From positions 124,001 through 188,000 of the forward strand of contig NZ_VNHW01000003.1 in assembly GCF_008124835.1 (NCBI RefSeq): DNA of 64,000 nucleotides. Reading direction: 5' to 3'. The DNA comes from Blastococcus xanthinilyticus. GTDB lineage: Bacteria; Actinomycetota; Actinomycetes; Mycobacteriales; Geodermatophilaceae. Below the pieces are notes generated by a model, which was given only the letters and a program-made list of their open reading frames with translations, did not search any database and was not told the origin of the DNA. A program made the translations under genes and the position numbers. Positions 1 through 64,000 of this stretch are shown in pieces; position 1 is the first letter of the stretch; every line of letters begins with the position of its first letter.

Positions 1-782
1 TGCTCCAGGCGCTGCTCGAGCGCGGCATCCGCCCCGACCTGGTCGTCGGGACGTCGGTGGGCGCCATCAACGGCGCCGTCGTCGCCGCCGATCCCACGCC
101 GGACGCGGTGGACCGGCTGCGCGTGGTCTGGGGGGACCTCGCCTCGCAGCGGGTGTTCGCGGGGTCCGTGCTGCGGCGGATGAGCACGCTGGTGCGCACC
201 CGCACCCACCTGCACGCGCGGGAGCCGCTGCGCGAGCTGCTGCTGGCCCACCTGCCGGTCCGGACTTTCGCCGAGCTGGCCGTGCCCTTCCAGTGCGTGG
301 CGGCCAGCATCGAGCGGGCCGCCGAGCGGTGGTTCAGCGACGGCGCGCTGGTCGATGCGGTGCTCGCCTCCTGCGCCGTCCCCGGTCTGCTGCCGCCGGT
401 GGAGCTCGCCGGCGAGCACTACGTCGACGGCGGGCTGGTGCACAGCATCCCGGTCGGCCGGGCGGTCGCGCTGGGTGCCGGGACGATCTACGTGCTGCAC
501 GTCGGGCGGATCGACCGCCCGCTGCGGCCACCGGCGCAGCCGTGGGAGGTCGCCCTGGTCGCCTTCGAGATCGCCCGCCGGCACCGGTTCGCCGCCGACC
601 TCGCGGCGCTGCCCGCCGACGTGACGGTGCACGTGCTACCCGCCGGGGACGCGGAGCCGCCGGGCACGGGCAACCTCCGCTACCGCGACTTCTCCGGGGC
701 CCCCGAGAGGATCGAGCGGGCGTACGTCGCGGCCCGCCGCCACCTGGACGGGATCGCCGCCCCGGGAAGCACGGGCGCCTGA
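1..782 (+). CDS. Patatin-like phospholipase / RssA-type serine hydrolase, 5' end outside window
   Basis: The reading frame is open from the window edge, so the start codon lies upstream. The first visible residues carry the nucleophile elbow GTSVG (a GXSXG box, serine near base 54). The second half of the Ser-Asp dyad is the DGG box in YVDGGLVHSIPV around bases 421-455. These two motifs in this order define patatin-like acyl hydrolases, which cleave fatty acyl esters of lipids. The oxyanion glycine-rich box that should precede GXSXG is missing only because the gene is cut. No signal peptide or membrane segment is visible in the part seen. It ends one base before a PlsC-like acyltransferase, so lipid deacylation and reacylation may be co-transcribed. 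Substrate is unknown. Confidence 0.88.
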   Translation, partial: LQALLERGIRPDLVVGTSVGAINGAVVAADPTPDAVDRLRVVWGDLASQRVFAGSVLRRMSTLVRTRTHLHAREPLRELLLAHLPVRTFAELAVPFQCVAASIERAAERWFSDGALVDAVLASCAVPGLLPPVELAGEHYVDGGLVHSIPVGRAVALGAGTIYVLHVGRIDRPLRPPAQPWEVALVAFEIARRHRFAADLAALPADVTVHVLPAGDAEPPGTGNLRYRDFSGAPERIERAYVAARRHLDGIAAPGSTGA

Positions 783-783
783 C

Positions 784-1830
784 GTGCTGCCCCCGCGCCG
801 GGTCCGCCGGCTGACCGGTCCGCTCCTCCTCGGTGTCCTGCTGGGCTCGGTGGTGCTGCTGCCCGCCCTGGTGCTGGTCGCGGCGGTCGCCTCGGCGTTC
901 CTGCCCGGTCGCTGGCGGGCCCTCCGGCTGCTCTGCTTCGCCCTCGTCTACCTGGCCCTGGAGGTGGCCGGGCAGGTCGCGGCGGCGGTGCTCTGGGTGC
1001 TCGGCGGCTTCGGCCGCCGAGCGGACGGCCCGACGTCCCGGGCGGCCCACTACACCGTGCTGCGCCTACTGCTCGACGTGCTCATGCGGGTGGCGCAGCG
1101 GCTGTTCGCCCTGCGGCTGGTCACCGACGGGGCGTCCTGGTCGCCGCTGGACGACGGGCTGCCCGGCTCGACCAACGCCATGGTGGTGCTCTCCCGGCAC
1201 GCCGGCCCGGGGGACTCGCTCCTCCTCGTGCACACGCTGATGAGCCGGGACCACCTGCGCCGGCCGCGGATCGTGCTCAAGGACGTCCTGCAGCTGGACC
1301 CGCTGATCGACGTCTACCTCAACCGGCTGCCCAACCACTTCGTGGCGGCGGGCCCCGGGGCGGGGCGCAGCTCCGTCGCCGCGATCACCGACCTCGCCTC
1401 CGACCTGGGCGAGGAGGACGCGCTGCTGATCTTCCCGGAGGGCGCGAACTTCACCGCACGGCGCCGGGTCCGGGCCATCCAGCGGCTCCGCGAGCGCGGT
1501 CTGCTCGGGGCGATGCGCCGGGCGCAGGCGATGCGGCACGTGCTGCCGCCCCGTCCCGCGGGCGTCACGGCCGCGCTCCGCGCGGCACCGCACGCCGACG
1601 TCGTCTTCGTCGCGCACACCGGGCTGGAGCACCTGAGCACGGTGCGCGACGTCTGGCGGGCCCTGCCGATGGACAAGACCCTGCACCTGCGCTGGTGGTT
1701 CGTCCCGGCCGCCGAGGTGCCGCGCGGGGAGGCCGAGCAGACCGACTGGCTCTACGGCTGGTGGGCGACCATCGACGACTGGATCGAGGCGACGCGCGCC
1801 GGGGACCCGGCGCGCCCCGGGAGCCCCTGA
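784..1830 (+). CDS. 1-acyl-glycerol-3-phosphate acyltransferase (PlsC)-like membrane protein
   Basis: This 348-residue protein begins at a GTG one base after the patatin stop. Residues about 12-75 form two hydrophobic membrane segments. The acyltransferase block follows: RHAGPGDS around residue 139 corresponds to the HX4D catalytic motif, and IFPEGANFT around residue 216 corresponds to the EGTR/FPEG substrate-binding motif. Both are diverged from textbook PlsC (HAGPGD rather than NHXSXXD), so the acyl acceptor may not be lysophosphatidate. The last third contains a soluble region with TGLEHL and a tryptophan-rich stretch. Its position directly behind a lipase suggests membrane lipid remodelling, which is inference from context. 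Confidence 0.78.
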   Translation: MLPPRRVRRLTGPLLLGVLLGSVVLLPALVLVAAVASAFLPGRWRALRLLCFALVYLALEVAGQVAAAVLWVLGGFGRRADGPTSRAAHYTVLRLLLDVLMRVAQRLFALRLVTDGASWSPLDDGLPGSTNAMVVLSRHAGPGDSLLLVHTLMSRDHLRRPRIVLKDVLQLDPLIDVYLNRLPNHFVAAGPGAGRSSVAAITDLASDLGEEDALLIFPEGANFTARRRVRAIQRLRERGLLGAMRRAQAMRHVLPPRPAGVTAALRAAPHADVVFVAHTGLEHLSTVRDVWRALPMDKTLHLRWWFVPAAEVPRGEAEQTDWLYGWWATIDDWIEATRAGDPARPGSP

Positions 1831-1977
1831 CCCCACCCGGCCCGGGACGCCTGTGGCGGGTGGGACGAGCGGACGGCCGGGACCGGTTCCGGTGGACTTC
1901 ACGGCTCCGCGGACGAAACAGGAGACGGGGTCGGCGTGGCCCCGTTCGGTCGGACCCGACCTATCGAGGAGTGCTGC

Positions 1978-4788
1978 ATGGCGCCGAGCTCGTCCGCCCC
2001 GTCTACCCAGGAGCTGTCAGAGCTGCGCGGCATCGTCGACGTCGTCCGCAGGGCCATGGCGGTGATCGAGTTCTCCCCGGACGGCACCGTGCTGACCGCC
2101 AGCCCGTCGTTCCTGGGCGCCATGGGCTACACGCTCGAGGAGGTGCGCGGCCAGCACCACCGCATGTTCTGCGAGCCCGCGCTGGTCGCCGACGACGAGT
2201 ACGCCGACTTCTGGCGACGCGTCGGCGGCGGGCAGTTCGAGAGCGGCGTCTACAAGCGGCTGGCCAAGGGGGGCCGGGAGGTGTGGCTGCGGGCCACCTA
2301 CATCCCGATCACCGATGCGGCGGGCAGCACGGTGAAGGTGCTCGCCCTGGGCACCGACATCACCGAGGTCAAGCTCGCCGCCCTCGAGCGGGAGAGCCAG
2401 GCGGTGGCGATCGACCGCTCGCAGGCGGTGATCGAGTTCGCGCTCGACGGCACCGTCCTCACCGCCAACCAGAACTTCCTGGACGCCATGGGCTACCGGC
2501 TGGCCGAGGTCCGCGGCAAGCACCACCGGATGTTCTGCGAGCCGGCGCTGGTCGCCGGCGCCGAGTACGCCGAGTTCTGGCAGCGCCTGGCCGGCGGCCA
2601 GTTCGAGGGTGGGGTGTACAAGCGCCTGGCCAAGGGCGGCCGGGAGGTGTGGCTGCAGGCCACCTACAACCCGATCCTCGACGAGGACGGCGCCCCGCTC
2701 ACGATCGTGAAGTTCGCCCAGGACATCACCGTCGCCAAGCTCGCCGACGCCGAGTCCCGGGGCAAGGTCGCGGCGATCGACCGGGCGCAGGCGGTGATCG
2801 AGTTCCGCCTCGACGGCACCGTGCTGACCGCGAACAAGAACTTCTGCGAGACCACCGGCTACGCCCTGCACGAGATCCAGGGCAAGCACCACCGGATCTT
2901 CTGCGAGCCGGTGCTGGCGGCCAGCGACGAGTACGCGGAGTTCTGGGCCCGGCTGGGCGCCGGGGGGTACGAGGCGGGGGAGTTCAAGCGGCTCACCAAG
3001 GACGGGCGGGACATCTGGCTGCAGGCGACCTACAACCCGATCCTGGACGACGCCGGCAAGCCGATGAAGATCGTGAAGTTCGCCAGCGACGTCACCGACG
3101 TCAAGTTCGCCGGTGCCGAGGCGCGCGGCAAGGTCGCCGCCATCGACCGGGCGCAGGCGGTCATCGAGTTCGACCTCGCCGGCCGGGTGCTCACCGCGAA
3201 CCAGAACTTCAGCGACACGATGGGCTACGCGGTGGCCGAGATCCGCGGCAAGCACCACCGCATGTTCTGCGACCCTGGCCACGCCACGTCGGAGGAGTAC
3301 GCGGACTTCTGGCGGCGCCTGGGCCAGGGGCAGTACGAGACGGGCGAGTTCAAGCGCCGCGACAAGGACGGGCGCGAGGTGTGGCTGCAGGCGACCTACA
3401 ACCCCATCCTCGACGACTCCGGTCGGGTCGTGAAGATCGTGAAGTTCGCGACCGACATCACCGAGGCCAAGCGCCAGTACAGCGAGTTCACCGGCAAGGT
3501 GGCGGCGATGGAGCGGGCGCAAGCCGTCGTCGAGTTCCAGCTCGACGGCACGGTGCTCACCGCGAATCCCAACTTCCTGGACGTCATGGGGTACTCGCTC
3601 GCCGAGGTGAAGGGCAAGCACCACCGGATCTTCTGCGATCCCGCCCACGCAGACAGCGTCGAGTACCGGCAGTTCTGGGAGAAGCTCGCCGCCGGCGAGT
3701 TCTCCAGCGGTGAGTACCGCCGGGTCGGGAAGGGCGGCCGGGAGATCTGGATCCAGGCCACCTACAACCCGATCCTCGACGCGGACGGCAAGCCGTTCAA
3801 GGTGGTCAAGTTCGCCGTCGACATCACCGCGGGCAAGCTGCGCGCGGCCGAGGTCGAAGCGCGGATCACCGCCGTCGACCGGGCGCAGGCGGTCATCGAG
3901 TTCGACCTCGACGGCAACGTCCTGTCGGCCAACGAGAACTTCCTCCGGACCATGGGCTACTCGATGCGGGAGATCCTGGGCCACCACCACAGCGAGTTCT
4001 GCGACGACGACTACGTCCGCTCCACCGAGTACCGCGACTTCTGGATCCGGCTCGGGAAGGGCGAGGTCCTCGCCGGGCGCTTCCACCGCAAGGGCAAGTA
4101 CGGCCGCGACGTGCACATCCAGGCCACCTACAACCCGGTCCTCGACCTGTCCGGGCGGCCGTTCAAGGTGGTCAAGTTCGCCTACGACGTGACCGCCGAG
4201 GTGCTGCGGGAGGAGCGGATCGCCCGCGCCACCCGTGCGATGACCGCGTCGGTGGGCGACCTCGCCACCTCCATCGAGGAGATCGCCAGCAGCTCGCAGA
4301 CCGCGACCGGGCTGGCCGGCGAGACGCAGGAGAACGCACAGCAGGGCGTGGAGGCGCTGCGGGCGTCGCTCGAGGCCATCGGCCTGATCCAGAAGTCCTC
4401 CAACTCCATCACCGAGATCGTCCGCGTGATGGGGGAGATCGCCAACCAGACCAACCTGCTGGCGTTCAACGCCTCGATCGAGGCCGCCCGCGCCGGGGAG
4501 CACGGGGTGGGCTTCTCGATCGTCGCCGGTGAGGTCCGCAAGCTCGCCGAGCGGTCGTTCGAGGCATCCCAGCAGATCGGCCGGCTGATCGAGGAGTCCG
4601 CCGACCGGGTGGCCCAGGGCTCGCAGGTGTCCCGCCGCGCCGAGGCCGCCTTCGAGCGGATCGTCGACAGCGTCACCCGCACCAACGACACCATCCGGAG
4701 CATCTCGGCCACGACCCAGCAGCAGCAGGCCGCGTCCCGCCAGGTCGACGAGCTCATCGCCGAGCTCACGTCGGCCGACGTGGCGTGA
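1978..4788 (+). CDS. Soluble methyl-accepting chemotaxis protein with six tandem PAS domains
   Basis: The 936-residue protein starts at ATG 1978 behind GAGGAG at 1966-1971; an in-frame GTG at 1936 lacks a comparable site. Residues about 23-755 are six copies of one PAS unit of about 122 residues. Each carries DGTVLTAN-like, MGY, GKHHRxFC and WLQATYNPI blocks; the sixth is most diverged (GHHHSEFC). Residues about 755-936 are a methyl-accepting signalling domain whose hairpin tip, [19 protein letters not shown], lies near residue 823. There is no transmembrane helix and no HAMP domain, so it is a cytosolic receptor of the BdlA/Aer2-like kind. The signalling domain is short and lacks a C-terminal CheR-tethering pentapeptide. 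The ligand or cofactor of the PAS units cannot be told from sequence. Its stop overlaps the start of a triple CheW gene. Confidence 0.92.
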
Positions 4789-6329
4789 CGCCGCCGGACG
4801 GGCCGTCCTCCGGCGAGGTCGTGTACGGCCTCCTCCGGATGGCGGACATGGACGTCGCCCTGCCGCTGTCGGCGCTGCGCGAGGTCGTCCCGTGCCCCCT
4901 GGAGCTCTCCGGGCTGCCGGCCGCGGCCCCGGGACTGCTGGGGGCGCTGGAGCTGCGCAGGCTGGTGCTGCCGGTCCTGGACCTGGCGGCGGTGCTGGGC
5001 CGGCCGGCTCCGCGGCGACCCGAGCAGGTCGTCGTCGTCGCCTCCTCCGGCGGGCAGGTGCTCGGGTTGCTCGCCGACGAGGTGCGCGGCATCTGCCAGG
5101 TCCCCGGGGAGGCGCTGGTCGCCGCCCGGACCGAAACCGGCGGCCTGCTCTTCTCCGCCACCTTCCGCCACCCCGGGACGGGGCAGGCGTACAGCGTCCT
5201 GGACGCGGCGGCGATCCTCGGACTCCCGGGGGTCCCCACGGTGACCGACGTGACCCGGGACCCGACCTCGGTCGGCGGTGCCGGGAACGGCGTGCGCCGC
5301 CGGACCCTGACGGTGCTGCGCTGCGGGCCTTACCGCTTCGCCGTCGACGCCGCGCACGTGCACACCACGCTGCCCACGCCGGACCTGCGGCCCTCGGTGC
5401 TGACCGGCCGGCTGTGCCGCGGGGTGGTCGACTTCTCCGACCGGGAGGTGCCGGTCGTGGACCCGCTGGCCCTCCTGGGACTCGGCGAGCTCGCCCCGCA
5501 GGAGATGGGCGCCGGGCTCGTGCTCGACCTGGGGCCGGGCTACGTGGCCCTCGCGCTGAGCGAGCTCCTCGAGCTCGTCGACGTACCGGACGACGACGTG
5601 CTGCCCACACCGCCGTTCGCGACGCCGCGGCCGGACGTCCTCGCCGGCATGCTGGCCGTCGACGGCCTGGGCGACTGCCTGGTCCTCGACGGGCCCGCGC
5701 TGCTGGCGGATCCCGATCTCACCGGCTTCGCCTCGGTGAACACCGCGCTGACCAGCGGCCCCGTCCAGCAGGACGACGTGCCCTCGGTGGCGGCGGCCGT
5801 GGCCGGCGGGGCGCCCTCCTACCTGGTCTTCTCCATCGGCGTGGACCTCGTGGCACCCCTGGACCAGGTCGCGGAGATCCTGCCGTTCCCGGGGGCCCTG
5901 ACCGCCACCGCCGTGGAGGGCGTGCTCGGCCTGGTCACGCACCGCCGGGCTGCCGTCCCGGTGCTGTGCCTGGCCACGCTGCTCGGCCGCACCGAGCGCC
6001 CGGTGGGCGCCGCCACCTGCCTGCTGCTGGTCGACGTGGCCGGCTGCCCGGTCGCGTTCGCCGTCGATGCGCTCCGCACCATCGCGCCCCTGACCTGGAC
6101 CGACCCGGAGCAGGTCGTCCGCGGGCCGGCCGCCGAGCGCGGCGCGAGCCTGCGGTCGGCCCCGCTGGTCCGGGTGGGCGAGGATCCCCGGCTGCTCCCG
6201 GAACTGGACCTGCGCGCCGTCGCGCGGCGGCTCCAGGGCCGGCCGGCTCCGTCGCCGACCCCGGCTCCGGGTCCCCGCGGGGCGCCGCCTTGGTCCCCGG
6301 CCGCGTCGGCGGGCAGACTGCCGGTGTGA
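4785..6329 (+). CDS. Triple CheW-domain chemotaxis coupling protein
   Basis: The 514-residue protein starts at a GTG inside the receptor stop (GTGA at 4785-4788), implying translational coupling. It holds three CheW-like beta-barrel units, at about residues 10-145, 165-310 and 345-485. Each shows the family pattern of a hydrophobic strand with A/F-x-P/V-D, then a V-x-E-V/I segment and a G-x-V/L-x-x-R/G-x-x-V-P-V-L-D-L core; for example [15 protein letters not shown] and [16 protein letters not shown]. CheW proteins couple receptors to the CheA kinase; multi-CheW proteins without a kinase domain are known scaffolds. No CheA, CheY, CheR or CheB gene is in the window, so partners must be encoded elsewhere. 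It overlaps the phospholipase D gene by four bases. Confidence 0.85.
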
Positions 6330-7906
6330 CGGCAGGTGGGGAGGCGACGACCGAGCCCGCGACCGATCCGGGCCTGCCGGTGGTCGTACCCGGCGGTGCG
6401 GCGGACGAGGGCGGGCCGGAGCAGGGGGCGCCGCTGCTCATCCCGGGCGAGACCTGCTGGCGGATCGAGCGGGCCGACCGCTTCGCCGTCTTCGTCGACG
6501 CGGCCGGCTACTTCGCCACCCTGAAGCGGGCCGTGGCCGGCGCGCAGCGCCGGGTGCTGTTCATCGGGTGGGACTTCGATCCGCGGATCCGCCTCGACCC
6601 GCTCGCCGGCGGGCGGCCGGACGACGACCGCCTGGGCGCGGTGCTGGAGGAGGCCGTGGCCCGCAACCCGCGGCTGGAGATCCGGGTCCTCCAGTGGGAC
6701 CTGGGCATGCTGCGGGCCCTGGGCCGGGGCCTGCAGCCGATCGTGCTGCTCGACCGGCGCACGCCCGACCGGCTCACGTTCGCCGTCGACACCCACCACC
6801 CGGTCGGTGGCGCGCACCACCAGAAGATCGTGGTCGTCGACGACTGCCTGGCCTTCGCCGGTGGCATCGACGTCACCGCCGACCGCTGGGACACCTCCGA
6901 CCACGCCGACGACAACCCGCACCGGCGCCGTCCGGCCGCCGGCCGCGCCGAGGGCCGGGCGACCGGGCCGTGGCACGACGCGACCAGCATGATGACCGGC
7001 CCGGCGGCCCGTGCGGTCGCCGAGCTCGCCCGCGACCGGTGGGAGAGCGGCACGGGGGACCGGCTCGAGCCGATCGCCGAGGCGCGGGACTGCTGGCCCG
7101 CGGACGTCGAGCCGCTGCTCACCGACGTCGACGTCGCCATCGCGCGCACCCGGCCGGAGCACGGCGAGGCTGCGCTGGTCCACGAGATTGAGCTGCTGTG
7201 GCTCGCCACGATCGCCGCGGCCCGCCGGTCGCTGTACGTGGAGAGCCAGTACTTCGCCTCGCACCGGATCGCCGAGGCGATCGCCTCGCGGCTGCGGGAG
7301 CCGGACGGCCCGGACGTCGTCGTGGTCAACCCCGAGACCGCCGACGGCTGGCTGTCGGAGAAGGCGATGGGCACCGCGCGCGCCCGGGTGCTCGAGCTGG
7401 TCCGGGAGGCCGACGTGCACGACCGGTTCCGGCTCTACACGCCGGTGACCGCACGGCGCGAGCCGATCTACGTGCACGCCAAGGTGACCGTGGTCGACGA
7501 CCGCCTGCTGCGCCTGGGGTCGAGCAACCTGAACAACCGCTCGATGGGCCTGGACACCGAGTGCGACCTGGCGATCGAGGCGGTCGAGGGGCGCCCCGGC
7601 GCCGACGACCTGTCCGCCACCATCGTCGGCTTCCGCGACGGGCTGCTCGCCGAGCACCTGGGCTGCACGCCGGCCGAGGTCACCGCCGCGGTGGCCGAGA
7701 CCGGCTCCCTGGTGCGGGGCATCGAGCGGCTGCGCCGGCCGACCGGCCGCTCGCTGGTCCCGTTCGAGCCTCCCCGGCTCGGCCCGGCCGACCGGGCGCT
7801 CGCCGAGTCCGAGGTGATGGACCCGGAGAAGACGCCGAACCGGTGGCGCCGGGTCGAGCGCTTCTTCGCCCGCCGCCGGCGGCCGGGCAGCCGCGTCCGC
7901 GCCTGA
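6326..7906 (+). CDS. Phospholipase D / cardiolipin synthase-like protein
   Basis: The start GTG at 6326 overlaps the CheW-protein stop as GTGA, and gives 526 residues. Two HKD motifs mark the PLD superfamily: HHQKIVVVDD near residue 170 and VHAKVTVVDDRLLRLGSSN near residue 385, the second followed by NNRSMGLDTE, typical of the eukaryotic-like PLD group. Such enzymes transfer phosphatidyl groups, hydrolysing phospholipids or making cardiolipin. No signal peptide or membrane helix is evident, though the first 40 residues are low-complexity and acidic and the C-terminus is very basic (RRRRPGSRVRA), which could bind anionic membranes. Being the third gene of a chemoreceptor operon is unusual for this family. 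Confidence 0.88.
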   Translation: MTAGGEATTEPATDPGLPVVVPGGAADEGGPEQGAPLLIPGETCWRIERADRFAVFVDAAGYFATLKRAVAGAQRRVLFIGWDFDPRIRLDPLAGGRPDDDRLGAVLEEAVARNPRLEIRVLQWDLGMLRALGRGLQPIVLLDRRTPDRLTFAVDTHHPVGGAHHQKIVVVDDCLAFAGGIDVTADRWDTSDHADDNPHRRRPAAGRAEGRATGPWHDATSMMTGPAARAVAELARDRWESGTGDRLEPIAEARDCWPADVEPLLTDVDVAIARTRPEHGEAALVHEIELLWLATIAAARRSLYVESQYFASHRIAEAIASRLREPDGPDVVVVNPETADGWLSEKAMGTARARVLELVREADVHDRFRLYTPVTARREPIYVHAKVTVVDDRLLRLGSSNLNNRSMGLDTECDLAIEAVEGRPGADDLSATIVGFRDGLLAEHLGCTPAEVTAAVAETGSLVRGIERLRRPTGRSLVPFEPPRLGPADRALAESEVMDPEKTPNRWRRVERFFARRRRPGSRVRA

Positions 7907-7994
7907 CGCCTCGCCGTCCACGGTGGGCGGGAGCGGGGCGGCCGTGCGCCGGCGCCTTGTCGTGGCGGGCGATCACCGGAAGGGTGTCCGACGC

Positions 7995-8016
7995 CGCCGT
8001 GACGCCGGTCACGGCG
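7995..8016. promoter_or_regulatory. Inverted repeat with CRP/GlxR-like core upstream of serine hydrolase gene
   Basis: CGCCGTGAC and GTCACGGCG form nine-base perfect arms around GCCG. The core CGTGA-N6-TCACG (7998-8013) resembles the CRP-family consensus TGTGA-N6-TCACA. It lies 45 bases before the start of the beta-lactamase-like gene, a sensible place for an operator. Binding is inferred; a transcript hairpin is the alternative. Confidence 0.45.
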
Positions 8017-8060
8017 CCGGCCGAGGTGAGCCCGGCCGCCGTCCGATCCCGGGAGCTGGC

Positions 8061-9218
8061 ATGGACCCCAGAGCCGTCGACGCCGTCCTGACCGAAGCCG
8101 TGGCACGCGGAGCGGTGCCCAACGCCGTGGTCGTCGCTGCCGACCGCGACGGACCGGTCCTGGAGAGCGCCGCCGGACCGCGGGTCGCCGGGACGGACGA
8201 GCCGGTCACCGCCGGCACCCACTTCCGGATCATGTCGATGACGAAGATGGTCGCGACGGTGGTGGCGCTGCAGCAGGTGGAGCGGGGCGCGCTCGACCTC
8301 GACGCCCCGGTGGCGGAGTACTGCCCCGAGTGGGCCCAGCTGCAGGTGCTCGACGGTTTCGACGGGGACGTGCCGCGCCTGCGGCCGCCCGCCGCGACGG
8401 CGACGGTGCGCCACCTGCTCACCCACACGAGCGGGCTGGGGTACTGGTTCTTCAACGCCGACCTGCTGCGCTGGGAGACGGTGACCGGCACCCCCAACGT
8501 GCTCTCGGGGTCGAACGTCGTCTTCGGGGCGCCGCTGCTCGCCGACCCCGGCACCCGGCTCGAGTACGGCATCAACACCGACTGGCTGGGCAAGGTGGTC
8601 GAGGCGGCCGGCGGCCTGGCCCTCGACGTCGCGGTGAAGGAGGGCGTCACCGGGCCGCTGGGCATGGACGACACCTCTTTCTCGCCCGGCGCCGAGCAGC
8701 GGGCGAACTGCGTGCCGGTGCACATGCGCGGCCCGGACGGCGCCTGGCAGCCCAGCGAGCTGGACCTGCACCCCGAGCCCGAGTACTTCGCCGGTGGCCA
8801 CGGGCTGTACTCGACGCCGCGGGACTACCTGCGCTTCCAGCGCGCGCTGCTCGGGAACGGCGCGGTGGACGGCGTCCGGATCCTGAAGGCCGAGACCGTC
8901 GACGCGGCGTTTCGCAACCAGATCGGCGACCTCGACTTCCCGGCCACCATCGCCAGCGCGGACCCCGGCTCGACGGCCGACTTCAGTGCCGGCCCGGGCC
9001 ACAAGTGGGGCTACGGGCTGCTGCTCAACACCGCGGACCTCCCCGGGCGCCGGCGCGCGGGCAGCGGCGCGTGGGCGGGGCTGTGCAACACCCACTTCTG
9101 GGTCGACCGGACGACCGGCATCACCGCGGCGGTCTACACCCAGACCCTGCCGTTCGTCGCCCCCGACGTGCACCAGGTCTACCTCGACGTGGAGACCGCG
9201 ATCTACGGCGCGCTGTGA
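8061..9218 (+). CDS. Serine hydrolase of the beta-lactamase class C / esterase EstB family
   Basis: The 385-residue protein starts at ATG 8061 behind GGGAG at 8051-8055. The catalytic Ser-x-x-Lys is SMTK at residues 59-62. Further motifs are LEYGINTDWLG, in the place of the family Tyr-x-Asn, and GHKWGYG near the C-terminus, in the place of the KTG/HxG box. No signal peptide is seen, unlike true secreted beta-lactamases, so a cytosolic esterase or peptidase is more likely than antibiotic resistance. The stop overlaps the next start (GTGA at 9215-9218), coupling it to a GyrI-like protein. A strong inverted repeat lies just upstream and may control it. Confidence 0.85.
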   Translation: MDPRAVDAVLTEAVARGAVPNAVVVAADRDGPVLESAAGPRVAGTDEPVTAGTHFRIMSMTKMVATVVALQQVERGALDLDAPVAEYCPEWAQLQVLDGFDGDVPRLRPPAATATVRHLLTHTSGLGYWFFNADLLRWETVTGTPNVLSGSNVVFGAPLLADPGTRLEYGINTDWLGKVVEAAGGLALDVAVKEGVTGPLGMDDTSFSPGAEQRANCVPVHMRGPDGAWQPSELDLHPEPEYFAGGHGLYSTPRDYLRFQRALLGNGAVDGVRILKAETVDAAFRNQIGDLDFPATIASADPGSTADFSAGPGHKWGYGLLLNTADLPGRRRAGSGAWAGLCNTHFWVDRTTGITAAVYTQTLPFVAPDVHQVYLDVETAIYGAL

Positions 9219-9871
9219 CCGCGGCCGCGGGCACCCGCCCGGAGGGCCCGGCGGGCACCTACGACGTGAAGAAGGCGCACCGGCGCCTCTACGCGCCGAA
9301 GCCGGGCGGCTTCGAGGTGGTCGACGTGCCCGAGCTGGCGTTCCTCGCGGTCGACGGCGCGGGCGATCCGAACACCTCCGCCGACTACCGCGCGGCGGTG
9401 GAGGCGCTGTACACGGCGTCCTACGCGATCCGGGCCGCGGCGAAGGCGACGCTGGGCCGGGTGCACACGGTGGCGCCGCTGGAAGGACTCTGGTCGGCGG
9501 CGGACCTGTCGGTCTTCCGCACCCGGGACAAGGGTGCCTGGCAGTGGACCATGATGATCGCCCAGCCCGACTGGATCGAGCCCGGGCTGGTCGACGGTGC
9601 CCTGGCCGGCGTCCGGGGGAAGAAGCAGCTGCCCGCGCTCGAGCTGCTCCGCTTCGAGCGCGTCACCGAGGGCACCAGCGTGCAGACCCTGCACCTCGGA
9701 CCGTACGACGACGAGGGGCCGGTGCTCGCCCGGCTGCACGAGGAGTTCCTGCCCGCCCACGGCCTCGCCATGACCGGCCGCCACCACGAGATCTACCTCT
9801 CCGACCCCCGCCGGACCGAGCCGGCCAGGCTGCGCACCGTCCTGCGCCAGCCCGTGACGGCGGCCCGCTGA
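9215..9871 (+). CDS. GyrI-like small-molecule-binding domain protein
   Basis: This 218-residue protein is translationally coupled to the preceding hydrolase by a GTGA overlap. The sequence begins with a TYDVKKAHRRLYAP segment and continues with PELAFLAVDGAGDPNTS, a pattern of standalone GyrI-like (SOUL/BmrR effector-binding fold) proteins in actinomycetes. A later block, VQTLHLGPYDDEGPVLARLH, matches the second half of the fold. Such domains bind small hydrophobic or cationic molecules; some hydrolyse esters. There is no DNA-binding domain, so it is not a transcription factor by itself. Linkage with a serine esterase suggests shared handling of a xenobiotic, which is inference. Confidence 0.75.
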   Translation: MTAAAGTRPEGPAGTYDVKKAHRRLYAPKPGGFEVVDVPELAFLAVDGAGDPNTSADYRAAVEALYTASYAIRAAAKATLGRVHTVAPLEGLWSAADLSVFRTRDKGAWQWTMMIAQPDWIEPGLVDGALAGVRGKKQLPALELLRFERVTEGTSVQTLHLGPYDDEGPVLARLHEEFLPAHGLAMTGRHHEIYLSDPRRTEPARLRTVLRQPVTAAR

Positions 9872-9923
9872 GCGGTCGGCCCGGTCCCGGAAGGCGACCG
9901 GGGTGTTCCCGGTTGGCCCCCGT

Positions 9924-10892
9924 GTGAGGCTCTCGCTGCTCGACCGCTCCCGCACCCGTGCCGGCTCCCCCGAGGGGACGGCGCTGCGGCACACGGTGGA
10001 GCGCGCGGTCGCGGCGGAGCGGTCCGGGTACGCCCGGTTCTGGGTGGCCGAGCACCACGCCGTACCCGGCATCGCCTCGGGCGCGCCGGCCGTGCTGCTC
10101 GCGGCGGTGGGGGAGCGCACCACGACGATCCGGCTCGGTTCGGGCGGGGTGATGCTGCCCCAGCACCAGCCGCTGGTCGTGGCGGAGCAGTTCCTGATGC
10201 TCGCCGGGCTGCACCCCGGGCGGATCGACCTGGGGCTGGGCCGGTCCCTGGGCTTCACCGCGCCCGTCCGCCGCGCGCTGCGCCGCTCCGGGGACGAGCC
10301 GGACACCTTCGCCGACGACATCGCCGAGCTCCGCGGCTACCTCGAGCGCACCGCGCCGGTGACCGCCCGCCCGGTCACCGAGGCGCCCGTGCCCGTCTTC
10401 GTGCTGGCCACCGGGCGGGGCGTGGAGGTCGCCGCCCGGCTCGGCCTCCCCGTGGTGCTGGGCGGACCGGTGCTGCAGGGGGCGGAGCTGGGGACGCTGC
10501 TCGCGGGCTACCGCCGTGACTTCCGCCCGCACGGGGACAGCCGCCCGCACGTCACGGTCTCCCTCGACGCCCTCGTCGCCGACACCGACGCCGCGGCCCG
10601 CGAGCTCGCGCTGCCCGAGGTGTGGGCGATGGTGCGCTCCCGGCGCACCGGGAGCTTCGGGCCGCTGGAGCCGGTGGCGGGGATCCGGGACCGCCGCTGG
10701 GACGACCTGGACGCCGACCGGGTGGCGCGCGGGCTCGACGCCGTGGTCGCCGGCAGCCCGGCCACGGTCCGCCGCCGCCTCGAGCAGCTCGCCGAGCGGA
10801 CGGCCGCCGACGAGCTGCTCGCCAGCGGCGCGACCTACGACCGCACGGCGCTGGCCGACTCCGACGCCCGGCTCGCGGAGCTGCTGGCCTGA
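9924..10892 (+). CDS. Luciferase-like (LLM class) flavin-dependent oxidoreductase, MsnO8-like
   Basis: I place the start at GTG 9924 (MRLSLLDRSRTRAGSP), since family members begin with MxLSxLDxS; a GTG at 9903 would add seven unrelated residues. The protein is 322 residues. AERSGYARFWVAEHHAVPGI and the stretch GSGGVMLPQHQPLVVAEQF are hallmark beta-barrel strands of bacterial luciferase-like monooxygenases of the MsnO8 type. It should bind reduced flavin and oxygenate an unknown substrate. It is followed by inverted repeats that probably end the transcript. Confident in family, not in substrate. Confidence 0.87.
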   Translation: MRLSLLDRSRTRAGSPEGTALRHTVERAVAAERSGYARFWVAEHHAVPGIASGAPAVLLAAVGERTTTIRLGSGGVMLPQHQPLVVAEQFLMLAGLHPGRIDLGLGRSLGFTAPVRRALRRSGDEPDTFADDIAELRGYLERTAPVTARPVTEAPVPVFVLATGRGVEVAARLGLPVVLGGPVLQGAELGTLLAGYRRDFRPHGDSRPHVTVSLDALVADTDAAARELALPEVWAMVRSRRTGSFGPLEPVAGIRDRRWDDLDADRVARGLDAVVAGSPATVRRRLEQLAERTAADELLASGATYDRTALADSDARLAELLA

Positions 10893-10904
10893 GCGCGGGC
10901 GGTG

Positions 10905-10951
10905 CGGGGCTCGCGCCCCGGGGAGGTCAGCCGGACCGCGGTCTCCTCCCC
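10905..10951 (+). terminator. Possible transcript-end hairpins after the monooxygenase gene
   Basis: Two stems lie 13 bases after the stop: CGGGGC/GCCCCG with a 4-base loop (10905-10920), and GGGGAGG/CCTCCCC (10920-10926 with 10945-10951) whose interior contains the palindrome GACCGCGGTC. There is no T-tract, which is common in actinomycete terminators but weakens the call. Confidence 0.4.
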
Positions 10952-11079
10952 GGCGTCCGGGTTGCCGGGCCGGGATCGACGGCGGGTCGCGGCCGGGAGC
11001 CCGGGGCGAAATGCTCAGGTGGTCGCCGGAGGGCGGCACCGCGCCCGGGGCCCGTCCCGGACCACCGAGGGGGAGACGC

Positions 11080-12183
11080 ATGAGGATCACCGCCGCCGTC
11101 GTCGAGGAGCTGCAGGGGCCGTTCGTCGTCCGGGAGGTGGACCTCGACGACCCCGGCCCCGGGGACGTCCTGGTCAAGGTGGCCGCCACCGGCTTCTGCC
11201 ACACCGACGGCATCGCCCGCGACGGCGACCTGCCCTTCCCGCTGCCCGGGGTCCTCGGGCACGAGGGGGCCGGGACGGTCGTGGCGGTCGGCGAGGGCGT
11301 CACCGGCGTCCGCGAGGGGCAGGACGTCGTCCTCGGCTGGCCGTGGTGCGGCGGCTGCCGCAACTGCCTGGCCGGCGAGCCCCGCTATTGCCTGCGCATG
11401 GGGGAGCTGGTCGGCGGCGGGCACCGCCTGGACGGGCCCTCGGCGCTGCGCGGGACCGACGGCTCCCCGATGGCCAGCCACTTCTTCGGGCAGTCCTCGT
11501 TCGGCACCTACGCCATGACCACCGCCTCCTCGCTGGTCCCCGTCCCGGCGGGGCTGCCGGTCGAGCTGATGGGCCCGCTGGCGTGCGGGCTGGCCACCGG
11601 GGCCGGTGCGGTGTTCAACACCCTGCGCCCCGAGCCGGGCAGCTCGGTCGTGGTCTACGGGGCCGGCACGGTGGGCCTCGCGGCGGTGATGGCGGCCCGG
11701 AACTCGGCGGCCACCACGATCATCGCGGTCGACCGGCACGCCGGCCGGCTGCGGCTGGCCGAGGGCCTCGGGGCCACGCACACCGTCGACGCCACCGACA
11801 CCGACCCGGTGCAGGCGGTGACCGAGATCTGCGGCGGCCCGGCCGACGCCGCGATGGACTGCACCGGCAACATCGCGGTGATCCGGCAGGCGATCGACTC
11901 GGTCGGCATGCTCGGGACCGCGCTGCTGATCGGTGGGGCCCCGGCGGGGGCGGAGTTCAGCGCCGACCACCTGACCACGCTGTGGGGAAAGACGATCCGC
12001 GGCACCCTCGGCGGGAGCGGGCACGGCCAGCACCTGATCGCCGCGCTGATGGACCTGCACGCCCAGGGCCGGTTCCCGTTCGACCAGCTGGTGCAGTACT
12101 TCCCGCTCGACCGCATCGAGGACGCCGTCGAGGCGTCCTACAGCGGCGCCGTCGTCAAGCCCATCCTGACGATGCCGCACTGA
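11080..12183 (+). CDS. Zinc-dependent alcohol dehydrogenase (aryl-alcohol dehydrogenase-like)
   Basis: The 367-residue protein starts at ATG 11080 after a GAGGGGGAG site. The catalytic zinc ligands are visible as GFCHTD near residue 38, GHEGAG near residue 61 and LACGLATG near residue 170. The structural zinc lobe has four cysteines spaced C-x2-C-x2-C-x7-C (CGGCRNCLAGEPRYC). The nucleotide-binding fold shows VVYGAGTVGLA (GxGxxG) followed by an aspartate in AVDRHAG, favouring NAD over NADP. This arrangement is typical of medium-chain dehydrogenases acting on benzyl or other aryl alcohols. It stands alone, with a 54-base gap before a leader ORF that precedes an amylase gene. Confidence 0.88.
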   Translation: MRITAAVVEELQGPFVVREVDLDDPGPGDVLVKVAATGFCHTDGIARDGDLPFPLPGVLGHEGAGTVVAVGEGVTGVREGQDVVLGWPWCGGCRNCLAGEPRYCLRMGELVGGGHRLDGPSALRGTDGSPMASHFFGQSSFGTYAMTTASSLVPVPAGLPVELMGPLACGLATGAGAVFNTLRPEPGSSVVVYGAGTVGLAAVMAARNSAATTIIAVDRHAGRLRLAEGLGATHTVDATDTDPVQAVTEICGGPADAAMDCTGNIAVIRQAIDSVGMLGTALLIGGAPAGAEFSADHLTTLWGKTIRGTLGGSGHGQHLIAALMDLHAQGRFPFDQLVQYFPLDRIEDAVEASYSGAVVKPILTMPH

Positions 12184-12236
12184 GACACCGCTCCGCGAGA
12201 CCCGCTCCCGATCCACTCCTGGAGGCCCGACCCCCC

Positions 12237-12314
12237 ATGCTCCGTCCGCCGTTCCGCCCCGGAGCCCGCCCGCACCCCGACCGTCCCGCCGGCGCGACGG
12301 GCCCGACCCGATGA
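12237..12314 (+). CDS. 25-residue leader peptide ORF overlapping the amylase start
   Basis: ATG 12237 stands behind a strong GGAGG (12221-12225, eleven bases away) and opens a 25-codon frame rich in Pro and Arg. Its TGA (12312-12314) overlaps the ATG of the following amylase-family gene in the arrangement ATGA. That downstream ATG has no recognisable ribosome site of its own. The pattern suggests translation of the amylase by reinitiation after this leader. The peptide has no similarity that I recognise, and it may have no function other than coupling. Confidence 0.5.
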   Translation: MLRPPFRPGARPHPDRPAGATGPTR

Positions 12315-13636
12315 CGGCGTGGCCGGACACCGTGATGTGGTGGCACGTCTACCCGCTCGGCTTCACCGGCGCCCCGATCCGCCCGGCCGACGCCGGCTCG
12401 GGTGCCGGCGCCGCGCACCGGCTCGGCCGGGTGGAGGCGTGGCTCGACCACGTGGTGGAGCTCGGGCTCAACGGCCTGGCGCTGGGGCCGGTGTTCGCCG
12501 CGCAGACCCACGGCTACGACACCGTGGACCACTTCCGGGTGGATCCGCGGCTCGGCGACGAGGACGACCTCGGGCGGCTGTTCACCGCCGCCCGGGATCG
12601 CGGCATCCGGGTGCTGCTGGACGGGGTGTTCAACCACGTCGGCCGCGGCCACCCGGCCTTCGCGCAGCTGGAGGCCGAGGGCCCTGCGGCGGGGACGGCG
12701 GACCTGTTCCGCGTCGACTGGAGCGGGTGGCGGCCCGGGGACCCGGTGCGGGCCGAGGTGTTCGAGGGGCACGAGCAGCTCGTGGCGCTGGACCACGGGT
12801 CACCCGCGGTCGCCGACCTCGTGGTCCGCGTGCTGCGGCACTGGCTGGACCGCGGCGCCGACGGCTGGCGCCTCGACGCCGCGTACGCGGTACCCCCGGC
12901 CTTCTGGGCGCAGGTCCTGCCGCAGGTGCGCAGCACCCATCCGGACGCGTGGTTCACCGGCGAGGTGATCCACGGCGACGCGCCCGCGATCGTGCGCGCC
13001 TCCACGATGGACTCGCTCACCCAGTACGAGCTGTGGCAGGGCGTCTGGCACGGCATCGCGGAGCGGAACTTCTTCGAGCTGGCGCACGCGCTGGAGCGGC
13101 ACAACGGCCTGCTGGCGACGTTCGTGCCGTCCACCTTCCTCGGCAACCACGACGTCACCCGGATCGCCTCGGCCGTCGGCACCGAGCTGCTGCCGCACGC
13201 CCTCGCCGTCCTGTTCACCGTCGCCGGAGTGCCCAGCGTCTACGCCGGCGACGAGTACGCCTACACCGCCGTCAAGGAGGAGCGGGCCGGCGGGGACGAC
13301 GCCGTCCGGCCCGAGTTCCCGCCCCGCCCCCCGGCTCCGGCGGCGGGGGAGGCGACCGCGGCCGAGTTCCTGCGGGTGCACCGCGAGCTGATCGCGCTGC
13401 GCCGCCGCAACCCCTGGCTGGTGCGGGCGCACACCGACGTCGTGCAGCTGGCGAACGAGCACGTCGTCCTCCGCTCCGGCACCGCCGGCGCCGCCGTGGT
13501 GGTCGCCCTCAACCTCGCCGACGCGCCGGTCACGGTGCCCGCCGCCGACGCCCGCGCGGTGGCGTGCGGCACGGGGCGCCTGGCGTCGGACCGGGTCGAG
13601 CTGCCCCCGCGGGGCTGGGCGGTGCTGGAGGGCTGA
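12311..13636 (+). CDS. Alpha-amylase family (GH13) glycosidase
   Basis: The 441-residue protein lacks a signal peptide, so it is intracellular. GH13 signatures are in order: the first conserved region GVFNHVGRGH near residue 110, the nucleophile in GWRLDAAYAVPP near residue 181, the general acid in WFTGEVIHGD near residue 218, and the third acid in FLGNHDVTR near residue 278. Its length and the short C-terminal barrel are close to small GH13 proteins that act on malto-oligosaccharides, trehalose or sucrose-like substrates; which one cannot be told. The start has no ribosome site and overlaps the stop of a 25-codon leader. Confidence 0.88.
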   Translation: MTAWPDTVMWWHVYPLGFTGAPIRPADAGSGAGAAHRLGRVEAWLDHVVELGLNGLALGPVFAAQTHGYDTVDHFRVDPRLGDEDDLGRLFTAARDRGIRVLLDGVFNHVGRGHPAFAQLEAEGPAAGTADLFRVDWSGWRPGDPVRAEVFEGHEQLVALDHGSPAVADLVVRVLRHWLDRGADGWRLDAAYAVPPAFWAQVLPQVRSTHPDAWFTGEVIHGDAPAIVRASTMDSLTQYELWQGVWHGIAERNFFELAHALERHNGLLATFVPSTFLGNHDVTRIASAVGTELLPHALAVLFTVAGVPSVYAGDEYAYTAVKEERAGGDDAVRPEFPPRPPAPAAGEATAAEFLRVHRELIALRRRNPWLVRAHTDVVQLANEHVVLRSGTAGAAVVVALNLADAPVTVPAADARAVACGTGRLASDRVELPPRGWAVLEG

Positions 13637-13651
13637 GGAAACGGCGACCGG

Positions 13652-14119
13652 TCAGCGGGAGTCCAGTGGTCCCTGGACCAGCCGGAGCACGCCGGCCAGC
13701 AGCCCGTACAGCAGCGCCGGGCCGGTGTGCGCCAGCCGCTTGCCGGCGGCCGCCCGGGCCTCCCCGCGGCGGTAGATCTTCCGCTCCGCGGCGAGCATCC
13801 CGCCCACCCCGCCGGCGATGACGGCGGTGGGGAGCGCGAGCGCGACGGCCTTCTTCCCGGCCGGCATCGCGCGGAACGCCGTCGTCAGGCCGGGCGTGCC
13901 CTCGCCGTCCTGGTCGGCCTCCTGCCCCTCCGGTCGCTGGTTCCACGCCGCGCGCGCCCCCGGCAGCGACGCCGCGAGGGACACCGTGACGACAGCCGCC
14001 TTCACCCAGCCGCGGGCCAGGCGCGAGGGCACGACGTCGGGGAGGGCGTAGTAGAGGGCGGTCGCGGCTCCGCTGACGGTTGCTGCGACTGCGGGGGGCA
14101 GGGTCGGCCGGGTCGTCAT
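13652..14119 (-). CDS. Hypothetical membrane protein
   Basis: A 155-residue protein starting at ATG 14119 (MTTRPTLPPAVAATVSG). I see about four hydrophobic segments: residues 9-27, 33-52, 85-105 and 128-145. A charged loop with QRPEGQEADQDGEG lies between the second and third, then AFRAMPAGKKAVALALP. I do not recognise the family. It is convergent with the amylase gene (15-base gap) and divergent from the MFS transporter gene, so it is transcribed alone. High GC at third codon positions supports it as real. Confidence 0.65.
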   Translation of the reverse strand: MTTRPTLPPAVAATVSGAATALYYALPDVVPSRLARGWVKAAVVTVSLAASLPGARAAWNQRPEGQEADQDGEGTPGLTTAFRAMPAGKKAVALALPTAVIAGGVGGMLAAERKIYRRGEARAAAGKRLAHTGPALLYGLLAGVLRLVQGPLDSR

Positions 14120-14223
14120 GCTCCCATTCTGACCAGCGGGAGGGGCTCCCGGCACCGGTTTCCGGTTGCCGTCCCGGCGGGGACCGGATCGACGGGTACG
14201 GCGGTCTCGTATCGTCCGGCGGC

Positions 14224-15390
14224 ATGCGCCCTGCGCCAGCCGTCGACTCGGTCCGGAGCTGGGGCATGGTGGCCGCCGGGTTCGCGGGCATGTTCGTCTC
14301 GTTCGGTATCGCCTACTCGTTCGGTGCGTTCCTCGGGCCGATGGCGGAGGAGTTCGGCTCGGGTCGCGGTGCGACGTCGGCCTTCTTCGCGCTGACCTCG
14401 CTCACGTACTTCGGCCTCGGCGCGCTCAGCGGCGTGGCGGTGGACCGCTACGGCCCCCGGCGGGTGCTGCTCGTCGGCGCCGTCGCGCTCGGGACCGGCC
14501 TGGCCGCGACGTCCGTGGCCGGGGAGCTGTGGATCGGCCTGCTCACCTACGGCCTGGGCGTGGGCATCGGGGTCGCCTGCGCCTACGTGCCCATGGTGGC
14601 CGTCGTCAGCGGGTGGTTCGAGCGGCGGCGCACCCTCGCCGTCGGGGTGACGGTGACCGGCATCGGCCTGGGCACGCTCGCCGTCGCACCGCTGGCGGCA
14701 GCGCTGATCGCGTCGATCGGCTGGCGCCAGACCCACCTCGTGCTCGGTCTGGCGGGTGCGGTCGTGCTCGGGGGCTGCGCCCTGGTGGTCCAGCCGCCGC
14801 CGGTGCAGACCGGCCCGGCGGCGCTGACGCTGCGCGAGGCCGTGCGCAACCGCGACTACCGGCGGCTGTACCTGGCGTCGGGCCTGCTGTCGGTGGCCCT
14901 GTTCGTGCCGTTCGTGCACCTCCCCGGGTACGCGGTGCAGGAGGGCGCGGACCGGGTGGCGGCGGCCGCCCTGGTCGGGGTGATCGGCGCGGCGAGCATC
15001 GCGGGCCGGCTGCTGCTGGGCGTGCTGGCCGCGCGGTCCGGCGCGCTGCGCGTCTTCCAGGCGTGCTTCCTGACCATGGGCCTGAGCTTCACGCTCTGGG
15101 GCCTGGGGGGCGGGTACGGCGTGCTGCTCGCCTTCGCGGTGGTGCTCGGCGTCGGCTACGGCGGCTTCGTCGCCCTCGGTCCCGCGGTCGTCGCCGAGCG
15201 CTTCGGCACCACCCGCCTCGGCGGGCTGCTGGGGGTGCTCTACACGAGCGCCGGCCTCGGCTCGGCCCTGGGCGCACCGCTGGCCGGCGCGGCCGTCGAC
15301 GCGTCGGGCTCCTACACGCCGGTCATCGCCGGGTGCCTGGCCCTGGGGCTGGCAGGCTTCCTGACCGTGCTCCGCGTCGGCCGCGCCTGA
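14224..15390 (+). CDS. MFS transporter, monocarboxylate/oxalate-formate antiporter-like
   Basis: The 388-residue protein starts at ATG 14224. It has twelve hydrophobic helices. The first loop holds GVAVDRYGPRRVLLVGA, the MFS motif A (GxxxDRxGxRR) between helices 2 and 3, and the N-terminal helix AGMFVSFGIAYSFGAFLGPM is typical of the monocarboxylate porter group. The second half has GRLLLGVLAARSG as the repeated motif. Substrate is probably a small organic acid, by family. It is divergent from the hypothetical membrane protein gene, sharing a 104-base control region, and is followed by a hairpin. Confidence 0.85.
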   Translation: MRPAPAVDSVRSWGMVAAGFAGMFVSFGIAYSFGAFLGPMAEEFGSGRGATSAFFALTSLTYFGLGALSGVAVDRYGPRRVLLVGAVALGTGLAATSVAGELWIGLLTYGLGVGIGVACAYVPMVAVVSGWFERRRTLAVGVTVTGIGLGTLAVAPLAAALIASIGWRQTHLVLGLAGAVVLGGCALVVQPPPVQTGPAALTLREAVRNRDYRRLYLASGLLSVALFVPFVHLPGYAVQEGADRVAAAALVGVIGAASIAGRLLLGVLAARSGALRVFQACFLTMGLSFTLWGLGGGYGVLLAFAVVLGVGYGGFVALGPAVVAERFGTTRLGGLLGVLYTSAGLGSALGAPLAGAAVDASGSYTPVIAGCLALGLAGFLTVLRVGRA

Positions 15391-15392
15391 GC

Positions 15393-15415
15393 CCCGGGTG
15401 CCGCGCGGACCCGGG
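15393..15415. terminator. Hairpin between convergent genes
   Basis: CCCGGGT (15393-15399) and ACCCGGG (15409-15415) form a perfect seven-base stem with a nine-base loop, two bases after the MFS stop and 16 bases before the end of the convergent minus-strand gene. It can work in both directions. No T-tract. Confidence 0.5.
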
Positions 15416-15431
15416 ACGGGGCCCGCGTCCC

Positions 15432-16133
15432 TCAGCCCTGGGTGCCCTCACGGACCCGGGTCTCGGGTGACGTCGGCGGCAGCGGGACCAGCGGCGGATC
15501 CACCGGCGGGCTGGTGAGCTCGCGGTAGGCGGTCGTGTGGGCGCGCAGCGCGGAGACGGCGTCGGCGACGTCGCCGGACACCCGGCCGGCCGTCGCCGCC
15601 GCCCGCTCCGCCTCCAGCACCGCCGCGCAGACGTCCGCGAGCATCTCGAGGTGTTCGCGGGCGGCGGGCTCCAGATCCGTGCGGTCGCCCGGCTGCGGGG
15701 TCAGCGCCCGCTGCCGCAGCAGCTGCTCGAGCCGGTCGCCCTCGGCCTCGATCGAGGGCAGCAGCGCCGGGACGTCGCCGAGGTGCGCACCGGCGGCCCG
15801 GGCGGAGGCGATCTGCGACCGCAACCGGCCCCGGGCACGGGCGAGCTCGAGCTGGAGCTCCGCGGCGGTGCGCCGCGAGCCCGGCGGCAGGCGCCGGGCG
15901 GCCACGGCGGTGGCGCCCTGCACGCCCAGCTCCCGGGCGCGGGCCACCAGCGGGTTCCGCCGGACGCGCCGGACCAGCAGCCACCCGGCGAGCACGCCGA
16001 TCACGAGCAGCAGCAGGAGCACCCCTCCGAGGACGGCGAGCACCGTGGGGTCGAGCGACAGGAGCCACGACAGCTCCTCGTCGGCCCGCAGGTCCAGGTC
16101 GCCGGCGGAGCCGATGGGCAGGGGAGTGGTCAT
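15432..16133 (-). CDS. Hypothetical single-pass membrane protein with helical cytoplasmic part
   Basis: ATG 16133 gives 233 residues. Residues about 28-51 form one strong membrane helix (PTVLAVLGGVLLLLLVIGVL), followed by a basic stop-transfer RRVRR. The rest, residues 55-215, is alanine-, arginine- and glutamate-rich with heptad-like spacing (AAELQLELARARGRLRSQ), probably long helices or a coiled coil. The C-terminus is proline-rich. I do not recognise a family; no enzyme motif is present. It could be a scaffold or a membrane-anchored structural protein. It is divergent from a secreted TIM-barrel protein gene. Confidence 0.6.
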   Translation of the reverse strand: MTTPLPIGSAGDLDLRADEELSWLLSLDPTVLAVLGGVLLLLLVIGVLAGWLLVRRVRRNPLVARARELGVQGATAVAARRLPPGSRRTAAELQLELARARGRLRSQIASARAAGAHLGDVPALLPSIEAEGDRLEQLLRQRALTPQPGDRTDLEPAAREHLEMLADVCAAVLEAERAAATAGRVSGDVADAVSALRAHTTAYRELTSPPVDPPLVPLPPTSPETRVREGTQG

Positions 16134-16297
16134 GGGTTCCCTCGTCTCGGGCGGGCCGGCGCCCTCCGGGCTGGCGTCCTGAAGGGGCAACGGTCCTCCT
16201 CCCTCCCGCGGTTCCCGGACGACACGGCGGACGGCCGGGAGATGTGCTCGGCGCTGACGTACTTCCGCTTCCGCGTGCGCAGAAGCCTTGCTAGCTT

Positions 16298-16313
16298 CGT
16301 GACCTGGCTCACA
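16298..16313. promoter_or_regulatory. CRP/GlxR-like site upstream of the secreted isomerase-like gene
   Basis: CGTGA-CCTGGC-TCACA differs from the CRP-family consensus TGTGA-N6-TCACA at one position only. It lies 59 bases before the GTG start at 16372, in a 238-base divergent region. It suggests cAMP-dependent control of the sugar-related gene; binding is inferred. Confidence 0.45.
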
Positions 16314-16371
16314 GCCGGCGCGCTCGGAGCGGTCGGACGATCCGCGCCGGCACACCATTCGAGGGGGATCC

Positions 16372-17313
16372 GTGAAGGTGATGAGAAGTTCGCGTACGGC
16401 ACTGAGGGGGGTGCTGATCGCGGCCCTGTCGGTGCTCCTGTCCCTGGGGCTCGTCGGCACAGCGGGCGCGGCACCGGCTACCACGGGGGAGCGCGGGAGC
16501 TCCACCTGCGCCGACCGGCCCGTGCCGGCGCGCGCCGTGTCCATCCAGCTGTGGACCTTCGCCGAGTACATCGGCTTCGGCACCGACGCGGCGACGCAGG
16601 CCCGCCACGAGGAGGTGCTGCGCCGGCTCAGCGAGATGGGCTACCGGAACGTCGAACCGTTCACCCTGAGCGGGATGAGCGCGGAGGAGTACGCCGAGCT
16701 GCTCCGGGAGTACCGGCTCCGGGCCCCCGCCCGGCACGTCGGCGTGGGCACGCCCGAGGAGCCCGCGGACATCGCGCAGATCCTCGCGGAGAACCGCGTC
16801 CTCGGCGTCGAGTACTTCGGCTCCGGTGGCACCCCGCAGTACACGACCGAGGCCGAATGGGTCGCCTACGCCGAGTACCTCGACGCGGTCGGCGCCCAGG
16901 CCCGTCGGGCCGGTCAGTGGCTGATGGTCCACAACCACAACTGGGAGTTCGAGACCACCTTCGGCGACCGCACCGCCTTCGACATCCTCATGCAGCACAG
17001 CGAGCGGCGGCACCTGGTGTCCCAGCTCGACCTGTACTGGGCGGTCTTCGCCGGCGCCGACCCGATCGACGTCATCCGGGAGTACGGCAACCGGATCCGG
17101 CTCTTCCACGTCAAGGACCTCAACGAGGAGCTGGACCGGCGGATCGAGATCGTCGGCCGCGGCGACATCGACTTCGGGCCGATCTTCCGGACCGCCGGTG
17201 GCAGCACGCGGTACTACGTCGTCGAGCACGACCCCCGCTTCGGCGACCCGACGTTCGACCCCTTCGAGGCGGCGCGGGAGGGCTTCGCCTACCTCACCTG
17301 CACGTCGCACTGA
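16372..17313 (+). CDS. Secreted sugar phosphate isomerase/epimerase-like TIM-barrel protein
   Basis: The 313-residue protein begins at GTG 16372 behind GAGGGGG (an ATG three codons on is possible). Residues 1-34 are a Sec signal peptide: RSSRTALRG, a leucine-rich core and a GTAGA-A cleavage site. The mature part is an AP-endonuclease-2/xylose-isomerase-like barrel: VSIQLWTFAEYIGFG, MGYRNVEPF, LMVHNHNWEFE, QLDLYWAVFAGADPI and LFHVKDLNE. The metal-binding Glu, Asp, His and Glu (VVEHDP) are present. Homologues act on sugars or inosose-like polyols; an exported member suggests an extracellular sugar substrate. A CRP-like site precedes it and a strong terminator follows. Confidence 0.85.
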   Translation: MKVMRSSRTALRGVLIAALSVLLSLGLVGTAGAAPATTGERGSSTCADRPVPARAVSIQLWTFAEYIGFGTDAATQARHEEVLRRLSEMGYRNVEPFTLSGMSAEEYAELLREYRLRAPARHVGVGTPEEPADIAQILAENRVLGVEYFGSGGTPQYTTEAEWVAYAEYLDAVGAQARRAGQWLMVHNHNWEFETTFGDRTAFDILMQHSERRHLVSQLDLYWAVFAGADPIDVIREYGNRIRLFHVKDLNEELDRRIEIVGRGDIDFGPIFRTAGGSTRYYVVEHDPRFGDPTFDPFEAAREGFAYLTCTSH

Positions 17314-17357
17314 CGCACTCCGCACCGACGCATCCGCACTGACGCACTCCGCACCCA

Positions 17358-17395
17358 GGAGGAGGCGGTCCCGGGCTCCCGGGGCCGCCTCCTCC
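17358..17395 (+). terminator. Strong stem-loop terminator after the isomerase-like gene
   Basis: An arm with GGAGGCGG (17361-17368) pairs with CCGCCTCC (17385-17392); flanking bases extend the stem at both ends, and two CCCGGG blocks lie inside. It starts 44 bases after the stop. Between stop and stem, a short direct repeat (GACGCACTCCGCACC, twice) is present. Confidence 0.7.
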
Positions 17396-17522
17396 CGCGT
17401 GCGCCACCGGCGTGTCCGGTACGGCCGTTCACCGGATGCTCACCCGGCCCTCCACCTGGCGTCGTCCGGGGGCCCGCCCGGCCCCCGATCGTGGGCGCCA
17501 CACCCGAGGGAAGGAAGGCGCC

Positions 17523-19106
17523 ATGCCCGACCCATCAGTTCCCCACGACGGCTCCGCCGCGACGGCGGCTCTCTCCCGGCGCCGGCTGCTGCAGGCCGCC
17601 GCCGTCGCCGGTGCCGGGGTCGGCGCCGGCACGCTGCTCGGCCCCGCCCCGCGGGCCTTCGGTGCGCCCGGCCTCCGGGCGTCCCGGCCGGAGGCGCGCT
17701 GGGGCGTGCAGAGCGGCGAGGTCACGGCGGACTCGGCCGTGGTCTGGTCCAAGACCGACCGGCCCGCCCGGATGACCGTCGAGGTCGCCGCGACGGAGAG
17801 CTTCCGCGGGACGCGCGGGCGCTGGGCCGTCGACGTCGGCCCGGGCAGCGACCACGCCGGGAAGGTGGTGCTCCGCGGCCTGCCGGCCGGCACCGAGCTG
17901 TTCTACCGCGTGCAGTTCACCGAGCTGAGCCACGCCGGGCACGCCAGCGAGCCGCTGGTCGGCCGGCTGGTCACCGCACCGGCCGACCGGCGCGACGTCA
18001 GCTTCGCCTGGTCCGGCGACGTCGCCGGCCAGGGCTGGGGGATCAACCCCGACCTGGGGGGCATGACCGGGTTCGAGGCGATCCGCCGGCTGCGTCCGGA
18101 CTTCTTCATCCACTCCGGCGACAGCGTCTACGCCGACGGGCCGCTGCAGGAGCAGGTCGTCCTCCCCGACGGCTCGGTGTGGCGCAACGTCGTCACCCCG
18201 GAGAAGAGCAAGGTCGCCGAGACGCTGGACGAGTACCGCGGCCAGTACCGCTACAACCTGCTCGACGACAACGTGCGCCGCTTCGCCGCGGAGGTGCCCC
18301 AGCTGGTCCAGTGGGACGACCACGAGGTGACGAACAACTGGTACCCCGGTGAGGTCCTCACCGACGACCGGTACACGGTGAAGAACGTCGACACGCTGGC
18401 CGCCCGGGCCCGCCGGGCCTTCCTCGAGTACATGCCCATCGCCGGCAACCGGATCGACCGGACCCTGCCCTACGGGCCGCTGGTCGACGTCTTCGCCCTG
18501 GACCTGCGCACCTACCGCGGCCCCAACTCGGCCAACCTGGCGGCGGGTGGCCCGGAGGCGCGGATCTTCGGCGGCGGCCAGCTGGGCAACCTCGCCCGGC
18601 AGCTGCGCTCGTCGCGGGCCCTGTGGAAGGTCATCGCCTCCGACATGCCGCTCGGCCTGGTGGTGCCGGACGGGCCGGTGGACCAGGAGGGCATCGCCAA
18701 CCGGGACCCCGGCCAGCCGCTGGGCCGGGAGCTGGAGGTCGCCCGCCTGCTGTCGACCCTCAAGCGGGACGGCGTCCGCAACGTCGTCTGGCTCACCGCC
18801 GACGTCCACTACACGGCCGCCCACCACTACGACCCGCAGCGGGCCGCGTTCTCCGACTTCGACCCGTTCTGGGAGTTCGTCTCCGGCCCGCTGCACGCCG
18901 GCACGTTCGGCCCGAACGAGCTCGACGGGACGTTCGGGCCGGAGGTCGTGTTCTCCCGCCATGCGGAGCGGCCCAACCAGCCTCCGAGCGACGGGCTGCA
19001 GTTCGTCGGCCACGTCCGCATCGACGGGGCCAGCGGGGTCATGACCGTGGAGCTGCGGAACACCGCCGGGGCCGTCCTGCACACCACGGAGCTCACCCCG
19101 GCCTGA
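17523..19106 (+). CDS. phoD: Alkaline phosphatase D (PhoD) family, Tat-exported
   Basis: The 527-residue protein starts at ATG 17523 behind GGGAAGGAAGG. Residues 18-24, SRRRLLQ, are a twin-arginine motif followed by an alanine/glycine hydrophobic stretch, so it is exported folded. The PhoD N-terminal domain starts with WGVQSGEVTADSAVVWSKTD. The metallophosphatase part shows FAWSGDVAGQGWGIN, DFFIHSGDSVYADGP, VQWDDHEVTNNWYP and WLTADVHYTAAHHYDP, which supply the Asp, Asn/His and other ligands of the Fe/Ca centre. It is a phosphomonoesterase or phosphodiesterase for phosphate scavenging outside the cell. A strong hairpin lies on each side, so it is transcribed alone. No Pho box could be assigned by eye. 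Confidence 0.92.
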   Translation: MPDPSVPHDGSAATAALSRRRLLQAAAVAGAGVGAGTLLGPAPRAFGAPGLRASRPEARWGVQSGEVTADSAVVWSKTDRPARMTVEVAATESFRGTRGRWAVDVGPGSDHAGKVVLRGLPAGTELFYRVQFTELSHAGHASEPLVGRLVTAPADRRDVSFAWSGDVAGQGWGINPDLGGMTGFEAIRRLRPDFFIHSGDSVYADGPLQEQVVLPDGSVWRNVVTPEKSKVAETLDEYRGQYRYNLLDDNVRRFAAEVPQLVQWDDHEVTNNWYPGEVLTDDRYTVKNVDTLAARARRAFLEYMPIAGNRIDRTLPYGPLVDVFALDLRTYRGPNSANLAAGGPEARIFGGGQLGNLARQLRSSRALWKVIASDMPLGLVVPDGPVDQEGIANRDPGQPLGRELEVARLLSTLKRDGVRNVVWLTADVHYTAAHHYDPQRAAFSDFDPFWEFVSGPLHAGTFGPNELDGTFGPEVVFSRHAERPNQPPSDGLQFVGHVRIDGASGVMTVELRNTAGAVLHTTELTPA

Positions 19107-19118
19107 GTTCGGGCCGGC

Positions 19119-19153
19119 GCCCGGGAACGGGGCCAGCGGTCCCGTTCCCGGGC
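19119..19153 (+). terminator. Perfect 13-bp stem-loop terminator after phoD
   Basis: GCCCGGGAACGGG (19119-19131) and its exact complement (19141-19153) enclose a nine-base loop, 12 bases after the stop. It sits between phoD and the DUF3500 gene. Confidence 0.72.
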
Positions 19154-19194
19154 CCCGGCGGGCGGCGCGTTCCGCGGGGGAGGAGCATCCCCTC

Positions 19195-20250
19195 ATGGCC
19201 GGTGGGGAGCTCGCCCGGGACGACGGCGCGGTCCGGGCGGTGGCCTCCCGCATGGCCGAGGCGGCGGCGCAGTGGCTCGACGGCCTCGACGCGGACCAGC
19301 GGCGGGTGGCCACCGGCCCGGGCCCGGGGGACGGCCCGTCCGACGCCGAGCGCCGGCGCTGGTTCTACACGCCCACCGACCACGGGGGGCTGACCTTCCA
19401 CGACCAGCGGCCGGCGCAGCAGCGGGCGGCGATGCGGCTGGTGGCCTCGGGCCTGTCCACGCCCGCGTACGTCACCGTCGCGACGGTCATCGGTCTGGAG
19501 AACGTCCTCGACCAGGCCGAGGGATTCGTCGCCCGGTTCGACCGGGAGCGCGGCCGGGACCCGGGCCTGTACTACCTCCGGGTCTTCGGCGAGCCCGGGG
19601 AGCGCTCGACCTGGGGATGGCGGTTCGGCGGGCACCACGTCTCGCTGAACAACCTCGTCGTCGACGGCGCCGTGGTGGCGACCACCCCGTGCTTCCTCGG
19701 CGCCAACCCGGCGGCGTCGCCGTTGCTCGGGGGCGCGGTGAACCGGCCGCTGGGGCGGGCCGAGGACCTCGCCCGTGACCTCGTCCGCTCGCTGCCGCGC
19801 GATCTCGCTCCCCGCGCGGTGCTGCTGGACCGGGCGCCGTCGGACGTGGTGACCGCCAACCGGACGACCGTCGCCCCGGGGGACGGAGAGGCCGAGCACT
19901 CGGCCCTGGCGTACCGCGCCGAACCCCGCGGCGTCGCGGCTGCCGAGCTCGACGCCGAGCAGCGGGAGCTGCTGCGCGCCCTGCTCGGCACCTACCTCGA
20001 CCGGGTGCCGGGCGAGATCTCCCCACTGCGCCGGTACGACGATGCCGCCCTCGACGCGGTGCACATCGCCTGGGCGGGGCCGACCGAGCCCGGGGCGCCG
20101 CACTACTACCGGGTGCAGGGCCCCCGGTTGCTGATCGAGTGGGACAACACCCAGAACGGGGCCAACCACGCGCACTCGGTCTGGCGCGACCCGGAGGTTG
20201 ACTTCGGGCTGGACGTGCTGGCCCGCCACCGCGCGGCCGCGCACGGCTGA
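19195..20250 (+). CDS. DUF3500 family protein
   Basis: A 351-residue protein starting at ATG 19195 behind GGGGGAGGAG. It matches the DUF3500 layout: an RRRWFYTPTDHGGLTFHD segment near residue 58, FGEPGERSTWGWRFGGHHVS near residue 135, and the closing LLIEWDNTQNGANHAHSVWR near the C-terminus. The repeated histidines and acidic residues suggest metal binding, but the family has no proven function that I know. No signal peptide is present in this copy. It has terminators on both sides, so it is monocistronic. Confidence 0.82.
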   Translation: MAGGELARDDGAVRAVASRMAEAAAQWLDGLDADQRRVATGPGPGDGPSDAERRRWFYTPTDHGGLTFHDQRPAQQRAAMRLVASGLSTPAYVTVATVIGLENVLDQAEGFVARFDRERGRDPGLYYLRVFGEPGERSTWGWRFGGHHVSLNNLVVDGAVVATTPCFLGANPAASPLLGGAVNRPLGRAEDLARDLVRSLPRDLAPRAVLLDRAPSDVVTANRTTVAPGDGEAEHSALAYRAEPRGVAAAELDAEQRELLRALLGTYLDRVPGEISPLRRYDDAALDAVHIAWAGPTEPGAPHYYRVQGPRLLIEWDNTQNGANHAHSVWRDPEVDFGLDVLARHRAAAHG

Positions 20251-20262
20251 CCGGGCGCCCGG

Positions 20263-20283
20263 CCGGGGCGTCGGGCGCCCCGG
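20263..20283 (+). terminator. Stem-loop after the DUF3500 gene
   Basis: CCGGGGCG (20263-20270) and CGCCCCGG (20276-20283) form a perfect eight-base stem with a five-base loop, 12 bases after the stop. No T-tract. Confidence 0.55.
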
Positions 20284-20386
20284 TACCGGCACGCGCCCCG
20301 GGCAGCGGGGCAGGGACCTATCGCCCTTCCCCCCGGAGCTCCGGGAGGAGGACCGTGGTGCCCACCGGCGGCCTCGAGGAGGCGGG

Positions 20387-20701
20387 ATGAGCACCGACGA
20401 GAACCTGCAGCGAGCACCCGGGTCCGGCCGCGTTCGCCGGGACCCCGATCCGCTGCAGATGACGGAGGTCGAGAAGCGGATCGCCGAGTGGGAGGCGCGG
20501 CACGACGTCGCCGCCCGCGGGTCCCGCGCCGCGCCGGACGTCGTGCAGCACTACGTCGCCCACGAGCGGCTCACCCAGGGGATCCGCCCGCGGCCGGCCG
20601 GATCGCACGCCGCGGCCCGGGAGGTCGCCCGTCCCCGGCCGCCCGCGGAGGAGCCGCCGCGGGGCCGGGGCCTGCTCCGCCGCCTGGTCCACCGGGGCTG
20701 A
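20387..20701 (+). CDS. Small hypothetical protein
   Basis: ATG 20387 follows GAGGAGGCGGG and opens a 104-residue frame. The protein is hydrophilic and arginine-rich. MTEVEKRIAEWEARHDVAARG is helical, and the C-terminus is proline/arginine-rich (PRGRGLLRRLVHRG). No motif that I recognise. A competing minus-strand frame over the same bases has no ribosome site and a composition typical of shadow frames. It converges on the isochorismatase-family gene 24 bases away. Confidence 0.5.
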   Translation: MSTDENLQRAPGSGRVRRDPDPLQMTEVEKRIAEWEARHDVAARGSRAAPDVVQHYVAHERLTQGIRPRPAGSHAAAREVARPRPPAEEPPRGRGLLRRLVHRG

Positions 20702-20725
20702 CGGAGGGGGCGTCCCGACCGGCGA

Positions 20726-21385
20726 TCAGCTCGCCGGCAGGCGCGCCAGGATGTCGGCGGTGGCGGCGTGCAGCACGCCCATGCGCGCCGCCTCCTCCAG
20801 GTGCAGCGGCGCCACGCCGGAGACGGCGTCCCGGGCGATCAGCGTCCGGTAGTCGTGCTCGCTGGCCCCGTACACGGTCGCCCGGGGGCAGTTGGGGTAG
20901 TTGCAGCCGGCCACCACGACCGTGCTGACGCCGAGGGAGCGGAGGTGGGCGTCCAGCGGGGTGCGGTGGAAGGCGCCCCAGCGCGGCTTCCACATCGCCC
21001 ACTCCCGGTCGCCGAGGGGCTGCAGCTGCCCGGCCAGCAGCTCGCGCGGCGAGAGCAGCGCACCGGGGGCCGGCCGGAGGTCGGGCGCGAGCTCCGACCC
21101 GGGGGAGCCCGGGCGCACCACCGGCGCCCCGGAGGCGATCAGCGTGCGGCGCGGCAGGTCGACATCCGCGCCCTCGTAGAGGCGGACGACGTGCACGACC
21201 GGCCGAGCGGCCGCCCGGAAGCCGCGCACCAGGCGCGCGAGGGTCGGCAGGACGGCGCTGGTGCCCGCGATCGTGCTGCTGCCCCCGTCGAGGAAGTCGA
21301 CCTGCGTGTCGATCACCAGGAGGGCGGCGCGGTCCGGCTCGGGGGAGAGGTGCGGGTCGACGTCCACCGGCCAGCCGGGCAGCAC
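20726..21385 (-). CDS. Isochorismatase-family cysteine hydrolase
   Basis: The catalytic triad is visible: Asp in LLVIDTQVDFLDGG, Lys in WAMWKPRWGAFH and the nucleophile Cys in VVVAGCNYPNCPRATVYGA. Members hydrolyse isochorismate, nicotinamide, ureas or carbamoyl compounds; the CNYPNC form is seen in amidohydrolase-like members. I choose GTG 21385 (219 residues) since it has a strong site, GGGAGG at 21393-21398, seven bases away. An ATG at 21481 would add 32 residues of non-conserved sequence and would bury a GntR-type operator in coding sequence. The gene is divergent from a fumarylacetoacetase-family gene, and shared regulation is likely. Confidence 0.8.
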   Translation of the reverse strand: MLPGWPVDVDPHLSPEPDRAALLVIDTQVDFLDGGSSTIAGTSAVLPTLARLVRGFRAAARPVVHVVRLYEGADVDLPRRTLIASGAPVVRPGSPGSELAPDLRPAPGALLSPRELLAGQLQPLGDREWAMWKPRWGAFHRTPLDAHLRSLGVSTVVVAGCNYPNCPRATVYGASEHDYRTLIARDAVSGVAPLHLEEAARMGVLHAATADILARLPAS

Positions 21386-21439
21386 CGCACCACCTCCCGT
21401 CCACGGGACGACGGTCGCCGGCCGGACCGCGGGACCGTT

Positions 21440-21452
21440 GTTGTCGGACAAC
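21440..21452. promoter_or_regulatory. GntR (FadR-type) operator candidate
   Basis: GTTGTC-G-GACAAC is a perfect inverted repeat. It contains TTGTCGGACAA, which fits the FadR-subfamily GntR pattern TNGTNNNACNA. It lies in the 180-base divergent region between the isochorismatase and fumarylacetoacetase-family genes once the former starts at 21385. The cognate regulator is not in the window. Confidence 0.5.
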
Positions 21453-21490
21453 TGCTTGACCTCCGCCGGCGCGGACCCCATGATGCCGCA

Positions 21491-21506
21491 CGTGATCCAG
21501 ATCACC
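21491..21506. promoter_or_regulatory. CRP/GlxR-like palindrome
   Basis: CGTGA-TCCAGA-TCACC contains GTGAT and ATCAC arms and resembles TGTGA-N6-TCACA. It is 60 bases before the fumarylacetoacetase-family start and 38 bases from the GntR-like palindrome, in the same divergent control region. Confidence 0.4.
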
Positions 21507-21565
21507 CAATGCACCCAGCCGTGCCGCCGTCGCACCGCGACCGTCCACGGGCCGGGGGCCGGGCG

Positions 21566-22429
21566 ATGAGGCTGGTCTCCTTCCACGGCACCGACGGGCT
21601 GCGGCTCGGCGTCGAGACCGGAGCGGGGATCGCCGACGTCACCGAGGCGGCCGGCGACGGCGGCCCGGCCTCGGTGCGGGCGCTCGCCGGCGGCGGCGCG
21701 GAGGCGCTGGAGCGGGTGCGGCGCGCGGCGGACTCGGCGTCGGACGTCGTGCGCCTCGACCAGCTCCGGCTCGCGCCGGCCGTCCCCGACGCGGGCAAGA
21801 TCATCTGCGTCGGGCTGAACTACCGCAAGCACGCGGCGGAGGGCGGCATGCCCGTGCCCGACCGCCCGATCTACTTCGCCAAGTACGCCAACAGCCTGGC
21901 GGCATCCGGCGAGCCGGTGGTCATCCCGGCCGTCACCGCGAAGGCCGACTACGAGGTCGAGCTGGTCGCCGTGATCGGGCAGCGGGCCAGGAACGTCGAC
22001 GAGGACCGGGCGCTGGAGCACGTGTTCGGGTACGCCACGGGCAACGACCTGTCCGTGCGGGAGCTGCAGATGCGCAGCTCGCAGTGGATGTACGGCAAGG
22101 CCATCGACGGCTTCGCGCCGCTGGGCCCCTACGTGGTCACCAGCGACGAGGTCCCCGACCCGCAGGCGCTGGACCTGGAGACCCGGGTGAACGGCGAGCT
22201 CCGGCAGAACTCGAACACCCGGGACATGGTGTTCTCCGTGGCCGAGCTGGTCAGCGACCTGTCCCGGATCATGACGCTGGAGCCGGGCGACGTCATCTAC
22301 ACCGGCACGCCGGAGGGCGTGATCCTCGGCATGGCCGACCAGGTCTGGCTGCAGCCGGGGGACGAGGTCGTCTGCGAGATCCAGGGCCTGGGGCGTCTGG
22401 TCACCCCCCTGGTGGCCGACCCCGGCTGA
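21566..22429 (+). CDS. Fumarylacetoacetate hydrolase family protein
   Basis: ATG 21566 gives 287 residues. The C-terminal FAH fold is clear: KIICVGLNYRKHAAEGG, PIYFAKYANSL, DYEVELVAVIG with the metal-binding Glu pair, ATGNDLSVRELQ, WMYGKAIDGFAPLGPY and DVIYTGTPEGV. Members cleave or decarboxylate 2-oxo acids with a divalent metal, in catabolism of aromatic compounds or sugars (5-oxopent-3-ene-tricarboxylate or 2-keto-3-deoxy acid types). The exact substrate is not determined. It is followed after 83 bases by the NhaC-type gene and faces the isochorismatase-family gene, with GntR- and CRP-like sites between. Confidence 0.88.
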   Translation: MRLVSFHGTDGLRLGVETGAGIADVTEAAGDGGPASVRALAGGGAEALERVRRAADSASDVVRLDQLRLAPAVPDAGKIICVGLNYRKHAAEGGMPVPDRPIYFAKYANSLAASGEPVVIPAVTAKADYEVELVAVIGQRARNVDEDRALEHVFGYATGNDLSVRELQMRSSQWMYGKAIDGFAPLGPYVVTSDEVPDPQALDLETRVNGELRQNSNTRDMVFSVAELVSDLSRIMTLEPGDVIYTGTPEGVILGMADQVWLQPGDEVVCEIQGLGRLVTPLVADPG

Positions 22430-22512
22430 GCGCTGTCCCGCTCCGCGGCCGCCGGCCAGCAGCACCGCCGTAGACCAGGGGCCGACCACACCCGCACCAC
22501 CGAGGAGGGCTC

Positions 22513-24149
22513 GTGGAACCGTCGATCCTGTCGCTGCTGCCACCGCTGGTCACGATCGTCCTGGCGATCGCCACCCGGAAGATCCTGATCTCCCTCGGCG
22601 TCGGCATCGTGCTCGGTGCGCTCATGTACGCCGAGTGGGACGTCATGGGTGCGCTCGAGTTCATCTGGGAGGCGGCGTCGGGGCTGATCATCGCCGACGG
22701 CGAGATCGCCGAGGAGGTCTACATCCTCGTCGCCGTGGTCCTGATCGGCGTCCTGACCTCGCTCATCTACGTCTCCGGCGGTCTGCTGGCCTTCGCCGCC
22801 TGGGCGGTCCGCCGGGTGCGCAGCCGCAGCCAGGCGCAGTTCGTCCCGGTCATCACGGGCATCGTGATCTTCTTCGACGACGCGTTCAGCAGCCTGGTCG
22901 GTGGCACGGTGAGCCGATCGATCACCGACCAGCACCGCGTCCCCCCGCCAAGCTGTCCTACCTGGTCGACTCCACCGCGGCGCCGGTGATCATCCTGGTG
23001 CCCATCTCGGGCTGGGCCGCCTTCATCGCCGCGACGATGACCGGCATCCTCGACGAGAACGAGGTCGCCGGGCTGAACGGCTACGAGGCCTACCTGCAGT
23101 CGATCCCGGCCATGCTGTACCCGATCACCGCCCTGCTGCTGGTCATCGCGGTGGCGTGGTTCAGCATCGACATCGGCCCCATGCGCCGGCACGAGCGGAC
23201 CGCGGTCGAGCAGAACGTGCTCTACGACGCGGCGCACGGCCTGCCGCCCGGCGAGACCGACCGGAACCTGCCGGTGCGCGAGGACGGCCGCGTCCGCGAC
23301 CTGGTCCTGCCGATCGTCACCCTGATCGCGGTCACGGTGGCCGGCGCGCTGTGGATCGGCATCGACGGGGCCGAGGGCTCGCTGGCGCCCATGGACATCC
23401 TGGCCGCCACCGACGTCATCCTCGCGCTGTTCTACGGCACCATCGTCGCCTGCCTGGTGGCCGCCGGGATGCTGCTGGCCCGGCGCACCTCGGGCCGGGT
23501 GATCGGCAAGGCCGCGGTGTCCGGCATCCGGTCGATGTTCTTCGCGGCCGCGGTGCTCTTCCTCGCCTGGATCACCGCCGAGATCATCGGTGAGCTCGGC
23601 ATCGGCGAGTACCTGGCCGGCGTGATCGACGAGGCCCTCCCGCTGGCCCTGCTGCCGGTCATCCTCTTCGTGCTCGCCTCGTTCATCGCGTTCTCGATCG
23701 GCAGCACGTTCGGCACCTTCGGGCTGCTGCTGCCGATCGCGGCGGAGATCGCGCTCTCCCTCGACAGCGCGCTGCTGATCCCGGTCTTCGGCGCGGTGCT
23801 CGCCGGCGCCATCTTCGGCGACCACACCTCGCCGCTGTCGGACACCACGATCCTGTCCTCGATCGGGTCGGGCGTGCACCTCGTCGACCACGTCACCACC
23901 CAGCTGCCCTACGCCTTCGTCGCCGCCTCGGCGTCGGCGGTCGGCTACCTGGTCTCCGGCTTCACGGAGAGCACCGGCCTCGGGCTGCTGGCCGCCGTGG
24001 TCGCGCTCGGGGTGGCGGTCGTCGTGCTGAAGGGGCGCAGCGTCGCCGGCGGCTCTGAGCCGGGAAGCACGCCGCCGGGGAGCACGCCACGGGCGGGCGA
24101 CGTCCGGGCCGAGGAGGGGACCGCCCGGCCCACGGCACCGCCCGCCTGA
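22513..24149 (+). pseudogene. Na+/H+ antiporter NhaC family gene with a single frameshift
   Basis: GTG 22513 follows GAGGAGGG. The first frame codes MEPSILSLLPPLVTIVLAI and several membrane helices up to SRSITDQHRV, then loses homology. From about 22947 another frame continues the protein (AKLSYLVDSTAAPVIILVPI onward) to 24149, with the GDHTSPLSDTTILSS motif typical of NhaC antiporters. The junction is a run of six C (22941-22946); the joined protein would be about 545 residues. One missing base explains it. Homopolymer position makes a sequencing error plausible; a true mutation or ribosomal slippage are alternatives. Apart from this site both halves look intact and free of stops. Confidence 0.8.
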
Positions 24150-24155
24150 CCCGGC

Positions 24156-25148
24156 CTACCGGGCGCCGGCGTCGGTCCCGTTCGCCGCGGCGTACCAGGC
24201 GGCGAGGCGCGCGAACCCCTCGTCCAGGGCAACGTGCGGAGCCCACCCGAACGCCTCCCGCGTGCGGCCCTGGTCGAACCAGTGCGCCGTGGCCAGCTGC
24301 TCGGCGAGGAAGCGGGTCACCGGTGGGGTGGAGCGGCGGCCCGACGCCGCCCACGCCCCCTCGACGACGGCCCCGGCCAGCCAGGCCGCGGCGAAGGGGA
24401 CGCCGCGCCGGGGGCCGGGCACCCGCGCTGCCAGGCACAGCCGGGCGAGGACCTCGCCGACCGGTCGTGGCTCGCCGTTCGACACGACGAACGGCTCGCC
24501 GTGCACCGGCCCGCACGCGTCCACCGCGGCGACCAGTGCGGCCGCAGCGTTGTCGACGTAGGTGGTGTCGATCAGGGCCGCGCCCGACCCGATCAGGGGG
24601 AGCCGCCCCGCGCGTGCGCGCTCGACGATCCGCCCGACGAGCTGGGTGTCGCCCGGCCCCCAGACCAGGTGCGGACGGACGACGAGCACCGCGAGCGAGG
24701 CGGAGTCGGCGGCCAGCGCGTCGAGCTCGGCGACCGCCTTGGTCCGGGAGTAGTGCCCACGAGCCGTCCCCGGATCGGCCGGTTCGGCGCCGACCCCGGT
24801 CAGCGCCGCCCCCGCGTGGGCGACCGACGGCGACGAGACGTGCACCAGGCGGCCGACGCCCTCGGCGCGGCACGCGCCGACGACGGTGCGGGTGCCGTGC
24901 ACGTTCGCGCGCTCGTACTCCGCCCGGGGGCCGGTGACGTCGACCTTGGCGGCCAGGTGCACGACGGCGTCCTGACCGCGGACGGCCCGCGCCACGGCGG
25001 CCGGATCGGCGACGTCGCCCAGCACCTCGGCGCAGGGCAGCCCCGACGGCCGGCGCTGCAGCACGGTGACGTCGTCCCCGCGCGCCAGCAGCGCCTCGGC
25101 GGTGGCCCGCCCGAGCATCCCGCTGGCCCCGGTCACCAGGACCCTCAT
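24156..25148 (-). CDS. oleD: OleD: NADP-dependent 2-alkyl-3-oxoalkanoate reductase
   Basis: The 330-residue protein belongs to the extended short-chain dehydrogenase/3-beta-hydroxysteroid dehydrogenase group. VTGASGMLGRATA (GxxGxxG) opens the Rossmann fold; the catalytic Tyr-Lys is in HYSRTKAVAELD, and VRPHLVWGPGDTQLV is the usual substrate-side segment. In the olefin pathway OleD reduces the beta-keto acid made by OleA to a beta-hydroxy acid. Its ATG overlaps the oleBC stop (ATGA, 25145-25148), and the identification as OleD rests mainly on this operon position. It ends six bases from the convergent antiporter gene. Confidence 0.85.
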   Translation of the reverse strand: MRVLVTGASGMLGRATAEALLARGDDVTVLQRRPSGLPCAEVLGDVADPAAVARAVRGQDAVVHLAAKVDVTGPRAEYERANVHGTRTVVGACRAEGVGRLVHVSSPSVAHAGAALTGVGAEPADPGTARGHYSRTKAVAELDALAADSASLAVLVVRPHLVWGPGDTQLVGRIVERARAGRLPLIGSGAALIDTTYVDNAAAALVAAVDACGPVHGEPFVVSNGEPRPVGEVLARLCLAARVPGPRRGVPFAAAWLAGAVVEGAWAASGRRSTPPVTRFLAEQLATAHWFDQGRTREAFGWAPHVALDEGFARLAAWYAAANGTDAGAR

Positions 25149-27787
25149 CGGTCGCCCGCGGCCCTCCGCCGGGTGCCGGCCAGCAGCCGGCCGGCCTGCT
25201 CGGCGACGCGGCGGCGGTCCACCTTCGACTGGTGCCGGATGTCGACCGGCAGGCGGTCGGCGACCAGCACCGCGGCGACGTCGACGCCGGCAGCGGCCCG
25301 CACCGCGTCGGCCAGGTCGGGCGCGGCCACGGCCATCCGCAGCCGCCTCGCCTGGCGTGCGCGCGGCCGGCCGGAGGCGCCACTCTCGGACCCGTCGAGG
25401 ACGACGACCACCACGACGACCTGCCCGCCACGGGGGCCGACGCCGACGGCCGCGGCGGCGGTCACGCCGGGGACCCGCTCGGCCCGTTGCTCGATGCCGA
25501 CCGGGGTGAGCGGCCCTTCGGCCGTCGAGATGACGTGCGGCAGCCGGCCCTCGACCCAGAGCCGGCCCTCGGCGTCCAGGTGCCCGACGTCGCCGGTCCG
25601 GTGCCAGCCCGCCGGCCGCGCGGCCGCCCGCTCGGTCGCCCAGAGGGCGTCGTAGCGATCCTTGACGTGCGCGGCGCGGACACAGATCTCTCCCGCGGTG
25701 CCCGGGGTACCGGTCAGCGCGCCGTCGGCGGCGCCGTCCGGGCCGAACGGGCTGATCGCCACCTCCACCCCGGGCAGCGGCCGGCCCACGCACACCCCGT
25801 TCCCGTCACCGGCCTCGGCGATCTCGGCCGCCGAGACGTCGGTGACCGGCAGCGCCTCGGTCATGCCGTAGGGCGTGTGGGCCTCGGCCGAGGGCAGGAC
25901 GTCGCGCAGCGCCGCCAGCAGGCCGACCGGCACCGGCGCGCCGGCCGACATGAGCAGCCGGACCCGGCCCAGCGCGGACCGCTGGCCGGCGGTCAGCTCC
26001 GGCGCGGTGGCCACGACCCGGCGCAGCGCGGCCGGTGACGCGAACACCACCGTCGCGTCGACGGCGGAGACTGCCTCGGCCAGCGCGGACGCCGTCAGGG
26101 AGCCGGGGGCGGTGACGTCGATGTCGGGCACCGCCGAGCCGATGCCCAGCGCCGGGCCGAGCAGCGCGAAGGGCGCGAAGGCCGCCACCAGGCGGTCCTC
26201 GCCGGTCAGCCGGTAGGTGGCGCGTACCAGGGCCAGCTGGGCCGACGCCTGGCGCCGGGTGTAGACGACGCCCTTGGCCGGGCCGGTGGCACCGGAGGTG
26301 AACAGGACCGCGCAGTCGGCGTCCCCGGACGGGACCGCGGGCACGGGGGCGTCCCGGCCGGCGTCCTCGATCTCGGGAAGCGTGCGGACGGCGCCGAGCA
26401 CCCGCCGGGCGGCCGGGCGCACGGAGCTCGCGGCGATGCGGGTGGCGGGCAGGCCCATGAGCCGGGCGGCGGCCAGCCCGGCGGTGCCGCAGACGACGTG
26501 GTCGACCGCGGCACCGCGCAGCGCCCGGCGCATCCCGCGGAAGCCCAGGCCCTTGTCGGCGACGACCACCACCGCGCCCGCGCGCCAGACCGCGTAGACC
26601 GCCGCCGTGAGGTCGGCGGAGGGCTCCACGAGCAGCCCGACCCGGTGCCCGGGCCGGACCCCGGTCGCCGCCAGCCCGGCAGCGAGGCGCTCGACCCGCC
26701 GGTTCAGCTCCGCCCAGCTCACGGTGCTCCCGCCCACCTCGACGACGGCGGGGGAGGCGTCGTCGGCGCGCTCGGTCAGGGCGGCCCACGGCGGGCGGGG
26801 GTCCTCGTCCGCCGCCGGGGTCGGGCGGCGGCCGCCGTCGGCCGGGCCCGGCAGCGCCGAGCCGGGCAGCGACGGGTCCGGCAGCTCCGCCACCCACTGC
26901 GCGACGGCGGTGGCGTACTGCGGTGCGTCCTCGGGGAGGAGGTGCGAGGCGCCTTCGTACCGGTGCAGCGCGGCGTGCGGCAGCCGGCCGCGCAGGTCGG
27001 TGAGGTAGCGCTCGCCGAAGACCGGGTCGCGGGGGCCCCAGAGCAGCAACGCCGGGACTTGAAGGCTGCGGATGCCCTCGGCGATGGCCTCCTGCGCCGG
27101 TCGGGAGGGGTGCCCCGTGGAGAAGGGGATGTCGGCCACGAAGTCGCCCACGGCACGCCGGCGGGCGGCGGAGCCGTACGGCGCGGCGAAGGCGTCGCGC
27201 ACGTCGCGGGGGAGCGGCGGGCGGGACAGCGCCGTCGTGGCCCGCACGAACACCGGGGTGCCGACGGTGACGGCCGATCGCACGCCGGGGGCGTGCGCGA
27301 GGCGGATCAGCGCCGGGCCGAGGTCGCCGGGCGGCATGGCCACCGCGGTGTTGGCCAGCACCACGCCGCGCAGCTGCGCCCGGTGCTCGAGCGCCCAGCC
27401 CAGGGAGATGACGCCGCCCCAGTCGTGCCCCACCGTGACCACCGGGCCGGTCACCCCGAGCGCCGCGGTGAGGTCGCCGAGGTCGGCGACCCGCTGCTCC
27501 AGCGACCGCAGACCGGGCAGCCGCTGCGACCAGCCCATGCCGAGCTGGTCGGGAGCGATCACCCGCCACCCCGCGGGCGCGCCGGCCAGCAGCCGGCGCC
27601 AGAGGTAGGACCAGGTGGGGTTGCCGTGCACGCACAGCAGCGTGCCCACCGGGTTCTCGACGCCGTTGTCCAGGACGTGCCAGTCGTGCTCGGTGCCGGT
27701 CCGGTCGGCGACGGTCAGGTGCCGGGACCACGCGGGGTCCAGGCCGGGCAGCGCCGGGGGCACGGGAGTCGCGTTGCCCGCCGTCAC
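25145..27787 (-). CDS. oleBC: OleBC fusion: beta-lactone decarboxylase plus beta-lactone synthetase
   Basis: GTG 27787 overlaps the oleA stop (GTGA) and gives 880 residues. Residues about 1-300 are an alpha/beta hydrolase of haloalkane-dehalogenase type: HGNPTWSYLWRR, nucleophile Asp in VTVGHDWGGV, and His in EGASHLLPEDAP. This is OleB, which turns a beta-lactone into an alkene and CO2. After a proline-rich linker, residues about 335-880 are an AMP-forming ligase: LFTSGATGPAKGVVYT, YGMTEALPVTD, GWHRTGDVGHLDAEG and the C-terminal Lys in IRHQSKVDRRRV. This is OleC, which closes beta-hydroxy acids to beta-lactones with ATP. Fused OleBC proteins are known in actinomycetes. Both active sites look intact. 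Confidence 0.93.
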   Translation of the reverse strand: MTAGNATPVPPALPGLDPAWSRHLTVADRTGTEHDWHVLDNGVENPVGTLLCVHGNPTWSYLWRRLLAGAPAGWRVIAPDQLGMGWSQRLPGLRSLEQRVADLGDLTAALGVTGPVVTVGHDWGGVISLGWALEHRAQLRGVVLANTAVAMPPGDLGPALIRLAHAPGVRSAVTVGTPVFVRATTALSRPPLPRDVRDAFAAPYGSAARRRAVGDFVADIPFSTGHPSRPAQEAIAEGIRSLQVPALLLWGPRDPVFGERYLTDLRGRLPHAALHRYEGASHLLPEDAPQYATAVAQWVAELPDPSLPGSALPGPADGGRRPTPAADEDPRPPWAALTERADDASPAVVEVGGSTVSWAELNRRVERLAAGLAATGVRPGHRVGLLVEPSADLTAAVYAVWRAGAVVVVADKGLGFRGMRRALRGAAVDHVVCGTAGLAAARLMGLPATRIAASSVRPAARRVLGAVRTLPEIEDAGRDAPVPAVPSGDADCAVLFTSGATGPAKGVVYTRRQASAQLALVRATYRLTGEDRLVAAFAPFALLGPALGIGSAVPDIDVTAPGSLTASALAEAVSAVDATVVFASPAALRRVVATAPELTAGQRSALGRVRLLMSAGAPVPVGLLAALRDVLPSAEAHTPYGMTEALPVTDVSAAEIAEAGDGNGVCVGRPLPGVEVAISPFGPDGAADGALTGTPGTAGEICVRAAHVKDRYDALWATERAAARPAGWHRTGDVGHLDAEGRLWVEGRLPHVISTAEGPLTPVGIEQRAERVPGVTAAAAVGVGPRGGQVVVVVVVLDGSESGASGRPRARQARRLRMAVAAPDLADAVRAAAGVDVAAVLVADRLPVDIRHQSKVDRRRVAEQAGRLLAGTRRRAAGDR

Positions 27788-28809
27788 CAGGCGATCTCGA
27801 GGCAGGAGGCGTTGAGGCCCGAGCCGATGCCCATGAGCAGCACCCGGTCGCCGTCGGCGAGCGTGTCCTGCTGGGCGGCCAGCGTGAACGGCACCGACGC
27901 CGGCCCCAGGTTGCCCCTGGTCGGGAAGGTCGTCGGCACGAGGGCGGGATCGATCGAGAACCGGTCGGATATCGCCTGGGTGTGCACCTTGGAGACCTGG
28001 TGGATGATGTAGCGGTCCATGCCCGCCGCCCAGTCGAACTCCCCGGCGGCGTCCGCCCAGAGGTCCTCGGACAGCGCCAGCCCCGCGTCCAGCAGGCCCT
28101 TCAGGTCGGTGCGCATCATGTCGTTGTCGCCGATGCACAACTCGTGGTGCTCGGTTCCGGCCCGGCTCACCGCCCCGACCAGACGGTGTCCCTCCGGATG
28201 CCGGTCGGCGCGGCCCAGGACCATCGCGGCGGCGCCGGAGCCCAGCGTCAGCGTGGCGAACTGCGCCAGCACGTCGCGCGACACGGTCTCCGGTCGGTTC
28301 AGCTGGTCGATGGTGCGCTCCTGCACGATCCGGGAGTCCTCCCCGTTCACGATCAGCGCGTAGTCGACCATGCCGGAGTCGAGCATCGCCGCGGCCAGCT
28401 CCATGCCGTTGATGAAGCCGAGGCAGGCGTTGGTCACGTCGAAGTTCTGGCAGGACCGCGGCAGGCCGAGCTCGTGGTGCACGGCGACGGCGGTCGAGGG
28501 CTCCAGGTGCTTGCGGCTGACCGAGGTGTTGATCATCACCCCGATGCGCGCCGGGTCGACGCCGCTCTCGCTGATCGCCTTGGCCCCGGCCATGGCGGCG
28601 CCGTCGACGAACGTCGTCCCCTCCGACCACCAGCGGCGCTCGCGGATCCCGGCGAGCCGCTCGAGCAGGCCGCCGCGCAGCCCCACCCGCTGGTAGGTCT
28701 CCCGGAGCCGCTCGTCGAAGTCGTCGGAGCTGATCACCTGCGACGCATCCGCCGTCTGGACCGCCAGGACGGCGGTGTTGGCGAAGCGATGAGTCGTGTT
28801 GCCCGTCAT
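27784..28809 (-). CDS. oleA: OleA: thiolase-fold long-chain acyl-CoA condensing enzyme
   Basis: The 341-residue protein starts at ATG 28809. The active-site Cys129 is in NFDVTNACLGFING; Glu103 (HLEPSTAV) lies exactly 26 residues before it, as Glu117 and Cys143 do in Xanthomonas OleA. The His and Asn of the thiolase fold are in YIIHQVSKVH and TRGNLGPASVP. OleA joins two long-chain acyl-CoAs head to head without reducing the beta-keto group. It is the first gene of an operon with oleBC and oleD, each joined by a four-base overlap. FabH is the alternative, but the Glu-Cys pair and the neighbours favour OleA. Confidence 0.93.
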   Translation of the reverse strand: MTGNTTHRFANTAVLAVQTADASQVISSDDFDERLRETYQRVGLRGGLLERLAGIRERRWWSEGTTFVDGAAMAGAKAISESGVDPARIGVMINTSVSRKHLEPSTAVAVHHELGLPRSCQNFDVTNACLGFINGMELAAAMLDSGMVDYALIVNGEDSRIVQERTIDQLNRPETVSRDVLAQFATLTLGSGAAAMVLGRADRHPEGHRLVGAVSRAGTEHHELCIGDNDMMRTDLKGLLDAGLALSEDLWADAAGEFDWAAGMDRYIIHQVSKVHTQAISDRFSIDPALVPTTFPTRGNLGPASVPFTLAAQQDTLADGDRVLLMGIGSGLNASCLEIAW

Positions 28810-28945
28810 GTCCAGCTTCCAGCTCTGAGTCGGGCCGACTCTCCGCTGGCCGCCCGGTTCGGCACGCCGTACCCCGCCGGGGTGCCGGTCTACCCCGACG
28901 TGTCGACCGCCACGAAACCGTACCGCCCGCCCAGCACCCCCGGCC

Positions 28946-28996
28946 CAGGAGGCTCTGCCCCTAGGGCGGCGCCGGAACCGTGGGCGGAGCCTCCTG
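28946..28996. terminator. Hairpin between the hydrolase operon and the ole operon
   Basis: CAGGAGGCTCTGCCC (28946-28960) pairs with GGGCGGAGCCTCCTG (28982-28996) with one imperfect position and a 21-base loop. It follows the minus-strand hydrolase stop by 57 bases and precedes oleA by 137 bases. It probably ends or attenuates the upstream operon. No T-tract. Confidence 0.55.
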
Positions 28997-29052
28997 TGCC
29001 CGGGCGGGCGACGGGCCGTCGCACGCGTGGTGGGGCCACGGGTGCGGGCCGG

Positions 29053-30195
29053 TCAGCCGGCGACCGCCATCGGCGGTGCGTCGGTCGTGCGTGCACCGGG
29101 AGCCGAGCGGTGCCGGTCGAGGAAGTCCAGGAACGTCGGGAAGACCTCGTCGGCCACGTGCTCGCCCATGAAGGGGTCCTGGTGCCCGTAGCCGGGCAGC
29201 ACCGCCAGCTCGTGCCGGCCCGGCGCCCGCTTCTCCAGCTCCCGGTGGCAGACGATGTTCGAGTCCCGGAAGACGTTGTTGCGGTCGCCGGTGGCGAGCA
29301 GCACGGGGGTCTCGATGGCGGCGGCGTTCGCGAGGTAGTCGTCGGGCAGCCGGTCGTACCGGGGGTCACCGGGCGTCATCTTCACCGCCCGGCCGGCCGC
29401 GACCATCTTCCTGACGTGCCGGTAGTAGTGCATGCTCGTCGCCCCGTAGAGGTCGCCGCCCCGCCGGTGCGTCACGTCGGCGAGCTTCTCGTGGCTGTAG
29501 AGCGCCGGCCAGCCGCTGCCCCACATCAGGCTGAGCATGTGGCAGTCGGGCTGGTCGCACTCGCCGTGGAACGCCGAGACGGCCTTCGAGAAGAGCTTGC
29601 CGCGCGACGGGCCCGGGTCGGCGTACCACCGGGGGTTGAGGTAGGGCAGCCCGATGACGTCCTCCACCAGCACCGGCGCCAGCTGCAGCTTCACCCGCGA
29701 CCAGCCCGGTACCCGCGGGGTCAGGCCGACGCTGTTGGCGATGACGCTGGCGACCCCGTCGACCGCGCCCCCGAACAGGCTCATCAGGAACGACACCGCG
29801 CCCAGGCAGTGGGAGATGACGTGGATCGGCTTGCCGTCGGTCTCCCGCCGCATCAGCTCCAGCGCCGGGGGGAAGTCGTACAGCGCGATGTCGTCCATCG
29901 TGTAGCGGTTCCTGAACAGGTTGTACGAGTACCGGTTGCTCATCCGGAAGTCGATGGTCCAGACGTCGCGGTAGCCGTTGTCGAGCAGGTAGGTCACCAG
30001 GTTCCGGTGCTCCGGCATGATGAACATGTCCGTCGACGTGGTCAGCCCGTGGACGATCAGCACCGACTCGGTCGCCTGCGTGCCGCGGCTGAACCGGTGG
30101 AGGCCCATGCCCAGGCCGTCCCCGGTGGAGAAGGAGTAGGTCCGGACGTCGGCGTCCGGTACTCCGTCGAGGGTGTAGAGCGGGATCTCACGCAC
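29053..30195 (-). CDS. Alpha/beta hydrolase with a cysteine nucleophile
   Basis: GTG 30195 stands behind AGGAGGAGG and gives 380 residues; the frame overlaps the end of the preceding gene by eight bases. The fold is clear: VLIVHGLTTSTDMF (oxyanion region), DVWTIDFRMSNRY, then the elbow ISHCLGAVSF. The position normally held by Ser in GXSXG is Cys130. An Asp in LLATGDRNNVF and a His in LPGYGHQDPFMGEH complete a triad. As I recall, similar cysteine-containing hydrolase domains are fused to long GMC oxidoreductases in other actinomycetes; here the GMC protein is a separate gene of the same operon. The substrate is likely a hydrophobic ester, thioester or lactone, by inference. No signal peptide. 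Confidence 0.8.
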   Translation of the reverse strand: MREIPLYTLDGVPDADVRTYSFSTGDGLGMGLHRFSRGTQATESVLIVHGLTTSTDMFIMPEHRNLVTYLLDNGYRDVWTIDFRMSNRYSYNLFRNRYTMDDIALYDFPPALELMRRETDGKPIHVISHCLGAVSFLMSLFGGAVDGVASVIANSVGLTPRVPGWSRVKLQLAPVLVEDVIGLPYLNPRWYADPGPSRGKLFSKAVSAFHGECDQPDCHMLSLMWGSGWPALYSHEKLADVTHRRGGDLYGATSMHYYRHVRKMVAAGRAVKMTPGDPRYDRLPDDYLANAAAIETPVLLATGDRNNVFRDSNIVCHRELEKRAPGRHELAVLPGYGHQDPFMGEHVADEVFPTFLDFLDRHRSAPGARTTDAPPMAVAG

Positions 30196-32191
30196 CGAGG
30201 ACCTCCTCCTGGGTGGTGGCGGACCGCTGCTCGGCGAGCCGGGTCCAGTGGACGTTGGGGTCGACCTTGTCCCGGCGGGCCGGGTCCTTCGACGTCTTCG
30301 TGTGCATGTACCGGAAGCCGTCGTGGGCGATGCAGATGTCGTCGAGCTCGGTGACCAGTTCCTCCAGCACCTGCTCGTCCATGCCCCCGGCGCTCATGCC
30401 CTGGTAGAACATCAGCTCGCAGAACTGGTTGCCGCGGCCGCCGGTGGCCAGGTACTCGCTGGTGATGCTCTTGACGTACACCGAGATGAAGGTGAAGCAG
30501 TCCCGCTCGGTGCGGTAGCGCCGCATCAGCTCGTAGGTCTCGCGGAACAGCTGCTCGAACCGGTCCAGCGGCGCCAGGACGATGAACATCCGGGTCGGGT
30601 CACCGACGGTCGAGTCGAGCACCTTGTCGGTGAAGAACTCGACGTTCTTGACCGTGGCGTACATCGGGCTGAACAGGACGCCGGTCATCCCCGCCAGCTT
30701 CAGCGCCCGGTCGACCCGGGCCGGGAGCCGGCCGCCGACGTAGCCCAGGCCGTGCAGCGCGTCGTAGGACAGGCGGTCCCGGGCCTTCGCGTACGCGGTC
30801 TGGTCGGTGGGGTGGTAGGCCGAGAACTGGCCCATCCCGAAGCTCCCGCCGCCCCTGCGCGGGAAGTCGATCCACACCCCCCGCTCGTACTGCGCCTCCC
30901 CGGGGTTGCGGATGGCGTGCGCGGCCCCCGAGATGAACGCCTCGACGTCCCAGTGGTGCTGCTGGTGGTTCTTCAGGACGGTGCGGTACTTGTCGATCTC
31001 GATCAGCCGGACGGTGAGGGTGGCCATCACGCCGTGCCGGCCCAGCCCGCACAGCACCTTGTGGAAGTCGTCGCGGTTCTCCTCCCGGCTGCAGGCGACC
31101 AGGTCGCCGTCCCAGGTGACGTACTGGAGCCGCTCGATCTGGTCGACGAAGAGCCCGAAGCGGTGCGACGCCGGGCTGATCCCGCCCACGGACGCGAAGC
31201 CGCCGGCGGTGATGTGGTTGTGGTCGCCGATGACCGGCAGCCCCAGGCCCAGCTCGGAGAGGTGGTCGTCGACCTGCGCGGAGACGGCGCCGGCCTGGAT
31301 GGTCGCGGTCATCGCCTCCCGGTCGACCTCGAGGATGCCGTCCAGCTTCTCGGTGAGCAGCATGCTGCCGCCCTCGGTGAGCACGAGGTCGTTGCTCGAG
31401 TGCCCCTTGCTGCGGATCGACAGCCGCTCGCCGAGCTGCTTGGCCTCGCGGACCGCGGCGACGATGTCCTCGGTGGTCTGGGGCAGGTAGATCTTCCGGG
31501 GGAACCTCGGCGGCATGGTCGGGTTGGAGATGCGCTCCCAGTCGTAGCCGAGGCTGTCGATGCTGTCGTGCGCGAAGGTCTCGTGGCTGCTGATCCGCCG
31601 CTTCCAGAGGGGCGCCCCGCCGGCCGGCGCGATCGGCGGCGGGTTCTCCGCCGACGAGGAGTCGCTCCTCTGGTGGGGCAGGCCGTTGCTCACGCGGCGG
31701 CGGGTGTCGGTCATGGGGGCGTCCTCTCGGAGGTGGGGTGGGCGGGACGGCGGGGCGGCGACCCGCGTGCGCAGGGCGGCCTCGAAGGCGCGGTAGCCGG
31801 CCAGGATCGGGCGGCGGCCGAGCGGCAGGAGCAGGGGGGCGAGCAGGCCGGTCGCGGTCTCGGACTGGGTGAGGCGGCACCGGTCCGGCCCGAGCGGGGT
31901 GATCTCGAACCGCCGGTCGACGTCGAACAGGCCCCGGATCGGCTGGGCGGCCAGCCAGCGCAGCGAGTACGGGGGGTCGACCACCGTCAGCGTCGGCCGG
32001 AAGGGGACCGGCAGGCCGTCGAGCCGCAGCCGGATGCGCAGCCGGCTGCCCACGACGAGCGCGCCCTCCGCCCGGCGGATGAACGGGTTCCAGGCGGGGA
32101 ACGTCGCGAAGGCGGTCAGCTCCTGCCAGACCCGCTCCGCCGAGCCGGGCAGCTCGGCCGAGGACCGGATCTCGCCCGCGCCGCCGGTCAT
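30188..32191 (-). CDS. SRPBCC-domain / FAD-linked oxidase fusion protein
   Basis: ATG 32191 overlaps the preceding stop (ATGA) and the frame stays open for 667 residues. Residues about 5-145 are a polyketide-cyclase-like SRPBCC pocket (VWQELTAFATFPAWNPFIR, PYSLRWLAAQPIRGLFDVDR). From residue 160 on lies an FAD-binding type 4 (PCMH) oxidase: LPQTTEDIVAAVREAKQLG, SIRSKGHSSNDLV, HNHITAGGFASVGGISPASH and GRHGVMATLTVRL, similar to cytokinin-dehydrogenase-like proteins. An internal ATG (31714, residue 160) has its own site GAGAGG at 31723-31728, so a 508-residue oxidase may also be made. The SRPBCC part cannot end on its own, as there is no stop between the two. Confidence 0.8.
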   Translation of the reverse strand: MTGGAGEIRSSAELPGSAERVWQELTAFATFPAWNPFIRRAEGALVVGSRLRIRLRLDGLPVPFRPTLTVVDPPYSLRWLAAQPIRGLFDVDRRFEITPLGPDRCRLTQSETATGLLAPLLLPLGRRPILAGYRAFEAALRTRVAAPPSRPPHLREDAPMTDTRRRVSNGLPHQRSDSSSAENPPPIAPAGGAPLWKRRISSHETFAHDSIDSLGYDWERISNPTMPPRFPRKIYLPQTTEDIVAAVREAKQLGERLSIRSKGHSSNDLVLTEGGSMLLTEKLDGILEVDREAMTATIQAGAVSAQVDDHLSELGLGLPVIGDHNHITAGGFASVGGISPASHRFGLFVDQIERLQYVTWDGDLVACSREENRDDFHKVLCGLGRHGVMATLTVRLIEIDKYRTVLKNHQQHHWDVEAFISGAAHAIRNPGEAQYERGVWIDFPRRGGGSFGMGQFSAYHPTDQTAYAKARDRLSYDALHGLGYVGGRLPARVDRALKLAGMTGVLFSPMYATVKNVEFFTDKVLDSTVGDPTRMFIVLAPLDRFEQLFRETYELMRRYRTERDCFTFISVYVKSITSEYLATGGRGNQFCELMFYQGMSAGGMDEQVLEELVTELDDICIAHDGFRYMHTKTSKDPARRDKVDPNVHWTRLAEQRSATTQEEVLGA

Positions 32192-34128
32192 GCCATCCCT
32201 CCGGGCAGTGCCTCGTCCATCCGGTGCGCCTCGTCCATCCGCTGCGCCTCGTCCATCCGGTGCGCCTCGTCCGTCCGCGATGTCGCCGCGCCGGTGGCCG
32301 GCGGGGTGCGCGGGATCCGGATGGGTGGCTCGATGAGGAACGGGTGCAGTTGCCCGTCGGCGGGCTGGAACCGCTCCCGCTCGCCGGCCCGCCAGTCCGG
32401 CCGGCGCTCCCACCCGCGGGGCACCCGGGGCAGCCCGACGGGGAAGACGGTCAGCGTCTCGTCGGGCTCCAGGCGCAGGCGCAGGAAGTTGCGGCGGTCG
32501 GGGATCGCCTGGCCGGCGAACAGCTCGTTGACGTTGAGCCGGGCCCGGTCGGCCAGCAGCAGGTACCACGCGACGAGCTCGGCGGCCAGGATCCCGCCGC
32601 CGACGAACACCAGGAGCACGACCAGCGCCAGCGACCACGGGGCGGGCACCGCCAGCACCTCGGCGGTCAGCGTCACCGCCAGGCGGATCACCGAGACGGC
32701 CAGCGCCAGGTGCGCCAGGCCGTGCAGCAGCCCCACGGTCCGGCCGCGCCAGCGGCCCATGTCCTGGGTGAAGGCGATCGCGCCGCCGACGACGACGAGG
32801 CCGAGCAGCAGAGCCAGGATGCTGTCGGCGAGCCCGCCGGCCAGGCGAGCCCAGCCGGCGTCGCGCAGCGCGGCGTCCACGGCCCTCAGGTCGGCAGGGA
32901 GTCCGCGCGCCGGTTCGCGGAGCGCCGCGCCCAGCGCGACGGCCAGCACCGCGTAGATGCCGCCGAGCAGCCCGGCGAAGGCCGGGGTCGTGAACGGCAG
33001 CCGCAGGATGCCCCACCGGAGCCGCCGGGAGTCCTCCGGTGTCGGGTAGACCGCACCCTGGGTGTACCGCACGGACGGGCTCTTGCTGCGCGCCCTGCTG
33101 GTCGGCGGTGGCACCTGGATGGACGTCGGGAGGTGGTGCGTCGCGGAGAGGTAGGCGCCGCCGCCGCCGGCGGTGATCCGCTGCGCGAGGTCGGCCGCCT
33201 CGTACCGGGAGTAGTGGTGCCGGTCGCCGGTCAGCGCCAGCCGCACGCCGGCGCCCCGCGGCCGGATGACCGTCCGCTCCAGGAAGTCCAGCGTCGCGTA
33301 GGCCTCGCAGTCCTCGTCGGTCGCCGCGACCCAGCTGGGCTTGGCCGTGCACAGCAGGATCGCGTCGCCGGGCTGCAGCTCCCGGGCGATCTCGGTGAAG
33401 TAGGCCAGCTGGGCCTCGTCGAGGTAGGTGTCGAACTGGATGTCGATGCCCCACAGCCACCACCGGTCCGACAGCCGGGTGGCGAAGTAGCTGCGGGCCT
33501 GGCGGGTCCGCCAGCCGCCGATCCACCGGCGCTGGCAGAAGGTCCGCATGAACGCGGTCAGCCCGTCGTACCAGTCGTGGTTGCCGGGCACGGCCTGCAG
33601 GAAGGGCGCGTCGGGCTCCTTGCCGGGGAGGGCGGCCCGGTACGGGCCGATCAGCCGGTTCTCGTACTCGTCGACCGACGCCGCGGGGTAGCACTCGTCC
33701 CCGCCCATCACCAGGAGCCGGCCCCGCCGGGTCGTCGTGGCCTCGCCCTCCTGCGGCGCGAGGTCCAGCGTGGGGCGGGAGAGCAGCGCCGCCACCGAGT
33801 ACGTGGCCTCGAAGCTGTCGCCGAGGTCGGAGACGTAGTCCAGCCAGAGGTTGCCGTCGTCGTCGCGGGTCCCGGCGCCGCCGAGGTCCAGGTAGCCGCC
33901 GGGGGAGATGCCGCCCATGAGCTCGCGCTTGTCGTTGTACTGGCCGAGGACGCCGCTGATCGCCACCTGCTTCGCCGTCTGGAGGAGCAGGCGCGGCTCG
34001 AGCCATCGGGTGCCCTTCCGCTGCTCGAAGGTGTCGGCGGGGTCCTCGTCCTGCGACGGACGGGGGACGGTCTCCCGCTCCACCGGCCCGGGGTCGGGTG
34101 ACCGGGGTGGCTCGGCGGTGGTGGTCAT
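32188..34128 (-). CDS. Metallophosphoesterase with C-terminal membrane domain
   Basis: ATG 34128 overlaps the MMPL stop (ATGA); 646 residues. The calcineurin-like motifs are in order: DYVSDLGDSF near residue 97, LLVMGGDECYP near 140, AVPGNHDWYDG near 183 and LALTGDRHHYSRYE near 295. Residues about 360-540 hold five or six membrane helices (FAGLLGGIYAVLAVALGAAL; ILALLLGLVVVGGAIAF), followed by a soluble tail. No signal peptide, so the catalytic part should face the cytoplasm if the helices follow positive-inside. The tail ends in repeats of DEAHRM encoded by 18-base units. The natural substrate is unknown; a lipid-linked or cyclic phosphodiester is conceivable. Confidence 0.8.
   Translation of the reverse strand: MTTTAEPPRSPDPGPVERETVPRPSQDEDPADTFEQRKGTRWLEPRLLLQTAKQVAISGVLGQYNDKRELMGGISPGGYLDLGGAGTRDDDGNLWLDYVSDLGDSFEATYSVAALLSRPTLDLAPQEGEATTTRRGRLLVMGGDECYPAASVDEYENRLIGPYRAALPGKEPDAPFLQAVPGNHDWYDGLTAFMRTFCQRRWIGGWRTRQARSYFATRLSDRWWLWGIDIQFDTYLDEAQLAYFTEIARELQPGDAILLCTAKPSWVAATDEDCEAYATLDFLERTVIRPRGAGVRLALTGDRHHYSRYEAADLAQRITAGGGGAYLSATHHLPTSIQVPPPTSRARSKSPSVRYTQGAVYPTPEDSRRLRWGILRLPFTTPAFAGLLGGIYAVLAVALGAALREPARGLPADLRAVDAALRDAGWARLAGGLADSILALLLGLVVVGGAIAFTQDMGRWRGRTVGLLHGLAHLALAVSVIRLAVTLTAEVLAVPAPWSLALVVLLVFVGGGILAAELVAWYLLLADRARLNVNELFAGQAIPDRRNFLRLRLEPDETLTVFPVGLPRVPRGWERRPDWRAGERERFQPADGQLHPFLIEPPIRIPRTPPATGAATSRTDEAHRMDEAQRMDEAHRMDEALPGGMA
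32210..32281 (-). repeat. Four 18-base tandem repeats in the metallophosphoesterase tail
   Basis: Units start at 32210, 32228, 32246 and 32264; the first three differ at one base and the fourth is diverged at its end. On the minus strand they encode DEAHRM/DEAQRM hexapeptides. An in-frame minisatellite whose copy number may vary between strains. Confidence 0.85.
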
Positions 34129-36572
34129 ACCGGGCTCCTGGTGTCGTCGGCGGGCGACGCGGTGGTCGGCGTGGGTGTCGGCGTGGGTGTCGGCGTGGTC
34201 GGTGGGGCGGCGGTGGTCTCGACGGCCGGTCCCGGCCGCGGGGCGGGGACGCCGGCCGGGACCCGGACCGCCTGGCCGGGGCGCCGCCGGCCGGGCAGCC
34301 ACCAGTTCCAGGCGCCCATGAGGCGCATGCTGGCCGGCACCACCAGCAGCCGGATGACGGTCGCGTCCAGGGCGATCGCCACCGCGAGGCCCAGGCCCAG
34401 CTGCTGCAGGGGCAGTATCGACGTGAAGGCGAAGGCGCCGAAGACCGCGACCATGAGGACGGCGGCACCGGAGATCAGCGGTCCGGTGCGCGCGACGCCG
34501 CGCGCCACGCTCGCCGTGCCGTCCCCGGTGGCCAGCCACTCCTCCCGCACCCGGCTGAGCAGGAAGATCTCGTAGTCGGTGCTCAGGCTGAACAGCAGCG
34601 CCAGCAGCAGCACCGGGACGATGTTCTGCAGGTGCGTCGACGGCTCGACACCGAGCAGGCCGGCCCCGACGCCGTCCTGGAACACCAGCACGAGCAGCCC
34701 GAACGCGGCCGCGGCCGACAGCAGGTTGACCGCGATCGCCTTGACCGGCAGGAGCAGCGACCGGAAGGCCAGCAGCAGGACCACGAAGATCACGCCGAGC
34801 ATGAGCGCGACCGCCCAGGGCAGCCGGTCGGTGATCGCCTGGTTGCTGTCGACGCCCTCGGCGGTCTCGCCGCCGACGACCGCCGCGGCCGCCGTCCCCT
34901 CGACGGCCTGCGCGGCCGCGGCCCGGACCTCGCCGACCAGCTCGCGGGTCGGGGCACTGGCGGCCGGGTCGGCGGGGACGACGTCGAGCACCAGCCGCCG
35001 CCCGTCGGCGGAGACGAAGTGGTCGACGGTCGCCCGCGCGTCCGCCGGCAGCGCGCCGCGCACCGCGGGGTCGAGGGCGGCGAGCGGGTCGCCGGAGCCG
35101 GCCTGGCCGAGCACCCCGAGGGCCGAGTCGACGCGGAGGGTGCCGTCGAGGTCCGCGAGCCGCTGTTGCAGCCGGGTCAGCTCGTCGCCGAGGTCGGTCG
35201 CGGCCAGCGGCTCCGGGCTCTGGACGACCACGGACACCGGGGAGGCGGCGCCGGCGCCGAACTGCTCCTGCAGCAGGTCGTAACCCTGGCGCACCGGCGA
35301 GCTCTCGGGCACGATCCGCGCGTCGGCGGTGAAGACCTGCAGGTGCAGCGCCGGCCACGCCACGGCGGCCAGGACCGCGACGCTGGCCAGCAGCACCGTC
35401 CACGGCCGCCGCATGATGCGGAGGGTGAAGGACTCCCAGGCCGAGCCCTGCGCCGCGGACCGGCGGCGGGGGAGCGGTACCCGCAGCGCGTCGATCCGCC
35501 GGCCCAGCAGCAGCAGGATGGCGGGCAGCACCAGCACGCTGGTCAGGGCGGCCATGGCGACGACGACCATGGCCCCGAGCGCGATGGAGTGGACGACGCC
35601 CAGCGGCACCACGAACAGCGTCGACATCGCGAGGACGATGACCAGCGCCGAGGAGAGCACCGTCTCACCGGAGGTGCGCAGGGTCGTGGCCACCGCCCGC
35701 ACCGGTGTCGCGCCGCCGTGCAGCTCGGCGGTGTAGCGGCTGATCACGAACAGCGCGTAGTCCACCCCGACGCCCAGCCCCAGCATCGTCACCGCGCTCT
35801 GCACGAACACGGACAGCTCGAGCCAGTTCGTGACCACCGTGAGGATCCCGAAGGCCAGGACGATCCCGGTGACGGCGACGACCAGGGAGACCACCGACGC
35901 CACGACGCTGCGGTACAGCAGCAGCAGGATGAGCAGGATCAGCGGCAGGGTGACCAGCTCGGCCCGGGTGAGCCCCTGCTCGCTGAGCTCGGTGACCTCT
36001 CCCCAGAACGAGGCCGAGCCGACCAGCGACACCTGCAGGCCCTCGTCGGCCCAGCGCTCGGTGAGCTCCTGCTGCACCTCGGGCAGCAGCTGCCGGGCGC
36101 GGCCGTCGTCCAGGTCCAGCGAGACGAGGGTCAGCACGGTGCTCCGGTCCTCGCCGACGAAGGCCTCCCGGGCCGGATTCCCCAGCGTCGTCCAGCCGTA
36201 GGCGCCGCTGACCTCGAGCTCGCCGCGGCCGGTGACGTCGGCGGTCACGTCGCGCACGCGCTCGGCGAACTCGGCGTCGTCGGCGGTGAACCGGGTGTCC
36301 TGCACCAGCACGGTGACCGCGGCGGCGCCACGTGCGAGGAACCCCTCCCGCACCTCCTCGACCGCCTGGTGCGACTGCGAGCCCTCGACGTACCAGCCGC
36401 CGCCGGTGAGCAGGCCGGGCAGCGGCCGGCCGATCACCGCGAAGGCGGCCAGCAGCACGACCCAGGCCGCCAGTACCCACCAGCGGCGCCGGTGGAGCAG
36501 GCCGGCGACCCGCTCGGTCGACGAGCCACCCGAGGCGTGGCGGCCCCCGGGCGGCCTGGTCGGGAGCGTCAC
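34125..36572 (-). CDS. MMPL/RND-family transporter
   Basis: GTG 36572 overlaps the GMC gene stop (GTGA) and gives 815 residues. The layout is that of MMPL lipid exporters: one helix near residue 32 (WWVLAAWVVLLAAF), a soluble periplasmic domain, helices 2-6 with GVGVDYALFVISRY, then the same again: a helix near residue 385, a second soluble domain, and a helix bundle with FSLSTDYEIFLLSRVREEW. The DY dyads of the proton relay are kept in both halves. Such proteins export lipids and other hydrophobic molecules. Its place between an oxidoreductase and hydrolytic enzymes suggests export of their product. Confidence 0.92.
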   Translation of the reverse strand: MTLPTRPPGGRHASGGSSTERVAGLLHRRRWWVLAAWVVLLAAFAVIGRPLPGLLTGGGWYVEGSQSHQAVEEVREGFLARGAAAVTVLVQDTRFTADDAEFAERVRDVTADVTGRGELEVSGAYGWTTLGNPAREAFVGEDRSTVLTLVSLDLDDGRARQLLPEVQQELTERWADEGLQVSLVGSASFWGEVTELSEQGLTRAELVTLPLILLILLLLYRSVVASVVSLVVAVTGIVLAFGILTVVTNWLELSVFVQSAVTMLGLGVGVDYALFVISRYTAELHGGATPVRAVATTLRTSGETVLSSALVIVLAMSTLFVVPLGVVHSIALGAMVVVAMAALTSVLVLPAILLLLGRRIDALRVPLPRRRSAAQGSAWESFTLRIMRRPWTVLLASVAVLAAVAWPALHLQVFTADARIVPESSPVRQGYDLLQEQFGAGAASPVSVVVQSPEPLAATDLGDELTRLQQRLADLDGTLRVDSALGVLGQAGSGDPLAALDPAVRGALPADARATVDHFVSADGRRLVLDVVPADPAASAPTRELVGEVRAAAAQAVEGTAAAAVVGGETAEGVDSNQAITDRLPWAVALMLGVIFVVLLLAFRSLLLPVKAIAVNLLSAAAAFGLLVLVFQDGVGAGLLGVEPSTHLQNIVPVLLLALLFSLSTDYEIFLLSRVREEWLATGDGTASVARGVARTGPLISGAAVLMVAVFGAFAFTSILPLQQLGLGLAVAIALDATVIRLLVVPASMRLMGAWNWWLPGRRRPGQAVRVPAGVPAPRPGPAVETTAAPPTTPTPTPTPTPTTASPADDTRSPV

Positions 36573-38998
36573 GCCCCGCTCCCGGAGGTGTCGAGCACGC
36601 GCGGCCCGTAGATGGTCCACAGCTCGCCGAGGAACACCGAGCCGAACGCCTGCAGGGCGCGCACCGCGTCACCGGGCTCGGGGCCGGTGGCGCGCAGGGT
36701 GGTCAACTGCTCCAGGAAGTCGGGCAGGTGGATGGTGATGATCCCGCTGCCGAGCAGGGCAGCGCCCTCGTCGGACTCGGCGTGCCCGGCGTACAGGCGG
36801 ACGAAGAGGGTGGAGGTGTCCCGCCAGACGTCCCAGCCGGGGTCGTCGTGCACGTCCTTGACGCCGGAGAGGGTCACCGGGTTGCCGGCTCCGTCGCGCA
36901 GGAGGAGCCGGTAGAGCATCCGCGCCCGCCGGGTGTCCCCGAGGTCGGCCGGCGTGTGCACGAAGAGGTTGAAGATCCCCCGCTCGACCGGCAGCCGCCC
37001 GCCGAGGGCGTCGCAGTCGACGTGGCCGACCGCGGTGCCGGCCCGGTCGGGGTCGGTGAGGAACCGGGTGACGTCCTCGATGGTGATCGTCAGCCGGAAG
37101 GACAGGGCGGTGCCCTCGGCGCGGCCCCGGTCGTACCCGCGCTGGGAGTCGTCCTCGCCGAGGGCGACGAAGCCCTTCATCTCCTCGGTGAACCACAGGC
37201 GGGGCGCGCGTTCCGGGGCCGGTGCCGGCCGGGGGATCGCCGGGGCGGCCGGCCGGTGCCCGTCCTGCGGTGCGGTGGAGCGGACCACGGTGCCGCGCCG
37301 CGCGTGCTGGTCGAGCAGGTGGTCGGCCAGCCGGTCGGCGAAGGCCGCGATGGTCAGCGAGGGGTTGGCGCCCACCGGCCCCGGCATCGCCGCGCCGTCG
37401 GCGACGTACATGCCCGGGTGGCCGAAGACCTCGCCGTAGGAGTCGACGACGCCCTCCCGCGGGTGCCGCCCCATGGGCGCGCCGCCGAGCGGGTGGACCG
37501 TGATGACCCGCCGGCGCAGGTGCCAGATCGGGTTGTCCCGGAACCCGGCGCCGAGCTCGCCCGCGAGGTCCCGCATGACCCCGCGGACGCCCTCGAAGTA
37601 GGCGGTCGACGTCGCGCTGGTCCAGTCGACCTGCAGGTGGCCCCGGCGCAGCGAGAGCACGCCGTCCGGGACGTCCCGGCCCATGCCGAGCAGCGGCAGC
37701 GACCCGGCGGAGAACGCGGCGTCGCCGAGCAGCGCCTGCAGCTCGGACCCGAGGCCGGAGCGCGGGGAGCCGCTGAGCCGGGCCCAGATCCGGCCGGCCG
37801 CGAACCGCGCCATGCGGGCCGCCGCGGCGGGGGCGCCCGCCGCCTCGACCATCCACTCGGCGAAGGCGGGGTAGCCGGCGTCCTCCACGTAGGAGCCGCG
37901 GCCGGCCGCGCCGTCGGTCTCGTCGGGGACCCGGATCCGGCTGGTGATGACCGGTCCGCGGCTGCCCTCGATCCGGCGGGGGGTGCCGTCGGCGTGCGTG
38001 GCGCCCAGCACGAAACCGAGCAGGTCGCCGTTGCCGCTGAAGCGGGTGCCCAGAGCCCGCGACAGCGCCGGGAACGCGGCCCGGTTGCGGAGCAGGAGGA
38101 ACGGCGTGCCGAGAGCGCCCGCCGCGAGCACGAGCCGGTCCGCGGTCAGCTCGGTCACCGGCAACCGGGCGGTCCGGGTGCGGTGTCCCTCGGCCTCGGG
38201 GGCGTGGGTGACGTAGGAGATCCGGTAGCCGCCGCCGGACGGCGCGATGCGGCGGACCTCGCTGCGGGTGCGGAGCACCGCACCGGCGTGGGCGGCGGCG
38301 GACAGGTACGTGTGGTCGAGGGTGTTCTTGCTGCCGTAGTTGCAGCCGATGTCGCACTCCCCGCACAGCCGGCAGGTGGTGCGCAGCCGGCCGTGCAGGT
38401 TCGGGTACTCGTACGGCGCGATCGCCTCCCCGGGAACGGGCGGACCGCCGTTCCCGGCGAAGCTCACGGCGAGGTTCGGCAGGTCCCAGTCCAGGCCGAG
38501 CCGCCGCGCGGCGTCCCGCATCGCGACGGTCTTCGGCGTCGACGCGTAGGGCTCGGACCCCACCGGGTACGGCCGCGCCCGCAGCATCCGCTCCACGGCG
38601 TCGTAGTGCGGGTCGAGGTCGGCGCGGCTGATCGGCCAGTGCTCGTAGCCGCCGCCGGGCAGCGGGCTCTCCTCGACGAACCAGCGTTCGTCCTTGCGGA
38701 TGAGGACGTTGGCGTAGATCAACGACCCGCCGCCCAGGCCGCTGGAGACCACCGCCTCCAGCCCCCGGAACGACCACACGTCGAACAGGCCCTGCAAGCC
38801 CTCGCTGGGGTCCCAGAGGTTGCGCTGCATCTCCAGCGGGCTGCGCGCGAAGGAGCCGGGAGGGTAGGTCTTCCCGCGCTCCAGCACGCAGACGCGGAGC
38901 CCGGCGGAGGCCAGCCGGTAGGCGGTCACCGATCCACCGAACCCGCTGCCGACGATCACGGCGTCGAAGTGCTCGGGCGGCTCGTGGGTTGCAGTCAC
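36569..38998 (-). CDS. GMC-family oxidoreductase, cholesterol-oxidase-like
   Basis: GTG 38998 (site GGAGA upstream) opens an 809-residue protein. FAD-binding signature: FDAVIVGSGFGGSVTAYRL at residues 10-30. Then GLEAVVSSGLGGGSLIYANV (GMC signature 1), a cysteine cluster CRLCGECDIGCNYGSKNT near residue 205, and TVHPLGGAPMG with GMYVADGAAMPGPVGANPS at the catalytic end. The cysteine cluster is typical of long GMC proteins related to bacterial cholesterol oxidase. The last 250 residues (from about 560) form an additional soluble domain that I do not recognise. It is the first gene of a five-gene operon starting at a sigma-70-like promoter. No signal peptide. A sterol-like or long-chain alcohol substrate is inferred. 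Confidence 0.88.
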   Translation of the reverse strand: MTATHEPPEHFDAVIVGSGFGGSVTAYRLASAGLRVCVLERGKTYPPGSFARSPLEMQRNLWDPSEGLQGLFDVWSFRGLEAVVSSGLGGGSLIYANVLIRKDERWFVEESPLPGGGYEHWPISRADLDPHYDAVERMLRARPYPVGSEPYASTPKTVAMRDAARRLGLDWDLPNLAVSFAGNGGPPVPGEAIAPYEYPNLHGRLRTTCRLCGECDIGCNYGSKNTLDHTYLSAAAHAGAVLRTRSEVRRIAPSGGGYRISYVTHAPEAEGHRTRTARLPVTELTADRLVLAAGALGTPFLLLRNRAAFPALSRALGTRFSGNGDLLGFVLGATHADGTPRRIEGSRGPVITSRIRVPDETDGAAGRGSYVEDAGYPAFAEWMVEAAGAPAAAARMARFAAGRIWARLSGSPRSGLGSELQALLGDAAFSAGSLPLLGMGRDVPDGVLSLRRGHLQVDWTSATSTAYFEGVRGVMRDLAGELGAGFRDNPIWHLRRRVITVHPLGGAPMGRHPREGVVDSYGEVFGHPGMYVADGAAMPGPVGANPSLTIAAFADRLADHLLDQHARRGTVVRSTAPQDGHRPAAPAIPRPAPAPERAPRLWFTEEMKGFVALGEDDSQRGYDRGRAEGTALSFRLTITIEDVTRFLTDPDRAGTAVGHVDCDALGGRLPVERGIFNLFVHTPADLGDTRRARMLYRLLLRDGAGNPVTLSGVKDVHDDPGWDVWRDTSTLFVRLYAGHAESDEGAALLGSGIITIHLPDFLEQLTTLRATGPEPGDAVRALQAFGSVFLGELWTIYGPRVLDTSGSGA

Positions 38999-39038
38999 GA
39001 CGCATCTCCGCTCTCGTCGGCACCCCGGTGCGGGAAGC

Positions 39039-39067
39039 TGTATAGCGCTGTGATAAAGGCGGGCCAA
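39039..39067 (-). promoter_or_regulatory. Promoter of the GMC-MMPL operon
   Basis: Read on the minus strand, TTGGCC (39067-39062) and TATACA (39044-39039) are separated by exactly 17 bases, resembling a sigma-70 -35/-10 pair. Transcription would start near 39032, leaving a leader of about 34 bases with GGAGA before GTG 38998. The stretch is the most AT-rich in the neighbourhood. Confidence 0.5.
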
Positions 39068-39236
39068 CGGGGTATGACGGGCCGAATCCGGCCGGAGTCG
39101 TGCCGTTACTCCTCGCGGTCGACCGGTCGCGTTCAGGCGCCGGATGGACGGCGCCGGGGAGGTCGGGCCCCCGCCCAGGGCCCGGCGCGGGTCATGCAGC
39201 GGGCGCCGTCGCGTCGCCGCTGGCAGGGTGGGCGGC

Positions 39237-40160
39237 ATGGCTTCCTCCTCTCCCGTCGTCGTGGTGACCGGTGCGAACGGACTGGTCGGCACCGCGGTGT
39301 GCCGGGCGCTCGTCGAGCGGTCGGCGCAGGTCCGCGCCGTCGTCCGCCGAGCCGGCAGCGCGCCGGCGCTCGACGGGGTCACCGAGCACGTCGGCGACTT
39401 CGCCGACGAGGCGTTCGCCCGCGAGGTGACCCGGGGCGCCGACGCGGCCGTCACGACGGTCCACCCGATGGGCTCGCCCCGGGAGGTGCAGCACCGGGTG
39501 GGCGCCGAGGGCACCCCGGTGCTCGCCCGGGCCGCCCGGGACGCGGGGGTGGCCCGGCTGGTGCACGTGTCCACCGCCGGGGTGTACGACCGGTCGGCCG
39601 GCCTGGGAGACGTCGCCGAGGACGGCGCGCTCCTGCCCGACGGCAGCGGCGCCTACCCCGACACCAAGAACGCCGCCGACCTGGCGCTGGCGCAGGTGGA
39701 CGGGCTCACGACGGTGCTGGTCCGCCCGCCGGCGATCCTGGGCGCCGGCGAGACGTCGGTCTGGAACACGCTGCGCCCGCAGGCTGTCCGGGACGGCGAT
39801 CGCCGAGCGAACCCGGCGCAGACCTGGGCCTGGGTGCACGTCGACGACCTGGCGGCCTTTCTCGCGGACGTCGCGACGGGCGCCGTCGCGACCGCCGAGG
39901 ACCCGGAGCGGGGCCCGGTCGCCGGGAGCACGACCCCGGTGATCGTGGCGGGGGAGCCGGCGACGTGGCGGGACTACCTGGGCACGGTGGCCGATGCGGT
40001 CGGCGTCGCCCCGGAGTGGACCGACGAGCCGGTGTGGACCGGCCAGCTGAGGGCCGACCGCGCCCGCGGGTGGGGCTGGGCGCCGCGGGTGGGCCTGGCG
40101 CAGGCCATGGACGAGCTGCGGCAGGGCCTGACGACGCCGGCGCCCGCAGACGCGTCCTGA
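39237..40160 (+). CDS. NAD(P)-dependent epimerase/dehydratase family protein
   Basis: ATG 39237 gives 307 residues. The Rossmann motif VTGANGLVGTAVCRAL is at the N-terminus and the catalytic Tyr-Lys in GAYPDTKNAADLAL near residue 140; HVSTAGVYD supplies the Ser/Thr. It is an extended SDR, acting on a sugar nucleotide or on a keto/hydroxy compound; the sequence does not tell which. Bases 39651-39900 of this gene are duplicated at 43326-43575. It is divergent from the GMC operon with a 238-base spacer holding that operon's promoter. The gene itself appears intact. Confidence 0.85.
   Translation: MASSSPVVVVTGANGLVGTAVCRALVERSAQVRAVVRRAGSAPALDGVTEHVGDFADEAFAREVTRGADAAVTTVHPMGSPREVQHRVGAEGTPVLARAARDAGVARLVHVSTAGVYDRSAGLGDVAEDGALLPDGSGAYPDTKNAADLALAQVDGLTTVLVRPPAILGAGETSVWNTLRPQAVRDGDRRANPAQTWAWVHVDDLAAFLADVATGAVATAEDPERGPVAGSTTPVIVAGEPATWRDYLGTVADAVGVAPEWTDEPVWTGQLRADRARGWGWAPRVGLAQAMDELRQGLTTPAPADAS
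39651..39900 (+). repeat. 250-bp direct repeat, copy A (inside intact epimerase gene)
   Basis: These bases match 43326-43575 without gaps, with about 16 mismatches by my reading (about 94 percent identity). The copies are in the same orientation and offset by 3675 bases. Copy A is codons 139-221 of the intact gene. Confidence 0.9.
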
Positions 40161-40174
40161 CCCCTCGACGGGGC

Positions 40175-40824
40175 ATGCGGCGACGCCGTCTCCCCGTCCG
40201 CGCGGCTGACGCGGTGCTGCCGGTGGTGTTCTTGCTCGCGGTGTTCGATGGGCTGCTCCCGCCCTTGCCGAGCGAGTCGGTGGTGATCGCGGTGGCGGCG
40301 TTCAGCTCGGCGGGCAACGGCCCGCAGCTGGGGCTGCTGGTCCCTACCGCTGCGCTGGGGGCGCTCCTCGGGACAAGCTCAGCTACGCGCTGGGCCGACG
40401 CGCCGGTCTCCGCCGGTTGGTCGAGGGCCGGGGTGGCCGGCTGCGGCAAGCGCTGGAGTGGGCCGCCGGCGGACTGGCCCGGCGTGGCGCGGTCATCGTT
40501 CTCGTGGCGCGATACATCCCCGTCGGCAGGGTCGCGGTCAACCTGACAGCCGGAGCCACCGGCTTCCGCGGCGCCGGTTCGTCGCGCTGACGGCTCTCGG
40601 GGCGTCGTCATGGGGGGCCTACTCGGTGGCGGTGGGCGCACTCGGTGGGGCACTGGGTGGAGGATCAGCCACTGCTGAAAGCGCTGGCGGGGATCGCCTT
40701 CGCCGTGGTGCTGGGCCTGGTGGTCGACCGCCTCGTGCGCCGTACGGAGCCGGCCGCCAGGTGCCGTCGCGGGTCGAGCGCGGCCGGAGCGGATCGGGCC
40801 CACCCGGCATCCGGCCGGTGCTGA
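40175..40824 (+). pseudogene. DedA-family membrane protein pseudogene with three frameshifts
   Basis: Translation from ATG 40175 gives VLPVVFLLAVFDGLLPPLPSE, a DedA/SNARE-associated N-terminus, until about 40370. A missing base there moves homology to another frame: DKLSYALGRRAGLRRLVEG and VARYIPVGRVAVNLTAGATG, the DedA signature. A second shift near 40565 leads to RRRFVALTALGASSWGAYSV, and a third near 40660 to VEDQPLLKALAGIAFAVVLG, ending at TGA 40822-40824. Intact relatives are polytopic undecaprenyl- or phospholipid-flipping proteins. Three independent shifts make sequencing error unlikely, so I regard it as decayed. The five-prime end lies 14 bases after the epimerase gene. Confidence 0.75.
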
Positions 40825-40873
40825 GCCGGCGGTCGACGCCCCGGGGGGCGACGACGACGTGAACCCGGCGGCG

Positions 40874-41584
40874 TCACGGTGCAGGCGGTGGGTCCCGCCG
40901 ACGGCGAGGTCGTGAGCTTCCACCCTGCTCCGGCGCGGCCGCGGATGGGGTCGCAGCGGCCTGGATGCCGAGACGGCGCTGGAGGATCGTGGCGCCGGGG
41001 CCGTCGAGGTCGCGAGCCGCTGCGGGACGGCCGGCCATGGTCATGAGGATCGCTTCGGCCGTACCGCGGGCCTCAGGGCCCCGGCCTCGGGACCAGTCGA
41101 GGTCGGTGGCGACGAGGCGCACGCCTCGGGCCGTCCAGAACCCTCGCAGCGGAGGCGCGGTCACCGCGAACGGCAGGGCGTGGAGCAGGCGTTCAGCAGG
41201 GATCGTCCGCGGCATGCCGAGGGGGCGTCGGATGTCCTGGTGGTGGATGAGCGCGTCGACCAGACCGACGCCGCCGCCTCGACCGCCGGTGACTCCTCGC
41301 GGCTCGGAGTGGTCGCGCAGGAACCGCAGCAGCTCCTGCGGAGTGCGCTCGTTGTACTCGAGGACGGCGACGTCGTTGAGTCGGTGCGGGGCGAAACGTG
41401 CTCGTGCCAGCCGTTTGACGAGGTCGTTCAGGCCGTGCTCCTCGTAGCTGACGACGTGGGCGACGACGTCGCGGACCCGCCAGCCCGCACAGAGCGTGGG
41501 AGCGTCCCACTGCTGCGGCTGGAGCGTGTCGAGGAAGTCCGCCAGGTCCACTCGCTCCCCCCGGGCCATCGCCATCGCGTTCAT
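40874..41584 (-). CDS. Maleylpyruvate isomerase-like, mycothiol-dependent (DinB-fold) protein
   Basis: ATG 41584 overlaps the stop of the preceding gene (ATGA) and gives 236 residues. The N-terminal APTLCAGWRVRDVVAHVVSY is the typical actinomycete motif of the MDMPI_N four-helix domain, with the His that helps bind metal; further His residues are in LVDALIHHQDIRRPLG. These proteins use mycothiol and a metal for isomerase or transferase reactions; most have no known substrate. The C-terminus is low-complexity and arginine-rich. It is the last gene of an arsR operon, so its level should follow the ArsR effector. Confidence 0.75.
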   Translation of the reverse strand: MNAMAMARGERVDLADFLDTLQPQQWDAPTLCAGWRVRDVVAHVVSYEEHGLNDLVKRLARARFAPHRLNDVAVLEYNERTPQELLRFLRDHSEPRGVTGGRGGGVGLVDALIHHQDIRRPLGMPRTIPAERLLHALPFAVTAPPLRGFWTARGVRLVATDLDWSRGRGPEARGTAEAILMTMAGRPAAARDLDGPGATILQRRLGIQAAATPSAAAPEQGGSSRPRRRRDPPPAP

Positions 41585-42096
41585 GCGCCGGCCACGCTCC
41601 CGGGCGCCACTTCGCGACTGCCCTCGGAGAAGAGTGCGGCATACCGGTCGAGGTAGAGCGGCCATCCGGCGTCGTCGGCGATGCCGTCGCTGACGGCCTG
41701 CCAGCCGGGACCGTGCCGGTCGAGGTTGCGGTGCTCGAGCTCCACCCGGGTGCGTCCAGGGGTCTCGGCGATCCATCGCACCTCGACCTCGCTGCTGTGA
41801 TCAGGGTCGGTATCGACCTGCCACTGCGGTCCGATGTCCCAACTGAACACGACGCGCTGCGGTGGCTCGTACGTCAGGATGCGGGCCCACCGGCACTCGC
41901 TGCCGTCCGCCCCGCGGTCGAAGATGTGGCCGCCGACTCGCGGTTCGAAGACGGTTTCGGTGATCGCCGACGCCAGCAGGTTGTGCTCGGGCGGCTTGAA
42001 GTCGCCGAACCTCTCGGTGAACACGGCGAAGGCCCGCTCGAGCGGTGCCTCCACGATGATCTGCAGGCGGACCACGGGGCTCGCTGCCTGGGTCAT
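41581..42096 (-). CDS. SRPBCC / AHSA1-family protein
   Basis: The 171-residue protein starts with an ATG that overlaps the arsR stop (ATGA). VRLQIIVEAPLERAFAVFTE begins the fold, then EPRVGGHIFDRGADGSECRW, RVVFSWDIGPQW and TRVELEHRNLDRHGPGW, the standard AHSA1 (Aha1-like) order. Pairs of ArsR and AHSA1 proteins are frequent in actinomycetes; the AHSA1 protein is thought to bind a hydrophobic ligand, but the role is unknown. It overlaps the downstream DinB-fold gene by four bases. Confidence 0.85.
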   Translation of the reverse strand: MTQAASPVVRLQIIVEAPLERAFAVFTERFGDFKPPEHNLLASAITETVFEPRVGGHIFDRGADGSECRWARILTYEPPQRVVFSWDIGPQWQVDTDPDHSSEVEVRWIAETPGRTRVELEHRNLDRHGPGWQAVSDGIADDAGWPLYLDRYAALFSEGSREVAPGSVAGA

Positions 42097-42413
42097 GGGA
42101 TCTCCTCTGCGTCGTCGACGGCGTCTGCGTAGTTGGCCAGGGCGCGGTTCCAGAACGTCTCGAGCTGATCGCGCAGCGCGGCCACGCCCGCGGGGTTCAG
42201 TCGGTAGATCCGGCGGGTCCCAGCCGTGCGCTCGGTCACCAGTCCGGCGTCCTTGAGCACCTTGAGGTGCTGCGAGACCGCCGGGCGGCTCACGGGCAGC
42301 TCGGCGGCCAGCTCGCCGACCGCACGGGGACGCTCGGCCAGGACCTTGACGATGGCGAGTCTGGTGGAGTCGCCGAGCGCCACCCAGCTGTCGTCCGCTT
42401 GGTTAGCTGCCAC
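42093..42413 (-). CDS. ArsR-family winged-helix transcriptional regulator
   Basis: The 106-residue protein has the ArsR fold: DSTRLAIVKVLAERPRAVGE and the recognition helix ELPVSRPAVSQHLKVLKDAG, then the wing ERTAGTRRIYRLNP. No cysteine-rich metal site is present, so it is of the SRPBCC-linked, non-metal group. It is the first gene of an operon with AHSA1 and DinB-fold proteins. A perfect palindrome lies three bases upstream of its start codon and is the likely target for autorepression. Confidence 0.9.
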   Translation of the reverse strand: MAANQADDSWVALGDSTRLAIVKVLAERPRAVGELAAELPVSRPAVSQHLKVLKDAGLVTERTAGTRRIYRLNPAGVAALRDQLETFWNRALANYADAVDDAEEIP

Positions 42414-42416
42414 GAA

Positions 42417-42436
42417 CGGTAAGCTTTGACTTACCG
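42417..42436. promoter_or_regulatory. Palindromic ArsR operator candidate
   Basis: CGGTAAG-N6-CTTACCG, seven-base perfect arms, lies three bases before the arsR ATG (42413). It is AT-richer than its surroundings. Such a position suggests a very short leader or leaderless transcript, with the operator over the promoter. Confidence 0.6.
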
Positions 42437-42503
42437 ACGAGCCCTGTCAAGGGCTGCCGCTACGACCGACCGCCATGTCCATGTCCCGGGGCGTTGGTGG
42501 TCC

Positions 42504-43145
42504 TCAGATGGCGGGACGGGTCCTGTCCGTGGCGAGGTGCACGGCCAAGGCCCCGAGGACGCCGCCCATGAGGTAACGCTGCACGCGCGGCCACGAAGGT
42601 CGGACGGTCAGGAAGGCGGCGAGAGCGCCGGCGAAGACGACGATGAGGCCGTTGACCGTCAGCGCGATCGTGATCTGCGTGGCGCCCAGCACCAAGCTCT
42701 GCAGGGCCACCGAGCCGCGGTCCGGATCGATGAACTGCGGCAGCAGCGTGACGTAGAGGACGGCGATCTTGGGGTTGAGCAGGTTGGTGACGAGTCCCAT
42801 GGTGAACAAGCGGCGGGAGCTGTCCGCCGGCAGTTCCCTCGGAGTGAACAGCGACGTGCCGCCCTGGCGCACCGCCTGCCAGGCCAGGTAGAGCAGGTAG
42901 GCGGCACCGGCGAACTTGAGGGCGGTGTAGGCGGCGGGCACGGCCACGAACACCGCCGCGAGGCCGGCTGCCGCAGCGGCCAGGTAGGCGAGGAAGCCGA
43001 CCGCGACGCCCAGCAGGGAGATCAGGCCTGCGCGGCGTCCCTGCGTGATCGAGCGGGACACCAGGTACACCATGTTGGGGCCAGGCGTGAGGACCAGTCC
43101 CAGTTCGACGGCCGCGATCCCCAACAGCGCTGAGGTGCTGACCAC
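42504..43145 (-). CDS. LysE-family amino acid exporter
   Basis: GTG 43145 stands ten bases after GGAGG and gives 213 residues, the normal size of the family. Six membrane helices are visible. VELGLVLTPGPNMVYLVSRS at residues 12-31 is the LysE/RhtB signature (TPGPN), followed by GVAVGFLAYLAAAAAGLAAVF and FTMGLVTNLLNPKIAVLYVT, the second conserved block (NPK). It should export an amino acid or related small molecule. It is upstream of and in line with the arsR operon, but 90 bases and an operator separate them. Confidence 0.9.
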   Translation of the reverse strand: MVSTSALLGIAAVELGLVLTPGPNMVYLVSRSITQGRRAGLISLLGVAVGFLAYLAAAAAGLAAVFVAVPAAYTALKFAGAAYLLYLAWQAVRQGGTSLFTPRELPADSSRRLFTMGLVTNLLNPKIAVLYVTLLPQFIDPDRGSVALQSLVLGATQITIALTVNGLIVVFAGALAAFLTVRPSWPRVQRYLMGGVLGALAVHLATDRTRPAI

Positions 43146-43325
43146 GTCGTTCCAGCCTCCGGAGAGTCGGTCGGGCCACCGCCGGCCCGCAGGTGGGCGG
43201 CAGGCCCTGCGGTCCCGGGGACCGAGGCGAACCTCGCGGACCATGCCCCGCGCCCGTCCGCCTCCGCGCCTCTCGACCCGGTGACGGCACGGTAGTGGAC
43301 CGCTCGACCTCCCCGGCGACCGGCC
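43146..43325. other. Non-coding spacer upstream of the epimerase fragment
   Basis: I find no convincing gene or promoter motif here. It separates the minus-strand lysE-type gene from the duplicated epimerase fragment and shows no clear similarity to the sequence that precedes the intact copy. Confidence 0.5.
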
Positions 43326-43575
43326 GCCTACCCCCACACCAAGAACGGCGCCGACGCGGCGCTGGCGCAGGTGGACGGCCTCACGACGGTGCTGGCCCGC
43401 CCGCCGGCGATCCCGGGCGCCGGCAAGACGTCGGTCCGGAACACGCCGCGCCCGCAGGCGGTCCGGGACGGCGATCGTCGGGCGAACCCGGCGCAGACCT
43501 GGGCCTTGGTGCACGTCGACGACCTGGCGGCCCTTCTCGCGGACGTCGCGACGGGCGCCGTCGCCACCGCCGAGG
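43326..43575 (+). pseudogene. Fragment of the epimerase gene (250-bp direct repeat, copy B)
   Basis: This stretch repeats codons 139-221 of the intact epimerase gene at 39237-40160. It starts AYPHTKNGADAALAQVDGL. It has no start, no N-terminal Rossmann motif and no C-terminal part. Of about 16 differences from copy A, most change the amino acid, including W-to-R and L-to-P, as expected for sequence no longer under selection. After 43575 the frame runs into unrelated sequence and stops at 43685. Confidence 0.8.
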
Positions 43576-43694
43576 GCCCGGGGGACGGATGGCGTGTCGG
43601 AGCGTCGCGCGTCACCGCGGCCCGGGCGCCACCGCGCCCTGATGACGCGCGAGGAAAGCTGTCCGCGGAGGTTCCTGCTTCCTAAGCTCACCGC

Positions 43695-44927
43695 GTGAGG
43701 GCCGACGGTGGATCCGTGAGCAGAGGCATCCGCATACCGATGACCGGGCGGGCACCGGACCAGCCGCACCGGGCCGCCAGCCCGTTGGAGCTGCTCTTCG
43801 ACCTCACGTTCGTCGTCGCCATCGCGAGCCTCACCCTGGAGCTGGCCCACGGGATCGCCGAGGGGCATCCATCCGTGGCCGCTTTCCTGCTGGTCTTCTT
43901 CACGATCTGGTGGGCCTGGGTCAACTTCACCTGGTTCGCCTCCGCCTACGACACCGACGACGTCCCCTACCGGCTGCTGACGATGCTCCAGATGGCCGGG
44001 GTGCTGGTGCTGGCGGCGGGTGTGCCGGCGGCGGTCGAGCACGCCGACTACCGGGCCATCACGGTGGGCTACCTCGTCATGCGGCTGGGCCTCGTCGCCC
44101 AGTGGCTGCGCGCCGGCATCGAGCACCCGGACGGGCGGGCCACGGCGTTCCGCTACGCCGCCGGGATCTCGCTGGTCCAGGTGGGCTGGCTGCTCCGGCT
44201 CCTCCTCGTGGAGACGGCGGTGCTGCCGGAGGGATCGCTCCTGCCGGTGTTCCTCGTCCTCGTCGCCCTCGAGCTCGCCGTGCCGCGCTGGGCCGAGGCG
44301 AACCGGCGGACCGACTGGCACCCGCACCACATCGCCGAGCGGTACGGCCTGTTCACGATCATCATCCTGGGCGAGAGCGTCCTCGCCGCATCCACGGGCC
44401 TGCGGGCGGCCGTCGAGAGCGGTGACCTGGACTGGCGGGTGGTGTCGGTCGCCGTCGCCGCGCTGGTCCTGCTCTTCGCGCTCTGGTGGCTCTACTTCCT
44501 GGAGCCCGCCGGGGAGGGGCTGGCCCGTCGGCGTCACGCGGCCTTCCTCTGGGGCTACGGGCACTTCGGCGTCTTCGCCGCACTCGCCGCCGTCGGCGCC
44601 GGCCTCGAGGTGGCGCTCGAGTGGACGGCGCACCACCTCGACGTCTCGGCGGGCGCCGTCGCCGCCGCTGTCTGCCTCCCCGTCGGCTCCTTCCTCGTGC
44701 TCCTGTGGGCGGTGCACGTCCCGCTGCTGTCCCGGCCGGTCATCCACCCCGGGCTGACGCTGGGCGCCGCCGGTGTGGTCCTGCTGCTCCCGCTGGGCGC
44801 GGGGTTCCTGGGTGTGGCTGCCGTCGTGTGGGCCGCCGCGGCCGTGTCCTCGGCGGTGGTGCTGACGACCGTGCTGGCCTCCTCCCGGCGCACGGGCCCG
44901 GATCCGCAGGTGGCCGCGCACTCCTGA
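43695..44927 (+). CDS. Low temperature requirement A (LtrA)-like membrane protein
   Basis: GTG 43695 gives 410 residues; a GTG at 43716 (MSRGIRIPMTG) is a fair alternative. The LtrA signature is at the start: PHRAASPLELLFDLTFVVAI, then TIWWAWVNFTWFASAYDTDD. HPHHIAERYGLFTIIILGES in the middle is the second conserved block, with about nine to ten membrane helices in total. The family was named for Listeria growth in the cold; its molecular action is not settled. The gene lies just beyond the duplicated epimerase fragment and appears intact. Confidence 0.88.
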   Translation: MRADGGSVSRGIRIPMTGRAPDQPHRAASPLELLFDLTFVVAIASLTLELAHGIAEGHPSVAAFLLVFFTIWWAWVNFTWFASAYDTDDVPYRLLTMLQMAGVLVLAAGVPAAVEHADYRAITVGYLVMRLGLVAQWLRAGIEHPDGRATAFRYAAGISLVQVGWLLRLLLVETAVLPEGSLLPVFLVLVALELAVPRWAEANRRTDWHPHHIAERYGLFTIIILGESVLAASTGLRAAVESGDLDWRVVSVAVAALVLLFALWWLYFLEPAGEGLARRRHAAFLWGYGHFGVFAALAAVGAGLEVALEWTAHHLDVSAGAVAAAVCLPVGSFLVLLWAVHVPLLSRPVIHPGLTLGAAGVVLLLPLGAGFLGVAAVVWAAAAVSSAVVLTTVLASSRRTGPDPQVAAHS

Positions 44928-44990
44928 CCCGCTGCACGGGGCGCTGCACCGCACGTCGGTCCTGCCGCCGCGGGATGGGCGGAGAGGGCC

Positions 44991-45262
44991 GGTCTCCCCG
45001 TGCACGGCTCCGTGCTGGGTCTGCACGGATCGGACGGTGCGGTTCCTCCGCCCGATCCGCGCCGCCAGGCTCGGCGACGTCCCCCGGGCGAGGCGCGACC
45101 GCTTCGCACCGGTCGGTCGCCCGTGGGTCCGATGCCCGTGCCGGCAGCTCGTCGGCGCACCCGGGAGGACCGGACCTCCCCAGCCCGGGACGAGGAAGCT
45201 CATGACCGACGCCGTCCCCATGACGGAACCCGCCGCCCGGAAGTCCGCGGACGCGACCGGCC
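44991..45262 (+). repeat. Direct repeat, copy 1 (upstream and first codons of the DUF4232 gene)
   Basis: Similar, with small gaps, to 45957-46214. Shared blocks include TCCCCGTGCACGGCTCCGTG, CGCGCCGCCAGGCTCGG and GAGGAAGCTCATGACCGACG. The repeat spans upstream sequence, the ribosome site and about 20 codons. It contains the palindrome CCGTGCACGG (44998-45007). Confidence 0.82.
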
Positions 45263-45900
45263 GGCCCAGGGCGGCCGGTGCCGTGCTCGCCCTGGTGCTC
45301 CTCGGCTCCTCCGCATGCTCCTCCGACGACGCCTCGGCCGGCCCGGCCACCGGGTCCGACCCCGCCGCGACGACCTCGGTGCCCGCCGCGGGCGGAACCG
45401 GGAACACGCCGGATCCGCGCCCGTCCACGGCCCCCGGCGGATCCGGTTCCGACGGCGGCACGGGCACGGGCGGAGCCGACCCCGGGCGCTGCTCCACCTC
45501 GGCGCTGACCGCCGGGCTGACGTCGGGCGCAGCCGGAGCCGGGCAGCGTTCGGCCACGCTCACCCTGACGAACGTCAGCGGGTCGGCGTGCCGCGTCGAG
45601 GGCTACGGCGGGGTCGGGCTCCTCGACGGCAGCGGGCGTCCGCTGCCGACCGACCAGGTGCGGGTGCCCACACCGGCGCCCGGGCTGGTCACGGTGGCCC
45701 CCGGCGCGGCGGTCGTCTCGCAGCTGCAGTGGAGCGTCGTGCCCGGTGACGGCGACGCGGCGTCGGGGGAGTGCCAGCCGAGCCCGGCCACCCTGACGGT
45801 GATCCCGCCGGACGAGACCGACGCCGTGACGGTCGCGTGGTCCCTCGGGCCGGTGTGCGAGGGCGGCACGATCCGGCAGCAGGCCTACACCACGAAGTGA
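45202..45900 (+). CDS. DUF4232-like secreted lipoprotein with a chimeric N-terminus
   Basis: ATG 45202 behind GAGGAAG gives 232 residues. Residues 1-22 (MTDAVPMTEPAARKSADATG) resemble the start of the downstream esterase (MTDVVPVLEPAAQEFADATA). Then comes a lipoprotein signal, RPRAAGAVLALVLLGSSAC, with Cys39 as the probable lipidation site, and a Gly/Ser/Pro-rich linker. The mature domain, from about residue 95, has RSATLTLTNVSGSACRVEGY and the later Cys pair of the DUF4232 beta-sandwich. The signal thus has an unusually long n-region acquired with a duplicated promoter. The role of DUF4232 proteins at the cell surface is unknown. Confidence 0.75.
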   Translation: MTDAVPMTEPAARKSADATGRPRAAGAVLALVLLGSSACSSDDASAGPATGSDPAATTSVPAAGGTGNTPDPRPSTAPGGSGSDGGTGTGGADPGRCSTSALTAGLTSGAAGAGQRSATLTLTNVSGSACRVEGYGGVGLLDGSGRPLPTDQVRVPTPAPGLVTVAPGAAVVSQLQWSVVPGDGDAASGECQPSPATLTVIPPDETDAVTVAWSLGPVCEGGTIRQQAYTTK

Positions 45901-45956
45901 CCGGAGGACCTCCCCGTCGCATCGGCCGTGCCGGCCGGGCGGAGACCGTCGAGGTC

Positions 45957-46214
45957 GGTCTCCCCGTGCACGGCTCCGTGCTGGATCTGCACGGACCGGG
46001 CGGCACGGTTCCCCCGCCGCATCCGCGCCGCCAGGCTCGGAGATGTCGCTCGACGAGGCGCGACCCCCCGCACCGGCCGGTCGCGCACGGCCCCACGCCG
46101 TGCCCGCGCACGCCGGCGCACCCACGAGAACCGTCCCGAGAAGAGGAAGCTCATGACCGACGTCGTCCCCGTGCTGGAGCCCGCCGCGCAGGAGTTCGCC
46201 GACGCGACCGCCCA
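45957..46214 (+). repeat. Direct repeat, copy 2 (upstream and first codons of the esterase gene)
   Basis: Counterpart of 44991-45262; the palindrome CCGTGCACGG is at 45964-45973, followed by a second TGCACGG half. As the codons at the end fit the esterase family better, this is probably the original copy. Confidence 0.82.
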
Positions 46215-47112
46215 GCCCCCGTTCCTGTTCGACCTGCCCATCGAGGAGGGGCGCCGCACCGTCGACTCGGTGCAGGACGGCGACGTCCCGGCGCCGGCCG
46301 TCGACGTCACCGACCTGACGATCCCCGGCGGCCCGACCGGTGAGGTCGCGATCCGCATCTACCGCCCGGCCGGCAGCAGCGGCCCGCTCCCGGTGGTGCT
46401 CTACACCCACGGCGCCGGCTGGGTGTTCGGCAACGCGCACACGCACGACCGGCTGGTCCGCGAGCTGACCGTCAGGGCCGGGGTCGCGACGGTGTTCACC
46501 GAGTACGTGCGCGCCCCGGAGGCCCGCTACCCGGACCAGATCGAGGAGATCTACGCGGCGCTCGAGTGGGTCGCCGCCAAGGGGGCCGAGCACGAGCTCG
46601 ACGGCAGCCGGATCGCCGTCGCCGGTGACTCGGTGGGCGGCAACATGTCCATCGCCATCACGCTGATGGCCAAGGAGCGCGGCGGCCCGGCCCTGGCCGG
46701 GCAGCTGCTGTACTACCCGGTCACCGACGCGAGCTTCGACACCGGCTCGTACCTCCAGTTCGCCGAGGGGTACTGGTTGCGCCGCGACGCCATGCCGTGG
46801 TTCTGGGACCAGTACACGACCGACCCCGCCCAGCGCGCGGAGATCACCGCCTCCCCGCTGCGGGCCACCACCGAGGACCTCGCCGGGCTGCCCCCGGCCC
46901 TGGTGATCACCGGTGAGGCCGACGTCCTGCGCGACGAGGGCGAGGCCTACGCCGCCAAGCTGCGCGCCGCCGGGGTCGCGGTGACGGCGGTGCGCTACGG
47001 CGGGACCATCCACGACTTCGTGATGGTCAACAGCCTGCGCGACACGTTCGCGGCGAAGGCCGCCACCGCCCAGGGTGCGGACTTCCTCCGCACCGCGCTG
47101 CACGCCGAGTGA
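46153..47112 (+). CDS. Alpha/beta hydrolase, hormone-sensitive-lipase (acetyl esterase) family
   Basis: ATG 46153 behind AGAGGAAG gives 319 residues. HGAGWVFGNAHTHDRLVREL is the HSL oxyanion box (HGGGW usually, here HGAGW). The nucleophile is in VAGDSVGGNM, the acid in LVITGEADVLRDEGE (Glu/Asp) and the His in YGGTIHDFVMV. No signal peptide. It should hydrolyse short-chain esters in the cytosol. A second alpha/beta hydrolase follows within 30 bases, likely in one transcript. Its promoter region was duplicated upstream of the DUF4232 gene. Confidence 0.9.
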   Translation: MTDVVPVLEPAAQEFADATAQPPFLFDLPIEEGRRTVDSVQDGDVPAPAVDVTDLTIPGGPTGEVAIRIYRPAGSSGPLPVVLYTHGAGWVFGNAHTHDRLVRELTVRAGVATVFTEYVRAPEARYPDQIEEIYAALEWVAAKGAEHELDGSRIAVAGDSVGGNMSIAITLMAKERGGPALAGQLLYYPVTDASFDTGSYLQFAEGYWLRRDAMPWFWDQYTTDPAQRAEITASPLRATTEDLAGLPPALVITGEADVLRDEGEAYAAKLRAAGVAVTAVRYGGTIHDFVMVNSLRDTFAAKAATAQGADFLRTALHAE

Positions 47113-47141
47113 TCATCCACCTGCCAGCCCAGGAGCACCCC

Positions 47142-47858
47142 GTGAGCCGCACCCCCACCGTCGTCCTCGTGCACGGCGCCTTCGCCGACTCGGCCAGCTT
47201 CGCCGCCGTCGTCCCCGAACTGCTCGGCGACGGCCTCGACGTCGTCGTCCCCGCCGTTCCCAACCGCAGCCTGATAGGCGACTCCGCCTACATCGCCTCC
47301 GTCGTCCGCCAGATCGAGGGGCCGGTTCTGCTCGTCGGCCACTCCTACGGCGGCGCGGTCATCACCGTGGCCGGAGTCGAGGAGAACGTCGTCGGGCTGG
47401 TCTACCTGGCCGGCTACGCCCTCGAGGAGGGGGAGAGCCTCGGTGAGCTGCAGGGGCGCTTCCCCGACTCCGACCTGGCCACCGCCCTGGTCTACCGGCC
47501 GTACCCGGTCGAGGGGGCGGAGGACGGCACCGACGTGTACGTCGACGCCGCGGCGTTCCCGGCCGTCTTCGCCGAGGGCGTCGACCCGGACCTCGCCAGG
47601 GTGCTGGCGGTCTCCCAGCGCCCGCTGGCCGGTGCCGCCTTCGGCGAGAAGGCACCGGTGGCGGCGTGGAAGGCCAAGCCCTCCTGGGGCCTGGTCTCCT
47701 CCGCCGACCGCACCATCAACCCCGACGTCGAGCGCTTCGGCTACACCCGCGCCGGCATGACGGTCAGCGAGGTCGACTCCTCGCACCTGGTGATGCTGGC
47801 CCAGCCCAAGGCGGTCGCGGACCTGATCCGCGAGGCCGTGCGGGCCACCACCGCCTGA
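47142..47858 (+). CDS. Alpha/beta hydrolase (esterase)
   Basis: I take GTG 47142 with AGGAG six bases upstream (MSRTPTVVLVHGAFADSASF), which matches family N-termini and gives 238 residues; a GTG at 47109 overlapping the previous stop is the alternative. VLVHGAFADSASF carries the oxyanion hole, LLVGHSYGGAVIT the nucleophile Ser, and VDSSHLVMLAQP the His. It resembles small cytosolic esterases of the EstC/salicylate-esterase-like group. Likely co-transcribed with the preceding HSL-type esterase, and followed by a strong terminator. Confidence 0.87.
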   Translation: MSRTPTVVLVHGAFADSASFAAVVPELLGDGLDVVVPAVPNRSLIGDSAYIASVVRQIEGPVLLVGHSYGGAVITVAGVEENVVGLVYLAGYALEEGESLGELQGRFPDSDLATALVYRPYPVEGAEDGTDVYVDAAAFPAVFAEGVDPDLARVLAVSQRPLAGAAFGEKAPVAAWKAKPSWGLVSSADRTINPDVERFGYTRAGMTVSEVDSSHLVMLAQPKAVADLIREAVRATTA

Positions 47859-47868
47859 ACCGGCACGA

Positions 47869-47897
47869 CCCGCCGGGAGCCCCCCGCTCCCGGCGGG
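47869..47897 (+). terminator. Perfect 12-bp stem-loop terminator
   Basis: CCCGCCGGGAGC (47869-47880), loop CCCCC, GCTCCCGGCGGG (47886-47897), ten bases after the esterase stop. It ends the esterase transcript. Confidence 0.72.
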
Positions 47898-47961
47898 CCG
47901 TCCCGGCGGGCGTCGAGCTCTGCCTCCCCACCTCCCCTGTCATCGAGATCCGAGGAGCGCC

Positions 47962-48393
47962 GTGGACACACCCTTCGGTCCGGTCGTCGACGTCTTCTGC
48001 TTCGTCCCCGACCTCGCCGCCGCCACCACCTGGTACACCGCGCGGCTCGGCGCCCCTCCGGCACGGCGGTCGCGCCGGCTGGTCAGCTTCGACCTCGGGG
48101 GCTCACGGCTCACCCTGCACGTGGCGGACGGGTACAACAGCGGGGGACCGGACGGCTGCGTCGCCTACTGGGACGTCGAGGACGTCGACCGGGTCGCCGA
48201 GGAGTGGATCGGGCAGGGCGCGGCGGTGCACCGCGGACCCACGACGGTCGGCACGGGGGAGCGGCTGTGCCAGCTGCGCGACCCGTTCGGCAACCTGATC
48301 GGCGTCCGGCAGGCGCCGGTGCCGGCCGAGCCTGCGCACCGCTGGGACGCACCGGTACCGATGACCGAGGTCCCCGTGGGCGGGCACTTCTAG
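47962..48393 (+). CDS. VOC-superfamily (glyoxalase/bleomycin-resistance-like) protein
   Basis: GTG 47962 after GAGGAGCG gives 143 residues. It has the beta-alpha-beta-beta-beta pattern: VVDVFCFVPDLAAATTWYTA, LVSFDLGGSRLTLHVAD, then CVAYWDVEDVDRVAEEWI and LCQLRDPFGNLIGVRQ, the closing VOC motif. The metal-ligand Glu/His set is incomplete, so it may bind rather than convert a small molecule. It lies nine bases before a truncated AraC-type gene and is probably co-transcribed. Confidence 0.83.
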   Translation: MDTPFGPVVDVFCFVPDLAAATTWYTARLGAPPARRSRRLVSFDLGGSRLTLHVADGYNSGGPDGCVAYWDVEDVDRVAEEWIGQGAAVHRGPTTVGTGERLCQLRDPFGNLIGVRQAPVPAEPAHRWDAPVPMTEVPVGGHF

Positions 48394-48402
48394 GAGCCGG
48401 GC

Positions 48403-49008
48403 GTGCACGGGTTCGACACGGGGCGCGTGCCCACCGCGGAGCGGGCGCGCCTGGTGGTCGACCGGCTGACCGAGTCGGTGCGGTGCCGGGTGAGCATCCT
48501 CGGCGACCTGGCCTCGGTCGAGGCGCGCTGGTCGTGCTGCGAGCTGTCACCGGGAACCGAGGTCGGCCGGTACGCGGGTTCGGCGGTGCGGCTGACCCGG
48601 CGGGACGCCGACGTCCAGGCGTGGCCCGCGGATCGGTTGGCGTTCGTCGTCCCGGGGTGCGCCGGGTCGACGCTCTGGCAGGACGGTCGGCTCCGCCGGC
48701 TGGACGCCGACGCGCTCGCGCTGGTCGACGTGGGGGCGCCCTACGACTACCGCGGCCGGCCCGGGGTGCTGAGCGTCGTCCAGCTGGACCTGCTCACGTC
48801 GGGGACGACGGCTCAGGGCGCCCGGGCCGCGGCGCCCCGGCTGGACCGCAGCTCCCTGTACGAGCTCGCTCGCGATCACGTGCGATCGCTGGCGGCCAGC
48901 GCACTGCCGGGCATGCAGCTCGCGGCGCTCGACGACCTCGGGACGGCGACCGCCCGGCTGCTGTCCGCCCTGCTGCTCAGCTGTGGCTCCGCGGCCGATG
49001 CCCGGTGA
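48403..49008 (+). CDS. AraC-type ligand-binding domain without DNA-binding domain
   Basis: GTG 48403 after AGGAG gives 201 residues. The protein aligns with the first two thirds of the two AraC-family paralogues that follow: FDTGRVPTAERARLVVDRL, WPADRLAFVVPGC, LDRSSLYELARDHVRSLAAS and LGTATARLLSALLLSC. It stops at TGA 49006-49008 where the paralogues go on into two helix-turn-helix units. No remnant of that part is visible downstream. It may be a stand-alone sensor or competitor for dimerisation, or simply a decayed gene; a normal ribosome site and codon usage favour expression. Confidence 0.72.
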   Translation: MHGFDTGRVPTAERARLVVDRLTESVRCRVSILGDLASVEARWSCCELSPGTEVGRYAGSAVRLTRRDADVQAWPADRLAFVVPGCAGSTLWQDGRLRRLDADALALVDVGAPYDYRGRPGVLSVVQLDLLTSGTTAQGARAAAPRLDRSSLYELARDHVRSLAASALPGMQLAALDDLGTATARLLSALLLSCGSAADAR

Positions 49009-49045
49009 ACACTGGGTTACCGGCGCCCGGTCGCGACGCAGGCCC

Positions 49046-49075
49046 GGTACAGGGCGCCCGTTCGTCTCCTATCCT
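49046..49075 (+). promoter_or_regulatory. Candidate promoter for the first full AraC-family gene
   Basis: GGTACA (49046-49051) and TATCCT (49070-49075) are separated by 18 bases; transcription would begin near 49082, 24 bases before GTG 49106. Matches to consensus are moderate. Confidence 0.35.
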
Positions 49076-49105
49076 GCGCCGGCGGTCTCGATCGGAGGGG
49101 ACGCC

Positions 49106-50068
49106 GTGACGACGTTGCTCGACACCGACCTGCTGCCCGCGACCGAGCGCCTCGACGCCGTGCACGCGGTCTACGAGGGCCAGAGCCCGCGGCGGTCGGT
49201 CGTCGTGGGCGCGGGCCCGGTGCGGCACCGCGTCGAGCGCCTGCCGCTCGGACCGGACGTCCATCTGCTGCAGACCGGGGGCAGCGCGCTGCGCATCGTC
49301 CGCACTCCCCGCCAGGTCCGGGCGGACGCTCCCGAGCACGTGGCCATCGGGCTGCACCGCCGCGGTGCCGCGCTTGTGTCGACGGCCGGCACCGACGCCG
49401 ACATCCCCGTCGGGCACCTGAACTGCGTGGACATGACGCGCCCGTACGACTTCGTCCACCGGACGGCCAACAGCCACGACGTGCTGATCCTCGGCAACCG
49501 GCAGGTGGGCGTCTCCGTCGACGTGGTGCGGGCGGCCGCGCCCGCACTGCCGCGCAGCCCGGTCTACCACCTGGTGCGGGGGCACGTGGCCGGGCTGTAC
49601 AGGGCCGCGCGTGGCCTGGGCCCCGAGCACCGGTCGCTCACCGGGCAGGCCACCGCCGCGCTGGTCCGGGCACTGCTCACCACGGCAGCGCAGTCGCGGG
49701 GGATGACCGCGGCGATGGACGACGCCCTTGAGGCGCGCATCGCCCTCTACCTCGACGCCCACCTCGCCGACCGGGACCTCACGGTCGAGCGCGTCGCGGC
49801 GGCCCACGCCATCTCCGTCCGGCACCTCTACGACGTGTGGGCCCGCGCCGGGCACGAGCGGACACCGGCCCAGTGGATCGGGGAGCGGCGGCTGCAGCGC
49901 GCCCGCGAACGGTTGCGGGACCCCGACGCCGGCCGCACCAGCATCGGGGTGGTCGCCCGGCAGTCCGGCTTTCCGGACAGCAGCCACTTCAGCCGCCGCT
50001 TCCGGGAACGGTTCGGGGTCTCACCCACGGAGTGGCGTGCGGCCGGCGGACGGGCGGCGAGCCGGTGA
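49106..50068 (+). CDS. AraC-family transcriptional regulator
   Basis: GTG 49106 behind GGAGGGG (49094-49100) gives 320 residues. The N-terminal part is an AraC-binding-2-like sensor (HVAIGLHRRGAALVST, VGHLNCVDMTRPYDF). The C-terminal part holds two helix-turn-helix units: DLTVERVAAAHAISVRHLYD and GVVARQSGFPDSSHFSRRFR, with the closing SPTEWRAAGG. It is the second of three tandem paralogues and overlaps the third by GTGA. The inducer is unknown. A 97-base spacer with promoter-like boxes precedes it. Confidence 0.9.
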   Translation: MTTLLDTDLLPATERLDAVHAVYEGQSPRRSVVVGAGPVRHRVERLPLGPDVHLLQTGGSALRIVRTPRQVRADAPEHVAIGLHRRGAALVSTAGTDADIPVGHLNCVDMTRPYDFVHRTANSHDVLILGNRQVGVSVDVVRAAAPALPRSPVYHLVRGHVAGLYRAARGLGPEHRSLTGQATAALVRALLTTAAQSRGMTAAMDDALEARIALYLDAHLADRDLTVERVAAAHAISVRHLYDVWARAGHERTPAQWIGERRLQRARERLRDPDAGRTSIGVVARQSGFPDSSHFSRRFRERFGVSPTEWRAAGGRAASR

Positions 50069-51078
50069 CCGTCCTGTTCGACACCGCCCGGGTGCCCGAG
50101 CGCGAGCGGGCGGACGCGCTGCAGGCCGCCTTCACGGTGGAGAGCCCGCAGCACGTCGCGCTCCTGGGTGACAGCCGCGTGCACCACCGCACCGAGGTGG
50201 TGGAGCTCGGCTCGGGCCTGCGGCTGCGCCGGGAGACGGGCAGCCCGCTGGGGATCGTCCGGAACGACCGGCACGTGCGCCAGGCGGCTCCGGAGGTCCT
50301 CGCGCTCGGTCTCCAGCGACGGGGCGAGGCCCGGGTGCGGACCGACGAATCCGAGAGCGTCCCGCGCGTGGGGCAGCTCGACTGCGTGGACACGACCCGT
50401 CCCTACGAGTTCACCCAGCGGGGCCTGAGCGTCCGCGACGTCCTGATGATCAGCCACCAGGAGGCCGGCGTGTCGGTGGACACGGTCCGTGCGGCGGGCC
50501 CCGTCCTCGCTCGCAGCCCGGTGTACGAGCTCGTCCGCGGGCACCTGGCCGGGCTGTTCGCCGCGACCGCCCAGCTGCCGCCGCAGCCCCGGCAGCTCAC
50601 CGGGCAGGGGACCGCGGCGCTGGTGCGCACCCTGCTGCTGACGGCGGCCGGCGGGGCCGACGGTTACGAGGCCCTGGCGGACAGCCTGGAGGTGCGGGTG
50701 CGGGCCTACGTCGACGCCCACCTCGCCGATCGGGAGCTCTCCGTCGAACGCATCGCCGCGGCCCACCACGTCTCCGTCCGGCACCTGTACGCCGTCTGGG
50801 GACGGGCCGGCCACGACCGGACGCCGGGTCAGTGGATCATCGACCGGCGCCTCCACCGCGCCCGGGAGCACCTCGCCTCGGGCACTCCGAGCGGAATCGC
50901 GGCGGTCGCCCAGCGATGCGGGTTCGCCGACGCGAGCCACTTCAGCCGGCGGTTCCGGCAGGCGTTCGGTGCCTCGCCCGCCGAGTGGCGCGCGGCGCAC
51001 GCGGTCGGGGCCGGTGGTCCCGCCGCCGCACCGGTGCAGGGCGCGAGCGCCGGAGGGCCGGCTGCCGGAGGTGCGTGA
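50065..51078 (+). CDS. AraC-family transcriptional regulator (paralogue)
   Basis: GTG 50065 overlaps the previous stop as GTGA; 337 residues. The layout is the same as its upstream neighbour: sensor (EVLALGLQRRGEARVRTDES, VGQLDCVDTTRPYEF) then ELSVERIAAAHHVSVRHLYA and AVAQRCGFADASHFSRRFRQ. It has an added low-complexity Gly/Ala/Pro tail. Coupled translation of two paralogous AraC regulators hints at heterodimers. Targets unknown. Confidence 0.9.
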   Translation: MTVLFDTARVPERERADALQAAFTVESPQHVALLGDSRVHHRTEVVELGSGLRLRRETGSPLGIVRNDRHVRQAAPEVLALGLQRRGEARVRTDESESVPRVGQLDCVDTTRPYEFTQRGLSVRDVLMISHQEAGVSVDTVRAAGPVLARSPVYELVRGHLAGLFAATAQLPPQPRQLTGQGTAALVRTLLLTAAGGADGYEALADSLEVRVRAYVDAHLADRELSVERIAAAHHVSVRHLYAVWGRAGHDRTPGQWIIDRRLHRAREHLASGTPSGIAAVAQRCGFADASHFSRRFRQAFGASPAEWRAAHAVGAGGPAAAPVQGASAGGPAAGGA

Positions 51079-51102
51079 CCGGTCGCCGCGGCGGGGGAGC
51101 AC

Positions 51103-51119
51103 CGGTCGCGACGCGACCG
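51103..51119. repeat. Inverted repeat downstream of the AraC-family genes
   Basis: CGGTCGC-GAC-GCGACCG, seven-base arms with a three-base spacer, 25 bases after the stop. It may be a transcript end or an operator for the lipoprotein gene 190 bases on. The rest of the 233-base gap shows nothing I can assign. Confidence 0.4.
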
Positions 51120-51311
51120 CCCGACCTCGGTGGGCGGCGTCGTGGGTGGCGCCGTCGCTGCCGGGCGCAGCACCCCTCCGGGGTGATCGACCTGAAGTCC
51201 GGCGCGGCACCGGCCGATGGTGCAGGCGACCGGGCGCGGTGAGCGCCCGGGGCCTCCACGCCACCCTTGCGCCGGCGCCTGCCGGCCACGCCCACCCCGG
51301 GAGAGACGCAG

Positions 51312-51821
51312 ATGCCCAGCACGACCACCAGCCGCCTCCGCGGAACGATGCTGCTGCTCGCCGGCGTGATCACGCTGACCGCGTGCGGCGGCACCGCGGA
51401 GTCCGCCGGCGGCGCCGCGACGGGCTCGATTCCCGCGGCCGGCTCCGCCGCCGACAGCGGCACCGTCGGCCCGGACAGCGGCAGCCCCGGTGCCGAGATC
51501 CGCACCGACGGCCTCGCCAGCAGCCAGGGGGAGCCGTGCGTCGACCAGTTCGGCCGCACGTGGCCCGAGCCGGAGCCGGGCCTCGAACGCTACGACGAGC
51601 GAGGCGTGATGTGGAGCGACGCGTGCGGCAACCAGTACGGCTACGACGGGCGCCTCGTCCGGACCGTCGACGGTGCGTGCGTCCAGGGCCTGGCACCGGG
51701 GACCGACCCCGCGGCGAACATCTGCCTGGACCCCTCCCTCGATGCCCTGACGGGGGAGACCCTGGACCAGCAGTCGGAGGAGTGGGAGCGCAACGGCTGG
51801 ACGGTCACCAACGGCGACTGA
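51312..51821 (+). CDS. Hypothetical lipoprotein
   Basis: ATG 51312 gives 169 residues. Residues 1-25 are a lipoprotein signal, SRLRGTMLLLAGVITLTAC, with the lipobox LTAC and Cys25. A Gly/Ser/Ala linker to about residue 60 follows. The mature part is acidic with four cysteines (GEPCVDQFG, SDACGNQYG, DGACVQG, ANICLDP), so two disulphides are likely. I do not recognise the family. It stands alone, following a gap of 233 bases. Confidence 0.68.
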   Translation: MPSTTTSRLRGTMLLLAGVITLTACGGTAESAGGAATGSIPAAGSAADSGTVGPDSGSPGAEIRTDGLASSQGEPCVDQFGRTWPEPEPGLERYDERGVMWSDACGNQYGYDGRLVRTVDGACVQGLAPGTDPAANICLDPSLDALTGETLDQQSEEWERNGWTVTNGD

Positions 51822-52046
51822 CCGCGGACTCCGCGCACTCGTCCGGCGAACGTTCCGCGGCACGCCCGTGACCCGCAGCTGCGCCTGCTCGCTGTCCACC
51901 TTCGCCGCCGACCGGGCGCCGCCGTCGCCACCGCCTGCGAGCGGGAAGCCTGCCGGGCTGACCTGCCGGCACCCCGGTACGCAATGCTGGGCCGGGCGAC
52001 CGGACCGGTGGGCCGGTCCGCGGTCCAGCGACGAGAGGGGAACCCC

Positions 52047-52361
52047 GTGCAGGTGAACGTGACCGATGCTGCCGAGCAGCACCGCTACGAGGCACGCGTC
52101 GACGGAGAGCTGGCGGCGATCGCGGAGTACATCCGGACCCCCGAGCTCGTCGTCTTCACCCACACCGAGGTGCTGGCCGGGCACCAGGGTCGCGGTATCT
52201 CCTCCGGCCTCGTCGGGCAGGCGCTGGACGACGTGCGCCGTCAGGGGCTCAAGGTCCTGCCGCTGTGCCCGTTCGTGGCCCGGTACATGGAGCGGCACGC
52301 CCAGGCGTACGGCGACCTGGAGTACCGCTCCCGGACCACGCTCACCGACGTCACCGCCTGA
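52047..52361 (+). CDS. Small GNAT-like N-acetyltransferase (NATD1/YjdJ type)
   Basis: GTG 52047 behind GAGAGGGG gives 104 residues, the normal size of the group. HRYEARVDGELAAIAEY opens the fold; VVFTHTEVLAGHQGRGISSG carries the acetyl-CoA-binding Q/RxxGxG/A loop (HQGRGISSG), and VLPLCPFVARYMERH is the typical closing motif. The substrate is unknown. It is followed after seven bases by a SnoaL-like gene and is probably co-transcribed with it. Confidence 0.88.
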   Translation: MQVNVTDAAEQHRYEARVDGELAAIAEYIRTPELVVFTHTEVLAGHQGRGISSGLVGQALDDVRRQGLKVLPLCPFVARYMERHAQAYGDLEYRSRTTLTDVTA

Positions 52362-52368
52362 GCCGACC

Positions 52369-52779
52369 GTGATCGACGACGTGATCGCCCGCTGGCACCG
52401 CTACCTGGCAGGGGAGCTCCCCGGAGGGCTCGACGAACTGCTCGCCGACGACGTCGTCTTCTACTCGCCGGTGGTCTACACGCCGCAGCGGGGGAAGGCC
52501 GTCACCACGCAGTACCTCGAGGCGGCGACCCGGACGCTGGTCGGTGGCGCCGGAGGCGCGTTCCGGTACGCCAAGCAGGTGCTCGCCGGGGACACCGCGG
52601 TGCTCGAGTTCGAGACGAGCATCGAGGGCACGTACGTGAACGGCGTCGACATCATCCGCTGCGACGACGCCGGCCGGATCGTCGAGTTCCGCGTGATGAT
52701 GCGGCCGCTCAAGGGGATCCAGGCCGTGCACGAGCAGATGGGTCGGCTCCTGGCCGCCGGCGGTCAGCCGGGTTCGTAG
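52369..52779 (+). CDS. SnoaL-like / NTF2-fold protein
   Basis: GTG 52369 gives 136 residues. The cone-shaped NTF2 fold is suggested by ARWHRYLAGELPGGLDELLA, DDVVFYSPVVYTPQRGK, AVLEFETSIEGTYVNGVDII and IVEFRVMMRPLKG. Members bind or isomerise small molecules. Catalytic residues are not obvious, so it may be a binding protein. A similar fold forms the N-terminus of the flavin monooxygenase encoded 137 bases further on. Confidence 0.8.
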   Translation: MIDDVIARWHRYLAGELPGGLDELLADDVVFYSPVVYTPQRGKAVTTQYLEAATRTLVGGAGGAFRYAKQVLAGDTAVLEFETSIEGTYVNGVDIIRCDDAGRIVEFRVMMRPLKGIQAVHEQMGRLLAAGGQPGS

Positions 52780-52864
52780 GGCGGCGGGGAGGCCACGTCG
52801 GGCCGGACGACGCAGCCGGGGGGCGTGCAACTCGCTGCAACGCTTCCGCTCTCGGGCCGAGTGC

Positions 52865-52884
52865 GGTGTGCTGCACATCACACC
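52865..52884. promoter_or_regulatory. Inverted repeat upstream of the flavin monooxygenase gene
   Basis: GGTGTG-N8-CACACC, six-base perfect arms, 32 bases before ATG 52917. Two TGCAAC blocks lie just upstream. A repressor or activator site is likely; the protein is unknown. Confidence 0.4.
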
Positions 52885-52916
52885 ATGCCGTCCGGTGCTC
52901 GGAAGAGGAGCAACCC

Positions 52917-54740
52917 ATGACCCAGACCCTGGACACCCCGACGCAGACCCCGGAACAACGGGCGCACCGCTGGTTCACCGGCTTCGAGGAGGCGCTGCGG
53001 GCCCGGGACGTGGCACGCGCCGCCGGGATGTTCGCCGCGACCAGCTACTGGCGCGACCTCGTCTCCTTCACCTGGAACATCACCACCGTCGAGAACCCCG
53101 CCGGCGTCACCGACCTGCTCACCGCGACGCTCGACCGGACCGATCCGCGCGGCTTCACCGTCGACGAGCCACCCGAGGAGGCCGACGGGGTGCTCACCGC
53201 CTGGTTCACCTTCGAGACCGCGGCCGGCCGGGGACGCGGGCTGCTGCGCCTGGTCGAGGAGGACGGGCAGCCGAAGGCGTGGACCTTCCTCACCACGCTG
53301 TACGAGCTGACCGGCCACGAGGAGCCGCGGGGGTCGGCGCGGCCGATGGGGGCCGAGCACGGCGCGAACAAGCAGCGCCTGACCTGGCTGGAGCGACGGG
53401 AGAAGGAGGAGGCCGACCTCGGCAGCGCCGTCCGGCCGTACGTGCTCGTCATCGGGGGTGGGCAGGCCGGCATCGGACTCGGTGCGCGGCTGCGCCAGCT
53501 CGGCGTGCCGGCCCTCGTCGTCGACAAGCACCCGCGGCCCGGCGACCAGTGGCGCGGGCGCTACAAGTCGCTCTGCCTGCACGACCCGGTCTGGTACGAC
53601 CACCTGCCCTACCTGAAGTTCCCCGACAACTGGCCGGTGTTCTCGCCCAAGGACAAGATCGGCGACTGGCTCGAGAGCTACGTCAAAGTCATGGAGGTGC
53701 CCTACTGGGGCAGCACCACGGCGACGTCGGCGACCTTCGACGCCGAGAAGGGCGAGTGGACCGTCGAGGTCGAGCGCGAGGGCAAGCCGCTCACCCTGCG
53801 GCCGCAGCACGTCGTCCTCGCCACCGGGATGTCGGGCAAGCCGAACATGCCGGAGATCCCCGGGCAGGACGTCTTCCGCGGCGACCAGCAGCACTCCTCG
53901 GCCCATCCGGGCCCGGACGCCTACGCGGGCAGGAAGGTCGTCGTCATCGGCAGCAACAACTCGGCGTTCGACATCTGCGGTGCCCTCTGGGAGCACGATG
54001 CCGACGTCACGATGGTGCAGCGCTCCTCGACGCACATCGTCCGGAGCGGCACGCTCATGGAGATCGGGCTGGGCGCGCTGTACTCCGAGGAGGCGGTGGC
54101 CGCGGGGGTGACGACGGAGAAGGCGGACCTCATCTTCGCCTCCCTGCCGTACCGGATCATGCACGAGTTCCAGATCCCGCTGTACCAGCAGATGCGGGAG
54201 CGGGACGCCGACTTCTACGAGCGCCTGGAGAAGGCCGGCTTCTGGCACGACTGGGGCGAGGACGGCTCCGGCCTGTTCATGAAGTACCTGCGCCGGGGCT
54301 CGGGCTACTACATCGACGTCGGCGCCGCGGACCTGGTCGCCGACGGGAAGGTGCGGCTGGTGCACGGCCAGGTGGTCCGCCTGACCGAGGACGCCGTCGT
54401 CCTCGAGGACGGGACCGAGCTGCCGGCCGATCTGGTGGTGTACGCCACCGGCTACGGGTCGATGAACGGCTGGGCGGCCGACCTCATCAGCCAGGAGGTG
54501 GCCGACCGGGTCGGGAAGGTGTGGGGCCTGGGCTCGGACACCACCAAGGACCCGGGGCCGTGGGAGGGCGAGCAGCGCAACATGTGGAAGCCCACCCAGC
54601 AGGAGGCGCTCTGGTTCCACGGGGGCAACCTGCACCAGTCGCGGCACTACTCCCTCTACCTGGCGCTGCAGCTCAAGGCCCGCTACGAGGGCATCCCCAC
54701 GCCCGTGTACGGGCTGCAGGAGGTGCACCACCTGAGCTGA
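52917..54740 (+). CDS. FAD-dependent monooxygenase (FMO/Baeyer-Villiger-like) with N-terminal SnoaL-like domain
   Basis: ATG 52917 behind AGAGGAG gives 607 residues. Residues about 10-130 are a SnoaL-like domain (HRWFTGFEEALRARDVARAA). The monooxygenase part has VLVIGGGQAGIGLGARLRQL (FAD GxGxxG) near residue 180, FRGDQQHSSAHPGP (the FMO FxGxxxHS motif) near 322, KVVVIGSNNSAFDICGAL (NADPH site) near 342, and VVYATGYGSM near 510. It should insert one oxygen atom into a carbonyl, amine or sulphur compound. The same two-domain layout is common in actinomycetes. It stands alone with its own operator-like repeat. Confidence 0.92.
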   Translation: MTQTLDTPTQTPEQRAHRWFTGFEEALRARDVARAAGMFAATSYWRDLVSFTWNITTVENPAGVTDLLTATLDRTDPRGFTVDEPPEEADGVLTAWFTFETAAGRGRGLLRLVEEDGQPKAWTFLTTLYELTGHEEPRGSARPMGAEHGANKQRLTWLERREKEEADLGSAVRPYVLVIGGGQAGIGLGARLRQLGVPALVVDKHPRPGDQWRGRYKSLCLHDPVWYDHLPYLKFPDNWPVFSPKDKIGDWLESYVKVMEVPYWGSTTATSATFDAEKGEWTVEVEREGKPLTLRPQHVVLATGMSGKPNMPEIPGQDVFRGDQQHSSAHPGPDAYAGRKVVVIGSNNSAFDICGALWEHDADVTMVQRSSTHIVRSGTLMEIGLGALYSEEAVAAGVTTEKADLIFASLPYRIMHEFQIPLYQQMRERDADFYERLEKAGFWHDWGEDGSGLFMKYLRRGSGYYIDVGAADLVADGKVRLVHGQVVRLTEDAVVLEDGTELPADLVVYATGYGSMNGWAADLISQEVADRVGKVWGLGSDTTKDPGPWEGEQRNMWKPTQQEALWFHGGNLHQSRHYSLYLALQLKARYEGIPTPVYGLQEVHHLS

Positions 54741-54869
54741 CCGGCGCCGGCACTCCGGCCTCCCACCCGGTCCGCTGCGGCGGTGTCCAAAGGCCCTGGC
54801 GGTACCGGCGGCGGTCGCTACCGTCTGCCTCACCGCAGGACGGCCGGACCCCGGACGGGAGGGGCGGAG

Positions 54870-55361
54870 ATGGCCCAGCGCAGCCACCCGGCCGAGGACG
54901 AACGGCGCGCGCTCGTGCAGGACCTCGCCGCGGAGCTGGTCGAGCGCGTGGACCCGGACGAGCTGGCGGTCTTCGACGACGCCGCCGAGGACTACTTCCG
55001 TGATCCCGGTGCGGTGCTCGACCCGCGACGACGGGACGAGGCCGTGGGATCGGGCGTGGAGCTCGCGCTGCTGACCCCGGTGGTCCTCGCGGTCGCCCAG
55101 CAGGTCGTGGACTACCTGGCAGGGGTGGTCGTGGAGGCGGTGGGGGACGGCGTGCGGCCGCGGCTGCTGCACGCCGTCCGCCGGCTGCTGCGGCTGGGCG
55201 ACGACGAGGGCACCGCGGACCCGCCGATGGCGCTCGACAGCGCGCAGGTCGAGCACGTCCGTGCCGTCGCACTGGCCAGGGCCCGGGACGTCGGCCTGGA
55301 CGACGAGCGGGCCCGGCTGCTGGCCGAGTCGGTGGTCGGCGGGCTCCGCAGGACCGGCTGA
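54870..55361 (+). CDS. Hypothetical protein
   Basis: ATG 54870 after GGGAGGGG gives 163 residues. The sequence is acidic and helical: ERRALVQDLAAELVERVDPD, DDAAEDYFRDPGAVLDPRRR, and a hydrophobic stretch LALLTPVVLAVAQQVVDYLAG near residues 66-86 that could be one membrane helix. I do not recognise a family. It is followed after 21 bases by the M48-like gene, so both probably belong to one transcript and may work together at the membrane. Confidence 0.6.
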   Translation: MAQRSHPAEDERRALVQDLAAELVERVDPDELAVFDDAAEDYFRDPGAVLDPRRRDEAVGSGVELALLTPVVLAVAQQVVDYLAGVVVEAVGDGVRPRLLHAVRRLLRLGDDEGTADPPMALDSAQVEHVRAVALARARDVGLDDERARLLAESVVGGLRRTG

Positions 55362-55382
55362 CCCCGCCGCGGAGGTAGTCCC

Positions 55383-57977
55383 GTGGAGACGCTCGACCGC
55401 ACCAGCCCACGGGTGGACGTCCTCGCCTACCCGGCCCCGACGACCACCCGGTTCGTCCTGGTCATGACCTCCCTGCTCACCGCGGGGCTGTTCGTCGGCA
55501 CCTGGTTGCACAACACGACCTCCGCCGGGGACCGATGGGTGGCGACGGTCGCCGAGTGCAGCGACGCCGCCTACGGTGCGCCGCTCGACCCGGCGGACCT
55601 CATGGCACCGTTCGACCGCCAGGAGGTCTTCGTCGAGTGCACCGCCGCGGTGGAACGCACCCGGGCTGCGTGGTCCCTCGCCGGCCTGCTCGCCGCGGCC
55701 GTCACCGCCGCGGCGATCCTGTACCTCACGCCCGCCTACCTCCGGTGGAGCCGGGGGCTGCGGAGGCCCAACCCGCGGCTGGCGGCCGCCGAGCACCGTT
55801 TCGCCGAGCTGGCCGCCGAGGCGGGGGCACGGCCGGCTCCGCGGCTGCTGATCGGGCACAGCAGCTCGTCGGAGGCGTTCGCCTTCGGCGTCCCCGGCCG
55901 CTACACCGTCGTCCTGCCGCCCGGGGTGGCGGCCAGGTGGCGGCGGCCGGAGGTCTTCGACCCCCACGTCCGCCACGAGCTGGCACACCTGACGGCGTCC
56001 GACGTCCCGCTGACCTGGATCACCCGTTCGTTGCGCTACGCCGTCGTGGGACTCCTGCTCCTCCCGGTGGTCACCGAGGTGGCGGCCTGGGAGCTGTCGA
56101 GCCTGCCGGACTACCTCTGGCGGGCGGTGCTCGTGGCCGGGCTCGCGCTGCTGACCGCAGCAGCCGCGCTGCGCAGCCGGGAGTTCGACGCGGATGTCCG
56201 GTCGATCGCGCGGCACCCTGAGCGCAGGCAGGCGTGGGTCGCCCAGCTCGGCGCGCAGACGCGCGAGCGGCCCGATCCGTGGTGGCGGCGGCCGCTGCGC
56301 AACCACCCGACGAGAGCAGCGCGGACAGCGGTGCTCGACCGGCCGGAGCGGATCGCGGCCGTCACAGCTCTGGACGGCGCGGTGGCCGGATTCCTGGTCG
56401 GTCTCAGCTCCCCGCTGCTGACCGCCGTGCTCACCGCGGTGCTGGCCCCCTCCGGGCGCACAGATCTCGTCGTCGTCCTCGTCTGCCTGCTGCTCGGACC
56501 CCTGCTGGGCTTGACCGTCGGCCTGGCGTTGTGGCGGCAGGCCCTCGTCAGCCGGGTCGCCGGGACACGTCCGCGGGTGTTCGTGGTGGCCGCGGGCCTG
56601 GCGGTGGGGCTGCTGCTCGGGCACGTGACCTCGCTGGGGAACACGGGGCTCGGCCTGCCGATGCAGCACCCGGGGTGGGTGCTGCTCACCTCCGCGCTGG
56701 CGGTGGGTGCGACCTACGCCGTCGCCGGCCTGGGGGAACTGTGGTCCGACGTCGCGCCGCGGATGTCACGGCCGTCGAGCAGCTGGGGGGTGGCCGTCCT
56801 GGTGAGCAGCGTCGCCTTCGGCGCGGCGTTGTGGCTGTGGGAGATCCTCCGCCAGGCCTTCGAGGAGGGCTGGCTGCTGGCCAGCGGCGCGCTGGTGAGC
56901 GAGGTCGGGACCCCCGTGCCGGCGGCGGTCGCCGGGCTGCTCGCGGCGGCGGCGCTCACGGCGCTGGTCCTCGCCCCACCCGAGGCGGACGCACCCCGCT
57001 GGCTCGTCGAGAACGCGACGACGGTGCCCTGGCCCGCGCCGCCGCGCGTGGGATCCGTCGCCGTGCGGACCGGGCTGCTCAGCGGTGCCGTCGCCGCCGT
57101 CGTGTTGATCGCGGACCGGTTCATCGGCGGCGCCCCGGCGTCCGCGGACGAGGCGGTCGCCCAATTCTGGGTCGTCGCCGGAGGTGCCGGAGCAGCGGCG
57201 CTGGCCCTGGCTCTCCTGGTGCCGCGGCGTGGGCCGGGGGCGGGCGCGCTCGCGGCGGTGGTCGCCGGTCTGACCGGGGTCCTCGGTCTGCTCGTCGTGG
57301 CTCTGCCCGATTTCGGCGGCTCCCTCGTGGATCTCCTCGAGTCGCTGGCCATCCCCCTGGGACTGGGCCTGGCCGCCCTGCTGGTGGCCTCGGCCGCCGG
57401 GGGACTGGCGGTCCGCTCGACAGCCGGTTCCCGGCCGGCCCCCGTCCTCGGTGCGCTGCTGACGTTACTCGCGGGCATCGGTGTGCTGTCCGCTCCGTCG
57501 GTCATCGCACCGTGGGCCGTGCCGGCGTCCGCGCAGCCCGGAGCGGCACTCGGGGCGGCCGAGGCCGGCATCGAGATCGCCACCTGGCTGAGCAGCACGG
57601 AACCGGATGCACGCGCCCGGATGCGTGCGTCGGCGATCGAGGCCGAGCAGCTGGCCACGGACCCGGCCATCGACCCGCAGACCGGGGCGTCCCTCCTGCT
57701 GGAGGGACCCGTGGCCGGCCTGGCCGCCTTGCGGGACGACCTCACGGGAGTCCGGGTGCAGGACGCTCAGCTGCGCGCCGTGCACCAGCAGTTGATCGAC
57801 CTCGTGGAGACCAAGCGGCTCCAGGTGCTCGCCATCGCGAGCTTCCTGAGCAGCGAGGACATGCAGCACGTCGACCGGCTCCGGGCGCTGCGGGCGCAGG
57901 AGGCACAGCAGACGTCCGACGTGGAGGCGGGCATCGCAGCGCTGCTCGACCGCGTCGAGGATTCCCTCGACGACTGA
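55383..57977 (+). CDS. M48-type metalloprotease fused to a large polytopic membrane domain
   Basis: GTG 55383 behind GGAGG gives 864 residues. The zinc motif HELAH is at residues 198-202 and REFDAD near 264 supplies the third ligand as in M48 (HtpX/Ste24) proteases. Helices surround this part (about residues 24-43, 97-117, 222-262). Residues about 310-700 hold many further helices, giving twelve or more in total. The last 130 residues are a soluble helical domain (ARMRASAIEAEQLATDPAI, LRALRAQEAQQTSDVEAGI). M48 proteases are usually about 300 residues; this extension is unusual. A role in membrane protein quality control is inferred from the family. Confidence 0.78.
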   Translation: METLDRTSPRVDVLAYPAPTTTRFVLVMTSLLTAGLFVGTWLHNTTSAGDRWVATVAECSDAAYGAPLDPADLMAPFDRQEVFVECTAAVERTRAAWSLAGLLAAAVTAAAILYLTPAYLRWSRGLRRPNPRLAAAEHRFAELAAEAGARPAPRLLIGHSSSSEAFAFGVPGRYTVVLPPGVAARWRRPEVFDPHVRHELAHLTASDVPLTWITRSLRYAVVGLLLLPVVTEVAAWELSSLPDYLWRAVLVAGLALLTAAAALRSREFDADVRSIARHPERRQAWVAQLGAQTRERPDPWWRRPLRNHPTRAARTAVLDRPERIAAVTALDGAVAGFLVGLSSPLLTAVLTAVLAPSGRTDLVVVLVCLLLGPLLGLTVGLALWRQALVSRVAGTRPRVFVVAAGLAVGLLLGHVTSLGNTGLGLPMQHPGWVLLTSALAVGATYAVAGLGELWSDVAPRMSRPSSSWGVAVLVSSVAFGAALWLWEILRQAFEEGWLLASGALVSEVGTPVPAAVAGLLAAAALTALVLAPPEADAPRWLVENATTVPWPAPPRVGSVAVRTGLLSGAVAAVVLIADRFIGGAPASADEAVAQFWVVAGGAGAAALALALLVPRRGPGAGALAAVVAGLTGVLGLLVVALPDFGGSLVDLLESLAIPLGLGLAALLVASAAGGLAVRSTAGSRPAPVLGALLTLLAGIGVLSAPSVIAPWAVPASAQPGAALGAAEAGIEIATWLSSTEPDARARMRASAIEAEQLATDPAIDPQTGASLLLEGPVAGLAALRDDLTGVRVQDAQLRAVHQQLIDLVETKRLQVLAIASFLSSEDMQHVDRLRALRAQEAQQTSDVEAGIAALLDRVEDSLDD

Positions 57978-58078
57978 CCGCGGGGCCTGGCTGATCCGCG
58001 CGACCGGGCTCCACCGATGCGCTCGGCGAGGAACGCGTGGACCCGCCGGGCCCGGCCGGCTGACGACCTGCGGTGCGG

Positions 58079-59914
58079 TCAGGCCTGGTCGTCGAGCGCG
58101 GCCGCGACCCGGCGGTGCGCCGTCCAGATCGCCTCCGGCAGGTCCGGGAACTGGGCCAGGTGCTCCTCGCGGTGCGCCATCTCCTGCTGCCAGCGCGCGG
58201 TGTCGATGGTGAGCAGCGTGTCCAGGTCGCCGGGGCGCAGGTCCATCCCGGTGAGGTCCAGCTCCTCGGGGGTCGGGACGACGCCGACCGGTGTCTGCCG
58301 GCCGGTGACCTCGCCGTTGCGCAGCTGCATCAGCCACAGCAGCGGGCGCAGGTTGTCCCGGTACCCCGGCCACAGGAAGTGCCCGTCCTCGGGGTCGCGC
58401 TGGAACCAGTTGACGTGGGCGAAGATCGGCTGGTCGGTGGCCGCGCCGATGACCTTCAGCCAGTGCGCCGCGTAGGCGCCCTCGGGATAGGCCATGAACG
58501 GCCGCATCGACATCGGGTCGTACCGCAGCACGCCCTCGGTGCCCTCGGCGGCGAAGGTGGCCTCCGCGCCCAGGGTCAGCCCGTCGTAGACGCCCTCCGC
58601 GAGGTCGGTGACCGCGCGGACGAGCGGCTCCCGGTCCCGGGTGCGGCCGCCGAAGATGATCGCGTCGACCGGCACACCCTTCGGGTTCTCGTAGTCCGGC
58701 GCGATGTTCGGGATGTTGGCCAGCGTCGTGGTGAAGCGGCTGTTCGGGTGGGCCCAGGGGGCGTCCTTCTCCTCCTCGGAGCGCTCCGAGATCAGCTCGC
58801 CCTTCCAGTCGCGCCAGCCGGTGACGTCGGCGGGCGGGAACTTGGTCTTGCCCTCCCACCAGACGTCCTGGGTCTGCTCGTTGTAGGCGACGTTGGTGAA
58901 GATCGTCCCGGTGCCCTCGGCGATCGCCTCGACGGCCGTCGGGTTGGTCTTCTCGTTGGTGTCCTTGGCGACGCCGAAGGCGCCGTACTCGGGGTTGATC
59001 GCGTAGATCCGGCCGTCGTCGGGGTCGGCCCGCAGCCAGGCGATGTCGTCGCCGTAGAAGTCGACGCGGTACCGGTCGCCCAGGGCGTCGGGCGCCAGCG
59101 TCATCGCCAGGTTCGTCTTGCCCGAGGCGCTCGGCATGCCGCCGCAGACGTGGTACTTGCGGCCGGTCTGCTTGTCGGTGATGCCGAGCAGCAGGAACTG
59201 CTCGGCCAGGAAGTCCCCGGAGGCCCAGCCGTCGTAGGTGGCCTGGCGCAGGCCGTGGGCGATCTTCCCCAGCAGGGCGTTGCCGCCGTAGGAGGACCCG
59301 TAGTGCAGGATCGTCCGCTCGTCGGCGAGGGTCACGAACCAGCGCTGGTCGTCGGGGGTGCCCTGGCCGAGCGAGTCCAGGTCACCGGTGACGTGCACGG
59401 CTCGGACGAAGCTGTCGCCGAGGTCGTTCACGTGGTCCACGCCGACCCGCGCCATCCGGATCATGTGCAGGACGACGGTGCGCGTGTCGGTGAGCTCGAC
59501 GCCGGCCGCGAAGGCCTCCAGCGGGGACCCGGGCGGAGCCATCAGGTACGGGACGACGTACATCGTCTTGCCGGCCGACGCGCCGCGCATGCGGTCCTCG
59601 AGCAGCGGGCGCATCTCCGCGGCCGGCCGCCAGTTGTTGTAGACGCCGGCGTCGGCCGGGTTGCTGGTCGCGACGACGGTGCGCTCCTCGGAGCGCGCGG
59701 TGTCCTTGGGATGGCTGCGGGAGTAGTAGCGGCCCTCCCCGGCGGGGGCCAGCTCACCGGCGTCGAGCGCCTCGCGCAAGAGCCGGGCGTCGTCCGAGGC
59801 GTTGACCACCTCGATCCGGTCCGCCCCGGTGAGCTCGAAGTACCGGTGCACGTAGTCGCGGACGTGCTGGTTGCTGAGTCCTGCCGCGTCCATCACGCCG
59901 TCGATGTCGGTCAC
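58079..59914 (-). CDS. pckG: Phosphoenolpyruvate carboxykinase, GTP-type
   Basis: GTG 59914 gives 611 residues, close to the family's usual length; longer upstream frames are not conserved. Landmarks: YVVPYLMAPPGSPLEAFAAG, DDQRWFVTLADERTILHYGS with the substrate Arg, GGMPSASGKTNLAM (P-loop, residues 258-271), FYGDDIAWLRADPDDGRIYA (metal site) and FTNVAYNEQTQDVWWEG. The enzyme makes PEP from oxaloacetate with GTP, the entry to gluconeogenesis. The reactive Cys of most GTP enzymes (SACGKTN) is Ser264 here, a form I associate with archaeal-like members. It is divergent from a small membrane protein gene and converges on the M48-like gene. Confidence 0.93.
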   Translation of the reverse strand: MTDIDGVMDAAGLSNQHVRDYVHRYFELTGADRIEVVNASDDARLLREALDAGELAPAGEGRYYSRSHPKDTARSEERTVVATSNPADAGVYNNWRPAAEMRPLLEDRMRGASAGKTMYVVPYLMAPPGSPLEAFAAGVELTDTRTVVLHMIRMARVGVDHVNDLGDSFVRAVHVTGDLDSLGQGTPDDQRWFVTLADERTILHYGSSYGGNALLGKIAHGLRQATYDGWASGDFLAEQFLLLGITDKQTGRKYHVCGGMPSASGKTNLAMTLAPDALGDRYRVDFYGDDIAWLRADPDDGRIYAINPEYGAFGVAKDTNEKTNPTAVEAIAEGTGTIFTNVAYNEQTQDVWWEGKTKFPPADVTGWRDWKGELISERSEEEKDAPWAHPNSRFTTTLANIPNIAPDYENPKGVPVDAIIFGGRTRDREPLVRAVTDLAEGVYDGLTLGAEATFAAEGTEGVLRYDPMSMRPFMAYPEGAYAAHWLKVIGAATDQPIFAHVNWFQRDPEDGHFLWPGYRDNLRPLLWLMQLRNGEVTGRQTPVGVVPTPEELDLTGMDLRPGDLDTLLTIDTARWQQEMAHREEHLAQFPDLPEAIWTAHRRVAAALDDQA

Positions 59915-60135
59915 GCCGCACAGCTTCTCGGGGAGAGCGGGTCCGCGCCACTCCTGCCGCCACTCGCCGGAAAGGTCACAGCTGGGCACCACGTCGAGGC
60001 CGGGGACCTGACCGGACGCGGGAGCGCCACTGCCGCCTGCTTCCGGGTGGTGACGTCGAGATGACGCCACGCGAGCAGGGTGGGGTCCCGCGATCGGGGT
60101 GATGGTCCCGAGCATGGGCGAGGCGCACCCTGACG

Positions 60136-60756
60136 GTGAGCGACCGAAGGCGGGTGATCACCCTGGAACCCACTGAGGGGCCAGGTCCGCGAGCCGGACT
60201 GCTCGACACGATCCGGGCCAGGAGGGCCGACATCGAGGCGTACGTCCGGCGCACGGCCCCGGTGAGCAGACGGCTCTCGACCGTCAGCATCGCCAGCAGC
60301 GCGGTCGTGGCCGGGTTGACCGCGGGCCCCGCCCTGGGCGGCCCGACCTTCGCGGAGCGGGTCCAGCAGGGGCTGTCGCTCGATGCGTCGCAGACCGTGT
60401 GGCAGGTGCTGTGCCTCGGCGCGCTGGTCGTGTCGATGACGGCGGCCGTGTCAGCCCATCTGGAGAAGACCAGCGATCTGAAGTCGCGGGTCGGCGCCGC
60501 CCAGGCGGCCGGGGCGATGCTCGCCGGGTTGCAGGCGCGGCTCGAGTACGGCGGGCTCGCCGTCGAGGAGGCGGCCCAGGACTACCAGAACATCCTGGCC
60601 GGCGTCTCCTTCGTCCCGGAGGGGCAGCGGGACACCACGTCGTCGTCCGGGCGCCGCGAGTTCCACCTGGCCGGGCAGCTCCCGGTGGTCGCCGTGGCGG
60701 CAGCCTTGCTGGCCGTCACCCTCGTGGGACTGATCCGAGGCGTCGCGGCCGCATAG
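60136..60756 (+). CDS. Hypothetical membrane protein
   Basis: GTG 60136 gives 206 residues. Three hydrophobic segments are visible: about residues 48-68, 88-106 and 181-201. Between the second and third lies a helical soluble part (HLEKTSDLKSRVGAAQAAGA, EEAAQDYQNILAGVSFVPEG). The pattern, two close helices followed by a helical domain, is loosely like SLATT-type proteins, but I cannot claim this. The gene is divergent from pckG. Family unknown. Confidence 0.58.
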   Translation: MSDRRRVITLEPTEGPGPRAGLLDTIRARRADIEAYVRRTAPVSRRLSTVSIASSAVVAGLTAGPALGGPTFAERVQQGLSLDASQTVWQVLCLGALVVSMTAAVSAHLEKTSDLKSRVGAAQAAGAMLAGLQARLEYGGLAVEEAAQDYQNILAGVSFVPEGQRDTTSSSGRREFHLAGQLPVVAVAAALLAVTLVGLIRGVAAA

Positions 60757-60898
60757 CCGGGCGACGGCGCGAGCGCGGCGCCGACGCCCTCGCCACCCGG
60801 GTCGCCGCGCAGGGCGGCGTCTTCGGGGGCACGACGGCCGACGGCACGCCCGGTCTGGCGGTCGTCGTCGGAGGAGACTGCGCCCCACCCTGCCGAGG

Positions 60899-61729
60899 TC
60901 AGGGGAGCAGGTGCGTCCGGAGGAAGGCGCTGACCGCGGCCAGGGAGGCCGGGAAGTCGAAGGCGGGGTCCTCGTGGTTGGCGCCGGAGAGCAGCCACAG
61001 GGTCGAGTCGACCCCCTCGGCGCGTAGCGCCCGGTGCAGCGCGCGGCTGTGCGCGGAGGGGATCAGCCCGTCGCGGTCGCCGTGCATGAGCAGGAAGGGC
61101 GGGGCGCCCGGGCGCACGTGCGCGACCGGGCTGGCCGCGCGGGCCGCGTCGGCGTCCTGCCGCACGTCCTCGACCCCCAGCAGCCGGGCCTCGAACGACG
61201 GCTCCGGCAGCGGCCCGGTGACGAAGGGCGGCAGCGGGCCCTCGGGCACGTCGGAGTCGCGCAGCAGCAGGTCGGAGGGGGCGAACCAGGAGACGACGGC
61301 CTGCACCGAGGAGTTGTCGCCGGCGGGATCGTCGGTGAGCGCCAGCAGCGCGGCGAGGTGGCCGCCCGCCGACGCGCCCCAGGCGCCGATCCGGGTGGCG
61401 TCGAGGCCGTGGTCACCGGCGTGCGCCCGCAGCCAGCGGACGGCGGCCCGCGCGTCCTCCAGCGGTGCGGGGAACGGCGCCTGCCCGCTGAGCCGGTACT
61501 GCACGGCGGCCACGGCCACCCCGGTGGCGGCCAGCGGCAGGAGCCGCGCGTCGGCGCGGTCGCTGCGCGACCCCCGCAGCCAGCCACCACCGTGCAACCA
61601 GATGCACAGCGGGGCCGGCCGCACGTCGGGTAGGTACAGGTCCAGCCGCAGCTCCAGGCCGTCGACGGTCGCGTAGCCGACGTCGCGGTGCACCGTCGTC
61701 CCCGCCGCTGGGCGGGCGCCCGCCGCCAC
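60899..61729 (-). CDS. Alpha/beta hydrolase (carboxylesterase, BD-FAE-like)
   Basis: GTG 61729 shares one base with the TAG stop of the upstream gene and gives 276 residues. ICIWLHGGGWLRGSRSDR-like sequence forms the oxyanion box, GAWGASAGGHLAALLAL contains the nucleophile Ser, FLLMHGDRDGLIPSAHS the Asp and GANHEDPAFDFP the His. No signal peptide. It should cleave a small ester or lactone. Coupled translation with a luciferase-like oxidoreductase suggests consecutive steps, for example ester formation then hydrolysis; this is inference. Confidence 0.88.
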   Translation of the reverse strand: MAAGARPAAGTTVHRDVGYATVDGLELRLDLYLPDVRPAPLCIWLHGGGWLRGSRSDRADARLLPLAATGVAVAAVQYRLSGQAPFPAPLEDARAAVRWLRAHAGDHGLDATRIGAWGASAGGHLAALLALTDDPAGDNSSVQAVVSWFAPSDLLLRDSDVPEGPLPPFVTGPLPEPSFEARLLGVEDVRQDADAARAASPVAHVRPGAPPFLLMHGDRDGLIPSAHSRALHRALRAEGVDSTLWLLSGANHEDPAFDFPASLAAVSAFLRTHLLP

Positions 61730-62823
61730 TACCGGCCGACCGTGGCGCGGACGGCCGGGACGACCTCGTCGCGGAAGAGCCGGACGGAGGCCAGGACCGT
61801 CTCCACGTCCAGCGAGCCCCAGGCGAAGGCGCCCGCGAAGTAGTTGATCTCGCCGACGTCGCGGGCGCGGGCGACCTGCGCCGCGACCGTCTCCGGCGAG
61901 CCGACGAACAGCTTGTGCCCGGCCACCAGGGCGTCGAAGTCCGCGGGGCCGGTGAAGCGGTCGCTGCCGTGCGCCCGCCACAGGTGCGTGAAGTTCTCGT
62001 AGTGCGCGTCGAAGGCCGACCGGGCGAGCGCCACGGCCGCCTCGTCGGTCTCCGCGACGACGACGTGCCGCAGCATCCCGAACCGCGGCGGCGACCCGGG
62101 CAGGCTGTACCGGACGCCGCCGTCGGCGGCGGACCGCGAGAAGTGCTCGAAGAACACCCGGCTCTGCTCGCGCACGACCTCCAGAGGCGGCGAGGCGAAG
62201 CCGAAGCCGAACAGCACGTTGTAGCCCTCGTCGCCCAGCCGCGGGATCGAGGCCGCGTTGGACGTCGGGTACCAGAGCGGCGGGTGCGGGGACTGGAAGA
62301 CGGGGACGTGCAGCGGGACCTCCGCGGCCGCGCCGTCGGCGCCCGGCCGGCGGAACGTCCCGGTCTCCAGCGCCTCGACGATCGCGGGGAACAGCTGCTC
62401 GAACGACTCCGCGGTGCCGGCCGGGGTCAGCCCGTACATGGCCGCCTCGATGGGGGAGGAGCCCTTGCCCACGCCGATGTCCAGCCGGCCGTGGCTGAGC
62501 TGGTCGAGCATGCAGATCTCCTGCACCAGCCGCAGGGGGTCGTAGAGCGGCACGATGAAGGTGGTCGGTGCGAGGCGGATCCGCTCGGTCTCCCGCGCGG
62601 CGGCGGCGAGGAACACCGCCGGGGAGGGCGACAGCCCGAGCGGGGTGCCGTGGTGCTCGGCCAGGTGGTAGGTGCTGAACCCGCCCCGGTCGGCCTCGGC
62701 GAGGACCCGGAGCCGGGCGTCGTAGACCTCGGCCGGCGACCGGCCGGGCACGGCGTCGATCCAGTCGAAGAGGCCGAACTCCAGGTCGCCGCGCACCGCG
62801 TGCTCGGCCGGCTCTGCGGACAT
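61729..62823 (-). CDS. Luciferase-like (LLM class) flavin-dependent oxidoreductase
   Basis: ATG 62823 (MSAEPAEHAVRGDLEFGLFDW) gives 364 residues. TYHLAEHHGTPLGLSPSPAV, RIRLAPTTFIVPLYDPLRLV and LDIGVGKGSSPIEAAMYG are hallmark segments of the bacterial luciferase alpha-chain-like fold; NYFAGAFAWGSL is near the C-terminus. It uses reduced FMN or F420 to oxidise an unknown substrate. Its TAG overlaps the GTG of the esterase gene by one base. The second LLM enzyme in the window (at 9924) is of a different subgroup. Confidence 0.9.
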   Translation of the reverse strand: MSAEPAEHAVRGDLEFGLFDWIDAVPGRSPAEVYDARLRVLAEADRGGFSTYHLAEHHGTPLGLSPSPAVFLAAAARETERIRLAPTTFIVPLYDPLRLVQEICMLDQLSHGRLDIGVGKGSSPIEAAMYGLTPAGTAESFEQLFPAIVEALETGTFRRPGADGAAAEVPLHVPVFQSPHPPLWYPTSNAASIPRLGDEGYNVLFGFGFASPPLEVVREQSRVFFEHFSRSAADGGVRYSLPGSPPRFGMLRHVVVAETDEAAVALARSAFDAHYENFTHLWRAHGSDRFTGPADFDALVAGHKLFVGSPETVAAQVARARDVGEINYFAGAFAWGSLDVETVLASVRLFRDEVVPAVRATVGR

Positions 62824-62935
62824 CGTCGTCCCCTCGTGTCGCGCGTCCGGGCCAGTGGGTCCGCCCCGGCAACGGAACCTACCCACCCACCTGCCCGTCC
62901 GCCGACCGCGGCGACCGGGCGCCGGACGGCACCCG

Positions 62936-64000
62936 TCAGCGCGGGCCCTGGCCGCGGTCGGGTTCGGGGCGCGGCGGTTCCGCCTGCCGCTGCCGGTCCT
63001 CCGTCAGGTAGCCGCTGACCAGCTGCTCGGCGGTCGAGGCGGTGGCGGAGAAGCCGGTGATCGCGGAGACGAACGCCGGCCCGCTGAGGGTGGCGAGCTC
63101 GGTGTCCTCGAGGGCCCGGACGGTCGCCGTCCGCGGCACCGCGCGGAGCAGGGCGATCTCCCCGAAGGCGTCGCCGGCCCCGAGCCGGCGGATCTCCCGC
63201 CCGTCGACGAGCACGGCCACGCGGCCGGACTCGACGACGTAGAACCCGTCGCCCGGGTCGCCCTGCCGGAACACGTCGGTCTGCGCCGGGACGCCGACCC
63301 GGCCCAGGCGCTGCGCCAGGCCCTCGATGACGGGGACGGGCAGGAGGCGGAACATGCCGACCCGGCGCAGCAGCGTGATCCGGTCCTTCCGGACGCCGAT
63401 GTCGGCATCGATCGCCCGGAGCGCCGCCCAGCGCGCCACGACGGCCACCGGCAGGACGGCGCCGGTGGCGAGGAGCGCCCCGGTGCCGCCCAGCGCGGAC
63501 AGGACGAACGGGACGGCCAGCGAGCCCATGGCCAGAGCGAGGGAGAACACCGCCTCGGTGAGGGCGAGCACCCGCGCCAGCGTCTGGTCGGGGACCAGCC
63601 GCTGCAGCAGCGTGAACCCGGTGACGTCGACGATGGCGTTGGCCGCGCCGATGACCACGAAGGCGCCGATCGCCACGGGGCTGCCCGTCAGCAGGCCGAT
63701 CAGCACGAGCGGTGCACCCCACAGCGCGATCCCGGCACCGAACAGCGTGCCCAGCCGGGCGCTCCCCGCGGCGCCGATCGAGGCCATCGCCGCCAGGAAC
63801 CCGCCGACCCCGAAGGCCGCCCACAGGATCCCGACCCCGGGGCCGCCCAGGTCGGTGAGCTCCACGGCCACCACCACCGCCAGCACGGTGACCGCGCCCC
63901 GGACGAGGCACTGCGCGCCGCCCAGCACGATCACCTCGAGGGCGCGCGGGCGCCGGCGGAGCTCGCGCAGGCCCTCCACCACGTCGGCGACCACGCCACC
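62936..64000 (-). CDS. MFS transporter with C-terminal cyclic-nucleotide-binding domain, 5' end outside window
   Basis: The frame is open at the right edge, so the N-terminal membrane half lies outside. The visible part has about six helices (LGGAQCLVRGAVTVLAVVVA; GILWAAFGVGGFLAAMASIG), then a soluble domain: LRRVGMFRLLPVPVIEGLAQ, TDVFRQGDPGDGFYVVESGR, REIRRLGAGDAFGEIALLRA and PRTATVRALEDTELATLS. These are the beta-roll and the phosphate-binding cassette (GEIALLxxxPRTATV) of a cNMP-binding domain. Such fusions occur in actinomycetes and may gate transport by cAMP or another ligand. Substrate unknown. Confidence 0.85.
   Translation of the reverse strand, partial: GGVVADVVEGLRELRRRPRALEVIVLGGAQCLVRGAVTVLAVVVAVELTDLGGPGVGILWAAFGVGGFLAAMASIGAAGSARLGTLFGAGIALWGAPLVLIGLLTGSPVAIGAFVVIGAANAIVDVTGFTLLQRLVPDQTLARVLALTEAVFSLALAMGSLAVPFVLSALGGTGALLATGAVLPVAVVARWAALRAIDADIGVRKDRITLLRRVGMFRLLPVPVIEGLAQRLGRVGVPAQTDVFRQGDPGDGFYVVESGRVAVLVDGREIRRLGAGDAFGEIALLRAVPRTATVRALEDTELATLSGPAFVSAITGFSATASTAEQLVSGYLTEDRQRQAEPPRPEPDRGQGPR

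Follow-up and report, generated by a model that had tools for sequence, protein, structure and literature searches.

At the locus considered here, five open reading frames, all of them confirmed, are packed end to end on the minus strand (38998 to 29053) of the window, the whole 64,000-nucleotide stretch of Blastococcus xanthinilyticus DNA that was analyzed (Table 1). The four junctions are overlaps, in gene order GTGA, ATGA and ATGA (four bases each) and then eight bases, exactly the spacing that a previous sequence-only reading had described. A purine-rich stretch lies 5' of every one of the five starts, and GC3 is 0.97-0.99 across all five genes. That reading also placed the genes behind a single sigma-70-like promoter, TTGGCC-17-TATACA, which does not withstand scrutiny: the match extends to just 8 of 12 consensus bases, a promoter scan with a threshold of 9 of 12 finds none (shuffled sequences give a mean of 0.2), and the candidate is rejected as no better than chance. 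The hairpin 3' of the hydrolase gene is a possible transcript end. A check for mobile-element features revealed no terminal direct repeat exceeding chance length at the segment ends, no tRNA and no Rfam match; an 11-base inverted match, uncalibrated, was seen in the same check. The metallophosphoesterase and the hydrolase, the two proteins searched for signs of phage origin, have no PHROG match.

Table 1. Features of the five-gene segment and its neighbors (window coordinates)
Feature	Position	Strand	Remarks
GMC gene	38998-36569	-	809 aa
GMC oxidoreductase catalytic part, cholesterol-oxidase-like	37229-38998	-	P0001 residues 1-590; Pfam GMC
Cys motif C209-x5-C215-x3-C219, plus C212	38342-38374	-	putative Fe-S site
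C-terminal extra domain of GMC protein (GMCct)	36569-37228	-	residues 591-809
MMPL/RND-type transporter gene	36572-34125	-	815 aa; Pfam MMPL
Divergent membrane metallophosphoesterase gene	34128-32188	-	646 aa; C-terminal hydrophobic segments
SRPBCC-FAD oxidase gene	32191-30188	-	667 aa; Pfam Polyketide_cyc2 + FAD_binding_4
SRPBCC (Polyketide_cyc2) domain	31715-32191	-	in frame with next gene
FAD_binding_4 oxidase/dehydrogenase	30188-31714	-	sugar-lactone-oxidase-like
Alpha/beta hydrolase gene	30195-29053	-	380 aa; acid-lipase-like fold
Promoter-like TTGGCC-17-TATACA	39067-39039	-	weak, 8/12 consensus bases
Strong hairpin 3' of hydrolase gene	28930-29052	-	no T run; z -2.28
oleA	28809-27784	-	neighbor, outside module
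oleBC fusion	27787-25145	-	neighbor, outside module
oleD	25148-24156	-	neighbor; 326.8 bits on OleD model, cut-off 580
SDR gene	39237-40160	+	outside module; divergent neighbor of oleA in G440
10.3-kb segment missing from oleA-SDR interval of G440	28876-39215	.	59 bp there

The GMC protein has its best structural relatives in cholesterol oxidase (PDB 1b4v, 1coy), and the His/Asn catalytic pair of that enzyme is present as H502 and N545, which align with the HPLGG and VGVNP (VG-x-NP) motifs. The protein nevertheless scores only 188.7 bits against the cholesterol oxidase model NF058674, for which the curated cut-off is 850, and the GMC part falls far under this model in each of four proteins tested. 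It also differs from cholesterol oxidase in having an extra C-terminal domain and in its cysteines, as the cholesterol oxidase alignments shown have no Cys at the three motif positions. The extra domain, termed GMCct, is predicted to consist of beta strands followed by a C-terminal helix and has no PDB match at E <= 0.001; in other loci it also occurs as a free-standing protein or fused to a patatin or hydrolase.

The spacing of the three cysteines C209, C215 and C219 equals that of the 3Fe-4S ligands Cys212/218/222 in the catalytic subunit of another GMC enzyme, the FAD glucose dehydrogenase of Burkholderia cepacia (6a2u), for which a His/Asn pair has also been proposed (PMC6719666). The two proteins are distant in sequence. 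The window GMC profile matches 6a2u over positions 2-294, and 6a2u is absent among the matches listed for a short query carrying the Cys motif. No hitchhiker, multihaem c or other cytochrome subunit occurs among the five genes. Of 31 module GMCs, 29 have the C-x5-C-x3-C triplet, that of the window among them (those of L138 and L042 are the two in which it was not found), and so do all 12 of the more distantly related GMC proteins that served as controls (33-38% identity). As a mark of the module it is therefore rejected; it marks a wider clade. The motif suggests, from sequence, that the window GMC is a dehydrogenase, so that the label "oxidase" is uncertain for this protein. The earlier description of the locus as having two flavin oxidases is to that extent in doubt.

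The terminal hydrolase scores narrowly below the cut-off of Pfam Abhydrolase_1 (25.4 versus 25.8), and its predicted model most closely resembles gastric and lysosomal acid lipases (TM 0.65-0.72). Lysosomal acid lipase cleaves cholesteryl esters. Candidate catalytic residues are Cys130, as nucleophile, and His338; the Cys of the HCLG motif is kept in 14 of 14 aligned hydrolases. An Asn (Asn306) rather than an Asp is invariant after strand 7, which counts against the explanation preferred below. These affinities to acid lipases and cholesterol oxidase, together with the L140 cluster, in which an Oxidored_FMN gene accompanies an SDR that matches 3Beta_HSD, would fit a catabolic route for a sterol-, triterpenoid- or wax-ester-like compound taken up by the cell, with the hydrolase freeing an alcohol, the GMC enzyme oxidizing it and the MMPL protein acting as importer or bystander. 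Such a catabolic role is considered unlikely. The low score against the cholesterol oxidase model speaks against it, no steroid ring-cleavage set was found among the open reading frames scanned in part of the window (only an FAA_hydrolase gene at 21509-22429), and the phosphoesterase is left without a role.

A different chemistry is evoked by the weak match of the hydrolase to class III PHA synthase PhaC (TIGR01836). A PhaC-like Cys hydrolase could free hydroxyacids from a polyester, after which the GMC enzyme would oxidize them and an acetoacetate-decarboxylase-like (ADC-like) partner would decarboxylate the keto acid. An ADC-like gene is indeed found in 6 of 22 related loci (a Pfam identity for L031), and PhaC/PhaE genes lie near the fused GMC-hydrolase protein of Rhizobium described below. 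PhaC membership is rejected, however, with 16.6 bits far under the cut-off of 365.3; the ADC profile is without a match in the window, and the fold is nearer to that of acid lipases, so that a polyester or beta-hydroxyacid pathway appears improbable.

The metallophosphoesterase itself has no Pfam match. It carries the motifs D-x-G-D, GGDE, GNHD and GD-x-HH together with four or five hydrophobic segments, and six of the seven members of its alignment match PF00149 (best 3.4e-5), although the window protein does not.

The SRPBCC-FAD oxidase, described earlier as a fusion, is an open frame spanning both domains, but its status as a single gene is weakened by comparison with locus L142, where the SRPBCC and oxidase genes are separate in one frame (TAG-ATG), and by an ATG with a ribosome-binding-like sequence at 31714 that could be the oxidase's own start. 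The fusion is one of the weaker points of the earlier description. With sugar 1,4-lactone and alditol-type FAD oxidases the oxidase shares FAD_binding_4 and a GHS motif (H264), which we take to be a possible covalent FAD site. It differs from them in its SRPBCC partner, and the sugar 1,4-lactone oxidase model TIGR01678 matches in the FAD half only, at 77.2 bits against a cut-off of 396.8. The transporter has the MMPL domain in two stretches (291.4 on PF03176, gathering score 20.5), as do MmpL3 and other MMPL lipid exporters. Membership of MmpL3 itself is rejected, as the score on NF052608 is 290.9 bits, far under its cut-off of 1400.

How much of this gene set is retained elsewhere bears directly on whether it represents one system. 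The exact five-gene set, whose conservation the sequence-only reading had set as a test, was found in no other genome or locus searched, whereas a core does recur: the GMC protein, the extra domain, an acyl hydrolase and a metallophosphoesterase, which belongs to any one of three families. Among 22 loci selected by their GMC protein and searched with profiles seeded partly from those same loci, the extra domain is found in 19, a metallophosphoesterase in 15, an acyl hydrolase in 14 and both of the latter in 10; the PhoD, calcineurin-type and patatin identities were assigned by Pfam for representatives only. L132 has the GMC gene alone, although no contig end is near, and L143 and L146, on short contigs, have neither phosphoesterase nor hydrolase. 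L142 keeps the window's order of GMC, extra domain, SRPBCC, FAD oxidase and hydrolase, with 60% identity in the oxidase and 67% in the hydrolase.

In four plasmid records, from Azospirillum, Rhizobium, Bernardetia and Leptospira, the GMC part, extra domain and Cys hydrolase form a single open reading frame, whose annotation reads either alpha/beta fold hydrolase or GMC oxidoreductase. These proteins have the window's three domains in the same order, with C-x5-C-x3-C and HCxG, but as one polypeptide and at about 30-33% identity over the GMC part and extra domain. A metallophosphoesterase gene adjoins the Azospirillum protein and a short SRPBCC gene the Rhizobium one; the stretches around the fused proteins show no MMPL profile match.

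The additional genes are much less constant. MMPL is found in none of the 22 loci, the FAD oxidase in three (one of them weak) and SRPBCC in two, so that the five genes may not form one pathway and "export" rests on this window. An MMPL protein of 34% identity lies about 14 kb from the GMC gene of genome G448, beyond the scanned locus, and the best MMPL score across 23 genomes corresponds to 37% identity. This last figure, the occurrence of the full set here only and the scatter of the nearest relatives over different loci (GMC, L129, 69%; phosphoesterase, L131, 68%; hydrolase, L130, 80%; oxidase, L142, 60%) would suit an accessory island of five genes with different purposes kept together by compactness. 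That assembly was accidental in this way is improbable, given start-stop overlaps at all four junctions and core partners that turn up again, and as fusions, in distant phyla. The earlier idea of one coupled gene set devoted to a hydrophobic substrate is upheld in part, by the recurrent and partly fused core and by the likeness of its hydrolase to acid lipases and of its GMC protein to cholesterol oxidase.

A potentially misleading feature of the locus is its position. The operon directly adjoins a complete oleA-oleBC-oleD set, in which OleA fits the pattern EPxx[AS]x(14,18)DxxNACL published for the OleABCD pathway (PMC7158056, PMC7064751). The SDR gene on the far side was rejected as an OleD candidate, with 62.9 bits against 326.8 for the gene at 25148-24156, and no Ole homologue occurs among the five genes. 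This adjacency had been taken as a hint of an alkene or beta-lactone substrate, and modification and export of a long-chain alkene, beta-lactone or ketone made by the Ole enzymes could also be argued from the presence of OleA in all five of the 112 family genomes with a long GMC.

This link is rejected on four comparisons, covering the distribution of the genes in the family, synteny, the GMC-selected loci and the genomes that carry the GMC gene. OleA is present in 59 of the 112 genomes regardless, and four of the five belong to genus g239, where 24 of 26 genomes have it; in those four, the GMC gene lies on another contig than OleA's or about 45 kb away. The co-occurrence of oleABCD with the module, proposed earlier as a check, is likewise not borne out: OleA occurs in none of the 22 GMC-selected loci, and of 16 genomes from outside the family that carry the GMC gene only one has it, on a different contig. 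In 10 other ole loci no GMC, extra-domain, phosphoesterase, hydrolase or oxidase profile matched, and L175 alone has a weak MMPL match. In G440, a same-family genome in which oleA and the SDR gene are divergent neighbors, 59 bp stand in place of the 10.3 kb of the window; in the window, oleA retains 66 bp or more of its native upstream region, and the SRPBCC-oxidase gene was found in the window's own genome alone of the 112 in the family and not in the 111 others searched. The placement beside oleA, seen in this genome only, looks, from these comparisons, like a one-off insertion. The substrate is probably not an Ole product, and a pathway acting on one is very improbable.

Tentatively, then, the five genes are best read as a mosaic form of a lipid-processing module that recurs in bacteria; in this genome it was inserted between oleA and the divergent SDR gene and has a second flavin enzyme and an MMPL transporter in addition. 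On this reading, the Cys alpha/beta hydrolase would release a bulky hydrophobic alcohol from its acyl ester and the membrane phosphoesterase would take off a phosphate group. The beta-rich extra domain may present the lipid to the GMC enzyme, which would oxidize the freed hydroxyl and hand the electrons, by way of an Fe-S cluster, to a carrier instead of reducing O2 directly. The SRPBCC domain could hold the product while the lactone-oxidase-like enzyme performs a second flavin oxidation, and the MMPL protein would carry the result across the membrane. The order of these steps is a proposal, unreadable from the sequence.

A more ambitious and more doubtful version would see here a widespread, undescribed lipid-oxidation system, in which an Fe-S-containing, electron-exporting GMC dehydrogenase has a beta-rich domain of a new kind that binds lipid, and acts together with either a Cys acyl hydrolase or a patatin and with a phosphoesterase, a slot filled by three metallophosphoesterase families; in this genome the second flavin enzyme and MMPL exporter would have been added. 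Among the titles and abstract openings listed by a literature search based on term matching, none describes the gene set, and no pathway is assigned to the recurring module in the resources searched. The module is found repeatedly in Actinomycetota; in two Alphaproteobacteria, one Bacteroidota species and Leptospira it exists as one fused polypeptide, encoded on plasmids. For its function the adjoining olefin genes are no guide, tempting as that inference is, and position says little about the product. Should an Fe-S cluster be bound at the Cys motif, this GMC clade would consist of dehydrogenases feeding a carrier, which changes the assay by which the substrate should be sought.

The five consecutive minus-strand genes that begin with a GMC oxidoreductase (see table) are present and coupled as the sequence-only reading had claimed, with junctions of GTGA, ATGA and ATGA followed by an 8-base overlap, a GC3 of 0.97–0.99 across all five (the window has 74.6% G+C, the host genome 4.6 Mb) and a strong hairpin (z −2.28) behind the hydrolase gene. 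The promoter proposed for them matches 8 of 12 consensus bases, fewer than its description implied, and a scan of 27600–40600 requiring nine gave none. The proposed SRPBCC-oxidase fusion is a single open frame in the window but can also be read as two genes, because the SRPBCC and FAD oxidase genes of locus L142 are separate in one frame, with TAG-ATG between them, and the window frame holds an ATG at 31714 with GAGAGGA upstream. At window 41581–42413 the genes for an ArsR-type regulator and an AHSA1-type SRPBCC protein overlap; this pair is unrelated to the operon.

Coordinates of the operon, the ole genes and the patatin/extra-domain frames
Feature	Coordinates	Strand	Remark
GMC oxidoreductase	38998-36569	minus	first of five consecutive ORFs
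MMPL transporter	36572-34125	minus	second ORF
Membrane metallophosphoesterase	34128-32188	minus	third ORF
SRPBCC-FAD oxidase frame	32191-30188	minus	fourth ORF
Alpha/beta hydrolase	30195-29053	minus	fifth ORF
oleA	28809-27784		fits the OleA pattern given in PMC7158056
oleBC fusion	27787-25145		Pfam: alpha/beta hydrolase + AMP-binding
oleD	25148-24156		326.8 bits on OleD model, cut-off 580
Patatin-like phospholipase/extra-domain ORF	L031:4162-5685
Patatin-like phospholipase/extra-domain ORF	L035:4955-6508
Patatin-like phospholipase/extra-domain ORF	L131:7810-9372
Patatin-like phospholipase/extra-domain ORF	L145:2733-4217
Patatin-like phospholipase/extra-domain ORF	L184:6026-7540

The unit that recurs in other genomes is a smaller core than these five genes. 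A phylum sample yielded 18 GMC loci in 16 other genomes with a best match better than 1e-74, and four other genomes of the Geodermatophilaceae with a long GMC added four loci; several of these 22 loci end at contig ends, and the profiles used to scan them were partly seeded from the same loci. The full set was seen in none, whereas the smaller core was found repeatedly. The C-terminal part of the GMC protein (residues 591–809, the extra domain) is present in 19 loci, a metallophosphoesterase in 15 (the window's family in eight, one weakly, PhoD in three and the calcineurin type in four), an acyl hydrolase in 14 (alpha/beta in 11, patatin in five, both in two), and phosphoesterase and acyl hydrolase together in 10; neither occurs in L132, L143 or L146. 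The three phosphoesterase families probably belong to one superfamily. Pfam confirmed PhoD for L133 and L144, the calcineurin type for L136, ADC for L031, and patatin for L031, L035, L131 and L145. Other partners are sparser, with an ADC-like gene in six loci, FAD oxidase in three (one weak), SRPBCC in two, and MMPL and OleA in none by profile scan; genome G448 does have an MMPL gene (34% identity), some 14 kb away from its GMC gene and beyond the scanned stretch. L142 keeps the window order of GMC, extra domain, SRPBCC, FAD oxidase and hydrolase, with 60% identity in the oxidase and 67% in the hydrolase. In a second variant (L136, L137, L139, L141) GMC is accompanied by a phosphoesterase of the calcineurin type and by a redox protein, which in L137 shows a weak response-regulator match and then a Pyr_redox domain.

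The nearest relative changes from gene to gene, being 69% identical for GMC (L129), 68% for the phosphoesterase (L131), 80% for the hydrolase (L130) and 60% for the FAD oxidase (L142); the best-scoring MMPL in the 23 genomes searched has 37% identity and lies in G103, on a contig without that genome's GMC. The phosphoesterase family often occurs apart from GMC: among the best 80 of 554 confirmed loci, all named, a GMC match lies near two. Members (L040–L119, for example L043 and L071) occur in many named actinobacteria, including Micromonospora, Actinoplanes and Actinokineospora. One relative (L034:2839-5655), whose metal-site motifs are altered from PGNHD to PGTHD and from GDxHHY to SGKHYY, is possibly inactive.

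Downstream of the five genes is a complete ole operon of oleA, an oleBC fusion and oleD (24156–28809), joined by 4-base overlaps; oleBC reaches 263.4 bits against a cut-off of 900 for the olefin beta-lactone synthetase model. The plus-strand gene on the far side, its start best placed at 39237, is a different SDR, which scores 62.9 bits with the OleD model. The suggested olefin link fails on family distribution, on synteny with genome G440, and on the contents of both GMC loci (OleA in 0 of 22) and ole loci. OleA was found in 59 of 112 family genomes, so that olefin synthesis may be common in the family, and the SRPBCC-FAD oxidase in one (limit 1e-60). Full-length GMC relatives (best piece >500 bits) occur in five of the 112, the window's genome and G434, G435, G436 and G448; in these last four, GMC and OleA are on separate contigs, except in G448, where about 45 kb lie between them. 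Among the 16 GMC-bearing genomes outside the family, one has OleA, on a different contig. Ten other ole loci (11 stretches) examined as controls gave no match to the GMC, extra-domain, phosphoesterase, hydrolase, patatin, ADC or FAD-oxidase profiles; one of them, L175, has a weak MMPL match.

In G440, oleA and the SDR gene are divergent neighbors, and a single 900-bp piece matches the window on the SDR side to 39216 (88%) and on the ole side from 28875 (87%). Because the interval is 59 bp there and 10,340 bp in the window, an insertion is suggested that comprises the five genes and their flanks (217 bp ahead of the GMC start, 177 bp after the hydrolase); loss of the segment from other genomes instead of gain here is a less simple reading of the same difference. 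The putative insertion has at least 66 bp of retained oleA upstream sequence beside it, and no terminal direct repeat beyond chance was found at its ends. The interval itself looks variable, since in G399 (closest OleA, 91%) about 17 kb of other genes separate oleA and SDR (L166:10171-19901 and L167:1-7259, with a transporter, subtilase, MFS, LuxR-type, aldehyde dehydrogenase and methyltransferase). In G417 the SDR is placed beyond oleD.

Cholesterol oxidase is the best match of the GMC profile, and its HPLGG His and VG-x-NP Asn correspond to residues 502 and 545, but the window protein scores far below the cholesterol-oxidase cut-off and, unlike the cholesterol oxidases in the alignment, which have no Cys at these positions, carries C209-x5-C215-x3-C219. 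Of 31 module GMC genes, 29 have this triplet, namely all 20 of a first set (15 aligned rows, four fused proteins and Pseudonocardia) and nine of 11 others; it was not found in L138 or in L042, where the GMC match is split into two pieces. Its spacing is identical to that of Cys212, Cys218 and Cys222, which, according to PMC6719666, hold the 3Fe-4S cluster of Burkholderia FAD-GDH. FAD-GDH is among the matches of the GMC profile; a short motif query listed iron-hydrogenase ferredoxin-like sites at E ~0.4, with FAD-GDH absent. As a mark of the module the triplet is weakened by a control, in which 12 of 12 GMC relatives of 33–38% identity (L186–L197, picked from the family and phylum match lists, with matches confined to the GMC part) carry it, all reading C-x2-C-x2-C-x3-C. 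That the GMC protein may be an Fe-S dehydrogenase is a fair inference, which would extend to a wider clade; Fe-S binding may then be common to a large group of GMC enzymes.

The closest structures to the hydrolase model (mean pLDDT 82.8) are those of gastric and lysosomal acid lipases. Cys130, His338 and Asn306 of the hydrolase are invariant, Asn306 at a site that is often Asp in such enzymes. Similarity of the FAD oxidase to sugar-lactone and related oxidases is confined to its FAD half.

The extra domain, C-terminal to GMC in the window, is mobile. It shares one ORF with patatin in five loci (see table) and with hydrolase in L133 and L140, and stands free in L036, L136 and L137. A tblastn search of plasmids with the GMC protein gave 141 records, of which six of the first eight were examined: GMC, extra domain and Cys hydrolase form one ORF on Azospirillum, Rhizobium, Bernardetia and Leptospira plasmids, preceded directly by a metallophosphoesterase gene in Azospirillum and followed by a short SRPBCC gene in Rhizobium, whereas the Pseudonocardia and Arthrobacter records have a separate hydrolase gene. 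The predicted extra-domain structure (mean pLDDT 88.3) consists of beta strands and a long C-terminal helix, and no PDB chain matched the domain at E 0.001 or better.

The general character of the operon had thus been guessed reasonably, apart from the olefin link and an exporter that, as a module partner, was found only in the window. We take the core to be a putative, uncharacterized module for lipid-ester and lipid-phosphate processing and oxidation.
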